A program made the translations under genes and the position numbers. From Sphaerolaimus hirsutus (lineage: Eukaryota > Nematoda > Chromadorea > Monhysterida > Sphaerolaimidae): a stretch of DNA of 64,000 nt. The stretch spans positions 5,409,469 to 5,473,468 of the forward strand of contig OZ038453.1 of NCBI GenBank assembly GCA_964036195.1, given 5' to 3'. Under the pieces are notes generated by a model. That model did not search any database. It had not been told where the DNA came from and saw nothing but the letters and a program-made list of their open reading frames with translations. Every line of letters starts with the position of its first letter. Within the stretch, counting starts at the first letter, position 1. Below are positions 1-64,000 of the stretch, in pieces.

Positions 1-200
1 TGTTTGGGACACTGAAATCCTGGCAAAAAATTGTTGCATATAGGGTGACCCACCCTGTAGTGAGTTGCCATGCCTCCCCCCATTGATGCAGAGTAGAGGG
101 ATGTTACAACTTTATATTCACAAAGTTTCAGCTCTATAACCCCACCATAGCCTGAGATATAGCTTCCGAAGTGAAATAAAAAAATGGGTGAGCGGGAAGG
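1..200 (+). repeat. Dispersed repeat, outer part of palindromic family P
   Basis: This stretch (gggacactgaaa, then ttgcatatagggtgaccc, ccccattgatgcagag and cagctctataaccccacc) recurs in the same orientation at about 1110-1325. It recurs as an inverted pair at about 18480-18640 (minus) and 26310-26470 (plus), and more weakly near 58250-58560 and 60590-60760. It has no TSD or coding content that I can define. It usually flanks the palindromic core described at 366-795, so it is probably the outer part of the same repeat. The 5' limit lies outside the window. Confidence 0.6.
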
Positions 201-365
201 TGTTTATTAGAAGAAATATGTATAGTCGGAAGACATGATATTATACAGGTTTGGTTTACTTATGTTAGGCTGTACAAGGTGGACTTGTCGACTTTTTGCC
301 CAAAAACTAGGCGTACTTGTTGACTTCTTGCCCAAATTTTCTCCATTTTCCCCCAAAATGGTCAA

Positions 366-795
366 ATTTTCTCCATTTTCAGCCACCCCCACCATAAATG
401 GCAGACAAATAATTTCACTTAAGACCAATTTTTTGTTTGACACTTTAAAAGTTGGTTTACAAAGGTTGGTAGGGGAGGGTCTAAAGTTATGTAAACCAGT
501 TTAAAGTTATGTAAACCACATAACCTCTAAAATGCCTCCATAAGGAAATTTATTTGGGGTAAATTCTATGATGTCATAATGATGACATTGCAGGAACAAA
601 ATTTGACAAAATTTGCACTTTTACATTCTGCCAAAAAATTTTTCATTATGTCAGCATTTTGGAGGTTATGTTGTTTACGTAACATTGAACTTTGGACTCT
701 CCCATACTGAACTTTGTAAACCAACGTTTAAAGTGTGGAACAAAAAATTGGTAAAAATTTTTCTCTGCCATTTATGATGGGGATGGCTGAACTAC
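366..795. repeat. Palindromic (foldback) repeat core, family P copy 1
   Basis: The left arm (366-540: ccaccataaatggcagac, gacactttaaaagttgg, taaaatgcctcc) is the imperfect reverse complement of the right arm (about 655-795). The centre carries an ATGATGTCATAATGA-like core. The same arm and centre architecture is seen at 18455-18991 plus 26050-26475 and at 60265-60540. No protein is encoded. The inverted arms would fold into a long hairpin. I read it as a non-autonomous foldback element of unknown superfamily; its TSD was not found. Confidence 0.55.
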
Positions 796-1109
796 TGAAA
801 AACATTTGAATCAGCAGAACTAGGGTTGAAAATCTTTTCAGTTTTTATATCAGGTATGTTTTCACAACGTTTTTAAAAAAATGCATTTCGGTGGTGAACT
901 TGTTCGGGACACTCAGGTTGTTTTTAAAAAGACAACAACTTTATACACAGTGACCCACACTGTATGGGTTATTGTGGGTTATTCGGAGCTGCCCCACAGG
1001 TGTATAGTAGTGGTGGGTGTTGCTCAGACACCCCGAAAAATTGAACTTGTTACCACACCCACAACTGGAGATACAGCCCCTGTAGTGTTGCTGATCGAGT
1101 GGCTGGTGA

Positions 1110-1325
1110 ATTTGTTTGGGGCATTGAAAAAGCCAACAAAAATTGTTGCATATAGGGCAACTCACCCTGTACGTAGTTGGTCGCCATGCTTCCCCCCATT
1201 GATGCAGAGTGACTTATGTTATAGCTATATATTCACAAAGTATCAGCTCTATAACCCCACCATAGCCAGAGATATAGCTTCAGAAGTGGAATAAAAAAAT
1301 GGGTGGCTAACTTGACCGGGAAGAT
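1110..1325 (+). repeat. Dispersed repeat, second copy flanking foldback core
   Basis: Same sequence as 1-200 and in the same orientation, with about 80-90% identity by eye (ttgcatatagggcaactcac, ccccattgatgcagag, gagatatagcttc). The open frame at 881-1294 (137 codons) lies across this and a related repeat stretch. It shows no domain or coding texture and is treated as chance. Confidence 0.55.
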
Positions 1326-1437
1326 GTTTAGTATTCTGCACATACTTTGCTGTGCGCCAAGCAAATCTTTGGTAACTGCAGGAAATGAGGATAATTTTGG
1401 TAGTGCAAAAGTTCTCAAAAATCACGCCAGGTCTGAG

Positions 1438-2319
1438 TAGTGATGTAAAGGCACCGGTGCTGGTGCGGTGCCATTGCAATCTTCAGGGGTGCCATGCCGG
1501 TGCCGGTGCCATTTTTTTCAGAATAGCACCGGTGCCGGTGCGGTGCGGTGCCATTTTTTTGCCGGTGCCAAAGGTGCTAGCACCAGGGCCAAAGTAAAAA
1601 GCACCGGGAAAGGCACCGGCCAAGGCTTCATTTGCTGTGCAATTTTGTCCATAGTATGTGCTTATTCATATTTAAAAAAACAGCAATATATTTACCCAAC
1701 CGTTTTTGCCTATTTTGTAAACCTCCCACCAAATAAATATACCTACTGTGAAATCCATTATACCTGATACGGTATCTGATGAGCGGATCTAAAATTTTGT
1801 TGAATTTCAAGTCATTTTTATATATTATATGTATCTTGTTTGTTCAAAAATTGTTGTCAGTTTATGACAGAGATAGTTCCATTCTCTGTACAGCAACGAC
1901 TCCGATCAGTAGACAATAGTGGCTATGGACATTGTAGTGAATTAAATATTTTATCTTTCATTTGTAATCATTGTAATTGCTTCATAAAAGTGATTGCCAC
2001 ATCATTCTGATCATTTTAAGTGCTCAACCATCAAAATCGGTTGAAATTCATGGAAATATGCACTTCCAAAGGTGAGACCACTGAGAAACTGCCCGATATT
2101 TACTTCAGAAATTCCAGCCCGGTGCGGTGCCTTTCGGTGCTAGCACTGGCAACCCGCCGGTGCCCTTCGGTGCCGGTGCCATTTTTTCCAAAAGGCACCG
2201 GTGGCGGTGCGGTGCGGTGCCATATTCTGGCCGGTGCCCCGGGGTGCCAGGTGCCCTTTTCATGTGTTGGCAAAGGTGCCGGTGCGGTGCCATTTTTCCC
2301 GGTGCCTTTAACATCACTA
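1438..2319. mobile_element. hAT-type MITE with GGCACC/GGTGCC subterminal arrays
   Basis: Starts TAGTGATGTAAAGGCACC and ends with the reverse complement GGTGCCTTTAACATCACTA. It is flanked by an exact 8-bp TSD, GGTCTGAG (1430-1437 and 2320-2327). Each end carries about 170-200 bp of clustered GGTGCC/GGCACC hexamers (1450-1620 and 2115-2310). The 490-bp core encodes nothing. The 8-bp TSD and the TAGTGATG terminus are typical of the hAT superfamily. The core (about 1790-2105) is homologous to 59700-60060, which sits in an element with different ends. ORFs inside the GGTGCC arrays are artefacts of the repeat. Confidence 0.85.
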
Positions 2320-2450
2320 GGTCTGAGATAGCAGGGCGATTTTCGGGAAGGGGTTGCAGGGGAAAGTAGCCAAAAAACGTGCCTCTGAACACAGATCGCC
2401 AGGCAATTTGGCAGATGACCCACCCCCTCCCCCAACCCCTCCACCCTATT

Positions 2451-2823
2451 CACAGCAAAAATGGGTGTGTGGATGCGCGGTGAAGCGTCGGGAAGTGTCT
2501 TCACGCCCGAACGCTTCACCAAGCTGCCAGCGCTTCCACACACATAATAAAAATCTGCGTGAAGGCACTTCACGCTTCTTAATATGGCGCTAGCACGCAA
2601 ATGTATACACGGGGGAAGCGTGTGGAAGCGCCAACGCCGTGAAGTGTCTTCCACATGTTTGGATGCGCGTGAAGCGCGTGGTGAAGATAGGTGAAGCGTG
2701 TGGAAGACACTTCACCCAGAATCTCGTGATGTTGGTGGAAGCTTGTGGAAGCGTGTGGAAGCGCGCCGCTTCACGCGCATCCAGCCCGCTTCCACACGCA
2801 TCGCGGATCCATTTTTTGCTGTG
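2451..2823. mobile_element. CACTA-like MITE, GTGAAGCG/GTGGAAGCG subterminal repeats, copy 1
   Basis: Ends are CACAGCAAAAATGGGTG (left) and CCATTTTTTGCTGTG (right), flanked by the trinucleotide ATT on both sides (2448-2450 and 2824-2826). The interior is packed with GTGAAGCG, GTGGAAGCG and their reverse complements, giving strong self-complementarity. CACAG ends plus a 3-bp TSD plus dense subterminal repeats suggest the CACTA/EnSpm superfamily. No transposase is present. A near-identical interior occurs at 53921-54191, and a short end fragment lies at 4724-4830. Confidence 0.6.
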
Positions 2824-3008
2824 ATTGGAGGCCCCTGCTTCCAGCAATTATGAGTGATTTCAGGTCAAATTTATATGGCTTGCAGAACCCATACTTCACT
2901 ATTTTATGGGTAATCATGAAAAAACAGTAGAACACTGGTTAAGACATTCCAATTACACACCCATTATGCTTCATAAATGAGAGTTATGGGCAGGCATTAC
3001 CTTTGCCT

Positions 3009-3044
3009 TTATATACACACAAAATGCAAAATACGTGGTCAGTT
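3009..3044 (+). promoter_or_regulatory. Candidate core promoter: TATA box plus initiator
   Basis: TTATATA at 3009-3015 is followed about 30 bases later by an initiator-like TCAGTTT (3039-3045, predicted start A3041). The first ATG codons in frame with the signal-peptide ORF follow at 3062 and 3101. Spacing and order match a metazoan TATA/Inr promoter. The call is inference; no other promoter element was recognised upstream. Confidence 0.4.
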
Positions 3045-3100
3045 TTTGCAGATGCATTGTGATGCATCTACTTATCATTTCATCCTGCAAAAATAACAAT

Positions 3101-3210
3101 ATGTTTCTTCAAACAATTACTATTCTGTTTTCATTATTTTTCACAATCACAATTCTGACACAATGTGCCAAAAGTGAGTTGCAGCTAATAGAACAAGAAC
3201 GCTGCCCCAG
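3101..3210 (+). CDS. Candidate first coding exon with signal peptide
   Basis: The reading frame from ATG 3101 (or in-frame ATG 3062) encodes a basic-poor start, then a hydrophobic core (ITILFSLFFTITILTQCA) and a short polar tail ending ERCP. This is a classic secretory signal peptide with a plausible cleavage after the CAKS region. The exon can end at CCCCAG|GTGGCA (3210/3211), leaving phase 2. If unspliced, the frame stops at 3232 and would give a tiny secreted peptide. The phase-2 end fits the PAN-like exon at 54285, which needs exactly one base to complete a codon, but a 51-kb intron is implied. A TATA/Inr pair lies about 60-90 bases upstream. The signal peptide is clear; the link to downstream exons is inference. 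Confidence 0.4.
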
Positions 3211-4713
3211 GTGGCAATCTCACACACTGTAAATGTTAAGTGACAAATATAAGCAAAGTATTGTAAACTGCATTTATGTAGCTTTTTAAGTATCATTGAA
3301 AAGTGTCTGGGAGATTTATAACAAAAAAAAGAAATAAAATGCAGAGAAAAACCTCTAGTATGTTTTCCCAGATTTTCTAGTGAACAGGGAGATTTTATTA
3401 TTTTTCTCAGAAATCACAATGAGTTTACAAAGAGAGTCAGTGGACAGGGTTAACTCGTGCAGGCACAAAAATAAAATCATTTGATATCTGAATTTGTCAC
3501 TGACAGCTGATAGTTTGTGGAATTGGCATCAGGACCAAAAATGCATACTACAAGCTGCCAGTAGTAATGCCAAAAAATAACGCTTGTTACTGGCTGGTTG
3601 AAGGCTTGCACACAAGAAATAGGACTGAGTCAATTTGTAGGGAACAAGGAGGATACATAGCATGGTTCAGTTCATGGGACCATTTCAACTTTGTTTGTTA
3701 GTTTTTTTTTTGTTATTAAGAGTGCCAGACTTTTGAAATTTAAATGTTAAGTATTTATTTTTTGCTCACCTTCTGAGTACAAAAAAACACAATGTAAAAC
3801 ATTATTCTTACCATAATGCATGAGTAAATATGAGTAAATGTAGGGTTTTTTCTAGATCATGTAAAAGTGAGGATTATTGAAAATATTTCCCCGAATTTTC
3901 ACTCCAAATCACGAATTTCCATAGCCTTTGTGCCATTTTCACTAACAAATTCAGTAGTTCATGACTCATGTGCTTTTTTGCCTACTTTCTGCTATCTTTG
4001 GCTATTGCTTATATGCTAATTTTTGTTGTTGTTTTTTCCTCTATTTTTCCCCCTTTTTTCAATTTTTTTCCCTTATGCATTGAAAAACTCTATAAAACCC
4101 TTTAAAAAATTTTTTTTTTGAATATTTATTTACTGTTTTTGACCAAACTTTCAGAAAGTATACATAAACTTGAGTACAAGTTATTTTTGTAGTTGTAAAT
4201 GTATTTAGGTACTCAGTATTTGAGTAGTATACATATTATTCTTGTTAATCTAAATACTATGGTCTGTGCTATGCTTTCATGTGAAATTTATTTCACTGTT
4301 TGTGCAATTTCACTTCAAGCTGTAAAAATAATATAGGTAACGATGTTATTGTGTACCTTCTAAAGTGAAAAATGGCAAATACCGAATTTATGTGTCCTTT
4401 TGAATTTGTATTTGAGTGATTGATAAAACTCTTTGGGGTAATTTTCTTGTGTTTTTAATGAAGTGTGTGGTATTAAGAAAATGCAAATGTCCATGAATTT
4501 TGCATAATCGATGGAATTGACAAAAATGGCAAAATCAATTCAGATCTTATGATATCAAAAATGAGGAACCGATTTGCACCACTTAATCTAAAGGAAAAAC
4601 GACTCAATGATGAAAGGTTCTGGATCGGTGCCAAATGCGAGTGAGATCAGTTTCCCTTTTCATCTGAATTTGTTACAAAATATTTCTGGTGCAAATTTGC
4701 TTACAAATCCCTT
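3211..4713. other. AT-rich stretch with no recognised gene
   Basis: No ORF of note, no TSD-bounded element and no tandem array was recognised. The sequence is AT-rich with scattered T-tracts. It would be first-intron sequence if the exon at 3101-3210 is real. Confidence 0.5.
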
Positions 4714-4723
4714 ACAAAACGAG

Positions 4724-4830
4724 ATGTGTGTGGAAGCGGCGACATGTTTGGTGAAGCGTCGTGAAGTGTCGACGTGAAGACACTTCCCGACGCTTCACCG
4801 CGCATCCACACACCCATTTTTTGCTGTGAC
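4724..4830. mobile_element. CACTA-like MITE fragment, copy 2
   Basis: The right end (cgcgcatccacacaccca then TTTTTTGCTGTG) matches the end of the 2451-2823 element. The left terminal CACAGC block is missing. The fragment is flanked by a 10-bp direct repeat ACAAAACGAG (4714-4723 and 4831-4840). That could be a TSD of an unusual short insertion or a product of an internal rearrangement. The GTGAAGCG and GTGGAAGCG motifs are present. Confidence 0.5.
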
Positions 4831-4911
4831 ACAAAACGAGAATGATGCAAAGTGAAAAATTTTTAAAACACATGCACAGTTATAATGGGGAATGATTACT
4901 CGTAGCACCTA

Positions 4912-5338
4912 CCGTATTACCTCGAACTATCCCCCCCCTTGAATTAACCCCCCCCTCGAATTAACCCCCCCTCAAAATCTGCTGGGGAAATAATAAACCC
5001 CCCCTCGAAATACCCCCCCCCCCAAATACAGTGTAAACAGTATGTACATAACAAATCACACAGTGTGTGAACTGTATTATGCAGAACACACGTTAAAACT
5101 GATGACTGAGTGATGTTAGGGAAGGGTTTATGGGTATATACAGTAGTATATGCCTATAAACACTTATACGCCTCTGACAATGTTGTATTTTTCTACGTCT
5201 GAGTACGGGGAATTTTGTAAAATTTCTGGCGAAATAATAGACCCCCCCCCTCGAATAAACCCCCCCTCGAATTAACCCCCCCTCAAAATTTGCTGGCGAA
5301 ATAATAAACCCCCATGGGGGTATTTCGAGGTAATACGG
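4912..5338. mobile_element. TA-flanked MITE, CCGTATT family, copy a
   Basis: Terminal inverted repeats start CCGTATTACCTCGAA and end with the complement (TTTCGAGGTAATACGG). Each side is flanked by TA (4910-4911 and 5339-5340). Subterminal tracts repeat CCCCTCGAAATA or CCCCTCGAATTA several times at both ends. The core shares 'gaacacacgttaaaac' and 'acgtctgagtacg' with the copies at 8895, 16518 and 58885. A TA TSD would fit Tc1/mariner-like or ISL2EU-type elements; no transposase is present. Confidence 0.75.
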
Positions 5339-5363
5339 TAATTTGAATTCAACAGACACTGAG

Positions 5364-6492
5364 TAGTGATCAGGGTTGGTTTTATAAAACAATTTTGTAT
5401 ACAAATTGTATAAAAATTGTATACAAATTGTATTGTATTTTAATTTTATTCTTGTTGCCTTTAATTTTATTTTATTCCCAAAAGTTGTTAATAAAATGAA
5501 ATGACACCATTTTTCAAAAAATTTACAGAAATTTTACAAAAAAATTACAAAAAATCGGAATCATGCAAGGCGGGAAAAATGCTATAATAATACCTTCACA
5601 TGAAAAACATGTGACAAATGTTTCCATTACTTTACAAAAGCTGCATGCAGTAGGTATTGTTAGCTAACTGCAAGTGTAAACTAATTATTGATAACAAAGG
5701 TTTGCATTTCCAGTAGAAGGACTACTGGAGTGTGCTGGGTGCATTTGTCAAATGTAAAATGTAAAGTGTCAGTTGTTCTGACAAATGTAAAGTAGTGTGA
5801 ATTGTCATGCAAAGTGTCAAGAGTCATGTCAAATGTCAAGTAAAGTGGCAATTGTTATGACAAATGTCATGCAAGGTGCAAATTGTGTAAATCTTATGTT
5901 TTTTGTATCCAAAGCTTATGTTTTGTATTCAAATCTTATTTTTTGTATCCAAATGTTCACATAAGGTTTGGATTATAAAACAACAAGATTTGGATACAGA
6001 ACATAATATTTGGAAGCAAAACACAAGATTTGGAAACAATTTGCTTGACAATTGACACTTTAATTTATTTTGTCATGAAAATTGACACTTTACTTTACAT
6101 TCATCATCACAATTGACACTTTGCATGACATTTTACATGACATTTGACACTTACAATGTTTGGGACCACCCCCAGTTTCATGAATAAACAGTTAGAAGCT
6201 CAAGCAACAAGAAATATATAAAAAATTTTACAAAAAATATATGAATTTTTATACAATTTTACAAAAATATGAATTTTTATACAATTTTACAATAATTTTA
6301 CAAAAATTCAAATTTTTATACAATTTTTATTTATCTTTTATTCTTAAATTTTCCATTTTATTTTCATTTTTTTTTTTTTTTTAGATTTTGCCAACCCTGG
6401 TAGTGATGGAAAAGGCACCGGGAAAAATGCCACCGCACCGCACCATCACCGGTGCTGGTGCCTTTCTGTGTCCCGGAGCCTTTCCATCACTG
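5364..6492. mobile_element. 92-bp hAT-type foldback MITE, split by a later insertion
   Basis: Starts TAGTGAT (5364-5370), resumes at 6408 and ends CCTTTCCATCACTG (6492). It is flanked by the exact 8-bp TSD ACACTGAG (5356-5363 and 6493-6500). Its own sequence is about 92 bp, nearly all GGCACC/GGTGCC motif, so it is a minimal relative of the 1438-2319 element. The 1029-bp element 5371-6399 inserted seven bases into its left terminal repeat and duplicated GTAGTGAT. Confidence 0.85.
5371..6399. mobile_element. hAT-type MITE, CAGGGTTGG family, copy 1
   Basis: Ends CAGGGTTGGTTTTATAAAA and GATTTTGCCAACCCTG; 8-bp TSD GTAGTGAT (5363-5370 and 6400-6407). Subterminal regions are AT-rich repeats of 'ttttacaaaa' or 'ttttatacaa'. 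The core holds back-to-back TGTCAAATGTCAAGT and 'ttggatacaaaacataagat' motifs. It is non-coding. Copies with their own TSDs lie at 49408-50429 (same orientation) and 52363-53220 (reverse). Confidence 0.85.
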
Positions 6493-6573
6493 ACACTGAG
6501 ATGCTTGACAGTTATTCTTTCATTTTTCTACATCTGCGTAACTACATTAAAAACAACATATTAGTACTTGGAG

Positions 6574-8379
6574 CAGAGTCGTTATAAGTACCAAACTTTT
6601 TCAAAAGTACCTGTACTGGTAAATACTTTCATTTTTACCCATGCTCAAAAAATATCCAGGTAAAATAATTTGTTTTTACCCAGTACTTGGGTAAAATTTC
6701 ATAAAATTATTTAATCAAGTATTTTTGAGTATTTTCGGGGTAAATTGAGTATTTTTTCAGTTTCTCATGCTGATATGTTTAGAAATGGGCCGCAGCTCCT
6801 TTTTTCTAAGAACATACATACTTACTTTTATCTATGCTCACATTATAAGAAAGAATTACATACAAAGTATGTATGAATGCAAGCATAGATGGTAAGTTTA
6901 TTGCATGTTTTGCATGTTTCATTGAATTTTCTGAAATACTCAAAGTATCCAGTTTTTTTTTGTCATAATTATTTTTTGTCATATTAATTCTCTCTGTCTA
7001 AAGTATTTTATAGATAGTTCAATTACAAAATCAATTACAAACAGTGAAATCAACATAAAATATTTAAACAACATTTATAATTTTGAAGTGCCCTAACTTT
7101 TGATTTGAAAGAGATATTGAACTCATTTTTGTTTTAAATGAATCCCCGTTGCCTAAAGTATATGATAGCATGTTCAAGAAATCATTTTTTCGTGTTCAAA
7201 AACTGGCTCAAATCGACATTCAATGTGCAGGTTTTCCCGATAATTTTAAGTGTTGAAATATCGAAATCAGCCCAGAAATAATTGAGTTAATGAGCCTCAA
7301 AGACACTCATCCGGATTACCCATTTTTTGTATATTTATTGACCATCTTTCTATAGACCCCCCATATCTTGGGCCTGGGGGATTATTTGAGCAAACAAAAA
7401 AATTTTATACTAGCCCCAGCATCGAACCCCAACCAACGATGGGTAAGTTGTCCAGAAAAAAACACTTTCTGTGTTTTGAGTTTTTCAAAAATGAATACCT
7501 GTTTTGAGTTTTTTCACAAAGAAGCTTGAGTAACACTGTTTTTATTTCTGTGTTTTTTGCAAAAACTCGTGTTTTTTTCATAAAATGCAAGTTTTTACCC
7601 AAATACACTGGTTCAATGCAAAAACAGTGGTTTTCTCATTACAAATTGGTTTATGCGTGTCCAGGGACCCTGTAAGATGTGCTGAAAATGTAGACAGTCA
7701 TGCAAAATGTCAAATTAAAGTTTTAACATTTAGCATTTTTGATGACATTTTACTTCACTGATTTCACTTGTCCAACTAATTTTTTGACCCTTTGCAGTTG
7801 TAAATAATACCTTACAAGTGACCAGGTTATGCTTTTGGCAGCTTTGGGGTGAGCCCTCAACGCTGTGGAGTGAGTTTGGTGTGTGCAAGTGTCTTTGTCA
7901 ATCAGTCAGTTGCAATCACAATTCCAATCACTGTCATAATGACCAAGTGCCACTTTGTTTCTTAGGTTGTATTTTGTTACTTGTTATTAAGTTTGGAAAA
8001 TTTGTTATCTGTTGACTTTTCTTCTCTTTTCTGTGTTTCCGTGTTTCTGTGTTTCTGTGTTCTCCAATAAAAAACTCATTTGAGTTTTGAGTTTTCAAAA
8101 ATTGTGTAAAACAAAAACTCAGGAACTCAATGAGTTTCTGTGTTCAATTTCTGTGTTTTTCCCATCGTTGATCCCAACATACTCAAACGGCATCAAAATT
8201 AGGCAAGGGACAAGAAACTGGGAAGCAAAAAAGTGTGGTGGACCCCCAGCCTACTGTTTCTTTATGTGTGAAAAGTCTCAACTATTCTGCACGGTAGTGT
8301 ATTTTACCCATCGGTATTTACTCAGTACGCTGTTTTACGCGTATTTTAGAGTAAAAGTAAATACCCAATATCAACTCTG
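6574..8379. mobile_element. hAT-type element, CAGAGTTG family, with a nested insertion
   Basis: Starts CAGAGTCGTTATAAGTACC and ends TATCAACTCTG, with the exact 8-bp TSD ACTTGGAG (6566-6573 and 8380-8387). Subterminal sequence repeats GTACC/GGTAC-type motifs ('agtacctgtactgg', 'acccagtacttgggta'). The 7434-8170 element is nested inside it. There is no transposase; ORFs such as 7405-7608 and 7818-8015 show no domain. Its relative at 58726-60205 has the same terminal sequence type and its own TSD. Confidence 0.8.
7434..8170. mobile_element. hAT-type MITE nested in 6574-8379
   Basis: Ends CAACGATGGGTAA and TTCCCATCGTTG, flanked by near-identical 8-mers ACCCCAAC (7426-7433) and ATCCCAAC (8171-8178), a 7 of 8 match. 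Both subterminal zones repeat GTGTTTTGAGTTTT and its complement (aaaactcattgag). The core contains 'tgcaaaatgtcaaattaaag'-type motifs also seen in other foldback repeats of the window. It is non-coding. Confidence 0.65.
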
Positions 8380-8865
8380 ACTTGGAGTTCAAAAAATTAC
8401 TGACGATATGATAAACCCCCTCCACATACCCCCTCGTTTACCCTTAGCACCCCACAAAATTTACACTCAATCACCCCCGGGAGTATTTCAAGGAAATATG
8501 ATAGTTCCTTCTCTATATTTTTCAGATTTATGCGATGGATCGATCCCGATCGCACTGAATTGAATCGCATCGATGTTGTGGGTTTGTATCAACATGTATT
8601 TTCAAAACAAGGTCAGTATGAGCGATACTTGCAGAAAGCATAAATATAATGTTACTAACAGGATTCTCGCCGACCTACGGTTGGGTTTTGCACATCTCCA
8701 AAAATTCATACACACTAATAGACATTTATAACACAAATCAATAATAAATACAAGGTCGCACATGAAAAGTTTGTCATACTAAGCTGTTGCCACTTTGCTT
8801 TGCATCGCAGTCCCAATTGGCATCACTCATCAGAAGGATTTGAACAGCCATGTTACACCAGCACC

Positions 8866-10480
8866 CTAGATAAACTCAAGTTAAACCCATAATACCGTAT
8901 TTCCTCGAAATACCTCCCGGGGGTGATTGTTTCATAGTGCTCCCGAGAGGGGGGGGGGTTAAACGAGGGGGGTATTTCGAGGGGGGGGGGGTTATTATTT
9001 CACAAGAACTTTTTTGAAATCCTAGTACAAAATCGTTGTTTGTGATGTGCGCTGGGGTAGAACAATGCATCAATAACTGACATGTAAAGACTCCTGTAGA
9101 CTAATATTAGTACGTAGATGGTATCCACACTGTTCTAACGTGATTCCGACATTGTTTTCACATGTGTTCTGCACTACGCAGAACACAAACTGCAGTATTT
9201 GTCATGTATGTTCTCTTTACAGGTATTTCGGGGGGTATTTGGGGGGGGGGGGGGGGGTGATTGTTTCATAGTGGTCTCGAGAGGGGGAGGGGGGTCAAAA
9301 GAGGGGGGTATTTCGAGGAAATACGGTATGTAAACTCAGGTATACCCAGCACCTCAAATTAACTCAAGTCAATCACCCCCTAATCTGTAAACTCCCTAAT
9401 TTGTAAACTCATGTAAACTCAGGACCCCAAATAAACTCAAGTTAAACCCCTAATATGTAAACTCAGGTATACCCAACACCCTAAAAAAAACTCAAGTCAA
9501 TCACTCTCTAATCTGTAAACTCCCTAATGTATTGACTTATGTAAACTCTGCACCCTAAATAAACTCAAGTCAATCACTCCCTCTTCTGTAAACTCCCTAA
9601 TTTGTAAACTCAGCACCCTAGATAAACTCAAGTTAAGCCAATAATCTCTAAACTAATGTAAATTCAGCACCCTAAATAAACTCAAGTTAAACCTCTTATA
9701 TGTTAACTCACGTAAACTCAGCACCCTAAATAAACTCAAGTAAATCACTCCTAATCTGTTAACTCCCTAATTTGTAAACTCATGTAAACTCAGCACCCCA
9801 AAAGCTAAAGTTAAACCTCTTTTATGTTCACTCATGTAAACTCAGCACCCTAAATAAAGTCAAGTAAATCACACCTAATCTGTAAACTTCCTAATTTGTA
9901 GACTCATGTAAACTCAGCACCCTAGATAAACTCAAGTTAAACCTATAATATGTAAACACCTGTAAATTCAGCACCCTAAAAAAACTCAAGTCAATCACTC
10001 CCTAATCTGTAAACTGCCCAATTTGCAAACTCCTGTAAATGCAGCAAGCTAAGTAAACTCAAGTCAATCATCCCCTAATCTGTAAACTCCATAATTTGTA
10101 AACTCCTGTTAATTCAGAATGCTAAAAATACTCAAGTCAATCACACCCTAATGTGTAAACTCCCTAATTTGTAAACTCATGTCAACTGAGCACCCTAAAT
10201 CAACTCAAGTCAAACCAATAATCTGTAAACTCCCATAAACTCACTGCTCTAAATAAACTCAAGTCAAACACCCCCTTATCTGTAATCTCCTGTAAATTCA
10301 GCATCCTACATAAACTGAAGTCAATCGCCCCCTAATCTGTACACTCCCTAATTTGTAAACTCCTATTAACTGAGCACCCTAAAAAAGCTAAGTGGACTCC
10401 CCCTTTTTCGTAAACTCCTGTGAACTGAGCAAAACCTTTTGTAAACTCAGCACCCTAAAAAAACACAAGTCAACCCCCGC
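8866..10480. repeat. Tandem array, about 18 diverged 50-75-bp units
   Basis: A unit of the form 'cagcaccctaaataaactcaag' split across 'tcaatcactccctaatctg' and 'taaactccctaatttgtaaactc' recurs from 8866 to about 10480. There are roughly 18 copies with variable spacing. It begins before the MITE at 8895-9326 and resumes immediately after it, so that MITE inserted into the array. There is no coding potential. It looks like a minisatellite that grew by unequal exchange. Confidence 0.75.
8895..9326. mobile_element. TA-flanked MITE, CCGTATT family, copy b, inside tandem array
   Basis: Terminal repeats CCGTATTTCCTCGAAATAC and complement, flanked by TA (8893-8894 and 9327-9328). The empty site can be read from neighbouring array units ('taatatgtaaactcagg'). 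The left flank reads 'cataa-TA' and the right flank 'TA-tgtaaactcagg', which confirms duplication of a single TA. The element has long G or C runs that could form G-quadruplexes. Confidence 0.85.
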
Positions 10481-10639
10481 CATTCAGTTTTGAAATGAGC
10501 AGACCAAGAGAATATATTCATGGAAAACATGCTCTGCCAGCTACAAAACCCTGTTTGTCAAGATTGTTTCAATGGGCTATGTTTTGCACTGTGGCATACT
10601 TTGCACACAACAACACTCTCTCTATTACAGGAATAAAAT

Positions 10640-10925
10640 AAGATAAGATAGGATAAGATAAGAAGGCATTGCCATCGCTGCATATCAGGTGGGAATCCCA
10701 AGCAGTGTAAACCATAAAGTAAATAAAATATTTTGTAAAAAAAGATTTGGATACAAAAACATAAGATTTGGAAATGAAAAATCAGATTTGGATACACAAT
10801 TGACACTTGATTTTACATCTTGCATTACATTTGACACTTTGCATGACAATTGACATTTGACTTTGCATTTGACTTTACATTTGACACTTTACTTTACACC
10901 TTACAGGGCTTGGGAGTTGGGACCA
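10640..10925. repeat. Foldback-type repeat with TGACACTTTAC motifs
   Basis: The left portion has 'gatttggatacaaaaacataag' type motifs. The right portion repeats TTTACATTTGACACTTTGC and ends 'cttacagggcttggg'. It resembles the cores of the CAGGGTTGG elements and the compact foldback at 31055-31302. Boundaries are not secure and it is non-coding. Confidence 0.4.
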
Positions 10926-10952
10926 CCCCCAACCCTTTTCAGTGACTAGAGC

Positions 10953-12262
10953 TGTAACCTGCTCAAGTGGTAATCCCAAAAAATGTTGAATACCTTGATA
11001 AATGACAGTGGGCTACACACAATATATCCATACAGTGTTTTCAGTTTATTTATCTGCCTATGACTGTCCAATTTTCTGCCAATGGCTCTCATTCACACAC
11101 AAATTACTATGCCTAGCTTAAGAACATACAAAGGGTGGAATTTATTGATTCCCCAATTCAACACAGTACAAAGTATGCCAACTTTTATGGTAGTCCCAGT
11201 GATGTCATCCAGTGACATCATTTAAATGAAAAGAATGATGTCACTTTGTGCAAGTGTTTATTGAAGTACACATGGAGCTAAAATACAGTTATTATACATT
11301 TTATTTCAAAGTTAACAGTTGGTAGGAGTGAATCACCAGTCAAATTAAAGGCTTTGTATACACATTTTACCATTAAAATGGAAGATTGATCTGGAAAGTT
11401 ATCAACTGTTGACAACTGCTAACAGGTGTTTCACCAGAAGTCAAGGTTTTGTATATGCATTTTACCATGAAAGTTTAGAATGTTCTGGAAAGTTAGTAAC
11501 AGTTGGCAACTGATGGTGAATCATAACTGTACATAAGCAGGAATATAAAAGGGCAGAATTTAGCACTGATTCTCATTATTCTACACTACATTTGAACAAA
11601 CTTACTAAAGTATTGTGATTATATTGAAACTGCCTTATTGGACTGTACTCTTTGTGAGAGGTCCAATTCTCCCTTTTTGGCTGGAGAGTCTTGTCTCTGG
11701 CATCACCGGGGTCAAGCCAACCTATAACGCTGCCTCGGGCATAACCGGGGTGAAGCTAAAAAAGCGCTGCCTCGGGCACAACCAGGGTTAAGCCAAGCAG
11801 TTTCTACCTGTTTTGAGATCAGTGCATCTCAGTATATTTCATTCCTTTCATTTGTTTACACTTGAATACCAACTGTTGAAGTACAAGGGTTTGTTTTTAC
11901 ATCTGTTTGCTTGTTACACAGTTTTTATCACCTTTACAATTTTCTAGTCTCTTTTAAGCATCAAGAACAAGAATAAACTTTTCAAGTAATTTGCATTGCT
12001 TATTTTGTCGACTGAAATAAATAACTTAGTTCCTGTTCTAACCCAAAACATGTGGCGAGCAATTCTATAACTCAATTGAAAAGTATAAAGTAAAGTGATT
12101 GCAACTAATGAACCAATCAATGCGACCCAAAGAATCAGTAGCAATTGAACTAGGTTCACTTTAATAGGTTTCTACCCATATAGTGCCATTTTTACACAAC
12201 ATTTTACCTGCAGAAACTAAGCCATAGTTTTAGCGCACAGAAACCTAGTTCCCCGTGTTACA
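10953..12262 (+). repeat. 5' LTR of gag-only retrotransposon
   Basis: 1310 bp with TGTAAC...GTTACA ends. Candidate promoter region: 'ggaatataaaagggcag' near 11542 gives a TATAAAA box. Downstream are tandem copies of a roughly 35-41-bp unit containing 'ctgcctcgggcataacc' and 'ggggtcaagcc' (11700-11800). The minus-strand 71-codon ORF here (11944-12159) is repeated in the other LTR and is non-coding noise. Confidence 0.85.
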
Positions 12263-13304
12263 GTAGTGGTGAGCGCAGCAGCTTGAAAACATTTTAGCAC
12301 ACTCTTTGTGTAAATTTTTCAAGTAGAGACATAAACCTACCATCTTCCTTTAATTTTTTAGTCACCATTCAACACCTTTCATTTCCATAGCAAAAAAGTA
12401 TTCTATTCAATATCTATCCTAAAATCTATTGGACAATACATTCAACTACAGATCCATCAAACTCATTCAATATCAAAAGCTAATAGTTCTAACATTGCAC
12501 ACCTGAACATTGGATCACACCGACATCAGACCTCAAAGGACGATCAGGACAATTTGGACCAACACACAACTGTCAACAGGTGACAATTTTTGCTTTTGTG
12601 TATTTGCTTGTAGTGTTTGAAAGAACAACTTTACCAATAGTTGGAAAATAGTTGAAGAACTAAGTGTTGTTGCCATTTGTCAATTTACCAAGTCTCCTGA
12701 GAACACAATTTTTATCTTACCAAGTTACCTGCAGCAGAAGACCGAATCACTATTCAATTGATGATAGCCAGGACCAACTTTGCCCCAATTTACAAAATAA
12801 ATAGATTAACAGACCCAAGTCTCCCGAGAACACAAGTTTTATTTTAGTGAGTTACTTGCAGCAGAAGACCTAATTGATATTCGATTGATGATAGCCAGGA
12901 CCAGCTCTGCCCCAATTTGAAGATAGATAAACAAATACATTAACAGTTCCTTATCTGGCAACCACAAATTGTGCAAACAATAAGACATCAAATATATTTT
13001 ATATACTTAAATAAAATATTATCAGAAAATTGATCTGCAAGAGTATTTTTTCAAAACTTTTTCCCTGAGTAATCAAAATTTTAATATGGTTATGGAGAGT
13101 TTAGTCCATATATTTCCTTAAACATGGAAAAATATTCCAAAAATGGATATATTTTGCAGTAATGGTCTGTGCATTGATCTTTACAAAGTAACGTCTTCTG
13201 GTATGGAACCAATTAGTAGTAAGATAAAAATGGTGACATCAAGTGACTTTGATATACTAAATTTATCTTGGGAACATATAATCACCCTCACTAGGGCCAC
13301 ATAA

Positions 13305-15307
13305 ATGGAATTGGCACATTCGAATATTACAGAACCATCCCCATACTGTTTCATACAGGGAACTTATTGTGCTCAGAGAGCAGTAGTACTTTCACAGAAT
13401 TTAGATAAGTTTATAACAAAACTGCATGCAGAAGAGCCTGGCGTACTGGATATTGAAGTAAATATAGATTTGTTTGAGGCTTTGAAAAAACAAATTGATG
13501 AGCAATTTCATAAAATAGCTATGCATGCATACAACAGGGATTTTCCACATGAACAGGGAAAAAGTAGAATTTTTCATGCATGTGAGCTGCTTGATATCGA
13601 GAAAATATGCAGTTCACCAAGTTACGATTCACCTGGAAGTGGTGTTTCCAGTAATGAAAATCTGAAGGTTTCAGATCAGGTGGTTGCCAATCAATTCACC
13701 ATCAACACAACACATAACTCAGTATTGAAATATCCAAGGAATATTGAATCATGTTATGAGTGAGATCAGGGAGGTGGAAAGTGGATCCCTGTAAAGAACA
13801 ATGGTTATACGAATCAACCACTGAATAACACATATGTTACCTATGTACATCCAAACGGCCATCAATTGGCTCCAGCATGCACTACAACAACTGTTGCTAG
13901 CATGTGGAACATTGATAACATGCAACAAACTAGGTACCAAACCCCAAATGTGCATGTGCCCATAAATGAACAAAACACTGTATCCATTTCTACAACTGCA
14001 GCATATCCAACACATGCAAATAATACAAGGCACAATATGGCCTGTTATGATAGACCAAATATACAAACTTCAACCATGCCAATGAACCAATCTATCAGCC
14101 AAGATGTGTTTAACAGTGAGAAGCTAGCACATAGAAAACCATGCTGTGTAACAGGATCAAATGCAATACCTCTGAACTCAAAGAAGTTATTTCCATCAAA
14201 CAATCTTAATAAAAATAATCACAATGTGAATATTGGATGTCGTCAACAACAACCCGCTACAAATTCATATCTCCCATTGGATGATCACAATTTTAAAGCA
14301 AAGCAACCTGCAATAGAAAATGTAAATATTGACCCGATTACTGCTGACAAAATATCTTTATCATTTAATAGAAATATTCCAGTGTTCACAGGGATCCCAA
14401 ATCAAGATTTTGCAGTTGACCAGTGGATTGAGATGGTTGAGGAGTATTTTCAAGAATACAACATACGTGACAATGCATTACATGCTAGATTGGTCAAAAA
14501 ATGTCTGTCTAATTTTGCTCACATTGCTACACTTGAATTGGTTGAAGATGATAGAAACTCATGGGAACAAATAAAACAAATGCTCCTATGTAGGTTTGAA
14601 CACGATGCAACTATGTTTAAGCATCAGAAGTTTTGCCAATTTCAACAGGGTAGACTAGACCCTGTTGAATTCTTTTATCAGAAAATGCATTTGGCAATTC
14701 GCAGTTATGGGAATAAAAGTAATTGGACACCATCAGATTATGAGGCAATAATATCATAATTTATTGCAGGGCTGAATCCAAATATTAGACAAAAACTTAA
14801 TGAAATAAGAGTTACCAAGGAATTGTTGCTAGCAGGACAACATTTTTCAATTCAGGATATTTATTGTGTTTGCCAGTTAAAAAGTCACATTCTCAATCCA
14901 GCTGGTATCACTCCAGAGAGATATACTAAGTGGCAACATAGATTTGCAGAAAATTCAGTGGAAAGTGATAGTGAAAATACATTGTATCCAAATTATGATC
15001 AAACTGCAACTAATTTTGGATTCAAACAACAATCAATTTCTATGAAAATCCAGATAATATGGAAGCTATTCATGATCATGGGTCATATCATGTAGGAGAT
15101 AACTTGAGAGGGGGGAATGACATGGATTCAATGAGTTTCCATGAGTATAACTCAGGAGATTCAGAAGAAGATATAGAAAATTTACATCAATTCATGATGG
15201 CAACTCCTGTGAATTCATCTAAAATTAGTAACATAAAGGCACTGAGTGGACCACCCCACAAAAATACCAATACAATAACTATGAGAGATCAAGCACAATC
15301 ACTGTAG
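13305..15307 (+). pseudogene. Retrotransposon Gag remnant with stops and frameshift
   Basis: ATG 13305 opens a frame interrupted by TGA (13761-13763) and TAA (14757-14759). All three segments to about 15050 are in the same frame. A frame change follows near 15030-15060 before the last segment (to 15307). The middle holds a Gag-like block, IPVFTGIPNQDF ... QWIEMVEEYF ... WEQIKQMLLCRFE ... FCQFQQGRLDPVEFFYQKM, the helical capsid-type region of Ty3/gypsy-class Gag (retrotrans_gag-like). No CCHC knuckle and no protease, RT or integrase follow. The first 150 residues are unrecognised. The lesions indicate an inactive copy whose Gag frame decayed after insertion. Confidence 0.75.
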
Positions 15308-15309
15308 TG

Positions 15310-16510
15310 CCAAACAACTTGTGGGAAAAAGTAAGGACTTATGTTGAAAGCAAGACTTGTTAAAAAAGCAAGAAGCCTCAGCTGCAAACATCCGTAAATT
15401 GACTAATTTGTTTGCCTCATATTCCCAGAAGACTGATACGTTGATAGTAGAGCAAGGTCAACTTAATAGGAAGATTTGCACATCGATGAACTTTGCTGGA
15501 TCTGATGACCAAAAGTACATGTAATGATAACATAAATAGGTCCAGGAGTGTTACACGTTCAATATATTATAATTCATCAAATCAACATAAATAATTTATA
15601 ATTAAAATAAATTATTAAATAAATTAAATAAATAATCTATAAATAATGAATCTAGAGTCAGGTTGAAAGGAGCCAAGCAGTGTACAATAATGGGACTGAA
15701 GATGGCATGGATTCAGATCACCAGTGAGTCTGTCCACCAGTATGAAGGAGCATTTTATAATTTTTAGTGATAGTCAGTTAAGTTATATTTAGTTAAATAA
15801 TTAAGTAATTTATAAGGATGTTAACAAATTTACTATATACTATTGTTATTGCCTAAAATATTGTGAGAGATAATATCCTGGGAATGCCTTTGGACAATGT
15901 GCTTGTTGTAGATACAATTCTAGGAAGTCACCAAGGGCAGGCATACATACTGTGAAGGACAGTGTCAGACCTGTTCAAATTGGACATGAATTTGTCAGTC
16001 AGTAAGTTTCAGGGGCATTAAATATTCATGGAAATGTATGAAAAATAATAAAAGTATTGATTCATGCAGCATTAACAAATATCTTAGTGTTATCATTGTC
16101 ATTGTGGAGCAAAATAGAACAACAACAAAATTAAAACAACTTCACAAAAGTTCACGTCATATAAGAGTGAACAAAGAAGGTAATGCATTTGAGCAATTGA
16201 AGGGAATATTACCGACATTGCTCATGCAAATTCAAATGATGGGATGTATTCATTAGCATTGCAATATTTTACTCCTATGTGGAGAATCAATTGAGTCAGC
16301 CATCAAGGCTAAATACAATGAGTGAGAGGGTTTTCACCCTAATTTAATATTGACTCCCAAGCACTGCAAAATCACTCCCCTATCTGAATAATCCTTTTAT
16401 GTAAGCCAAGAGGGCAAAATACAATGAGTGGGAGGGTCTTAACTCCAATTCAGTGATGATCCTGCTTGTGCCTAAATAGTGTGTAGCACCTGATGACATT
16501 CTTCCACTTT
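15310..16510. other. Retrotransposon interior without recognisable pol
   Basis: Between the gag remnant and the nested MITE the sequence is AT-rich, with short ORFs (for example 16038-16256) lacking RT, RNase H or integrase motifs. The pol region is absent, not merely mutated. Confidence 0.6.
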
Positions 16511-16517
16511 GTGGGTA

Positions 16518-16965
16518 CCGTATTTCCTCGAAATACCCCCCCTTGAAATACCCCCCCCCCCTCGTTTGACCCCCCCCCTCTCGAGACCACTATGAAACAA
16601 TCACCCCCCCCTCGAAATACCCCCCCCCCAAATTGAGTGTAAAGGGAACGTACATGACAATAACTGTAGTTTGTGTTCAGTGTACTGCAGAACACACGTT
16701 AAAACAATGTCGGTGTCACGTTAGAACAGTGTACATACCATCTACATACTAATATTAGTCTACAGAACCTTATAAATGGCGGTTTTTGTTGCATTTTTCG
16801 ACGTCTGCGTACGTTTCAGACGACAATTTCGTACTTGGTTTTCAAAAATTTTCTTGTGAAACAATAACCCCCCCCCTCGAAATACCCCCCCCCTCGTTTA
16901 ACCCCCCCCCTCTCGGGACCACTATGAAACAATCACCCCCCGGGGGGTATTTCGAGGAAATACGG
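16518..16965. mobile_element. TA-flanked MITE, CCGTATT family, copy c
   Basis: Ends CCGTATTTCCTCGAAATAC and GTATTTCGAGGAAATACGG with TA on both sides (16516-16517 and 16966-16967). CCCCTCGAAATA tracts sit at both ends and the core matches copies a, b and d. It inserted into the interior of the LTR retrotransposon, so it is younger than that insertion. Confidence 0.8.
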
Positions 16966-17074
16966 TAATTACCATTTTGCAGAATACAGTGTCTGCATTT
17001 CCTGTAAATGTTTTGACCCTCACCAGTGAGTAATGAGTCAGTTTTGAGAAAACTGAAGTGAGAGGGGGGAATAC

Positions 17075-18417
17075 TGTAACCTGCTCAAGTGGTAATCCCA
17101 AAAAATGTTGAATACCTTGATAAATGACAGTGGGCTACACACAATATATCCATACAGTGTTTTCAGTTTATTTATCTGCCTATGACTGTCCAATTTTCTG
17201 CCAATGGCTCTCATTCACACACACATTACTATGCCTAGCTTAAGAACATACAAAGGGTGGAATTTATTGATTCCCCAATTCAACACAGTATGCCAACTTT
17301 TATGGTAGTCCCAGTGATGTCATCCAGTGACATCATTGAAATGAAAAGAATGATGTCACTTTGTGCAAGTATTTATTGAAGTACACATGGAGCTAAAATA
17401 CAGTTATTATACATTTTATTTCAAAGTTAACAGTTGGTAGGAGTGAATCACCAGTCAAATTATAGGCTTTGTATACACATTTTACCATTAAAATGGAAGA
17501 TTGTTCTGGAAAGTTATCAGCTGTTGACAACTGCTAACAGGTGTTTCACCAGAAGTCAAGGTTTTGTATATGCATTTTACCATGAAAGTGTAGAATGTTC
17601 TGGAAAGTTAGTAACAGTTGGCAACTGATGGTGAATCATCAACTGTACATAAGCAGGAATATAAAAGGGCAGAATTTAGCACTGATTCTCATTATTCTAC
17701 ACTACATTTGAACAAACTTACTGAAGTATTGTGATTATATTGAAACTGCCTTATTAGACTGTACTCTTTGTGAGAGGTCCAATTCTCCCTTTTTGGCTGG
17801 AGAGTCTTGTCTCGGGCATCACCGGGGTCCAGCCAACCTATAATGCTGCCTCGGGCATAACCGGGGTCAAGCCAACCTATAACGCTGCCTCGGGCATAAC
17901 CGGGGTCAAGCTAAAAAAGCGCTGCCTCGGGCACAACCGGGGTTAAGCCAAGCAGTTTCTACCTGTTTTGAGATCAGTGCATCTCAGTATATTTCATTCC
18001 TTTCATTTGTTTACACTTGAATACCAACTGTTGAAGTACAAGGGTTTGTTTTTAAATCTGTTTGTCTGTTACACAGTTTTTATCACCTTTACAATTTTCT
18101 AGTCTCTTTTAAGCATCAAGAACAAGAATAAACTTTTCAAGTAATTTGCATTGCTGTTTTTGTCAACTGAAATAAATAACTTAGTTCCTGTTCTAACCCA
18201 AAACAGGTGGCGAGCGATTCTATAACTCAATTGAAAAGTATAAAGTAAAGTGATTGCAACTAATGAACCGATCAATGCGACCCAAAGAATCAGTAGCAAT
18301 CGAACTAGGTTCACTTTAATAGGTTTTTACCCATATAGTGCCATTTTTACACAACATTTTACCTGCAGAAACTAATCCATAGTTTTGGCGCACAGAAACC
18401 TAGTTCCCCACGTTACA
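17075..18417 (+). repeat. 3' LTR of gag-only retrotransposon
   Basis: 1343 bp, a direct copy of 10953-12262 with scattered differences and one additional unit of the internal 'ctgcctcgggcataacc' tandem repeat (17810-17950). Preceded by the polypurine tract GAGAGGGGGGAAT. Confidence 0.85.
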
Positions 18418-21009
18418 GAGCCCAGTTGTCTCTGTGGTCTAGCGGTTTGGGCACACGTTGAAACTTGGGGGCAATATTGACACAACTCCCCTCTACTTTG
18501 CATGAAGTCGGGGGTCGCGGCGACCCCTTAGAGGGTGGGTTGCCATAAGTGCAAAAAAATTTATTGGCTTTTCTGGTGTCCTGCACAGGTCCGGCACCCA
18601 GTGATTTCTGAGCTGTGGGAGGGGTGTAAATCTAAAATTTTGGGGATGTGTTACCAACACCCCTCCCCTACTGTACACTATTCAATAATGTGAGATAAAT
18701 GTGAAAAATTTCTAAAATATGGTTTATTCTCTTTAAAACACGACCACACAATAGATGAATGACAAATAATTCACTTTTACTTTCAATTCACAAATGATTT
18801 ACTATTAGACACTTGAAGAGCTGGTTTACAATACTTTAAAGTGAATGGTTTGATGATTAAAGTGATGTAAAGAACAACACATCTAAAATGCCTGCATTGC
18901 AAAATTTTTGTTTCTGCAATGATGTCATTATGGTGTCATAAAATCCCCCCCCCCCCAAATAAATTTGGCAATGCAGGCATTTGGGGGGTATGGTTCTTTT
19001 AGCGATAGAAAAGCGCCAGAAAAATGGGCGCCAAGCGCCAATAGCGCCATGGCGCCATACGGAAACTGGGTGCCAGGCGCCAAGGACGCCACAGAAAATG
19101 GGCGCCAAGCGCCAATGGCGCCATGGCGCCATTTGGAAAGAGAGCGCCAGGCGCCAAGGGCGCCACGGAAAGAGGGCGCCAAGCGCCAAGGGCGCCATGG
19201 CGCCATTTGAAAAACAGGGCGCCAGGCGCCAATGGCGCCAGGGTGAAAAGGTAAAACACCCTGCCTCTGCTTCAAATATCCCTCCAGCACGTTATTTTAT
19301 TTTCCCCAGGATGTATTCAACAGAAGCGAAACTGGCAACAAAATTTTCAGCATATAATCATACCAACATACATATGGTATTCAATTCAAACAGAAAAAAA
19401 AAATTCTCATTCAACAAAACAAAGCATTCGCTTCAAGTATCGTATTAATGTCATTTAATACATGCACTTTCCTCTATCCATGGATGTTTTCTTAAAGTGG
19501 ACAAAAATGGAATTTCGACAACTTAAGACTCGCTTTGCGTAAGAACCAAACCTGTGAAGGCACAAAAATTTTTTTTGCGTTTTTTATCGTGTATTTTGAA
19601 TCTACATATAGAAAAACTCAAAATTTCTTTCCATACATATATTCAAAAATGTCATCTTCCTACTAAAAAAATTGATCAAAGTCAAAAGTCACCATTTTTC
19701 GAGCTGTTTTTTGAAAATTCATAACTTTTGCTTGACTTCATCTATCAATATAATATTTTGAATTTTTATTCAGATAGTTGTGGAGATTAATTGGCCCATA
19801 CAAACTTATTTCATCAAACGTTTTTTTCTCACCGAAAATCATGACTGAAATTTTGAAAATGTCACCAAATTTTCAGTTTGTAATTGAGAGCTTAGCTTTT
19901 TCTGCAAAAACTGTGCTCAATTGCATAGTTTATTATAATAATAAAATTTCTAAAAAGTACGCATGCACTTTTTTGCTACAGCAGTTTAAATCAGCTCAAC
20001 CCCTGACTCACCATCACATACAATCCAACTCTGAAGGCTCAGATGAAGTTGCATGAAAAAAGTTTCCATCATAAACATAGGTTATTTTTGCATTGTCTTT
20101 CATTTGTATATCACCATTTTTCATCAAACATAATTTGGAAGGGTTCTTTCATACAAAAATTCACTTTTGATGTAAAAAATTTCACCCCCATTTTTATCAT
20201 GGTTTTGGAATCTACAGACATAGAAACTCAAAATTTCCTTCCATACATATATCCAAAAACATAGTCTTCCTACTAAAAAAATTGATCAAAGTCAAAAGTC
20301 ACCATTTTTTGTGCTGTTTTTTGAAAATTCATAACTTTTGCTTGTCTTCATCTATCAATATAATATTTTGAATTTTTATTAAGATAGTTGTGGAGGTAAT
20401 TTGGCCCATACAAACTTATTTCATAAAATGTTTTTTTCTCACCAAAAATGATGACTGAAATTTTGAAAATGGCACCAAATTTTCAGTTTGTAATTGAGAG
20501 CTTAGCTTTTTTTGCAAAAACTGTGCTCAATTGCATAGTTTATTATAATAAAAAATTTTTTTCTAAAAACTAGGCCTGCACTTTTTTGCTACAGTAATTT
20601 AAATCAGCCCAACCCCTGTCTCACCATCACGTATGTACAATCTAACTCTGAAGGCTCCGATGAAGTTGTATGGAAAAAGTTTCCATCATAAACTGAGGTT
20701 GTTTTTGCATTGTCTTTTTGTATATTACCATTTTTATGAAACAGAATTTGAAAGGGTGCTGTCATACAAAAAAAACACTTTTTCTGCAAATATCACAATC
20801 ATGGATGTGCAATCAAGGTTGAAATGAGACTGAGTTAAACACTAAGACATTTACCTACCGTATTTCTTCTAATAGAATGGCATACCTTTAATAGAATGAC
20901 ACATCCTATAGAACGGCAGGTAATGTACCTGTTGGATCTGCTGCGTATCATTATTTACATATATTTAGGTCCACTTTACAGGAACAAACAACTGTTCGAT
21001 TGTTCATAG

Positions 21010-21377
21010 TAGGGTTGGGAACTGGAAACGGGACCATACCATGGTTCCAAGCATATTTTGTAACCGAGAAACGAGAAACCTCCTACCCAAACTGGAACCA
21101 ATACTCTAGGCATTTACCCAAAACTGAAGATATTACCGAAAGGGGTAATAATCATTACATAGTCAGCAGGGGTCTGGTAGGGGGGGTGGGGGGTTACCCC
21201 CCCCCCAAACGCTCCAGCTAGGTAACTATCTATCCCGGAGGCTGCTCAGCTATCTATCTATCCCAAGGCGAAATTTTTGGTTACTATCCCCCAAACCCCC
21301 CCCCCCCCCAATCCAAAAACATTTTAGAACCAAGAATCGGAACCAAACTTTTTTGAAACTCCCAACCCCCAACCCTA
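21010..21377. mobile_element. Small hAT-type MITE, TAGGGTTGG ends
   Basis: Ends TAGGGTTGGGAACTGG and CCCAACCCCCAACCCTA, flanked by GTTCATAG (21002-21009) and CTTCATAG (21378-21385), a 7 of 8 match. Subterminal motifs are GGAACC/GGTTCC type ('gggaactgg', 'catggttcc', 'gaaccaag', 'ggaacc'). It is non-coding and lies at the centre of the inverted ~610-bp unit cluster. Confidence 0.6.
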
Positions 21378-22499
21378 CTTCATAGCATTCCAACTGCAAG
21401 CAGAAATATAAAATAACCAAATGCCAGCTAAAAGCCACTGTAAGTCAGAACACTGGTACAAATAAACCTGTTCTGGATATTGCACGTAACACACCCATGC
21501 TTGTGATATTTACGGAAAAAGTGAATTTTTGTATGAAAGCACCCTTCCAAATTATGTTTAATAAAAAATGGTGATATACAAATGAAAGACAATGCAAAAA
21601 CAATTTCAGTTTATGATAAAAACTTTTTCCATACAACTTCATCTGAGCCTTCAGAGTTAGATTGTACATACGTGATGGTGAGAAAGGGGTTGGGCTGATT
21701 TAAATTACTGTAGCAAAAAAGTGCAGGCCTACTTTTTAGAAAATTTTTTATTATAATAAACTATGCAATTGAGCACAGTTTTTGCAAAAAAAGCTAAGCT
21801 CTCAGTTACAAACTGAAAATTTGGTGCCATTTTCAAAATTTCAGTCATCATTTTCAGTGAGAAAAAAACATTTTATGAAATAAGTTTGTATGGGCCAATT
21901 AATCTCCACAACTATCTTAATAAAAATTCAAAATATTATATTGATAGACGAAGACAAGCAAAAGTTATGAATTTTCAAAAACTAGCTTGAAAAATGGTGA
22001 CTTTTGACTTTGATCAATTTTTTTAGTAGGAAGACGACATTTTTGGATATCTGTATGGATAGAAATTTTGAGTTTCTATGTCTGTAGATTCCAAATCCAT
22101 GATAAAAATGGGGGTGAAATTTTTTTACATCAAAAGTGAATTTTTGTATGAAAGCACCCTTCCAAATTATGTTTAATGAAAAATGGTGATATACAAATGA
22201 AAGACAATGCAAAAACAACCTATGTTTATGATGGAAACTTTTTTCATGCAACTTCATCTGAGCCTTCAGAGTTGGATTGTATGTGATGGTGAGTCAGGGG
22301 TTGAGCTGATTTAAACTGCTGTAGCAAAAAAGTGCATGCGTACTTTTTAGAATTTTTTTTATTATAATAAACTATGCAATTGAGCACAGTTTTTGCATAA
22401 AAAGCTAAGCTCTCAATTACAAACTGAAAATTTGGTGCCATTTTCAAAATTTCAGTCATGATTCAGTGGGAAAAAAAGTTTGATGAAATAAGTTTGTAT

Positions 22500-22670
22500 A
22501 GTTGAATAGGTGTAATTGGGTGTTTTGTGTGAACCCGCGATTATTATGTTTCAATGATTATTGACTAGGGCTCACCTTGGTTGTGTTGTCAGATCAGTTC
22601 AGTCTAATAAAGTCCTTGTATACAAACTTGGACCCGGGGTTGAGGGACCCCCTCCTAAGTCCCTCCAAAC
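22500..22670 (+). repeat. 5' LTR of Ty3/gypsy element
   Basis: 171 bp, AGTTGAATAGG to CCCTCCAAAC, identical to 25184-25354. An AATAAA signal (ctaataaagtcc) near 22607 is consistent with an R-region polyadenylation signal. Confidence 0.9.
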
Positions 22671-23022
22671 TGGTGCCGCGACCGTGCCCGACTCGGCCCG
22701 ACTTCGCCCGACTACCCGACTTGCCCGACTACCCGACTTGCCCGACTACCGGCGCCCGACATCGTCGACTCGACGCCGACGACTCGTCTACATCGGGATC
22801 CAGCGAAACTGACGTCATCAACGACTACAATTGCCTGACTACCAACGGCATCAACTACGTCGAGCGACCATTGACGTCTGCCGACTACTCACCGCTATCG
22901 ACTATCTACGGCAGTTCAACTTGACAGAAAACGTCCATCGTAGCAGGCTACAGCTGTGCTGACAACTGACTCCCCTGATCAGCTACGACACAGCTAATAC
23001 GAAATGTCGACAATTTCGTACG

Positions 23023-24981
23023 ATGCATTCATCGGCTTTGTGGACCAATCGCTTGCTAACAAGGATCTCCACGATGTGCAATGCTGGCATGAGACTGAAT
23101 CCTCGCAAATGTCATTTTTTGAAGGACAGAATCCAGTACCTGGGTCACGTGATTAGTGCCGATGGAATCAGTGTTGATCCTGATAAAGCAGCTGCGATTC
23201 GCGACTACCCGCTACCCGTCACCAAGAAAGATGGAGCAGGATTTTTGGGACTCGCCAGCTACATGCGAAGGTTCCATCACAACTTGTCGCATCGTCTCGC
23301 GCCGCTACGTAAATTCTTCCAAGCACCGGAAACAAAGGCAGAGAAATTGGAATGGACAGACAAGCTGAAGAAATTGTTTCGGCAAATTTGCAATGAGATG
23401 GGTGACCCACGAAGTTTGGCTATGCCTGTGCCTGGCCGTGACTATGTCATCACTACTGATGCAAGTACAGATGGACTTGGTGCGATGTTGGAGCAAGCCA
23501 ACGATGCTGGACAACTGCAACCGATTGCATTTGCAAGTCGCGTCACCGCACCTGCTGAGAAACGCTACTCGGCTACAGAATTGGAAGCTCGTGGAGTGAT
23601 TTACGCTCTGGAGACATTTCGCCCATACATCACTGGGGAAAAAGTGACCGTGTTCACTGATCACCACCCGCTGACTCACCTGTTCCAGAAGAACAGCCCC
23701 TCACATCGCCTATACCGATGGTGCTTAGTGCTACAACAATTTGACGTCACTCTGCGCTACAAGCCTGGGATCAAGAACCAGGTAGCAGACGCACTTTCAC
23801 GCGCACCTGCGGGCACCGTTCCTGTTCGCATGGAGGGAGGAAAGTCAATTGACGAACCAGAAGCAACACTTGACACAGTGTGCAACATTCGAGTGTCACA
23901 CATGTTGGCAAAACTGTTGACGACAAAGCCTGTTGCTGTGAACAACATTGTTTTGGCTGACAAGAAGGAAAGGGAAGAGATGCTGCGATGGCATCATGAG
24001 GGACGATGGGCCGCACATGCAAGCGCACAGAAGACATATCAGCGTCTACGCCCATTCTATTCCCATGCAACTTGGCCGACTCTTGCTGCTGATGTACAAG
24101 CATACTGCAAACAGTGCAATGTCTGCAAACAGCGATCGACTCGATACGAGGTGCTGCCACTGCTACCACGGCCACCTCCAGATCAACCGCGCCGCCGTTG
24201 GCACATGGACTATTCCACATTCATGCCAAACTCCTACAAAGGTCCGCGCTACTGTCTCGTCGCCATCGATGCAATGTCGCGCTTCATTGAGGCAAAATCG
24301 TGCAATGCGACTGATGCGAAAAATGCTGTCAAGATGTTTAACGAGATTGTCACAAAACATGGAGTTCCTGAAGAAGTGGTTACTGACAGTGGAACGCACT
24401 TCAACTGCCACGAGTTCCAGTCAACGCTGCAGAAGCATCAAACTAAGCTGCACACAACTACACCAGGCTCGAAGACCAGCAACGGCATCTGCGAACGTGC
24501 CATCCGCACCCTACAGGATATTCTTGCGAAGAAACAAGCTGACGATGGTCAAGCGTGGAATCTGATACTGCCTGATGCTGTAGCTGCCTACAATGCAACT
24601 GAGCACTCCGCTACTGGCGCTACACCTTTTGAAGTCCATTATGGCTCGAAACGTGCAACAACGGGACATGAGTTTGAACCAGCTCCTCCGCTGATTGACT
24701 TCTGGAAGCGCATCAACAAACGTGTGGAGGCTGCACAACAGAAAGCTGCCAACACTGCTTTCTCCACCAACCCAAACACTCGCTTCAAAATTGGTGATGC
24801 TGTATTCGTCCGAGATGCACCTGCCATGGGAAGCCGCAAAGCAAAACTTGACTTGCCGAATTCCCGCGAAGGCGAGATAGAATCGTTTCCATCGCCAAAG
24901 GCTGCAGTGATCAAGTTCACGAATGGCAAGCATCGTACTGTGCCGATCAACATGCTGCAACCCAGATTCACAAAGAGTTGA
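23023..24981 (+). CDS. pol: Gypsy Pol fragment: RT tail, RNase H, integrase
   Basis: 652-codon open frame. Residues 20-60 are the RT connection/thumb (NPRKCHFLK, YLGHVIS); the RT palm with its YxDD active site is missing. RNase H follows with TTDAS (D about 145), an acidic residue in ATELEA (about 187) and TDHHPL (D about 212). The integrase zinc finger is at 322-365 (H-H-C-C: WHHEGRW..., YCKQCNVCK). The integrase core has D about 395 (HMDYST), D about 453 (VVTDSG) and E about 490 (ICERAI), so the catalytic triad is intact. A C-terminal tail follows with a KxRTVPINML-like end. Gag, protease and most of RT are gone, so this copy cannot reverse-transcribe itself. The true start is unknown; the ATG given is the first in the frame. 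Confidence 0.9.
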   Translation: MHSSALWTNRLLTRISTMCNAGMRLNPRKCHFLKDRIQYLGHVISADGISVDPDKAAAIRDYPLPVTKKDGAGFLGLASYMRRFHHNLSHRLAPLRKFFQAPETKAEKLEWTDKLKKLFRQICNEMGDPRSLAMPVPGRDYVITTDASTDGLGAMLEQANDAGQLQPIAFASRVTAPAEKRYSATELEARGVIYALETFRPYITGEKVTVFTDHHPLTHLFQKNSPSHRLYRWCLVLQQFDVTLRYKPGIKNQVADALSRAPAGTVPVRMEGGKSIDEPEATLDTVCNIRVSHMLAKLLTTKPVAVNNIVLADKKEREEMLRWHHEGRWAAHASAQKTYQRLRPFYSHATWPTLAADVQAYCKQCNVCKQRSTRYEVLPLLPRPPPDQPRRRWHMDYSTFMPNSYKGPRYCLVAIDAMSRFIEAKSCNATDAKNAVKMFNEIVTKHGVPEEVVTDSGTHFNCHEFQSTLQKHQTKLHTTTPGSKTSNGICERAIRTLQDILAKKQADDGQAWNLILPDAVAAYNATEHSATGATPFEVHYGSKRATTGHEFEPAPPLIDFWKRINKRVEAAQQKAANTAFSTNPNTRFKIGDAVFVRDAPAMGSRKAKLDLPNSREGEIESFPSPKAAVIKFTNGKHRTVPINMLQPRFTKS

Positions 24982-25183
24982 TTTTGATATTTGAATATTT
25001 TGTGATTGTGTTCTTTATCAAATTGTATCTCTCGCCTTTTGTAAACAAATCCCTATGTGTGTTTGTGATAAGCGCGCTTGTGTGAAACCAATTTGTGTGA
25101 TCTTGTGTGATGTGTTTTATATTACTCTCTCTCATATCTTTTCTGATTATCCGTGGTCGTATAATCTTTGTTCGCCCCCGAGG

Positions 25184-25354
25184 AGTTGAATAGGTGTAAT
25201 TGGGTGTTTTGTGTGAACCCGCGATTATTATGTTTCAATGATTATTGACTAGGGCTCACCTTGGTTGTGTTGTCAGATCAGTTCAGTCTAATAAAGTCCT
25301 TGTATACAAACTTGGACCCGGGGTTGAGGGACCCCCTCCTAAGTCCCTCCAAAC
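25184..25354 (+). repeat. 3' LTR of Ty3/gypsy element
   Basis: 171 bp, identical to the 5' LTR; preceded by a weak purine-rich tract (cccccgagg). Followed by TSD TGTAT. Confidence 0.9.
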
Positions 25355-26797
25355 TGTATGGGCCAATTTATCTCCACAACTATCTTAATAAAAATTAAAA
25401 ATATTATATTGATAGATGAAGTCAAGCAAAAGTTATGAATTTTCAAAAAACAGCTCAAAAAATGGTGACTTTTGACTTTGATCAATTTTTTTAGTAGGAA
25501 GATGACATTTTTGAATATATGAATGAAAATAAATTTTGAGTTTTTCTATATGTAGATTCGAAATAAACGATGAAAAACGCAAAACAAAATTTTGTGCCTT
25601 CACAGGTTTGGGCATGTTTGGTTCTTAGGGAAAGCGAGTCTTAAATCCACTGATCTATCATTCTCAGCTTCTTTTTTGCAAGATTTAGCAGAAGAACGAT
25701 TCAACGAGTGGTATTCACCCACCCGTGTCACATCATCCATTTTGTCGACGAAAATCAGTATTCGACGGACGCTTTTTGTCTATTTTTTCAATTACGCAAT
25801 TACTCGCCTTCAAAACCTGCTGGCGCCATTTTGGCGCCCTTTTGGAAGGGGGCGCCAGGCGCCAAGGGCGCCACGGAAAATGGGCGCCAAGCGCCAAGGG
25901 CGCCATGGCGCCATTCAGGAAGTGGGCGCCAGGCGCCAATGGCGCCAGAGAGAAAGGGCGCCAAGTGCCAATGGCGCCATGGCGCGGCGCCCTTTGGCGA
26001 CCCTCAAATGGCGCCAGCGCCATGGCGCCATTCCATCATTAGGTTCTTTGCATAACTTTAATCATCAAACCCTTCCCTGAAAAGTATCATAAACCAGCTC
26101 TTCAACTGTCTAAAAAAAAAGTTCCAAAACGTGAATTATTTGTCATCCATCTATTGGGAGGTCGTGTTTTTTAGAGAATAAAAGAATATTTTAGAAAATT
26201 TTCACATTCATCTCACATTATTGAATAGTGTATAGCATGGGAGGGGTGTTAGTAACACATCCCCAAAATTTAAGATTTATATCCCTCCCACAGCTCAGAA
26301 ATCAGTGGGTGTTGGACCTGTGCGGGACACCGGAAAAGCCAAAAAAATTTTTTTGCCATTATGGTGATTCACCCTGTAAAGGGGTCGTCGCGAACCCCCA
26401 ATTCATGCAGCGTAGAGGGGAGTTGCGTCAGTATTTTCCCCAAGTTTCAGCTTCTGGCTTGCCCTAGAACTGGAGATAGGATGTCACAAGTGTCACCAAA
26501 AATAGGGTGCCAGACATGACTGGGAAGGTGTTTATATGTAAAATACTTTTTTACCCACATCTGAGTATAGAAAAAGGTGAGTACAAATGGCATACAGGTG
26601 AGTACAAATACCTTTTGCAAGTGTTTACCCAGTACCAAATCAAAAATAGGGTGCCGACGTGACCGGGAAGGTGTTTATAAATAGCATGACTATAGTGGCG
26701 ACTTGGCATGCACACGGGTAAATACTTTTGTTATATGAAACTGACTACTGAATGGTTCCACAATACTACAAAGAGGTGGGTTGCAAAGAAATTACCA

Positions 26798-27140
26798 GAT
26801 TTCCTTGAAATTCCCGGTTCTAACGTAACACAGAAATTGTTTTCAACGTGTATTCTGCATTGACAGGATCACAAACCGCAGTTCTGTCATGTACTTAATT
26901 CTCTTTACATTCAATTTGGGAGGGTATTTTGAGGAAGGGGGGCTAATTATTTCATAGTGCCCATTTTGAGGGGGAGGGGGTATTTCGAGGGGGGGGGGGT
27001 ATTTCGTGGAAATATGGTGGAATAAACCGTATTTAATTGAAATACCCCCCTCCAAATACCCCCGTCTCGAAATACCTCTCCCCAAATACCTCGAAATACT
27101 ATGAATTTATTAACACCTCTCGAAATACCCCCCCCCAAAT
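26798..27140. mobile_element. Degenerate CCGTATT-family MITE halves
   Basis: One half ends 'gggggtatttcgtggaaatatgg' near 27015. A second half starts 'accgtatttaattgaaatac' near 27028 and runs into 'gcagaacacacctt'. Both share the G-tract and core motifs of copies a-d but the ends are eroded and no TSD is clear. Related traces lie at 8390-8510. Confidence 0.45.
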
Positions 27141-27582
27141 TGAGTGAAAAGAGAACATAAATAACAATAGGTACAGTTTGAGTTCACACCAGATGCAGAA
27201 CACACCTTAAAAATAATGACTGTGATTACATCAAGGCACATTAGAACAAATATGCCACTGAATAGATGCATATCAATCCAATGATATTTAACAGCATTTT
27301 AAAATTGTATGTTGCACTGGGCTGTGAAAAACACAACTTTGCAGGTCATTGGTGCTGAAAATCTACTTGATTTTTTTATTAAGAAGAAGGGACCTGAAAT
27401 GGCGGTAATTTAAACATTTTTGTCACTTTGTAGATACTGTTGGATCGTTTATTCCTATAAACCAATGCTCTTTTCAATGTGATAAAATATAGATACAAAT
27501 GTTTCACATTCCGAATCTGAACAGTCAAATTGGAGCCAACAACCTGCACATCATCATTGATCAAAGCACTTTCCATGGGCAT

Positions 27583-28183
27583 TGTTAGATTTTAGGGTTG
27601 AGGGGTTTTAATTGGTTAGTACATTGTGTTCCCCTGATGGCTGCTATCACACAGCTATATTCTATCAGATGTGAAAGTAGTATCACTGAACAAACATCGC
27701 AAATCCCAACATATTCCCCCTTTTCTCCCTTGAAAGAAGGATAATAAGTTAAGGAATATGTTAAGTTAAGGGAGAACAGGGTTAACCAAAACCATCACAC
27801 TTTCACTCTATCTCTGCTGAGGCCACTGTCAGTAACTGGCTGGTACCTCCCTTGCCAGTGTGCTCTTGTGTTTGTCTGGATCACTCCGGAGTGACAGTGG
27901 ACACCATGAGCTGACAGCACTGAGAGAACTGCCTTCCCACCTGTAAAGCTGGATAGAAGCAGCTTGTATGACACTGGATCTGCTGCGCAGCACAGCCATT
28001 CAGCACTGATGCAACCAACCCCCCTGCATTGAATACGGTTTAGGTCATCCACCATGTTGGATTTGAGGGTTGAGTGGTTCTGGTTGGTTAGTATATTGTG
28101 TTCCCTTGATGGCTGCTATCACACAGCTATATTCTATCAGATGTGGAAGTAGTATCACTGAAAAAACATGGTGAATCCCAACA
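27583..28183 (-). mobile_element. TRIM: 601-bp miniature LTR retrotransposon
   Basis: Two 129-bp direct repeats (27583-27711 and 28055-28183) have TGTT...AACA ends and are flanked by the exact 5-bp TSD GGCAT (27578-27582 and 28184-28188). On the minus strand the 5' LTR is followed by a primer-binding-site-like TGGTGGATGACC, and the other LTR is preceded by a polypurine tract, AAGGGAGAAAAGGGGGAATA. These fix the orientation as minus. The interior is about 343 bp and encodes no Gag or Pol; the 86-codon minus ORF (27795-28055) is unrecognised. LTRs differ at a number of positions, so the copy is moderately old. Confidence 0.85.
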
Positions 28184-28188
28184 GGCAT

Positions 28189-31052
28189 GGTGCCAAGGCC
28201 CAAGTGTCAAAAGCGCCAAGCTTCTTCCTTTCGCACAACTGCCTGGCGCCAGCCACATGGTGCTTTTCCATCACCACTGGAAGCGACACTGTCAGTGCTG
28301 CTAATGTGTCCTTGCAACATTCAGAGGTTCTACATGAAGTCACTCCCAATCCCAGCCCCTGGGAAATGTCAAATGTCAATGCAAAGTGTCAAGTGACTTC
28401 AAATCGGGACTGTCAAAGCTAGCTTGTGTAGCCACAATGCAAAAACACACAATGCAAAAACGCACAATGCAAATTTGATGAGTGTTGAAAATACGGCAGG
28501 TAACTCATGCATGAAAAATAAATGACCACCCCGCGCAGACATACAACAAGTCAATGACCAAACGACTGCACAGTGAAGACAACAGCAAACTTTCGGCTCT
28601 GCTTTACAGCTCAATTAATATACCCATTTACTTCAAATAAGTCCCAACTTGCCAATTATCAAATATATGTTTTCAGGAAGTGATTATTATTACGTTAAGT
28701 ATACTCTGCTTTACTTAAGGCATTGGGAACTTTTGTATTGCTATTTACAATTTCCAACTCTATCATATTAGTTTCCAAAGTGCATCAACATTTTCTGGCA
28801 AATTGAAACAAATTAGTAAATGGGCCGAGTTTGCCGACTGTGCGCCTCACAATATTTATAGTTTTTCTATTCTCCCAATTTGTACCTGGTATTTCTTTAC
28901 CATAATTGTTTGAATGTATGTACACACAGTATACCCACAGCTTTACCACGATACCAACATCAAGCTGCAGCCCCACGAAGGCACACCGGACTGGACCTGC
29001 TGCAGCCGTGAACATTTTTTTTGGTTGTTTACCGATTAATGCATTTTTCCCGATAATTAAAAAAAAAATTATCTGATATTTAATTAAGACGTGCTATATT
29101 ATAATTTCCTGCATGTTTGATTGCAGTGTCATTTGAAATTAGTCATCATTCCAATTTTTGCCATAATTTATTTAGGATTATTTTTTGTGCAAATGTAAAG
29201 CATTATGTCTAGATCTGGGAGTGTTAAAACTATTTATCATTGAAAATGGTGTGTTGCGAGTTAAAATATCTAGTGCCCCGAGGTAACCTCTATCCCCAAC
29301 CCACCAAATATTTTATGTTTAGGCAGTAGGTAATGGGTGGATAAGGTGGCTAATCAATTACTAGAGCATGTCCACTCAACACGCATAGAGCACAACAGAA
29401 GTGAGAGGCACAGCAGTGCCCATCAAAAAAAAATACTTCCCATCACCTAGGGTGATCTGGTGAAAACAAAAGTGCTAGTGTCGAGTTTGAGCGTGCAAGG
29501 CCTGTGAGTTTCTGCCCAGAACCCCCATGGCTGATATGACTTCCCAAAATTCCCAAAGGAACACCTTTTCTATCTAACCTTGGTTGGGCAGGAGACTGAA
29601 CATTTGCCTCACGGTGCAGTGTGATAACAAAATGACACGCCACCTTTCCCATGTTACAGTAATCCAAGAACTGAAAGCCCATGTTTTTGACACCAATTTG
29701 CAAGGATTTTAATTAGTGATGTATTGCATGCATTTGTTTTTTCACACTCCCCTGTGTCTTAATTACGCTGTTTAGTGATTTTGTATTGTAATGATAGATT
29801 GTGCCATTATTTTCATTGTTTTTATCATTTAGCTTTCATGTGATCTGTATTTCATTTTCAACTCTTATTCGCATTTTCATTATATTTTATTTATTACATT
29901 CACTTGTATTATGGTAAGCTAGGAGTGATAAAAAAAAAAACTGTTTTGTCAACTTTCACCCGCTAGACGTTCTACGATTCACTTGTGCTTTGACTCCAAA
30001 AGATTTGCTATAATAAATTCCCATGCAAACAAATTTGGTCCCCATAAATAATTACTAACTACTTGATAATTATTTTTGCTGCTTACCAACTTTTGCTATT
30101 TGATTAACAAAGCAATTGAATAATTCGATTGGAAGCGGTACGAAAACCGCCAGTAAGTTGACGTGTCTGTCTGCAGGAACTAGCCAGAGACTCTGGTTTA
30201 TGGTGCCTGTTCCTGTATTGCATGTAAACTTCCCCATACCCAAAAATCTCTCATTAATTCACAACGGCATGTGCACGCAAAAGGATTGGAGACACCGATT
30301 TTCCGCCGCATAAATCCAACGAGTGGAGTATAAGTGGGAATAAAGATGTAATTGTGATTATTTGAATTTTGGTAAAATATCTGACAGAGGAATGTGAAAC
30401 ATATGCGGTAACTTGAGTATAAGATCAAGTAACATAATAAAACATACAGACCAAAAATTTGGGTGCATTTATGAGATATGATCAAGATTATGATCCAAGT
30501 GGAGAAGTCCGATTTTATGCAATAACTACATTTTAGTGTAAAGGTTTTTGCTCTCTTGCACAAAATGGTGGAGCAACTTAAGCTAAGGGAAGAGGTTGCA
30601 GTCCCATCCCATACCCTTTAAAATGTACAGTTAAATGTAAAATGTAAAATACCATACAAATTTGTCAAACGCCATGTAAAATGTCAGAAGTTCAGTAAAA
30701 AAAACCTTTTTTATTTCAATTGACATTTTGTATTACATTTCACAATTGACTTTACAGTGTGTGTGTAGGACAACTGTGCTCTGATCCCCACCCAAGCTTC
30801 TGGAAATCAGCAGCTCATTGACCCTGCTGCTGCAGGCATTGTTAAAAAACATTGTATTTGTACTTTTTGGAGTGAGTACCCAACACACCCCCACCACCAT
30901 ACACTGGCAGGAAAAGGGCTGACAAGTCAAGTGTGTGGTGGAATTTGTTAGTATACATACTATAATTGCAGTTTTGCAATTTGCAATTATTTCACCCAAG
31001 ACCATTTCACCCAATGAAATTTTTTTAACTAGTTGTTCCACCCAGCTGGCAA
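28189..31052. other. Intergenic/intronic DNA, no confident gene
   Basis: 28190-28290 holds a degraded GCGCC-type MITE trace ('ggtgcttttccatcacc'). 28350-28420 has TGTCAAATGTCAATG motifs. 30620-30760 has degraded AAATGTAAAATG foldback motifs. One GC-rich frame at 28942-29037 could be an exon (see findings). No ORF with a recognisable domain was seen. Confidence 0.5.
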
Positions 31053-31054
31053 TA

Positions 31055-31302
31055 CCAAGCCCTGTAAAGTGTAAAGTTATGTGTCAAATGTAAAGTCAAA
31101 TGCAAAGTCAAATGTCAAATGTAAAGTAACGTGTCAAATGCAAGGTCAAATGTCAAATGTAAAGTGAAGTGTCAAATTTAAAGTCTAATGTAAAGTAAAG
31201 TGTCAATTGTGTATCCAAACATTGTGTACATTTGATATTTGACTTTGAATTTGACACTTTACCTTACATTTGACACTTTACTGTACACTTTACAGGGCTT
31301 GG
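31055..31302. mobile_element. Compact foldback MITE, CCAAGCCCTGTAAAGTG ends
   Basis: Ends CCAAGCCCTGTAAAGTG and CACTTTACAGGGCTTGG are a near-perfect inverted repeat flanked by TA (31053-31054 and 31303-31304). The whole interior is made of TGTCAAATGTAAAGT and its complement. Relatives with weaker ends lie near 51590-51760 and 53470-53640, and similar motifs sit in the cores of the CAGGGTTGG elements. It is non-coding. Confidence 0.6.
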
Positions 31303-31906
31303 TACTGCCCCCAGGGTGTGCACCTGGCTAGTGATGGAAAAAGCGCCAGGATCATCACGCCAAGCGCCAAAAGCGCCATGGCACTTTTCTAATCACGGCG
31401 CCAAGCGCCAATGGCGCCAGGAGGACAATGGCGCCAAACGCCAATGGCGCCAGCGCCAAAATGATTTCGCTTCTTATGATGCACAGACACTTCACGGTGT
31501 TGTGTATTCATAATTAGCGCGTTGTGTGTGCTGTATCAGTGCCGAAATCATTAGCCATATTCTCATTGTAACCAAAAAAGTATTCCTACTAAACATGGTA
31601 AACATGGTAAACGTGGTAAACACCTTTGATGTTGTATTGTATTTACCAGCTTCCAACGCGAGAGCCTACCCCTTTTCACACCAAGTATTTACATCTTCAT
31701 ACCTGTTTACTAAACACTGTCTCTATGACAAGTATAAATTGCAAGTATACTCGGAAGGATGACATTATGCCGTACATTTTTCCGGTAGAAACACTCCATC
31801 AAAACGTCATAACCGCAGTCTTCGGCGAAACACCTGCAGTCCGCAGCGAAACAACCGCGGCCCCTTCTTTTTTCTTCTCTTTTTGCGAAACGTTGTTTCA
31901 TAAGTT

Positions 31907-31931
31907 TTCGGCTGGCTGTCTGCCAGCCGAA
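31907..31931. other. Perfect 10-bp stem hairpin
   Basis: TTCGGCTGGC, loop TGTCT, GCCAGCCGAA. It is isolated in the left shoulder of the 19.6-kb element, with no adjacent gene. Function unknown. Confidence 0.4.
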
Positions 31932-32329
31932 GACATAACTCCTATCTGTTTGTAGAGTATCGTGTCTGCCGAGTATAAATTTGGAGTAATTTTGGGAAAT
32001 CTAGGCAACAGTTATATTGTTTTAGGGTGCTCCCAGAATTTAAACGCAGACATCCATTTCCTTGACACATTTTGTAATCAATTTTTTCTATTTCATCACC
32101 ATTCAACAGTATTTTCTTAAAAAATGACTTTTGCATCAAGACAGTTTTTCACTTTTTACTATTTCCTTATTCACTAGGTATTCGCATTTCTGAGCTCACT
32201 GATTTCACACAACACATTGACATTGGTGGTTGTTTTAACTAGATTTATGTTTTTATTACCATAAAAATTTCCATCTGTTCATGCTAATGTGTGCTAATGT
32301 GCCAATGTGCTAGTTTACCAACGCGGCAC

Positions 32330-32391
32330 GTCGATCAAAAATGTAAACTGAAACGCGACGCGTCGCGCGTCGGTTTACATTTTTGATCGAC
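32330..32391. repeat. Subterminal hairpin with GCGACGCGTCGC loop
   Basis: Perfect 19-bp arms GTCGATCAAAAATGTAAAC (32330-32348) and the complement (32373-32391) enclose a 24-base loop with GCGACGCGTCGC. Further GCGACGCGTCGC/GACGCGTC sites follow at 32460-32470 and 32520-32575, and similar GCGACGC repeats occur in a transposase intron (46960-47000). It sits 20 bases inside the proposed left end, where subterminal transposase-binding sites would be expected. Confidence 0.6.
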
Positions 32392-33395
32392 ATGTGTAAT
32401 TTAGTTTACAATGGTGTTTCACTTTCTGCGGTTAGTGGTTTCGGCAAGTCACAAAAGTGTGACGCGTCGCACAATTACACACGAATGTGACACAGCTGGG
32501 TAAACTGGAAGTGACGATAATGCGACGCGTCGCTTTCGTCGCGCGACGCGTCCTATGCTACTCGCGACGTGTCGTACAGCAAAAAATAAGGAAGGATTTA
32601 ATCCCCGAGACTTATCAGGTGAGCAGTAAACTAAATTTATTGACTTTTCAAATTCCCTAACGTATCTTTGCTGCGAAACGTAGACATTTTTGATGTGACA
32701 ATTACGTTTCATGTGCGTTTGTGGTGTATCTGCTAACATTTGTTCTTTATCGTGACTGTTGATATTTATTCATTTTTGTTACTTTTTACTTCAATTTACA
32801 AATTGAAATCTACTCAACAGATTTATTGCGTGATTTCATAATGTTTTTACGGATAGAAAAATGAAAGATTACATGGACACGTGATTTGTATGGAAGTAAA
32901 AAGACATGCAAGTAAGTGCGACAAAAACAAATGCAACCTTGTACTCGCTAATTTTCAATTTCAATCTAAAACTGTAAAAAACAAAATCATTATCCTTCTC
33001 GCTGTAACAAAAACTAAGAAAAAACAAAAACAAGACTATATTCATGTTGACAAGAGTTACACTTTTGAGCAAAATTTAAAACTTGTTTACCAATTTCATA
33101 ATTGCGAATTTTGACAATTGTATCTGGATGACAGTAAAAAAGTACATAATGTTTAAACTTTGAAATGTGATAATTTTGGAATATTGAAAAGTTACAAAAA
33201 AAATTCACTGTATGAAAACGTAACATGATTAAGAAAGTGCATTAAAACATATTCACTACTTTCACCACTTTCACATGACTGAAGCCTCCTGTGCATGTAA
33301 ACCCGGTGTGCATGTGGACCCTAATTTTCACTGAAATTGGACAATTTCCATACCTTTTTATATATTTTCACCTTTGAAACCACTAGTCCATGTGT

Positions 33396-33401
33396 TTTAT
33401 T
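33396..33401 (-). terminator. AATAAA polyadenylation signal of gene C
   Basis: AATAAA on the minus strand, about 20 bases after the TGA (33421-33423) that ends the last exon of gene C. Position and orientation fit a compact 3' UTR. Confidence 0.6.
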
Positions 33402-33420
33402 TTTAAGAACTATCAATCGC

Positions 33421-36400
33421 TCACTGCACATTGAAACATGTACAACACTGAAAACCACAACGTATTGAACCAAATACGTACCACAAGTCGTTTGGCGTAG
33501 CACTCCTCATCCAAAGGGCAATTGCGTGGCGTCGTACCGGCGCGCAATTGGCGGATCGGCTGTGGCACGGTAGGGCGCTGTTCACTGGTCGGCGGCGGTT
33601 CGCTTGTCTGCACATTTTCGTACTGTAAACATAGATTACAGTACAAAGCAAAATATCGAAGCAATTTTCTTTCCTAACCGTTTTGTTCCCGGCAGCCGCT
33701 TGCTCATTCTTCTTTGCACTTTTGCGCGCGCTGGCCGGGGAACTGGCAGCAGTCTGATTCTGAGTTTATATTATCAGTTTATAATGGCAACAAAGTTGTA
33801 CAACAGAAGCACTGCAGACAGAAACTTACTGTCAGGCGGTACTGCTTCGCAGCACATTCTGTGTCCGGTACACGCTGGCCAGTGCGTTTCTGGGCACTTT
33901 GCGGCAGTACGACGCCATCATTGTTCTTGCAGTCCATTTCAGCGGGCTGTAAAAAAGCGGATAGAATTTACTTGCTTCTTAACACTGAATTATAAGTAGG
34001 AAAAAAAACAGAAACTGTCAGTCACCTCGGCAAACTGCAGCTGTTGATGCTGCCGCTGCAGCGCCTGCGAGTACGCCAAGCCGTCTTCACTGGTATCTGA
34101 CGGCACCTGGTGGCAGAACTGCAAATATACATGAGAAATTTCAATTTGCATATGGTATTGCACATGAAGAAGTAATGAAATGTCTTACTAACGGGAACGT
34201 TTTGCAGGGCTTGCTGCAATTGCTTCACCTCAAACCGGGTCGCCTGAAGCTTGGCAGCCTGGGCAACCTTGGAAGCCTGCCTTTGCTGCAAGTGTGCGGC
34301 GATGGTTGTCGCTGTGTACGCATTCACCGGTGACGTGTATGGCAAACTTGGTGCCTGCACGTTCTGTTGCGGAGCAGGCAATTTGTGCACGGTGTGGCAT
34401 TGGCCCTTTTCTGTCGGCACAGATTTCTACGGTTTTTTCATAGACCCGGCAAGTTGGTCCAGTTGTTGCGTTGGCTGTAAGTACGATATGTCACTTTATC
34501 ATAATCATAAAGAAATGCAATACTACAAATAAGTACCACTGTGCACACTGATTTACCGAAATATGTATAAGAATGTGTAAATTGTATTTCATCAAAAGTA
34601 ACAATAAGTAAATCTTTGAAATTACACATTTTCAATTTACCAAAAGATGCATCTTAAGTAGTTTGTTGACACAAAAGAAATAGTGCAATCCTAACAATTT
34701 CAGCCAGGTATTGTACCAGACTGTCGTCTTGGTCCGGTTTGGCAACTTTCGCCTCCTGCTGCGGAAACGCAAAGTTGCCCGGCAGTGTTTTCTGATGTAA
34801 GTAACATTAGTAGTTAGTACAGGGTTGTTAGTTACATGCTGTTTACGTACATCATGAAACACCACCGTTATACTCACCTGCACCGGCGTGACGTTGTAGT
34901 CCATTTCCGCGTTCTTTTGTGGTGCAGCTAGGGGCGACACAATGAGACCGCTGGTCCTGCGGCGGCGGCGTTCGAGCAGCGCACTGCCAGACGGATTGGC
35001 AGCCGGAGCCGCAACGATCGACAAACTGGTCATTCCAGTATGGCCCGAGTCCTACGAAAAGTTAACATCATTTACGAAACGTTTCAAGTAAATTACTTTT
35101 TCCTACTTTTAAGTGGTGACGTTGAGATACGTTAAAGGCAACAGTCCAGAAAACACACACACTCCATCCACGAAATGTTTATCAATCAAATAACCTGGTT
35201 CATGATGAAGTCCTCGATCATGTCACAGAACTTGCTCAGATCGGCCTTCAGCAGCGTGTTGATGACGCCGATTTCCTGCTGCACCATGCCGATGAACCTT
35301 TTGTTGTTGATGAACGAGCAAATGCAGGGCAGTTTGCTGCGCTTCACGCTGTCCGCATTCACGCTTGTGCTCTGCAAATTAGCACATTTGAAAGATATGG
35401 TAGAATTGACTGAATACATGACAATAACGAATAGTTTACCGATTGGGTGCACTGCGACAGCATGCTTTCCATATTTTGGCGCATTGCACGGACCGCTGCA
35501 AAGTCCATCTTGTTGATAATGGGCGCGCACTGTTCCAGCACGCTGTGAAACTGGGGGTTCGTCAGGGGCTCGTGCACGCGGCATGTCTGGCGGTGGTTAC
35601 GGCAATGTAAAAAAAGTGTATATTAAAAACGGAAAATTCAACTAAAATGGTCAAAACGTAACACTTAACAACAACAATTTACTATTACACTTTAACGTTA
35701 ACACAAAGTAAATTTTTCTTCACGCATTACAATTTTCCCGTTACATTCATGCAACTCGCACCTGGTTGTTGTCCTGCGCCACGATGGGCGCGTTGTCCTG
35801 CGCCATGTCGGGCGCCTCGTGAAAGTCCTCCGGCGGTGCGCTATCGACAGTTTGGGCACCCGTCCGTGGCACATTGTGGGTATCTGCAGGTGGGACGGCA
35901 CTCTCAGCCTGTTGAACTCGGAAATCAACGAGTTGCACCGCCATACTTTGCGGCTCCAATTTCTCTGGCATGAACGTGGTTTTCACCAATTTGCCGAGCA
36001 TCATGTAAAAGTTGCCCTGGCACACGTTGTGCCAGTAAATCTGCATTGCTTGGCGCCAATCGGTCGCTGTAAAGTGCACAACCACTGCTACAAACGTACA
36101 AACATAAAAACAACATTAAATGATACATTTCAGTAAACCAACATCTACTGGCCGTTCCTTCCTTGAATACAATCATCGGCATGGTGGAGAACTGGATCAT
36201 TTCTTCTGCCAGTTGCATAGCCTGAGCCTCTGATTGCCGCATTTGTTGCACCAGGGTAAAAACGATGTGCGCCTTCAAGTCGTTTCACACTTTGTCCAAC
36301 TCGATTTTCCACGCGTACTCCCCCAGTTCGCGCCGGCTGATCAGAATAAATGTGTTGAAAACGTTACTACTGTTCCCCAAACTGTGATAATTCCATGACG

Positions 36401-39400
36401 CAAGGCTTATCTGAATCGACCTTGGGCAGTTCTCCTGGCTCCACTGGCGAAATGGCGGCTTTTTGTTCAGCGGTGCGGCCCTGACTGCGCAGGCATTCCA
36501 CGATGTTGGGAAACACTGAGTAGTTGTACCAATTTTGCGTAATGCAAATGCGAAGTTTACGTATACATGGCCTGGAAAGGGCAAACTCACCGGACTCGTC
36601 TGCATAGTAGCCCATGTGCTTCAGAGTCATGAAATTCAGCTCCATGATCTTCTTGTAGTAGTGTGCCCCGAGGTCCTTGTTTGACACGCCGCTCAGACGG
36701 CCGCCGTAAATTATGCGCGCTTGGGTCAATGCTCTCTGAAAGGACAGTGAAACAGTGTTACGTGTACGGTGTAAAACAAAGTTGCTTACTTAAAACTGAA
36801 AGTAAATATTGTTTGCACTTGCCGTAAAACGGAAACTGAAACCTATTTGCACTTGCACAAAAACAAATACGGCAAAATGTTTTGCACTTGCCGGAAAAGG
36901 GAAACAGATACATTTGCCGCACTTGCCGTAAAACGGCATACAGAAATTTGACACAGCAGTACTCGTCAACTGTAAACTGAGAAGTCTAAAACATGATTAA
37001 CCTTGAACTGCCGCTTTTTCGTGTCCCACATAGACTGCAAAATGCCGCGGCAGGCAGCCAAAGCATCTTTGTTTGTTGCAGCGGACTCGTTGGCCACCTC
37101 GCGGGTCAACCACATCTTCTGGTCGGGGTAGTTGTCGTACAGGGGCTCAAAGGAGCTCTCCCTTGTGAAGTTGTTCCACAACCTGTTCACCGCTGGGTGA
37201 TCCGATTGCTGAAAAAAGAAATGAAAGAATGGTTACAGAAAGGAAGCTTTAACTATCAAATGAAAGTAAGCAGTAAACTGCAACTAATGTTCATTTGCCT
37301 TTCCGGGTGATTTAGGTCGTACTTGGTGCACTCCTTCATGCTCCAGCACCTGCAATGTGAGTAATGTACGTGTTCACAACAGCCATTTACTTGTGTGATA
37401 AAAAAATACAAACAGTAACAAACAGCGGGTATTTCTGGAACAGCTTGTGGAACTTCTCCCAGAATTCTTCCGATTTCTCTGCCGGAATCAGCACGCTCGG
37501 CCGGCCTCCAACGCCAACGCGGCTCACATCTGAGGTCACTCACACACCGTCTTAACTGTCCAGTATACTGTTTCCAGCCATGCACGTTTGTGAATATCCT
37601 GTTAAATACAGGTAGCCTTACAGCTAACCGTTTCATCATGATATTGTACGAATTGCAAGGCAAGGAACAGTTTACATTTACTTGCAGATGGTGTGTGACT
37701 GTCACCGGTTTTTTCAGGGTTTTTTCCGGCCACTTTCATCTTGCTCGAGCGCTTTTCAGTCTTCAACTGGGCCACCGCCAGCGACCGCTCATCGTCATTG
37801 GATGGCGTTTGCGACCCGTTGTTGGGGCCGCGGCCGCGCGGCCCCAACAGATTCATTTCCTGAGTTATGGGAGGTATGTGAGATTGTCACGTAACTGAAA
37901 ATGTATGGGAAAGTCACAATTATGCATGATCCGGAACTATCCAAACCAAAGGGGTCGGAATCGTAAGCTACCTCTTGGTCATCATCCTGCTGGGTGAAGT
38001 CCTCCACCCAGTCCTTGTCCTTCTGTGGATTGTCCTCGTCCACTTGGCCATCCTGAAGCTTTTTCAGTTGCTTCGTGGCATTCACGCAAGAGCAGCGCAC
38101 ATTGCTGTTGTCGCGGCGGATGACTGGTACTTGCTGTATACAAGAAAGTGCTACTGTAACTGCAAACTCTTCTTTTGAAAATGCCAAAAACGGTCATTTA
38201 AACGTACCACTTTAGCGACCTGTGCAGCCAGCGCCCTCGTTTGCTCCTCCAGTCTCCTGGCATTTTCCTTGCTCTGCCTTTCCATTTCAACGTCCACTGC
38301 GCTCGGTGGCGACTTGGCGGTCTGACTGTACCGCGGTGTGATGAAGTCGTCATCATCGTTCTGCAGTTTACAACGCTATGTTTACTGTTTCATGTAAAGA
38401 GAACTTAAAAAGAAGTTTACTACATCTGCACATGCACATGGTAAACTGCAAACTTTGTGCTTGTAGGCATTCATAAATGGGGTTGGAACGGATTGCAGTT
38501 TACTTGAATGAGTTATTCCCAAGTAATTGCGTTTGACAGATACATTATTTTGGTGAACTGACATGCATTCAAAGCCAATTTATGATGTTACCAGCACACA
38601 GTTTGCAGTTCAGCATGTGTACCCAAGTTAAATTAACCTCCCAGTCATCCCACTTCACCTTGGCACGCACATTCTCTTTCTTCACATGTTCTTCGTGCAG
38701 GCTCCTTTTGCTTTTGGACGCCTTGCTCTTCAGCGCCACGTGTCGCTCGTACTCGCGCTTTGCCTGAGAGATATTTCAAAGTAGTGTTTTGTAGTGACAA
38801 TTACACAGTGTTCTAAAACACAGTGTGTTTCAAATTCATGTATACAGCAAGACTCGCTGGCAGATTTTAGAACGGTACAAATCGTGGAATGTGTCTATAT
38901 AGTTACTGCTTGAAAGATGAAAGGTATGGGTTCAAGCAAATCATGTTTACTGTGACAACCCATATCCCATGAAAGTCGGGGATTTGGCATTCCCCATCCC
39001 GATCCCTTCAAAGTAAATTCCATTTTAACCGTACTGAAAATAACACACTGTTAAAAAACACAGTGTGTTCCAAATAATGAGAAGCTTGAGACTATCCAGA
39101 ATCTCTGTTCGCTATTTTTTTGACAGTAGAAATTGTGGAATGTGTGTATATAGTGTGTGCTTGAAACATGAAAGATGCGGGTTCAAGCAAATCACGTTTA
39201 CTTGTGAGGAACGTGATCCCGATCCCGATCCCAGATCCGTGAAAGTCCAGCATTTTGCAGTCCCTATCCCGATCCCCATCCCGATCACGAAAAGTCAATC
39301 CACTTTGAACCGTACTGACAATGACACACTGTGTTCCAAATAAAGGGTGTAAAGGTGTTCTGGCAACCATGAGCTAGGTTCGCTAGAGAGTTTTGAAACG

Positions 39401-40381
39401 GTAGAAATAGTGCAACGTGTGTATATAGTTACTGCTTGAAACATGATAGATGTGGTTTCAAGCGTTTAATGTTTACTGTGGCAAACGGAATCCCGATCCC
39501 GGATACCGTGAAAGTCCTGTATTTTGCAGTCCCTATCCCGATCCCCATTTGTAGCCGATCCCGATCCCAATCCCCATCCCGATCCCCATCCCCATACTGA
39601 TCCCCATCCTGATCCCGATCCCCATCCGTATGCCAATCCGCATCCCAATAAGTAAATTCCCTTTGAACCGTGTTGAAAATAACACACTGTTTTTAACACA
39701 GTGTGTTCCAAATAATGGGAAGCTTGTACATGTGGACCTACACACGACTTGCTAGAATCTCCATTTGTACTGTAGAAATAGTGGAATGTGTGTATATAGT
39801 GTGTGCTTGAAACATGAAAGATGCGGGTTCAAGCAAATCACGTTTACTGTGAGGAACGTGATCCCCATCCCGATCCCGATCCCCATCCGTATGCCGATCC
39901 CCATCCCGATCCCAATCCCCATCCCGATCCCGATCCCGAAAACTCAATCCCCTTTGAATCCTAGTGACAATGACACACTGTTTAACTACAGTGCATTTCA
40001 AATAAATATTCGCTGTAATATGTTCATGTAAATACACAAATTTTTGCACAATTTGTTTTGCTGTATGGAAGAAATCGTGCAAGGTGTCTACAGTGTGTGC
40101 TTGAAACATGAAAGATTTGGGTTGAAGCCAAAATAGTCAGAAATGTTTAACTGTGAGAATGACACACGGTTGTTAAAAACCGCGTGTTTCAAATAATGAA
40201 AGGTAACTCAACCTGTCAATTGCACACAGGTATTTTAGGCATGACATTCATGTCTACAGTGCGTGCTTGAAACATGAATGATGTGGGTTTAAGCAAAAAA
40301 TGTCCAAAATTTCAATGTCCAAAAGTCAAACGTCACCTTCTCAGTCAGCATCAGATCATACTCGGATGATGGGCGGGCAGT
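33421..40381 (-). pseudogene. Gene C: ~20-exon unknown protein, lesions present
   Basis: Exons (minus): 40337-40381, 38638-38763, 38208-38360, 37972-38133, 37682-37859, 37420-37529, 37299-37349, 37002-37208, 36149-36735, 35762-36087, 35440-35586, 35195-35371, 34878-35051, 34696-34791, 34193-34474, 34026-34118, 33830-33946, 33679-33759, 33482-33622, stop at 33421. Splice sites and phases agree at every junction, giving about 1,080 residues. Early exons are acidic or basic low-complexity (KVKWDDWE, NDDDDF, DFTQQDDDQ); middle exons are globular (FWEKFHKLFQKYPLF, LYDNYPDQKMWLTREV); later ones are Q-rich. Lesions: TAG 36367-36369 with a frame change, TGA 36285-36287 and TAG 34427-34429. One intron is GC-AG (37299). 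I recognise no domain. A 5' exon is probably missing from the model. Confidence 0.7.
38808..40320. repeat. Tandem ~240-360-bp repeat with GATCCC tracts, in a gene C intron
   Basis: About six units, each starting 'acacagtgtgttccaaat' and containing 'gtgtatatagt', 'gcttgaaacatgaaagat' and 'ggttcaagcaaatca' (starts near 38808, 39045, 39322, 39685, 39978 and 40163). Three of them carry long CCCGATCCCGATCCC hexamer runs (39215-39290, 39485-39650, 39855-39945). It lies entirely between gene C exons 40337 and 38763. Minus-strand ORFs with 'RDRDRD' or 'GIGIGIG' texture are artefacts. Confidence 0.75.
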
Positions 40382-40446
40382 CTGAAAAAAATTTAAGTCG
40401 GAAGTGCGCACACGTCTAACGTGTCATACAACAGAATAAAAGCAGT

Positions 40447-41491
40447 ATGCCTAGCCTAACTGAACAACTTAATTCACTGGCAGTTGGGAACAAGAGTGTA
40501 ATGTCGCAGCAAGGGCAGCAATCCAGCGGGCCTTACGCTGCGCAACAGTCGCAGTCCAATTTCAGTCGCACTTTCTCACATGGTCAGATACGCGGCATGT
40601 TCCAGTTTCCCGCCACAATGAACACTTCAGCCTACCCCTTTCCACCACCGCCCCCAAACAGGTGCTTGTGTACACATTTCAGTATCGTTTCTCTAAAGCT
40701 ACCTGCCTATCAAGAACCAATTAAAATTTAAACAGCACATTCTAATAAAGAATGTGCTCCAAATAGTGAGGTATGATTGTTTTGGACAAGGATTTACGCA
40801 ACAACATTCTGCTTGAGACTGCAACCAAACTCTAAAAATGCATGTCATCATCATTTTCCATGAAACATGACATTTGTGGGTTTCACTTTTCACACTGCTA
40901 AATGCTTTTTGTGATTGCAGGTGCAGCAAACAGTTCTTATGTGATAAGGTTTGTGTATGAGAAAATGTAACAGTGTGTACACAAGCACAGTTTTCGTTTT
41001 CCGGTACCCAGTGCGTCTACACCCAATCAAACAACACAAGTGCAAAGTGCTACTTCAGTGTCCACAGCTGAAGGCATGAGTATTGACAGGAGTGAGGAGG
41101 ATGCTGGCCCCAGAATGACAGCATTTCATGCTGTTAGTTTACAGTGTGGTAAAAACTGACCATGTTGACAAAAATGTGTCAAAGTTGATCATGTGTTATT
41201 CTTCAAGAAATGCGGTTTTTTCCATTTCTTTCAAAATGCAGATGGATGAGCTCATCAACTTCATGAAAACCACCAAGAACAACATTGTACATGTGAACAC
41301 GCAAGTGCAGAAACTGGTGAACACAGTGAACCAGTTTACGGGCAAGAATGCATATGGCCAGTAAAGCTACGGAGGTTCTGTTGGAACACACAAAGTTGCT
41401 CGAAAAGAAAGAGAAGGCTTATGAGCTGATGGTGACAGAGCTTGTTCTGCGTGACCTGCAGCGTACCCATCCTGTCAATCGCTACATGTGA
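40447..41491 (+). CDS. Gene B: small Q/S/P-rich protein with helical C-terminus
   Basis: Exon 1 40447-40661 opens MPSLTEQLNSLAV, then Q/S-rich sequence (QQGQQSSGPYAAQQSQ) and FPPPPPN; donor AACAG|GTGCTT leaves phase 2. Exon 2 from 40991 continues in phase (PSASTPNQTTQVQS, SIDRSEEDAG) to GCT|GTTAGT at about 41135. Exon 3 from 41242 (MDELINFMKTTKNN) is helical and ends at TAA 41362-41364. A +1 frame from about 41358 stays open (KATEVLLEHTKLLEKKEKA...) to TGA 41491, suggesting a one-base lesion or a missed splice. AATAAA at 41575-41580. It lies antisense between genes A and C. No domain recognised; a DNA-binding or coiled-coil partner is possible but unsupported. Confidence 0.5.
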
Positions 41492-41574
41492 AACACTGAA
41501 CCAACTGATTCCCCCCTTTTATACACAGAAGTGTGATGTTCAGAAAGTACTACTTAAAAGTGAACCGTTCTTGT

Positions 41575-41580
41575 AATAAA
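41575..41580 (+). terminator. AATAAA polyadenylation signal of gene B
   Basis: AATAAA on the plus strand 84 bases after the TGA at 41489-41491. It supports gene B as a real plus-strand transcription unit. Confidence 0.5.
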
Positions 41581-41647
41581 TGTCTGCGAAAGCGCAACAG
41601 AACTGCAAACTCATGTTACTACTGTCAAAATTCAAATTTAGCTTCAC

Positions 41648-44600
41648 GTCGGACGCTGTGGGCGGGGCTGTGTCAGCCGGGTTTGCCCGGCGGTGCGGTC
41701 CGGGTGGGCTCGGCGGGCGCGGCGTGATCATCTGGCAAGGCAGGCGTGTCGGGCTCAGCGTTATTGGGTGGGTTCTGGTTATCCGCCCACCACGGAACAC
41801 GATGGGGTACATCCTGAAAAAATGAGAAATGTTGAAAGAATTTTGCATTAGAAAAAGCTGTAAAGTATTGCATGCACACGCTAGTTTACTGTCACATCTA
41901 AGTAAAGTGATAATCCAGCTTTGAACACATTTCAGTTAACTGAAATGGTTTATTCATTGACTGCAGTTGCCAGAGACATCATTGTATGAAACGCAAATGT
42001 GTTATAAGTTGAGGTATCAGTTTACAAAAATGTTGTGGTAAAGTAGTGTGTGCATGACCATTAGTACAACATAAGCTGGATTACAGGGAAGCTAACTAAC
42101 ACCAAAGAATGACACCGAAAATGAGGGAAAAAAGTATAGATGGTGCATGTACTTCAGCGATGTACATGCTTAAGAATTAGTTGAAATCAGAATCCACCTT
42201 CCTTTCACCAACACCGGGAAAGTGCACAGTTAATATTCCTAGAAGCTACATAAAAACTTTAAATGGTAAGTGCGACTTACAGTTAAACTTACACTGTCCA
42301 ACGGCCTACCTGCCATTCAGAAAGTTATTCAAAAAAAGTGAACAGTAAAATGGTAAACAGTGTCCAGCTAAAGATATCCATCAGGCCGAACGGAAGCGAA
42401 TTTGTGCGGAGGCGAATTGTATCGGGCGCAAACAGGCTAGGTGTCCTTGTCTGGTGCCGAATCCAACTGTCGTCACCAGTACCCGTGTGAATCCAGCCCT
42501 GGCCCTTGTCCAAAACATCTGCAGAAAAGAGCACATTACAATTAATGTTTCTTTTCCATGTTAAACTGACAGTTAGAAAAGAGTACCTTCTTTGTACATG
42601 GCCGGCAATGGGGTAGTGCACGTGGGCATGGCCAACTCGTTCCGGATGTCTTGCAGGGTCTGCTAAATAGGAGAAACATTTTGAGAAAATGTTTTGCAAA
42701 AGGAACTTAGTCATGTATAATTTTGTAAATACAAAATTATAAAATCAGTGCAGTATAAGCCAGTTTCGATTCAGCCAAAGCAATTCTCACTTTTTAAGAA
42801 ACAATTAAAATTTTAAGACAGTGAAAAAGTGGGAATTTTGATGGCTGAAAAATATATATATGGAACACACAGACATTTTTGATTCCCAGAATATGCACCT
42901 TTCTAAGAACCAATTAAAATTGTCAGCCAGTGAAACAGTGAGAAATTTGATGGCTGAAAAATATATATATGGAACAGACTGAAACATTTTCGATTCCATC
43001 AATCTACACCTTTCTAAGAACCAATTAAAATTGTCAACCAGTGAAACAGTGAGAATTTTGATGGCTGAAAAATATATATATATGGCACACACTGAGACAT
43101 TTTTGATTCCAACTTCTGATGCATGAGGTGAACAATTTTCAAAACAGAAAGATGGGAAAAAGTGATTTTACAGAAGGATTTTGGTATAACAAAAATTTAA
43201 ATATGGAACCCACTTTTTTTGATTCCAAACATACCTGCAGAATGTGCAAAATTTTTGCAACAGAAACATGGGGAAATTTTATTTCACATGAAAGATTTTG
43301 GTTATACACAAATATAAATATGGAAGCCACTTAGACACTTTCGATTCCAATGGAATATGCAGAAGGTGAAAAATTTTAAAAAGAGAAACATGTGAAAAAT
43401 GGATCTCACATGAAACATTTTGGTTGAAGAAAACTATATATGGAACCCTGTCAGACACTTTTTGATTTCACACATATACGCAGAGTTTGCCAAAACTTCG
43501 AAACGGAATTATGGGAAAAAGTCATTTTACATGACCGATTTTTGGTATAACCAAAATATAAATATGAGCCCATTTCCCTACTTTTTTGATTAATATATGT
43601 CTCCTTATTTCACAAAAAAAACAATCGTACTGAACTAACTTCGGCGGTGATTGTGCCCTTCACCTTCTGCACGCCACTGCTTTTCAACTGGAGATCAGTG
43701 CGCTTATCTGGCACGATCGGATCGCCATACTGAAATACGTAAGAGTACATCTATTGAAGAATTTACCAAACTGAACATTCTTATATTGAAACTTCTGCAT
43801 ACTTAAAATTTACATTTAACGAAAACAAAGCGCAAAAAGGATGAAAGTAAAGAAGTAAACTTACTTCATTCAGAGGGGCAGTTCTGATCTCACAGGTCCT
43901 GTTGTGCTCCTCCCTCAAGCGCTTCTTTTCCGCAATCATCCCGGGGCTGTCCGGCGGAATTGGTAGGCCGGCCTCCATCGCCGCGCGCGCTTCCCCATCC
44001 TGCAACACATTCAGAAACGTCTAAAACATGTCTCAAGAACACTGAAAGAATTCTTACTGAAAGAAAACTAACGTAAATGTTGTGTCACCGCGGCTTGTCA
44101 CAAACGAAGAGCGGCCACTTTCGCTTGGGCTTCTCGGCTGTGGCAGCGTCTTGGCCAACTGTCGGCGTCGGGGGCTTGGTTTTCTCGGCTGTGGCAGTGT
44201 CTTGGCAAACTGTCGGCGTCGGGGACTGTGAACCCCCAACAACGACAGTTTGCACTTTCTTCTGTTGCACGGGCGCCGGCAATTCCTTGGCGGGCAGTAT
44301 GACGGGCGCGGGTACGTGTTGCGCGGGCGCGGGTGCGGACACGGAAGCCGTAGTGCTTGCAGCGGGTGCAACCACTGCAGACGGCACAAGGGGACCACCG
44401 TACACATTCATGGCTGACACACGTGCCTGCTGTTGCAGCTCCTGCTGCAAAGTCACAGTGTGTGTGTGTGTGAGATCAAAGGATCAGTTTGCATCTACAT
44501 TTTACACAATGGGTAAAAGGTGCTACAGTATGTCTGTCACAGTGTGCAAAGTTACACTGTCATGGCAACATCAGTTTACATCTACTTTTAAAATAAGTGG

Positions 44601-45665
44601 TGAAAAGAGCAACAGTAGTTCACGTTGTGCAAAATTTCAGGAAAGTGTACAGTCAGGTATTTCTGATTGAGTGTGTAACGCCGGAAAGAGAACATATACA
44701 AATGAAGAAAAAATGACGAACCATTTTTTTCTCTTTCAATTCCAGCCTTTTCTTGTGTCTGCGCCAACTTTCTCAGCCTTCTTTGCTCCTCCATCGACAA
44801 TTTCTGCTGGCGCGCTCTTTCCTCCTCGCACGCTTTTTCCTGCTCCTCCAAATGGTCACCATCAGCGGGGACTTCCGGCTCAGCCGGAGACTCCTGACTC
44901 GCGAACAAATCCTGAAAAGGAACATTGTGTACACTTTTGACACGATGGAAAGAAAATTCCACATAGTTGAAACAAATGAAATGTGAGTTTACAAAAAAGC
45001 ACAGAAGTTTGCTAAATTACAGCTGAATTTAGACTAATTTCAAATAAAGAATATAATGTATGTGTAGAAAAAGTTCAGAAACCTGTACAAATATAAGTAG
45101 CAAACCTGCAACAAAACCCTGCCAAACAAATGTGCGAGGTGATCGTCCGGGACAATCATGCGCTGCGGCTCGAAAATGTCACGCTGAGAAGTCTGCGCGG
45201 CCTGCCCTCTGGTGTGCATGTTTGTGCCTCGGCCGCGCACGGGCGGTCCAGTCGGAACGGTCTGAAGTGGGGCAAACGATTTGTAAACATTGGTTGGCTT
45301 ATCTTGGATTGTAAACATTCGCGTTGGCTTGTAAACATTCTCAAATTGTAGATAAATTGGCTGATGTCCAAAACACACTTGTACTCAAACAAAAATGATA
45401 ACTAGAAAACACATGAAAAGAAATGGTAAGATAATTGTTGGGAGATAACCAAAGAAATCGAATCAGTAACCTGTTCTGGCGGCTGGCTCTCAGTTTTCTG
45501 CTTTGGCGGCCATCCACGTTTGTTTCCATTTTTGCCTTTGCCGCCATCTGAAGTAGTTTCCGCGGTCGCGGCAACGTTTTGGGATCTGCCGCGCACCATA
45601 CCGCCCAGAGTTCGGACCATTTTCGACGCGAAATCAATCGAACGGTCTATTTTTGACTTTTCCAC
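41648..45665 (-). CDS. Gene A: ~9-exon unknown protein, divergent from transposase
   Basis: ATG 45663-45665. Exons: 45471-45665, 45106-45261, about 44731-44911, about 44089-44444, 43865-43999, 43640-43729, 42587-42662, 42359-42518 and 41648 or 41673-41813. The start is basic (MEKSKIDRSIDFASKMVRTL, GKGKNGNKRGWPP). Exon 3 is a charged helix, probably coiled coil (EEQEKACEEERARQQKL). Exon 4 is Ala/Pro/Thr-rich with two copies of a PTPTV.QD.ATAEK repeat, then KRKWPLFVCDKP. Exon 8 has GWIHTGTGDDSWIRHQ. Most phases agree; the ends of exons 3 and 4 are uncertain. The last exon is open in two frames: one stops at TGA 41673-41675, the other leads in phase into gene C exon 40381, so A and C could be one gene. 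In Harbinger elements the divergent partner is usually a Myb/SANT protein; I see no such domain. Confidence 0.55.
42770..43600. repeat. Tandem ~110-bp repeats in a gene A intron
   Basis: Three close copies (42795-43110) share 'aagaaccaattaaaattgtc', 'cagtgaaacagtgag' and 'gatggctgaaaaatatata'. Further diverged copies (43110-43600) follow with 'gatgggaaaaagtgatttt' and 'ttttggtata'. It is confined to the intron between exons at 43640 and 42662. A piece of the unit ('aagaaccaattaaaattt') is also present at 40714. Confidence 0.65.
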
Positions 45666-45870
45666 AAAATTTTTGCTTTTTATTTCTTATCTTTGAAAGA
45701 TATGGATTTGTGCCAAAAAAAAGTGACACGTCGTGATACAATTTTATGTTATTCATGGTTACTTTTTTTATCACTTGTTACATTTCTGGCTATATGCCAG
45801 AAATGTCTGGCATATGGCCAGAAATCTGAAATATCGATTTACAAAAACTGTCGCCAAAAAACGTTTCAAA
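45666..45870. promoter_or_regulatory. 205-bp divergent promoter region of gene A and transposase
   Basis: The region between the two start codons carries a perfect 10-bp inverted repeat ATATGCCAGA-AATG-TCTGGCATAT (45792-45815). It also has two further CCAGAAAT/ATTTCTGG half-sites on either side (45783-45790 and about 45823-45832). Clustering of four half-sites between divergent genes suggests an operator for an element-encoded DNA-binding protein. No TATA box was seen. Confidence 0.5.
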
Positions 45871-48353
45871 ATGGTGCACGATGAATCTGTTTTGGGACAA
45901 ATGCAAATAATGAACGAAGCGCTAGAGCGGAATTTGGATGGAACTGCGCCACTAACACACAATCAGAAGAGACAAATATTAGCCGCTTTTTTGGCAGTCG
46001 GGAACATGTTGTTTTCGTATGCTGTGGACAACGACGACAAAGAACAAGAGCAGGAACAGCAGAATGCCGCGCAAGAACAGGGTGATCAGCGCAGGAAAAA
46101 GTACATGACACCGTATTTACTAGAAAGGGCATGCTCCAGGGGCAATTACTGGCGAGCTGTTATTGCCTGCAAGAACACCGATCCAGCATGGTTTTACAAA
46201 CTGTGCAGGGTTCGTTGTTTCACAATTTCTGTTATTTACGTAAAATATACAGTTGTATATAACATCACTTACTGTGTTGTGACATTTTCATGTTATTGTT
46301 TACAACAACATTGCAATCAAACAGTAAACTGATATGTATGAATGAACTCAGTTTACTGATAATGTTCACAATGATTACAAATTAATTACAGCTGTGGCCA
46401 ACTGAATTCGAACAGCTGCACGCAATGCTTACAGCTGTCGACCCTGATACTGGTGAACAGTACCTGAGAACACAAGATGAAAGAAGACACATCACTGTAG
46501 TGACAACAGAAATGTGACTGTTTTACTTTCTGTATACATGCGCAAACGGCCGGGAAGTTGAAGATTGTGCCGGCCAGTCACAGGTGATACCATTTTGCAT
46601 GCTTTTAGATTGCTTTATAGTTCATTGTATTTTGGAAAAACATTTACAGATTTCCGGCGCTACGATTAGAACGATTATTGACGAAGTGTCCACCGGAATA
46701 GTGAAAGTTTTGAAGGACCACTTGAAACCTATGGGGAGTGATTTAGGGCAAATGAAAGATTTCATGCAGCAATACTGGAAACTGTGGCAAATGCCAAACT
46801 GTGTGGGGAGTCTGGATGGGAAACACATCTGTATTTGCAAACCCGCTGGTAAGTACATATCATTTTACACATTTTACTTTTGCCCTCATGTGTGTTGTTT
46901 CCAGTAAACATAAAAAAGGGTGAGTTGTATGCAACGTCACGGTAAACTAAGCGTTGCATTTGCGACGCTTGCGACGCTGGCGACGCGTGCGTCGCCTTCA
47001 ATCAGAAATAGTCACCAGTTTACCAAGGTTGCAAATTTTTTTGTGAAAACGTCGCTTTTCGTCGCATTTTGTGTCGCAAACGTTGCAAAATCGTCGCTTT
47101 TGCTTGAGTTTGATGCCAACCCCCACCGATTTCAAAGTAACTTCATTTGGGTCATGGGAATGTTGTGAAAATGATTTTTGGATGTACTTGTAGAGGAAAA
47201 AATTGTGCTTCTTCTGACGTACCTGGCTTCTCATAAAAGTTATCTAAAAAAAAGTTTTTTTTTAAAAGCCAAATTGCGCGACGAAATGGCAACGGTCTGG
47301 CGACAGTCTGGCGACTGTAGAAAAATGACTAAATTCACAGTGATGGGAAACTGTGCAGTGAGGTGGAAATGTTTACAGTTACAAAAGTAAATGAAAAACG
47401 CCTTGCAGAGGGTGGAATGAGGTACTGGTGCTACAAGGGCTTCTCGTCGATTATACTGTTCATCAGCGCCAGCGCGGATTTGAAAATTCAGTACGTGGAC
47501 ATCGGTATGCTGGGTTCACAAGCAGATGGTGCTGTGCTGATCACATCTGATTTTGGGCAGGATTTGATGTGAGTTTACATCCTTTTTGACATGTTCCAAT
47601 GAGGTGCTATACATTTACACATGATAAAAGTGATACATTTACACAGACATGGCAGAATGCTTATGGCGCCACCGTGCTTGCTGCCCGGTGCAGATGCCAA
47701 CGAACCTGCAAATACCATTCCGAGTTATTTTGTGGGTGATCAAGCGTTCACATTGTGCAAGTGGTGTATGGTGCCATATGCGCTGCATGCAGATGACAGC
47801 CAGCGACACTTCAACTATTGGTGTGTTCGAATATTCTGAAAGAAGCATTGTTTGGTTAAACTGAAATCTAAATTTGACTGCAACTACTGCAGCTTATCCC
47901 GAGCTAGGCACACTGTCGAATGTGTCTTTGGTATTTTGGCTGGCAGATGGCGCATACTGCTGACCTGTATCACGATGGAACCGCCACGTGTACAAAGACT
48001 GGTTATGGCCTGTTGCCACCTGCACAATTGGCTGCGTGATATCTGCAGGGCAAGTGCTGCCAACCAATTTTATGAAAATGGCGATGAAAAACCACAAGAC
48101 GACCCAAACGACACTGTTGAGCGAAATGTAAGTTTACCTTGCATATTCACTGTTACAATTCAACATCACATAAATTCATTTCCATACACAGCTGCAGTGG
48201 CGACAAGTGTATGATAACATGGATACAATTGATGACGTGCCAATCCAAAGGGACGTTGATGAAAGAGATGCGTGCCCCATCAGGGATGCAATCAAGCAGT
48301 GGATGATGACGGCCTCCGGTCGTGTTGCGTGGGTGAATCCCACTGACTGCTGA
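45871..48353 (+). pseudogene. PIF/Harbinger transposase, 7 exons, one nonsense codon
   Basis: Exons 45871-46209, 46392-46583, 46650-46848, 47409-47568, 47647-47820, 47893-48127 and 48192-48353; all phases agree, 486 residues. The N-terminus (KKYMTPYLLERACSRGNYW, DPAWFYKLCR) matches the region before the DDE domain in Harbinger nucleases. Catalytic motifs: first D in CVGSLDGKH (about residue 233), second D in YFVGDQAF, E in SRARHTVECVFG, followed by RWRIL and the CCHLHNWL helix, typical of DDE_Tnp_4. TGA 46515-46517 breaks exon 2 where the family has continuous coding. The cleavage enzyme would act on the element ends. The intron at 46849-47408 is long and carries GCGACGC repeats. It shares its upstream region with gene A. 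Confidence 0.9.
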
Positions 48354-49200
48354 ATTTGCAACTACATTGAATATAAAAATCAAACTGAAAAATTTCCCTT
48401 GCAGTGGCAGTTAGCATTAAAGTGGCACTGGAATGGTAAACTGATGTAACAAATACAAAAAATTCATTTTCATGCTATCTGCTACAGCTACATTTTTCGA
48501 TTGCAACTGGTTATAATGGTTGTTCTGTAGTACACTGTCGTTGAATGGACAATTTTCATTCACTATTTGATTTTTGGCTGATTTTTTCTTTTTTAATTGT
48601 GATTAAATCATAATTCGCCAAGTCTTTTGTTTCACGCCGCGAAAAATTGTGTGATGTGTGCATCTCATGTTCCTCTTTCATGTGTGATTTTTTTTTCCGC
48701 ATTCAGGCTTTCCGTTCACGTGCTAGTGATTTATTTGCGTTTAATTGAAATAAAATCATCAAAAATCGAAAGTTTATATTTCATGTCCGCCGTGTACACC
48801 AATCGATAGCGCAATGAAAACTGATAATTTAGAACGTTTCAATAAACGAAAAAACGTAACAGGTGATTTTATAAAAATTTATATACACAAAAAACTGATA
48901 AATTCAATAAAAAATCCAATGTTGCACTTAAAAATATTTTAAAATTTTTGACAACATCTACACAACATACTGTACACGATGACACAAAAAAATTGAACAT
49001 GATGCGTGAACAATGCTCCGTTCTTCCACAATTAAAGAAATTAGAAATTAACGTTTACAGCGTAAATTCACATCACAGGCAAACTTGAAAAAAATAAAGA
49101 TGGCGGCCTAAACTCTGCCCACTTTTACTATGCGTAAATTTAGCCGGTAAACTAAAAAATTGAGTTTACCGCCAGTAAACTGAAAACGCCAGTAAACTAG
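48354..49200. other. Right shoulder of Harbinger-type element, non-coding
   Basis: No ORF with coding texture. ATTAAA near 48415 may be the transposase polyadenylation signal. The last 60 bases hold four GTAAAC/GTTTAC sites (49146-49198) ending at AGTAAACTAG. Confidence 0.5.
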
Positions 49201-49407
49201 TGTGCGTGGGGCCAATAAGCCATGATATATAAGTGTAGTTGATAAAATCTCTAAAATAGGTAGGTGAAAACAACTATAAACACGTGCAGCCAAAATTGAT
49301 GGAAAATAGGCAATAATTCACATTAACAATAATGATTTTAAAATCAGAAAAAATTATGTGGATAGGGAAGGTCCAGTGAAAAGTAGCAAACATTTATGCC
49401 TCGGGAG

Positions 49408-50429
49408 CAGGGTTGGTTTTATAAAAATTATTTGTATACAAATTGTATAAAAATTGTAAAAAAATGTATTTTATTTTAATTTTATTCTTGTTTCATTTTA
49501 TTTTATTCCAAAAAGTCATTAATAAAATAAAATGACACCATTTTACAAAAATTGTACAAAAATTGTACATTAATTTTACAAAAAACTCAGAATCTTGCAT
49601 GCAAAGCCAGCAAAATGTACTCATTAGACCTAAACATGAAAAACGTGTGACAAATTTTTCCATTACTTTGCAAAAGTTGCATGCAGTATATATTGTTAGC
49701 TAGCTGCAAGTGTAAAATAATAATTATTGATAACAATGGTTTGCATTTCCAGTAGAAGGACTACTGGAGTATGCTGGGTGAATTTGTCAATTGTCATGCA
49801 AAGTGTCAATTGTCCTGACAAAGGTCAAATGTGTGGATTGTCATGCAAAATGTCAAGTGACATGTCAAATGTCAAGTAAAGTGGCAATAGTCATGACAAA
49901 TGTCATGCAAAGTGTAAATTGTGTATCCAAATCTTATGGTTTTGTATCCAAAGCTTATGTTTTGTATTCAAATCTTTTTTTTGTATCCAATTGTTCACAT
50001 AAGATTTGAATTATCAAACAACAAGATTTGGATACAGAACATAATATTTGGACACAAAACATAAGATTTGGATACAGTTTGCTTGACAATTGACACTTTA
50101 CTCTACATTCATCATGACAATTGACACACTGCATGACATTTTACATGACATTTAACACTTTACAAAGATTGGGACTGCCAACAGTACCACAAATAAACAC
50201 ATAGAAGCTCAAGTAACAAGATAAATATTTTACAAAAAATAAGAATTTTTATAAAATTTTACAAAAATATGAATTTTTTTACAATTTTATAATAGTTTTA
50301 CAAAAATTCAAATTTTTATACAATTTTTATTTTTATTTTGAAATTTTCCATTTTATTTTATTTTATTCTTAAATTTTCAATTTTTTAGTTATTTTATTTT
50401 TATTTTTTTCTCAGATTTTGCCAAACCTG
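49408..50429. mobile_element. hAT-type MITE, CAGGGTTGG family, copy 2
   Basis: Starts CAGGGTTGGTTTTATAAAA and ends GATTTTGCCAAACCTG, with exact 8-bp TSD CTCGGGAG (49400-49407 and 50430-50437). It closely matches 5371-6399 in order and spacing, including the 'ccagtagaaggactactgg' palindrome in the core. It inserted in the right shoulder of the 19.6-kb element and is therefore younger than it. Confidence 0.9.
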
Positions 50430-50970
50430 CTCGGGAGACATAGATAGCTGGAGCATTTTTTTGCGGGGTAACCCCCGACCCCCTACTGGACCCATGTCCT
50501 ACATAAATACTCCCAAAGTGTGAAGCACAGTCAATGTAGGCTTCTATTATAACCTGATTTAAGCAATATTCCATGCCCAAATTCACTTGCAATCACAAAT
50601 GTTGGATCAACATATTGGTTGCTGATCAACATATACCTAGGTAATTTATGTAAATGGATTTTTTGGCAGAAATAAGTACTGCCACCTGTCTCGTATAGAT
50701 TGTCTGTCTAGTATAGATCACATTGTAAAATTGAGAATTCTCGGCGTGATTTGCTGTCTGGTGTGGCGCTTTTTTAAATGACAGCGCCAGGCGCCAAAGG
50801 CGCCAACAATGGGTAGCGTCAAGCGCCAATAGCACCACAGCATAATGGCGCCAAGCGCCAAAAGCGCCACAGCATAATGGCGCCAAGCGCCAAAAGCGCC
50901 ATGGCGCTTTTTGCTTTGGCGCTAGTGCCAGGCGCCAGCGCCATGGCGCTTTTCCATCACTACACCTGGC

Positions 50971-51590
50971 TGCACTTTCACATAGGTAATTCAGTTAAAT
51001 CCAGATGATCTAATTTCTGGCGATAATCCAAGCTGGGCGCTAAAAGCTCGCCATCAGCAAAAACTTTTTATAATAAACTTCCATCTGTGAACTTTGTTCC
51101 ATTTGGGTGTAAAATGAATGGTAAACAGTATGGTTCTGTAAACAGGTGAACATTTTTGTTTTTCATTCCAAGCTCAAATTGGGCCTGTTTGTGTAGTTAT
51201 TGCATAATGGTTGTGCGATCCGTACATGGAGGATTTATAGATAATTTTCTAGTTAAAAGAATAAGAGGTGTTGTTTTTCATGAAAAAAGTTGTTGCTCTT
51301 ATTTTTGGTTGAGACATAATTGTGTTCTGATGTTTCAGTTCAATCAATTCTGATTCACTATCAACAATATGAAATTGATTTGTCAAACTGAACCAACACA
51401 CCAAATAGAAGTGAAAATTGTTTGCAAAATTAGTGTTCTAGGAGGGAAAAATATTAATGAATAAAGAACATAAAAAAATGATTCTCCATTGAATGCCACT
51501 GAATACAGTAACAAACCCACCTTTCATGAAATACAATAAGATACCCCAAACTATTTTGATTATGATGATCCTGGGAGCACTCCCATTACA
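50971..51590. other. No gene recognised
   Basis: AT-rich sequence following the TSD of the 19.6-kb element. ORF 51156-51353 shows no motif or splice context worth a call. Confidence 0.4.
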
Positions 51591-51760
51591 CTGTAAAAAG
51601 CCCTGTAAAATGTAAAATGTCAAGCAAAGTGTCAGAAGTCATGGAAGATGCGCTGCAAAATGGCAAAAACGTTTGTCATTTTGCAGGACATTTTCCATGA
51701 CTTTTGACACTTTGCATGACATTTGACATTTGACAGGGCTTTTTACAGGGTCTGGGATTG
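51590..51760. repeat. Foldback repeat, CTGTAAAAAGCCCTGTAAA ends
   Basis: The left half ('actgtaaaaagccctgtaaa', then 'gtcaagcaaagtgtc') pairs with the right half ('cactttgcatgacatttg', 'agggctttttacagggt'). A close copy lies at about 53470-53640. Non-coding; TSD not resolved. The ORF at 51758-51991 begins inside its right end. Confidence 0.55.
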
Positions 51761-52119
51761 GTACCAGAGCAGCAATACCGTGGTGTTTGCATGAGTCAAT
51801 GCACTAACAATGGTTGGTTTGATGCTTTTATTGCAAACCATAGAGCTGTGCAATTTATGTCTGTACATACTGATTTAGTTGACAAAGACAATCAAAGTGT
51901 CATTGTGCTTGTGCACATTTACACTGAAAAACATGGCAAGTGTAATATTGAGTTGACACAACTGTGTAATGGATGTTGCAAACATCTCTGAAATGTTTTA
52001 TTTTTCATGTTTTTTTCCTGACGTGACAGCTCATTAAAAAATAGGTTTATTGGATGGGCAATAATCCTTTTCCATGGTTTTTACTAGACGTTACATTTGT
52101 ATACAATAACTGATAGTGC

Positions 52120-52222
52120 ATCTTTCTTTTTGAAAGAAATAGAATGGCACCTCTAATAGAACGGCAGGTAAAAAAGTTGGTGAAAAGAATAGAACGGCGC
52201 ATTTCTATCAGACGAAATACGG
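52120..52222. mobile_element. Half MITE ending in GACGAAATACGGTA, AGAACGGC motif
   Basis: Repeats 'aatagaacggc' or 'aatagaatggc' three times and ends 'cagacgaaatacggta'. The opposite end type (taccgtatttcttctaatag) is at 20855-20960. Both look like halves of a second TA-flanked family related to CCGTATT MITEs. Confidence 0.45.
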
Positions 52223-52362
52223 TACTCATCTATATGCTCCGCTTTGGCATTTATTTTGAGAAATTATGATATTCTCTCATCTTCTGTTCTGTAATATTTA
52301 GCTTGTAAAAGCTGCTCATAAAATAGTCAATCATCTAGTGGGCAATGAAAAAAGGTTCTGAA

Positions 52363-53220
52363 CAGGGTTGGCAAAATCTCAGGAAAAAAATAAAAATAAA
52401 ATAAAAATAAAATGGAATATTCCAGAATAAAATAAAATAAATTAAAATGGAAAATTTCAGAATAAAAATAAAAATTGTATAAAAATTCGAATTTTTGTAA
52501 AATTTTTGTAAAATTGTATAAAAATTTGTATTTTTGTAAAATTGTATCAAAATTCATCTTTTTTGTGAAATTTTATCTCATTGCTTGAGTTTGTGCCTGT
52601 TTATTCACGGATCTGGGGGCAGTCCCAAGCATTGTAAAGTGTCAAATGTCATGTAAAATGTCATGCAAAGTGTCAATTGTCATGACAAATGTGAAGTAAA
52701 GTGTAAATTGTCATGACATGTAAGAATTAAAGTATCAATTGTCAAGCAAATTGTGTCCAAATCTTATGTTTTATTTCTAAATCTTATGTTTTGTATCCAA
52801 ATTATGTTGTTGTTGAATCCAAATCTTATGTGAACATTTGGATACAAAAACATAAGATTTGGATACAAAACATACTATGGATACAAAAACACAAAATTTG
52901 GATACACAATTCACACTTTGCATGACATACATACTGCATGCAACTTTTGAAAAGTAAGGGAAAAATTTGTCACAGGTTTTTCATGTATAGGTCTAATTAT
53001 AACATTTTTCTGGCCTTGCATGCATGATTCTAATTTTTTGTAAAATTTGTGTACAATTTTTGTAAAATTTTTGTAAAATGTGTCATTTTATTTTATTAAT
53101 GACTTTTGGGAATAAAATAAAATAAAATAAAATGAAACAAGAATAAAATTAAAATAAAATAAATTTTTTATACAATTTTTATACAATTTACTAAAATGAA
53201 TTTTTATAAAACCAACCCTG
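52363..53220. mobile_element. hAT-type MITE, CAGGGTTGG family, copy 3 (reverse)
   Basis: Starts CAGGGTTGGCAAAATCTCAG and ends TATAAAACCAACCCTG, that is, inverted relative to copies 1 and 2. Exact 8-bp TSD GTTCTGAA (52355-52362 and 53221-53228). The core has the same TGTCAAATGTCATG and TTGGATACAAAACATA motifs. Non-coding. Confidence 0.9.
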
Positions 53221-53469
53221 GTTCTGAACAATAATTTTCTGGGCTTTTTCACCCTGACTGATTTTTCGCGAGGAAACATTTGCCGGCTAGAGAAATGTCT
53301 CGAAAAATTTTGACATTAATAAATAGTTGAATTCTGTAATCAATGAATGGTATGAAAATCCCCGCAGATAAGGGGGCAGGAACTGTTGAGTCATAAAACG
53401 AATAGTTGCAAAACATATCATACCTTCGGAAACATTAACACAAGACCTGCATATCCATGGGGCACTCCC

Positions 53470-53640
53470 AGAACCTGTCAAACGCCCTGTAAAATGTCTA
53501 ATGTCATGCAAAGTGTCAAAAGTCATGGAAAATGCCCTGCAAAATGGCAACCGAGTTTGGCATTTTCCAAAACTTTTAACACTTTGCATGATATTTGACA
53601 TTTTGCAGGGATTTTTACAGGGTCTGGGATTGGCACCATA
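53470..53640. repeat. Foldback repeat, second copy of the 51590 family
   Basis: Near-repeat of 51590-51760: left 'cctgtcaaacgccctgtaaa', right 'cagggatttttacagggtc'. Both halves pair through 'gtcatgcaaagtgtcaaaag' and its complement. Non-coding. Confidence 0.5.
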
Positions 53641-53920
53641 TGGGGCCAATAACTGAAATATTTACTTGAATTATTGAAATTGAAATGGAAAAATTGAAAA
53701 GTGAATAAACATTCATTGTTGGTTGGAAACTGTTATGATGCCCCACCGGCTACACACTGGATGAAATCTACCATATCCCATCTGAATAAAAGTTTACGGT
53801 TTTTTTCTAGGTGACTTAATGGCGTCTGTAGTTTCTGGGGTCTAACAACAATGGTTAGAGTTGTTATCAGATGACAGTTTCATATCAGTTACCATATTAT
53901 TTCTTCATATCAGTTACCAT

Positions 53921-54191
53921 ATTAAAATCTGAGTGAAGGCACTTCACGCTTCGTAATATGGCGCTCCCACGCAAATGTATACGCGTGGGAAGCGGGTGGA
54001 AGCGCCAGCGCCGTGAAGTGTCTTCCACATGTTTGGATGCGCGTGAAGCGCGTGGTGAAGTTAGGTGAAGCGTGTGGAAGACACTTCACCCAGAATCTCG
54101 TGATGTCGGCGTGTGGAAGCGTGTGGAAGCGCGCCGCTTCACGCGCATCCAGCCCGCTACCACACGCATCACGGATCCATTTTTTGCTGTG
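53921..54191. mobile_element. CACTA-like MITE, copy 3, left end missing
   Basis: From 'aaaatctgagtgaaggcac' to 'ggatccattttttgctgtg' this is nearly identical to 2534-2823, including the GTGGAAGCGCGCCGCTTC block. The left terminal CACAGC block is absent. High similarity between the two copies implies recent mobility of this family. Confidence 0.6.
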
Positions 54192-54284
54192 GGTGATACA
54201 TATGTACACCTAAAAATTTACCTTCACTAGTTACATCATTTGAACTGTAACTTATGATAGTGTAAATTGAGTTTTACAACTTAG

Positions 54285-54420
54285 GGACTATCAGAATTGT
54301 CAATATGTTGGCCCCGCAGTTTATAATGACAAATGGACAAAGACATATGACAAAGTTTTTGATTGCTGTTCAAATGTTTGCAAAGGTAGAAACGACTGTA
54401 TTGGTTTTGGGATACTAGCT
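54285..54420 (+). CDS. Internal exon encoding a PAN/apple-like cysteine motif
   Basis: Acceptor TTTTACAACTTAG and donor GATACTAGCT|GTGAGT bound a fully open 136-base exon (one base, then 45 codons). It encodes NCQYVGPAVYNDKW, then FDCCSNVCKGRNDCIGFGI. The C-C-x3-C-x5-C-x-G-F spacing resembles the core of PAN/apple domains in secreted proteins. The exon needs one base to complete a codon begun upstream (phase 2), which fits 3101-3210. It ends in phase 0, matching the exon at 55993. It contains no Met, so simple ORF scans miss it. The exon call is fairly firm; the domain assignment is tentative. Confidence 0.55.
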
Positions 54421-55070
54421 GTGAGTTTTATAGACATTGTTTCAATTATAGACGATTATAGACATTTTAGACGTTTGCTTTGTGATGTGAATCACTTATG
54501 ATTTGGGCGAAAGACAACACACTAGCTCATTGAATGTAAGCAGTATATTCGGAAGACTTAATGCTATTAGCTAACTGTCAGTGAACTGTTACATTTCCCT
54601 GTATTTCCGTTGCTGAAAACAATAATGGCCCTACACACACTAGTTTTCACTCTGACATTGGTGAAAACTGAAATGGCCACATGGCCACATCAAGCCTACT
54701 CTTATTATATGCTATGTGTTTTAGTTTTTAAATTTTTAAATTTTAACTATCATTAATACTATTAAAATTAAAATTAATCTAAATCATTCAATCGTATTTA
54801 GGGCACAGTTGTTAAAATGTACGTACATTTACTCAAAAATAACGCGTACGCGAGTACGCGGTAAATACATTTAAAGTCGGCGGACATTTCATCCTACAAA
54901 ATTGGAGAGTTAGAATTCGCTCGTGAATAGAAAAGGAAAAAGAAAATGCTATTTACAGAGGCCCCGGTCAGACATGAATAAAATTAAAATTAAATAAAAT
55001 GTAAAATTAATTAAAATTAAATAAAATTAAATTTTAGTAATAATAATTTCGTTAAAACCAATCCTGGTCA

Positions 55071-55663
55071 GGCTATTTACGCAGGCCCTGGCTGGGGACC
55101 GGTCCCCGGCAAAAAAATAATTTTCTTGCAGTAAACAAATAATTTTGGTCCCCGACTGGGGACGTTCATCCCTGGCAGGGGAGAAAACATTTGTTCCGTC
55201 GGAGACAAACGTTCCCGGTCGGGGACCGAAATTCTTTGTTTACTGAAAAAAAAAAAATTTTCTCACTGGGGACGTTTGACCCCATTGGTCAAGGCCATTT
55301 CGACATTGCCAGGGACCGGTCCCCGCCAGGATTTCGATCACTATACAAAAATAGTGATTGACAAAAATTCAACAAAAATAAAAACTGGTAAGCGCGCTAA
55401 GCTGAAATTTGGCATGTGTACTCAACTCACTAAACGAAGGAGTACACACATGCCAAAATTCAGACAAATCCAACAAAATTATACACTCCCCAAAGAAAAT
55501 GCATCAGCAATTGTAACCATCTTGCAAAAATTTTGTGCATGCTAATTTGGTGATAATTCACCTAATTAACATGCAAACAACCCATACACACCAATTATAG
55601 ACTTTTGAAAATATTTATTTTTTGCCGGGGACTGGTCCCCAGCCGGGGCCTGTGTAAATAGTC
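55071..55663. mobile_element. Foldback element with GGGGACCGGTCCCC motifs and 9-bp TSD
   Basis: Ends GGCTATTTACGCAGGCCCTG and complement (CCGGGGCCTGTGTAAATAGTC), flanked by exact 9-bp TCCTGGTCA (55062-55070 and 55664-55672). GGGGACCGGTCCCC, GGTCCCCGAC and GGGGACGTT motifs repeat at both ends; the core has an inverted 'ggcatgtgtac' pair. A 9-bp TSD and a G-start terminus fit Mutator/MULE better than hAT. It lies in an AT-rich remnant whose edges (54950-55070 and 55673-55810) resemble the CAGGGTTGG family. The 89-codon ORF inside is unrecognised. Confidence 0.65.
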
Positions 55664-55992
55664 TCCTGGTCACAAACTAAAATAAATAAAAAATAAAATT
55701 TAAATAAATACAAATAAAATGGAAAATTGAAGAAAAAATAATAATAAAATGGAAAATTGAAGAAAAAAAAATACAATTTTTATTCAATTTTAGTAAAACG
55801 AATTTTACTAAAACGGACACTGACCATGTTAATAAATTTGCATCCAAAAAAAATTCAGTTTAAGCCGAAGTCACGGTGAAAACTAGTTTGTGTAGGCACA
55901 ATGCGACAGTCACACTAATATAGCATTTATGGTATAAAAGATCAAGTAAAAAAAATTCAATTTTGCAAAAATTACTATGAACGATTTTGCAG

Positions 55993-56134
55993 ATAGAACG
56001 GAATGACTATGTCAATACTGGCGCAAAGTTTGCAAACCTGTGGCAAAAGACTTTGAAATCTAATTATTATGTCAAAAATAAAAGGCAATGGGTGTTATCA
56101 GATTCTTTGCACGTTTCATGCCTTGGCCACTCAA
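55993..56134 (+). CDS. Candidate internal exon of the plus-strand secreted-protein gene
   Basis: Acceptor GATTTTGCAG, donor CTCAA|GTAACA; 47 codons plus one base. Starts in phase 0 (fits the PAN-like exon) and ends in phase 1 (fits 57951). It encodes IERNDYVNTGAKFANLW, then KRQWVLSDSLHVSC. No domain recognised. Phase consistency on both sides is the main support. Confidence 0.35.
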
Positions 56135-56233
56135 GTAACACAAATGCAAGCACGTTACAGTTTTTTGAACAAAAACACAGTTTTTATTCTTTTTTAAAGT
56201 ACCGAGTACATTTCTCCTCAAAATGCTTCTTTT

Positions 56234-56238
<5 letters not shown>

Positions 56239-56282
<44 letters not shown>
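56239..56282. repeat. (AT)n microsatellite
   Basis: About 22 AT dinucleotides in a row, in the intron after the candidate exon 55993-56134. Confidence 0.95.
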
Positions 56283-56285
<3 letters not shown>

Positions 56286-56614
56286 AAGGTAATTGATTTA
56301 AAATGCATTTTTCACTACATTTCATTAAAAAGTCTCATATCATTTTGAAGCCTACCAACATGACAACATTTTGCAAAATGTTCAGTTTATTTGCTCCATA
56401 AGTCTAAATAATATGACTTTGCAATGTATGAGCTGATAGTTTTTGTGCTATTGTGCAATGGAAAAAAATGTTGTCCTTTTAAATCGTCATTACTGCAAAA
56501 GTATATTTTTTCCTGAAAATTGCAATGTTTCAACATACTAACCATTATTCCACGTCATTTAGATGTGCCAAATGAATCCAAATTAGATAACAGTTAAAAT
56601 ACTCAATATCCTTT

Positions 56615-56916
56615 CACAGGGAATAGTACCTCACTGACAACTCGCTGCCAGCTAGGAGACAACAAGCTGACATGCAATTGTTTGTTGTCAGCGTGTGGCA
56701 GCGAGCTGGCAGCTAGGTGTAAAAGGCTGCAGTGTAGTTGGCAGCGAGCTGTCAGCTTGCTGAAAGCACCTATTTAATAAACACATTACAACATTTAAAA
56801 AACATGTCAGCAAGCTGGTAGCAAGGTGCAAAAACGTTGTCAGCGAGCTAGGCCTGATTTTTGCTGCTTGGCAAGCGAGCTGGCAGCGAATTGTCAGCAA
56901 GGTACTATTCGCTGTG
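56615..56916. mobile_element. CACTA-like MITE with AGCTGGCAGC subterminal repeats
   Basis: Ends CACAGGGAATAGTACCT and complement (AGGTACTATTCGCTGTG), flanked by TTT on both sides (56612-56614 and 56917-56919). The interior repeats GAGCTGGCAGC/GCTGCCAGC and GACAACAAGCTGAC-like motifs. CACAG ends with a 3-bp TSD parallel the 2451-2823 element but the subterminal motif is different. Confidence 0.55.
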
Positions 56917-57004
56917 TTTATCCTTATTGACACCACTTTCGCACAGTGCATTTCCTGAACTTATTTTATCGGCAAAAGTATTGGCATTCAGAATATCCCA
57001 TAAG

Positions 57005-57901
57005 TAGTGATGGAAAAGCGCCAGAAAAAATGGCGCCAGGCGCCAAGGGCGCCATGGCGCCATTCGGAAAGTGGGCGCCAAGCGCCAAGGGCGCCACAGA
57101 AAAAGGGTGCCAGGCGCCGAGGGCGCCATGGCGCCATTCAGAAAGTGGGCGCCAGGCGCCAGGTGCGCCACGGAAAGAGGGCGCCAAGCGCCAAAAGCGC
57201 CATGGCGCCATTTGGAAAATAGGGCGCCAGGCGCCAAGGGCGCCAGGATAAAAAAGTGCCTACAACACCATGCGTGTGCTAAAAATGTTTCTACAACATC
57301 ATTGTACGCGCATTCACTTCTTAATTTGTGTTCTCCAGGATGTAATGAACAAAAACAAGGCTAGCAACAAAATTTTTTTGAATAAAATCCACATGACGAA
57401 TTCAAACGCAATGGAAATTGTCATTTGACAACAATCCATTCATTACAAATAGACCTTTCCAAACAATGTTTCCTAATTGCAACGATTTAAATCCGTTTAT
57501 TTATGATTTTGCGATCCATCATTCTTGTCTTCTGATCCGTCAGACAGATCTGATGAACCGTTGGACGAAAGATTTCCACCCACTCACACAACTCCGTTCA
57601 TTTTTCTGGCGAATTTAGATCATCCACGGATGCGTTTTTCATTTTTTTTTCGTTTACACAGCACTCACCGTGAAACCCTGCTGGCGCCTTTTTGGCGCCC
57701 TTCTAAAGCAGGGCGCCAGGCGCCAAGGGCGCCACGGAAAAAGGGCGCCAAGCGCCAAGGGCGCCATGGCGCCTTTCAGAATGTGGGCGCCAGGCGCCAA
57801 GGGCGCCACAGAAAAAGGGCGCCAAGCGCCAATGGCGCCATGGCGCGGCGCCCTTTGGCGCCCTCAAATGGCGCCAGCGCCATGGCGCCATTCCATCACT
57901 A
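57005..57901. mobile_element. 897-bp hAT-type element, GGCGCC family reference copy
   Basis: Starts TAGTGATGGAAAAGCGCC and ends GGCGCCATTCCATCACTA, with exact 8-bp TSD CCCATAAG (56997-57004 and 57902-57909). GGCGCC arrays of about 240 and 215 bp lie at the ends; the 430-bp core is non-coding. The core matches the shoulders of the 19000-26041 element (for example 'ccaggatgta', 'agcaacaaaattttt', 'ccctgctggcgcc'). It lies in an intron, about 50 bases before the exon at 57951. ORFs in the arrays are artefacts. Confidence 0.9.
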
Positions 57902-57950
57902 CCCATAAGTCATCTGTACTGAATCAATCTACATGTTTTTTGATCTGCAG

Positions 57951-58072
57951 CATCTTACACTAAGTTTGCTGATGAATACTACACAAAAGAAAAACAGGAC
58001 ACTGGAAAACTGTACAGGACTAAAATTGATGGTACTGGAAAACAAGCTTCAAGGTTTTATCAATGTTTCAAG
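57951..58072 (+). CDS. Internal exon of the plus-strand secreted-protein gene
   Basis: Strong acceptor (tttttgatctgcag) and donor CAAG|GTCAGT bound 122 bases: two bases then 40 codons. It encodes SYTKFADEYYTKEKQDTG, then ASRFYQCFK. It starts in phase 1 and ends in phase 0, compatible with 55993-56134 upstream and 61575 downstream. KFA-x-x-Y/W segments here and in the previous exon may reflect a repeated unit. No domain recognised. Confidence 0.5.
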
Positions 58073-58725
58073 GTCAGTATATTTGAATTTCACAGATTTC
58101 ATTGAGCATAATATACAAGCTGCCAGGTGCCACTCTTGGCAATTGACTGTATTTTATGCATGTGAAAAGAGTCATGGTGGCAGTCCCAAGACTAGGGTGT
58201 CAACTTGTGTGCGAGGTATGTAGCTTGTACTCAAGTGTTATGTAGGCGAAACACCCCCTACTATACACCAACAGGGGGCGGTTCGGCGACTCATAACAGT
58301 GTGGGTCGCTGAACATGCCAAAAATTGTCCGATTTTTGCTGTCCGCGACAAGTTCGGCACCTCATAGTACCCCACACTGCAGATTCCATAACTCCAGCCA
58401 TGGGGGGTGCAAAATACCCAAAATTTGGGGAGGTGTAGTCAAAACCCTCCCATACAATACAACACCGGGTGAGCGGCAGCGACCCACTACAGTGTGGGTC
58501 ACTGAAAATCAAAAAAAGTTTGACACGGTTTTTGTCCGCGTCAAGTTCAGCACTGAATTTTGTTGTCCCATTGACACCAAGTTCAGCACCTGATGTTGTT
58601 ATTTCAGATAAATGTTTATTGTTTATTGTATGTTTATTGTATAAAACCATGCAGCAAATATCTATGTTCATCACTAGAGAACAGAAAATGCTAACCACCC
58701 AATCCCACCAAATCCAACCTGACTC

Positions 58726-60205
58726 CAGAGTTATACAAATACTGGTATTTTTTGAAGACGTAAACGTAAACATAAATACCTTTTCCAAATAAAAAGTATA
58801 AATACTAAAATGTAAGTTTTTTGAAATTACCAAGGAATACGTAAAAAAAACGTAAACATAAAAAAATATTTTGCCACTTTGCTACCGTATTACCTCGAAA
58901 TACCCCCAGGGGGTTTATTATTTTGCCAGCAAAATTTTAGGGGGGGATAATTCGAGGGGGGTTTATTCGAGGGGGGGGGGGGGGTCTCTTACTTCGCCAG
59001 AAAATCTCGGAAATTCCTCATACTCAGACGTAGAAAAAACACACAATTACATGGATACATATGTGTTTATAGGCATTTATAACTGTATATACACAGTAAC
59101 CCTTCTCTAACTTCACTTAATCATCAGTTTTAACATGTGTTCTGCATTGTACAGATCACAAACTGCGGTATTTGTCACGCACATTATCTTTACACTCAAC
59201 TTTAGGGGGGGTATTTCGAGGGGGGTTTATTATTTCCTCAGTCGAATTTTAGGGGGGGGGTATTTCGAGGGGGGGGGGTTAATTCAAGGGGGGGGGGGGT
59301 TAATTCGAGGTAATACGGTAGATACCATTATTTTCAGCTTTATATGAAAATACCATTATTTTCAGCTTTATATGGGTCAATGCTGATTTCCACAGAATGT
59401 TTTTTGCACCACCTGTTCACCATAATGAACAACATTGAGTCAGACAACTATAACAAATGATAATCTAATGCAAACAGCAATGATATAAACATCAAAATTG
59501 AGCAAAAATTACACCTTTTTGTAATTCAATCTGATAAATAACTCACTGAATTGTTTCCATATCCCAAATGGATCCTTTTACCAAATTTCAAAAGCACAGC
59601 ATGGCTAAATGGACACTGTATGGCCACTGTTTCAGTGCATTGCAACTTTTAAAACTGTTTGTTAAGCCTATTTTGAAAAATGTCCCATAAAGTATACTGT
59701 GACATCTGCCATACCATCTGCCATCTGAAGATGGAAGTTAAAATTGTGTTGAATTTTTAATCATAAATCTTACATTTCTTTCACTATTTCTTTCATAATT
59801 TGTTGTCAGTTTATGACAAAATACAGTTACATTTTTATGTGCGACATTAAATCCAGTCAGTGGACAATAGTGGCTATGTATTGGGGTGTAAAAAATATTT
59901 GAGGTATTGTTTGTAATCATTCTAATCGTTGCACTAAAGTGATCGCCACATCATATTCTGATCATTTTAAATGCTCAAACATCAAAATCAGTAGAGAATT
60001 CATGGAAATGTGCAGTTCCGCCCGCTGCCACTAAGAAACTACTAAATATCGGAATTTTTATGTTTTCCCAAGTACCTGGGTATTTTGGTCAGGAAAACGT
60101 AACAAAACGTAATGGTATTTTTGGAAAACGTAAATGTAAACATGATTATAAATACCCAAATAACCGGGTATCTCGGATAAATGTAAATATGTTTTTCCAA
60201 CTCTG
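58726..60205. mobile_element. hAT-type element, CAGAGTTG family, carrying a MITE
   Basis: Starts CAGAGTTATACAAATACTGG and ends TTTTTCCAACTCTG, with exact 8-bp TSD CCTGACTC (58718-58725 and 60206-60213). End zones carry GTACC/GGTATTT-type and 'aaaacgtaaacgtaaac' motifs. The core 59700-60060 is homologous to the core of the TAGTGATG element 1438-2319, although the ends differ. MITE copy d (58885-59318) is nested inside. Non-coding. Confidence 0.8.
58885..59318. mobile_element. TA-flanked MITE, CCGTATT family, copy d
   Basis: Ends CCGTATTACCTCGAAATAC and complement, TA on both sides (58883-58884 and 59319-59320). Several GGGGGGTTTATTCGAG tracts; core 'cagacgtagaaaaaac' as in copy a. Nested in the 58726-60205 element. 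Confidence 0.8.
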
Positions 60206-60264
60206 CCTGACTCCACCCCCAAAGCCCGGCAGACAAAAAGTCAGTTTTTTATTACTCAAATAAA

Positions 60265-60540
60265 AACTTGGTTTATGGTGCCCTCTAGAGAAGTGTTCAA
60301 GGTTTCAAAGTGCATAAAGAACATTCCCTTGAAAATGCCCTCCCTCCTGAAGAATTTTGTAGGGGGTAAATGCAAGAGTGTAAAAATTGGGGGAATTTTG
60401 TTCCTGCAATGATGTCATTATGACATCATTTCATTTACCCCCATCAAAATTCTTCAGGGGACATTTTCAAGTGAATGTTCTAGACGCACTTTGAAACCTT
60501 TAACACTATTCTAGAGGGCACTGTAAACCAAGTTGTCAAG
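60265..60540. repeat. Palindromic repeat core, family P copy 3
   Basis: The left arm (acttggtttatggtgccctc, caaggtttcaaagtgc, tgaagaattttg) pairs with the right arm 60430-60540. The centre 'aatgatgtcattatgacatc' is the one found at 366-795 and 18900-18960. Related outer sequence lies at 58250-58570 and 60590-60760. Confidence 0.6.
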
Positions 60541-61074
60541 TGTGTAATAAAATACTGACATCAAGTCACTTTTTTCTCTGCAACCCCTTGGGGGTGGTGT
60601 TGGGTTGTTTAGCAACCCACTCTGTAGTAATTCGCCGAACCCCCATCCCTGTTGGTGTATAGTAGAAGGGTGTAATGCATATATACCCCTTAAGTATCAG
60701 CTCCATATCGCAGGCACAGCTGGAGATATGGCACTGAGAAACAGACTAAAAATTTTTTGCCGAACCTGATGCATCAGCAGTTTATAAGCTGACACTCTTA
60801 GCAATTGGCTCTATGCCTGTGGAAAAAAGCATGGCACGTTTGACACTTTGGACACTTGGCAGCACATTTGTTTATTTAGCACTCAGTATCAAATGACCAT
60901 CCCCGACACATTGTTCAAGCAAAAAGTGTCATGACACTATTGCTATTTTTGCAATTGTTGTGTGTTTCCATATTTGCATGTAAAAGTCACCACCACACTT
61001 ACTTTGGCACTTTTGTTTTAAAGTATCGATGCTTTTCCATTCAGTAAACATAAGTTATAAACATCTACTGTAAT

Positions 61075-61519
61075 CAAGGACATAGCCAGGGGGGGGGCGG
61101 CCGCCCCCCCCCCCCCTTCCCGGGCCGCACCAAAAAATGTGCCAGAAATGGCACTTTCAGAAGACGATTTTGTTGTCAGTTTGAAAAAATTTTTGCGCGC
61201 AAGCGCGCATTTTACCTTCACAACCTTTTGGGGGCACCAGTCTGCGCGGCCTCAAAACCAGTGAAAATGGACTCAATTTGTGTCCATATCGCTATATATG
61301 CCTGTAAAATACAGACGTATACTGCTGTTTTGGGGCCAATGCCAACGCCAGTGGCGCCATGGCGTGGCAGCCACAAATGACGCCAGGGCCATGGCCCCAT
61401 TCCACTTCTACAGGGGTAAAATTTTAGGGGGGGGGGGGCGCCGCCCCCCCCCCCCCCTTCGCCGGGCTCCGTATACAATCCGCCCCCCCCCCCGCTCAAA
61501 AATCCTGGCTACGTCCCTG
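61075..61519. mobile_element. hAT-type MITE, CAGGGACGTAGCC ends
   Basis: Left CAAGGACATAGCCAGG, right complement of CAGGGACGTAGCCAGGATTT, with exact 8-bp TSD ACTGTAAT (61067-61074 and 61520-61527). Long G/C runs (CCGCCCCCCCCC) lie just inside both ends and a degraded GGCGCC block is in the core. It sits about 55 bases upstream of the acceptor of the terminal exon at 61575, so it could affect splicing. Confidence 0.85.
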
Positions 61520-61574
61520 ACTGTAATAAAATTCACAAACTCCTGCAATCAAAAAACATACCTTTTAATTTCAG

Positions 61575-62333
61575 AAAGTTGATAGACCAACGGAAACAAC
61601 TGGGGATCAAACTGAAACAACAAAAGAACAAACTGAAACAACAGTCAAACGAATGGAAACAACTGAGGAAACACAAACAATACAGACAACAGAGACAATG
61701 GAGAAAGCACAGACAACAGAGACAACAGAGAAAGCACAGACAACAGAGACAACAGAGAAAGCACAGACAACAGAGACAACTGATAAAGCACAGACAACAG
61801 AGACAACAGAGAAAGCACAGACAACAGAGACAACAGAGAAAGCACAGACAACAGAGACAACAGAGAAAGCACAGACAACAGAGACAACAGAGAAAGCACA
61901 TACAACAGAGACAACAGAGAAAGCACAGACAACAGAGACAACAGAGACAACAGAGAAAGCACAGACAACAGAAACAACAGAGAAAGCACAGACAACAGAG
62001 ACAACAGAGAAAGCACAGACAACAGAGACAACAGAGACAACAGAGAAAGCACAGACAGCAGAGACAACAGAGAAAGCACAGACAACAGAGACAACAGAGA
62101 AAGCACAGACAACAGAGACAGCAGCACCACCAGCAGCACCACCAGCAGCACCACCAGTAGCACCACCAGCAGCACCACCAGCAGCACCACCAGTAGCACC
62201 ACCAGCAGCACCACCAGCAGCAAAGACAAAGCCAAAAAGTGACTGGGAGTTATTTGCAGATGTGGATGCAGAGTTGGAGTGTGACACATCCAAGTGGCCT
62301 GGCTATTTTGATCGAGTGTTTAATGAGGCATGA
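61575..62333 (+). CDS. Terminal exon: Thr/Glu-rich tandem repeat protein
   Basis: Acceptor CTTTTAATTTCAG; open in phase 0 from KVDRPTETTGDQTETT to TGA 62331-62333, 252 codons. About 15 copies of a 9-residue unit EKAQTTETT (27-bp DNA unit) are followed by an APPAAPPVAPPA block. A non-repetitive tail follows: KSDWELFADVDAELEC, WPGYFDRVFNEA. The Thr-rich region would suit heavy O-glycosylation of a secreted, mucin-like protein, in keeping with an upstream signal peptide and PAN-like exon. Phase 0 matches the end of 57951-58072. The long open minus-strand frames here are mirror artefacts of the repeat. Confidence 0.6.
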   Translation, partial: KVDRPTETTGDQTETTKEQTETTVKRMETTEETQTIQTTETMEKAQTTETTEKAQTTETTEKAQTTETTDKAQTTETTEKAQTTETTEKAQTTETTEKAQTTETTEKAHTTETTEKAQTTETTETTEKAQTTETTEKAQTTETTEKAQTTETTETTEKAQTAETTEKAQTTETTEKAQTTETAAPPAAPPAAPPVAPPAAPPAAPPVAPPAAPPAAKTKPKSDWELFADVDAELECDTSKWPGYFDRVFNEA

Positions 62334-62519
62334 TAATTGATGAACACTGTGAAATTTTTCATCAATTTAGGACTTTACTTGTAGTGTTGTATGAACATAT
62401 GCTAACGTTTTTCACTGCACAGTGGTAGAATCAAACTGCCATGTCATTTTCACATCACAAAATATTTAGTTTATGTGGCAGCATAATGTTGACATCACAT
62501 CACTAATTTCCGTTTTCCA

Positions 62520-63330
62520 TTTCCGCCTTTCCACAGGAAAATTTTTTACCTTTCCATTTTCCGGCAGCTGAAAAAATTTTTACCTTTCCATTTTCCGTTT
62601 TCCGGCAGCTGAAAATTTTTTACCTTTCCGTTTTCTGTTTTCTGGCAGCTGAAAATTTTTTACCTTTCCGTTTCCATTTTTCCGGCCCATTTTTCCGTTT
62701 TCCGGCTGAAAAATTTTTACCTTTCTGTTTTCATTTTTCCAGGCCATTTTTCCATTTTCTGGCTCGATTTTCAGTTTTCTGGCATTTTTCCATTGTTTTT
62801 CCAATATGTATTTATCTTTTTCCACTATGGTGTTTTTAACTACCAGGTTATTCTGTCATTCATAATTTTTATCTGTATCCAAATCTGTAAAAAACACAAA
62901 GTAATTTTGTACACATACTTTGCAGTCCGCTGAGTATACTTTTTACTGTTCAGTTACATCAAAGTTCACTTTTGCTAAATTATTATTGTTGTTGTAGTGT
63001 ATTTTTGCTACCTTTTGATGATTTTTTGTTGGTTCAGTTAAGCTTGAACTACAAGTGAAGTTACTGGCATGATCCATAGTTGCAGAATGTAAAGCTACCA
63101 CAATCAAAGCCAAACAGGCAAACCTGCATGCAGGTTTTCCTTCTGCAAATTTGTCTATTACTGTGCAAATTTCACTTTATTTTTTCCGTTTCCGTGAAAA
63201 TTTTGCTTTCCGTTATCCGTTTTCCGTTTTGCGCTGGGTGAAATTTTTTTACCTTTCTGTTTTACGGCAGAAATTTTTTTTTACCTTTCCGTTTTCCGTT
63301 TTCCGAAATAAAATTTTTTTGACACCCTAG
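62520..63330. repeat. CCTTTCCGTTTTCCGGCAGCTG tandem motifs
   Basis: About nine imperfect ~35-base units ('ttacctttccattttccgg', 'cagctgaaaatttttt') occupy 62515-62780. Another short cluster at 63180-63320 ends TTTTTTTGACACCCTAG. It looks like the subterminal arrays of a further DNA transposon about 0.8 kb long. A TSD was not found. Non-coding. Confidence 0.5.
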
Positions 63331-63683
63331 TTGTGGTTAACACTACACTTTCAAATACTGTACCTACTAAACTTGATTGAGCACAAGCTATGCTTAATGC
63401 AAATAAATATGATTTCAGTCGGTTGTACGTGATTACACTTTGGATATAAATCTATGAATGGGGTTGATTTCCACCATAAGCAAATCCCATGTTATATCCC
63501 TAAATAAAGTTATAAATGAATTTATATGAAATTCATCATGTCCTGGTCAACGATCAACCTACTGCTGGGAGCCTTGACTGGTGACATAAAACTCCAAAAG
63601 CTCATAGGTTGACTTCAAGCTGTGTTGAGTGATTCTGGTCTTCAAAGTGGACGGCAGTGTTGTTACATTCCATCCAATGATCA
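63331..63683. other. No gene recognised
   Basis: No ORF, repeat or splice-bounded exon that I can support. Confidence 0.4.
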
Positions 63684-63995
63684 GGGGCCAGTTCCGCAAG
63701 TGGACAAGTTAAGAGTTAAAACATAAGAGTTGAGTAAAATTACAAATGGCGAGTCAAGAGTAAAGTTAAAGTTTAAGAGAAAAGTTAAAATTTAAGAGTT
63801 GATTTAAAAGTTTAAACCTTTTAACCTTTAACTCAACTTTAAACCTTTTACTCAACTCTTAACATTTAACTCAACTTATAACTTAACTCTTAAATTTTAA
63901 CTTTTATTTTAAACTTTACTCTTAACTCGCAATTTGTAATTTTACTCAACTCGTATGTTTTAACTCTTAACTTGTCCACTTGCGGAACCGGCACC
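63684..63995. repeat. Long near-perfect palindrome with GGAACCGGCACC-type ends
   Basis: The left arm (ggggccagttccgcaagtgg, acaagttaagagttaaaac, gagtaaaattacaaat) is the complement of the right arm ending 'ttgtccacttgcggaacc' then 'ggcacc'. The arms are about 150 bp with almost no spacer; the interior is TTAACTC/GAGTTAA repeats. It is a foldback MITE; the right TSD lies at or beyond the window edge. Confidence 0.7.
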
Positions 63996-64000
63996 AGAAC

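Follow-up and report, generated by a model that had tools for sequence, protein, structure and literature searches.

The element in our window (the whole 64,000-nucleotide stretch of Sphaerolaimus hirsutus contig OZ038453.1 that was analysed) is one decayed copy of a large mobile element that has recently spread in the host genome. The explanation that, taken as a whole, very probably applies is that of a DDE_Tnp_4 element with inverted-repeat ends and a 3-bp target-site duplication that carries three genes (Table 1): the transposase T and two others, AC and B, to which we assign putative roles. An earlier, sequence-only reading had proposed a multi-gene transposon of about 17 kb, related to PIF/Harbinger, with genes A, B and C new to the superfamily. 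This withstands the refutation that the reading itself had set and is borne out by near-identical copies that include A, B and C: the boundaries of independent copies enclose all three in five of ten fetched loci, in the window and in a further locus, L051.

Table 1. Features of the window copy (positions are those of the window).
Feature	Position	Strand	Details	Basis
Whole element	32307..49213		16,907 bp	comparison with other copies
Target-site duplication, left	32304..32306		AAT	comparison with other copies
Target-site duplication, right	49214..49216		AAT	sequence and comparison with other copies
Left end	32307..32320	+	lacks 10 of the 22 bp that form this inverted repeat in other copies	
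Right inverted repeat	49192..49213	-	15/22 bp match left repeat of other copies	
Gene AC	33482..45620	-	30 of 31 exons placed	modelled in L021 and L025, then mapped
Predicted A/C junction	intron 40382-41614	-	between exons 41615-41813 and 40337-40381	
Gene B	40447..41494	+	3 exons: 40447-40661, 40991-41132, 41242-~41494	
Interval between AC and T start codons	45621..45870		250 bp; candidate shared promoter of divergent genes	
Gene T, DDE transposase	45871..48353	+	7 exons: 45871-46209, 46392-46583, 46650-46848, 47409-47568, 47647-47820, 47893-48127, 48192-48353	sequence, PF13359
AGTTTAC motif, 32 copies	32312..49198	both	first and last copies within the inverted repeats	

The 348-Mb genome contains at least 163 matches to PF13359, and our sample consisted of ten fetched transposase loci together with the window copy and L051. 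The five full-length copies among the fetched loci are 17.4-18.3 kb long, have different flanks and show pairwise identities of 98.75-99.86%; the window copy is 93.75-93.91% identical to these young copies, and its T, AC and B are all broken. Gene content and order are the same in all seven full-length copies. Three of the ten loci (L011, L013 and L019) have been shortened by deletion to about 2.8-4 kb and lack AC, B, transposase exon 1 and at least most of exon 2. At the remaining two (L009 and L023) an LTR retrotransposon interrupts the element. Their extra DNA was considered as a specific parasite nested in T, an idea we rejected: the 12.57-kb insert is an ordinary LTR retrotransposon, because it has an open frame of 2,915 codons and direct repeats of 1,294 bp, which in L009 are 99.8% identical. 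At none of the ten fetched loci, of which L009 and L023 were read only up to region A, did we see a complete transposase that lacked the remaining genes. No empty insertion site was found. The sequence-only reading had asked whether the exons of its unknown genes always accompany this transposase across the genome; among the matches listed, 26 of 40 scored AC-exon places had a correctly oriented transposase match no more than 15 kb away, eight had no listed transposase nearby and six had one only at 23-46 kb.

The ends of the element were fixed by the other copies, at 32307 and 49213, close to where they had been placed before. The terminal inverted repeats are imperfect (15/22 bp, from the 17 copies that were read at both ends); the left repeat starts with GT and the right with GG. 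The flanking trinucleotide is the same on both sides in 14 of these 17 copies (9 AAT, 4 ATT and 1 TTT) and unlike in three (two aat/att and one att/atc), and shuffled right-side trinucleotides matched in 14 copies in only 6 of 20,000 trials. The direct repeat TGTG(C) proposed earlier as the duplication must be abandoned, since the other copies show AAT/ATT and the match between the ends is at chance level (the scan that had been used gives three matches here, against 0, 0, 1, 2, 2 and 0 at six shifted placements). The same AAT/ATT flanks led us to drop two other patterns, that of NuwaII, in which TA is duplicated within CTAG, and that of Spy, which has no duplication. An Rfam search of the window gave no match, and in a literature search with the end sequences the 15 matches listed, out of 236, looked like chance primer matches.

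The spliced transposase that had been noticed from the sequence is confirmed: T matches PF13359 (DDE_Tnp_4) with E=2.8e-23 over profile positions 1-158 of 158, the entire catalytic domain, and has 11 homologues at E<=0.001. In the window its frame contains an in-frame stop at codon 155; in all five young full-length copies it is open, and the protein has 486 amino acids. Searches of T against viral contigs, phage records and solved structures gave no match. T and AC diverge from the interval between their start codons, which is a candidate shared promoter; the divergent arrangement described earlier thus stands, although the interval is 250 bp and not 205 bp.

The coding signal on the minus strand in regions A and C is real. 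When only the transposase is used to train the scoring parameters, the score is 51.9 for region A (maximum of 20 shuffles 6.3, antisense 13.2) and 95.0 for region C (shuffle maximum 12.2, antisense 7.0), compared with at most 22.8 in ten scans of the flanks. A and C are predicted to form one gene, AC, of about 1,570 amino acids. Pfam searches of the AC protein of L021 (residues 1-617 and about 668 more, of 1,574) returned no family over the cut-off; a very divergent domain is possible. A protein search with C from the decayed window copy produced 7,993 candidates, none at E<=10, and one with a 165-residue piece of it produced 12 candidates and no match; C against viral contigs and the core of C against solved structures also gave no match. 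Among the first residues of AC is the stretch KRGRPPK, which we take to be AT-hook-like and which has no library match. Gene B is nested antisense inside the AC intron at the predicted junction. It scores 0 in the window copy under the transposase-trained parameters and is frameshifted there; in all five young full-length copies it is open, with 197 amino acids, and the B of L021 gave no Pfam family at the cut-off.

AGTTTAC ranks first among the 7-mers enriched in the interval, with 32 copies inside and 5 outside (P=7.6e-14; the outside count omits a 1.8-kb tandem array). Young elements contain 39-40 copies, compared with one in 10.9 kb of their flanks. Of the 40 copies in L021, 38 are non-coding and two lie in exons, which make up 38% of that element (P=1.2e-6). 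The longer form YAGTTTAC occurs in both inverted repeats and is clustered at both ends, and the orientation of the motif is mixed (22 versus 18). Compared with 7-mers of the same composition the motif is conserved without clear excess (31/36 versus 577/748, P=0.30). We suggest that T would cut the element out and insert it at AWT-type sites, and that AC or B may recognise YAGTTTAC in the inverted repeats and in the scattered non-coding DNA. This recognition could mark the entire 17 kb as self, so that the transposition complex would be gathered on the long element, or silencing averted. Ordinary Harbinger elements have a Myb/SANT helper, whose part AC and B would play here.

AC might instead be a motif-guided anti-silencing protein outside the cutting machinery, comparable to VANC of plant VANDAL elements, a reading that we consider possible though somewhat unlikely. 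The non-coding location of YAGTTTAC in L021 resembles that of the VANC21 motif in VANDAL21 (PMC5735166). Moreover, the C-to-T rate between L021 and the window copy is 0.124 per CpG site and 0.019 at other C, a difference that methylation of the element by its host would produce. However, the motif in both inverted repeats and its clusters at the ends fit transposition equally well, and the mixed orientation departs from the one-orientation VANC21 arrays. In its strongest form, in which AC would be a giant anti-silencing factor from outside the plants that recognises its own element by the roughly 40 YAGTTTAC copies in the introns and ends, shields the 17 kb from host methylation and represents an independent counterpart of VANC in a Harbinger-related transposon, the analogy is distinctly unlikely to hold.

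A second alternative, which we regard as unlikely, is that T alone suffices for movement, and that AC and B are hitchhiking cargo, for example captured host genes; extra genes of unknown function are described as common in giant transposons (PMC12477816). Between the window copy and L021, the ratio of amino-acid to silent changes is below a neutral, CpG-aware expectation in all three genes: omega is 0.29 in B (P=0.004), 0.52 in T (P=0.008) and 0.70 in AC (P=0.0007). Relative to the intron-derived neutral count, AC has 1.10 times as many amino-acid changes, a near-neutral number that agrees with cargo, and 1.57 times as many silent changes. Its omega is below one because of this excess of silent changes, and the signal of selection on AC is weak. 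One of the five young copies, L027, is young despite a broken AC. Against the cargo explanation, AC and B are present in all seven full-length copies, the signal of selection is stronger in B than in AC or T, and AC, which by its length is the gene most exposed to lesions, is open in four of the five young copies.

The sequence-only reading had listed A, B and C as separate genes beside the transposase. Their coding signal holds up for A and C, but these two are joined in our model, which leaves three genes and not four. The gene finder returned one 31-exon gene in both young copies modelled (L021 and L025), and four of five young copies keep the joined frame open, for 1,566 or 1,574 codons. 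That the 31-exon model is a gene-finder product and A and C are two genes is quite improbable. In favour of two genes, the model is a purely computed one, from a script that demanded GT-AG introns, and the same script yielded two genes from the window copy. The AC frame is broken in the window copy, and the final L021 exon has no counterpart there. A small Harbinger element beside unrelated host genes by chance is almost certainly wrong and ruled out by the copies: it has in its favour only the published average size of known elements (about 3.5-4.8 kb; PMC4482050), whereas both outer ends and all genes are common to seven full-length copies and target duplications flank the entire 17 kb.

With these results the PHIS superfamily gains a form that is 17 kb long, has three genes and is rich in introns, and whose near-identical copies reveal recent spread. 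An element of three genes and about 17 kb implies that the Harbinger-like class can far exceed its usual few-kilobase complexity. It lends itself to tests of how a cut-and-paste element of such length recognises its own DNA, and of whether the extra genes serve movement or escape from silencing. Most annotation pipelines would label such a 31-exon gene as a host gene.

The element is a member of the PHIS superfamily, and its target site is mostly ANT, like that of Pangu: T can be aligned with PIF/Harbinger-type DDE transposases over the catalytic region, terminal inverted repeats are present, and AAT/AAT or ATT/ATT flanks 13 of 17 copies. The earlier PIF/Harbinger-type assignment is right as to superfamily and errs in detail, the TWA target of classic PIF/Harbinger being found in 0 of 17 copies. 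PIF/Harbinger sensu stricto, NuwaI and NuwaII share with our element the transposase superfamily and a companion gene adjoining the transposase. They differ in their duplications (TWA, CWG or C|TNA|G) and in the Myb/SANT domain of the companion, which Pfam searches of L021 found neither in the searched parts of AC nor in B. The Pangu group (Harbinger2 in Repbase) is alike in its DDE_Tnp_4-type transposase, ANT 3-bp duplication and second gene without a known domain (PMC4482050). It averages about 3.5 kb with two genes, whereas our element has three genes in about 17.5 kb (17.4-18.3 kb in five copies), a 7-exon transposase, a 31-exon companion, weak inverted repeats and one TTT site. Pangu inverted repeats usually begin with AG or GG, which agrees with the right end here (GG) and not with the left (GT).

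It had also been stated that known Harbinger elements usually carry only a transposase and a Myb-like protein in a few kilobases, a remark that needs qualifying, as PHISTA has already been published as a PHIS element that encodes a third protein (PMC12730594). PHISTA and HarbingerS, as described there, resemble our element in combining a PHIS transposase with additional proteins; PHISTA differs in its TA duplications and TET/JBP gene and HarbingerS in its SET domain, and library searches found neither TET/JBP nor SET here. VANDAL21 of Arabidopsis is alike in that a short motif, YAGTATTAY, is enriched in its non-coding parts, introns and tandem repeats included (PMC5735166). VANDAL elements are, however, MuDR transposons, and the VANC21 motif is bound in assays and has a single orientation, whereas ours is a sequence motif of mixed orientation. 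Giant multi-gene transposons have already been published for other superfamilies (PMC12477816): the algal KDZ, EnSpm and Sola elements belong to other transposase superfamilies, and the algal Harbinger elements described there consist of two tail-to-tail genes, yet the algal giants, like the element described here, exceed 10 kb and carry accessory genes.

We show that the element, which the sequence-only reading had proposed as a PIF/Harbinger-type transposon of about 17 kb, is a DNA transposon that occurs in multiple copies, carries three genes and has defined ends and a target duplication. A PF13359 profile search of the genome (348.5 Mb in 762 contigs) returned 163 matches, and 137 of the 150 listed rows were assigned to the family of the transposase gene T, an assignment confirmed by alignment for the fetched ones only. 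The 13 rows left out, whose match is limited to the first part of the profile (positions 2-69), have a 257-residue open frame with no stops and probably represent another Harbinger-type family.

Ten T loci were compared, with about 20 kb taken for each. Five of these (L015, L017, L021, L025 and L027, the young copies) are colinear with the window copy end to end; their mutual identity is 98.75-99.86%, versus 93.75-93.91% to the window copy. In L009 and L023, covered only up to region A, T is interrupted, at a different place in each, by an LTR retrotransposon (length about 12.6 kb) bounded by 1,294-bp direct repeats that are 99.8% identical in L009. In L011, L013 and L019, left-end sequence and the 3' portion of T remain; the other two genes, AC and B, are absent, as are exon 1 of T and most or all of its exon 2. 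An extra full-length copy, L051/L052, reached via AC, is 95.5% identical to the window copy; its T contains a stop, B is open and AC is broken.

The ends drawn in the sequence-only reading were too short, as the inverted repeats of other copies extend farther outward. In the young copies the repeats read GTGGCTGTACACGCTAGTTTAC on the left and GGCCCCGCGCACACTAGTTTAC on the right (reverse strand), matching at 15 of 22 positions. Both ends were obtained for 17 copies (the window copy, seven of the ten T loci and nine of ten further end-piece pairs); L009, L019, L023 and the pair L033/L034 yielded no pair of ends. The same triplet flanks both sides in 14 of the 17 (nine AAT, four ATT, one TTT), a number of matches reached in 6 of 20,000 shuffles of the right-side triplets; unlike triplets flank L025 and L031 (aat/att) and L035 (att/atc).

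Both inverted repeats contain AGTTTAC, which ranks first among the 7-mers of the element interval in the window, with 32 occurrences inside versus five outside, the latter count omitting the 25 that belong to one tandem array (8.8-10.6 kb). The extended form YAGTTTAC occupies 25 of the 32 sites. Young copies hold 39-40 occurrences and L051 holds 33. Of the 40 in L021, 38 fall outside predicted exons; five lie within the first 340 bp of the copy and four within the last 70 bp. Conservation of the motif shows no detectable excess over other words.

Repeats are abundant in the flanks of the element. Window 11168-18146 contains a pair of stretches that lie about 6.1 kb from each other and are nearly identical (97-98% in two 300-nt pieces); they are probably LTRs, and their retrotransposon would include the gag-like frame at 13764-14756. 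Of the AC-intron arrays in the table, the first is poorly conserved when L021 is compared with the window copy (80-83% across two 500-bp bins).

Coordinates of the window and of associated features
Feature	Location	Remark
Window	C4:5409469-5473468	
Tandem array	window 8800-10600	outside element; 25 GTAAACT, all in one orientation
672-codon open frame	window 22963-24978	RNase H and integrase domains of LTR retrotransposon
Tandem repeats within AC introns	window 38800-40300 and 42790-43500	
Partial PF13359 rows (examples of the 13)	C10:278755-278925, C10:280829-280999	
LTR retrotransposon insert	L009 copy 3237-15809; L023 copy 2672-15257	coordinates of joined stretches

T lies on the plus strand of the window, where its seven exons total 487 codons, including a single in-frame stop at codon 155. 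The portion beyond the stop matches the DDE_Tnp_4 profile over its full length (E=2.8e-23). It also has 11 protein matches, which cover 15-99% of the query with 28-57% identity. Each of the five young copies has an open T of 486 aa. The stop occupies the same position in the window copy and the older copy L051/L052, which may reflect either inheritance of the stop, with movement in trans, or a repeated CpG change. Regions A and C, formerly read as separate genes, scored as coding far above 20 shuffles each, their own antisense and ten flank scans in the window, whereas B gave no signal above controls in the same test, for which codon parameters were trained on the transposase alone. The gene finder predicts one minus-strand gene AC of 31 exons in L021 and L025 (1,574 and 1,557 aa), with GT-AG introns that were imposed by the script and hence are not independent support. 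Read in the exon frame of L021, AC stays open in four young copies (L015, L017, L021 and L025); the fifth, L027, has a broken one. B (197 aa, open in all five young copies) sits on the opposite strand within the AC intron corresponding to window 40382-41614. No Pfam family was found at the curated cut-off in A, B or C of the window.

Omega was estimated by counting differences between the window copy and L021 relative to neutral rates derived from non-coding DNA, with CpG handled separately; the values are 0.70 (AC), 0.52 (T) and 0.29 (B), and a simple method gave 0.46, 0.38 and 0.22. The value for AC is weak evidence of selection because it is based on silent changes exceeding the intron rate. 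For the pair L021 and L025 no gene reaches significance at 0.05 (P 0.061 for AC, 0.17 for T and 0.59 for B); for the pair L021 and L027, AC gave 0.46 (P=0.006).

To see whether AC accompanies the transposase, the genome was searched with a single AC exon, and 40 places out of 103 candidates were scored. Like the T rows, these are the best of a longer list: at least several full-length copies have their exon missing from the 40. For 26 of the 40 places, a listed T in the expected orientation is found no more than 15 kb away (at 9.5-12.5 kb in 25 of them); eight are without any listed T. At the remaining six the nearest listed T is 23-46 kb away; three, one being L023 itself, show a spacing of 23.4-24.3 kb, as the LTR insert would produce. 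The other two of these pairs, 23.4-23.9 kb apart, look as if they carry the same insert.

In the probable mechanism, T would do the cutting and joining, and AC or B would bind AGTTTAC. By eye, the predicted AC proteins of L021 and L025 have KRGRPPK near their start, which we take to be AT-hook-like. CpG decay (0.124 versus 0.019 per site) suggests that the host methylates the element; an anti-silencing role like that of VANC21 (PMC5735166) is therefore put forward as a candidate.

The openly accessible papers searched, mostly at the level of listings, yielded no element of the PHIS superfamily, which includes PIF/Harbinger, of such size or gene set. In the groups covered by the consulted part of one survey, autonomous PHIS elements average 3.5-4.8 kb and have one or two ORFs (PMC4482050); excerpts on fish elements give the same picture (PMC9179366), and PHISTA has three proteins (PMC12730594).
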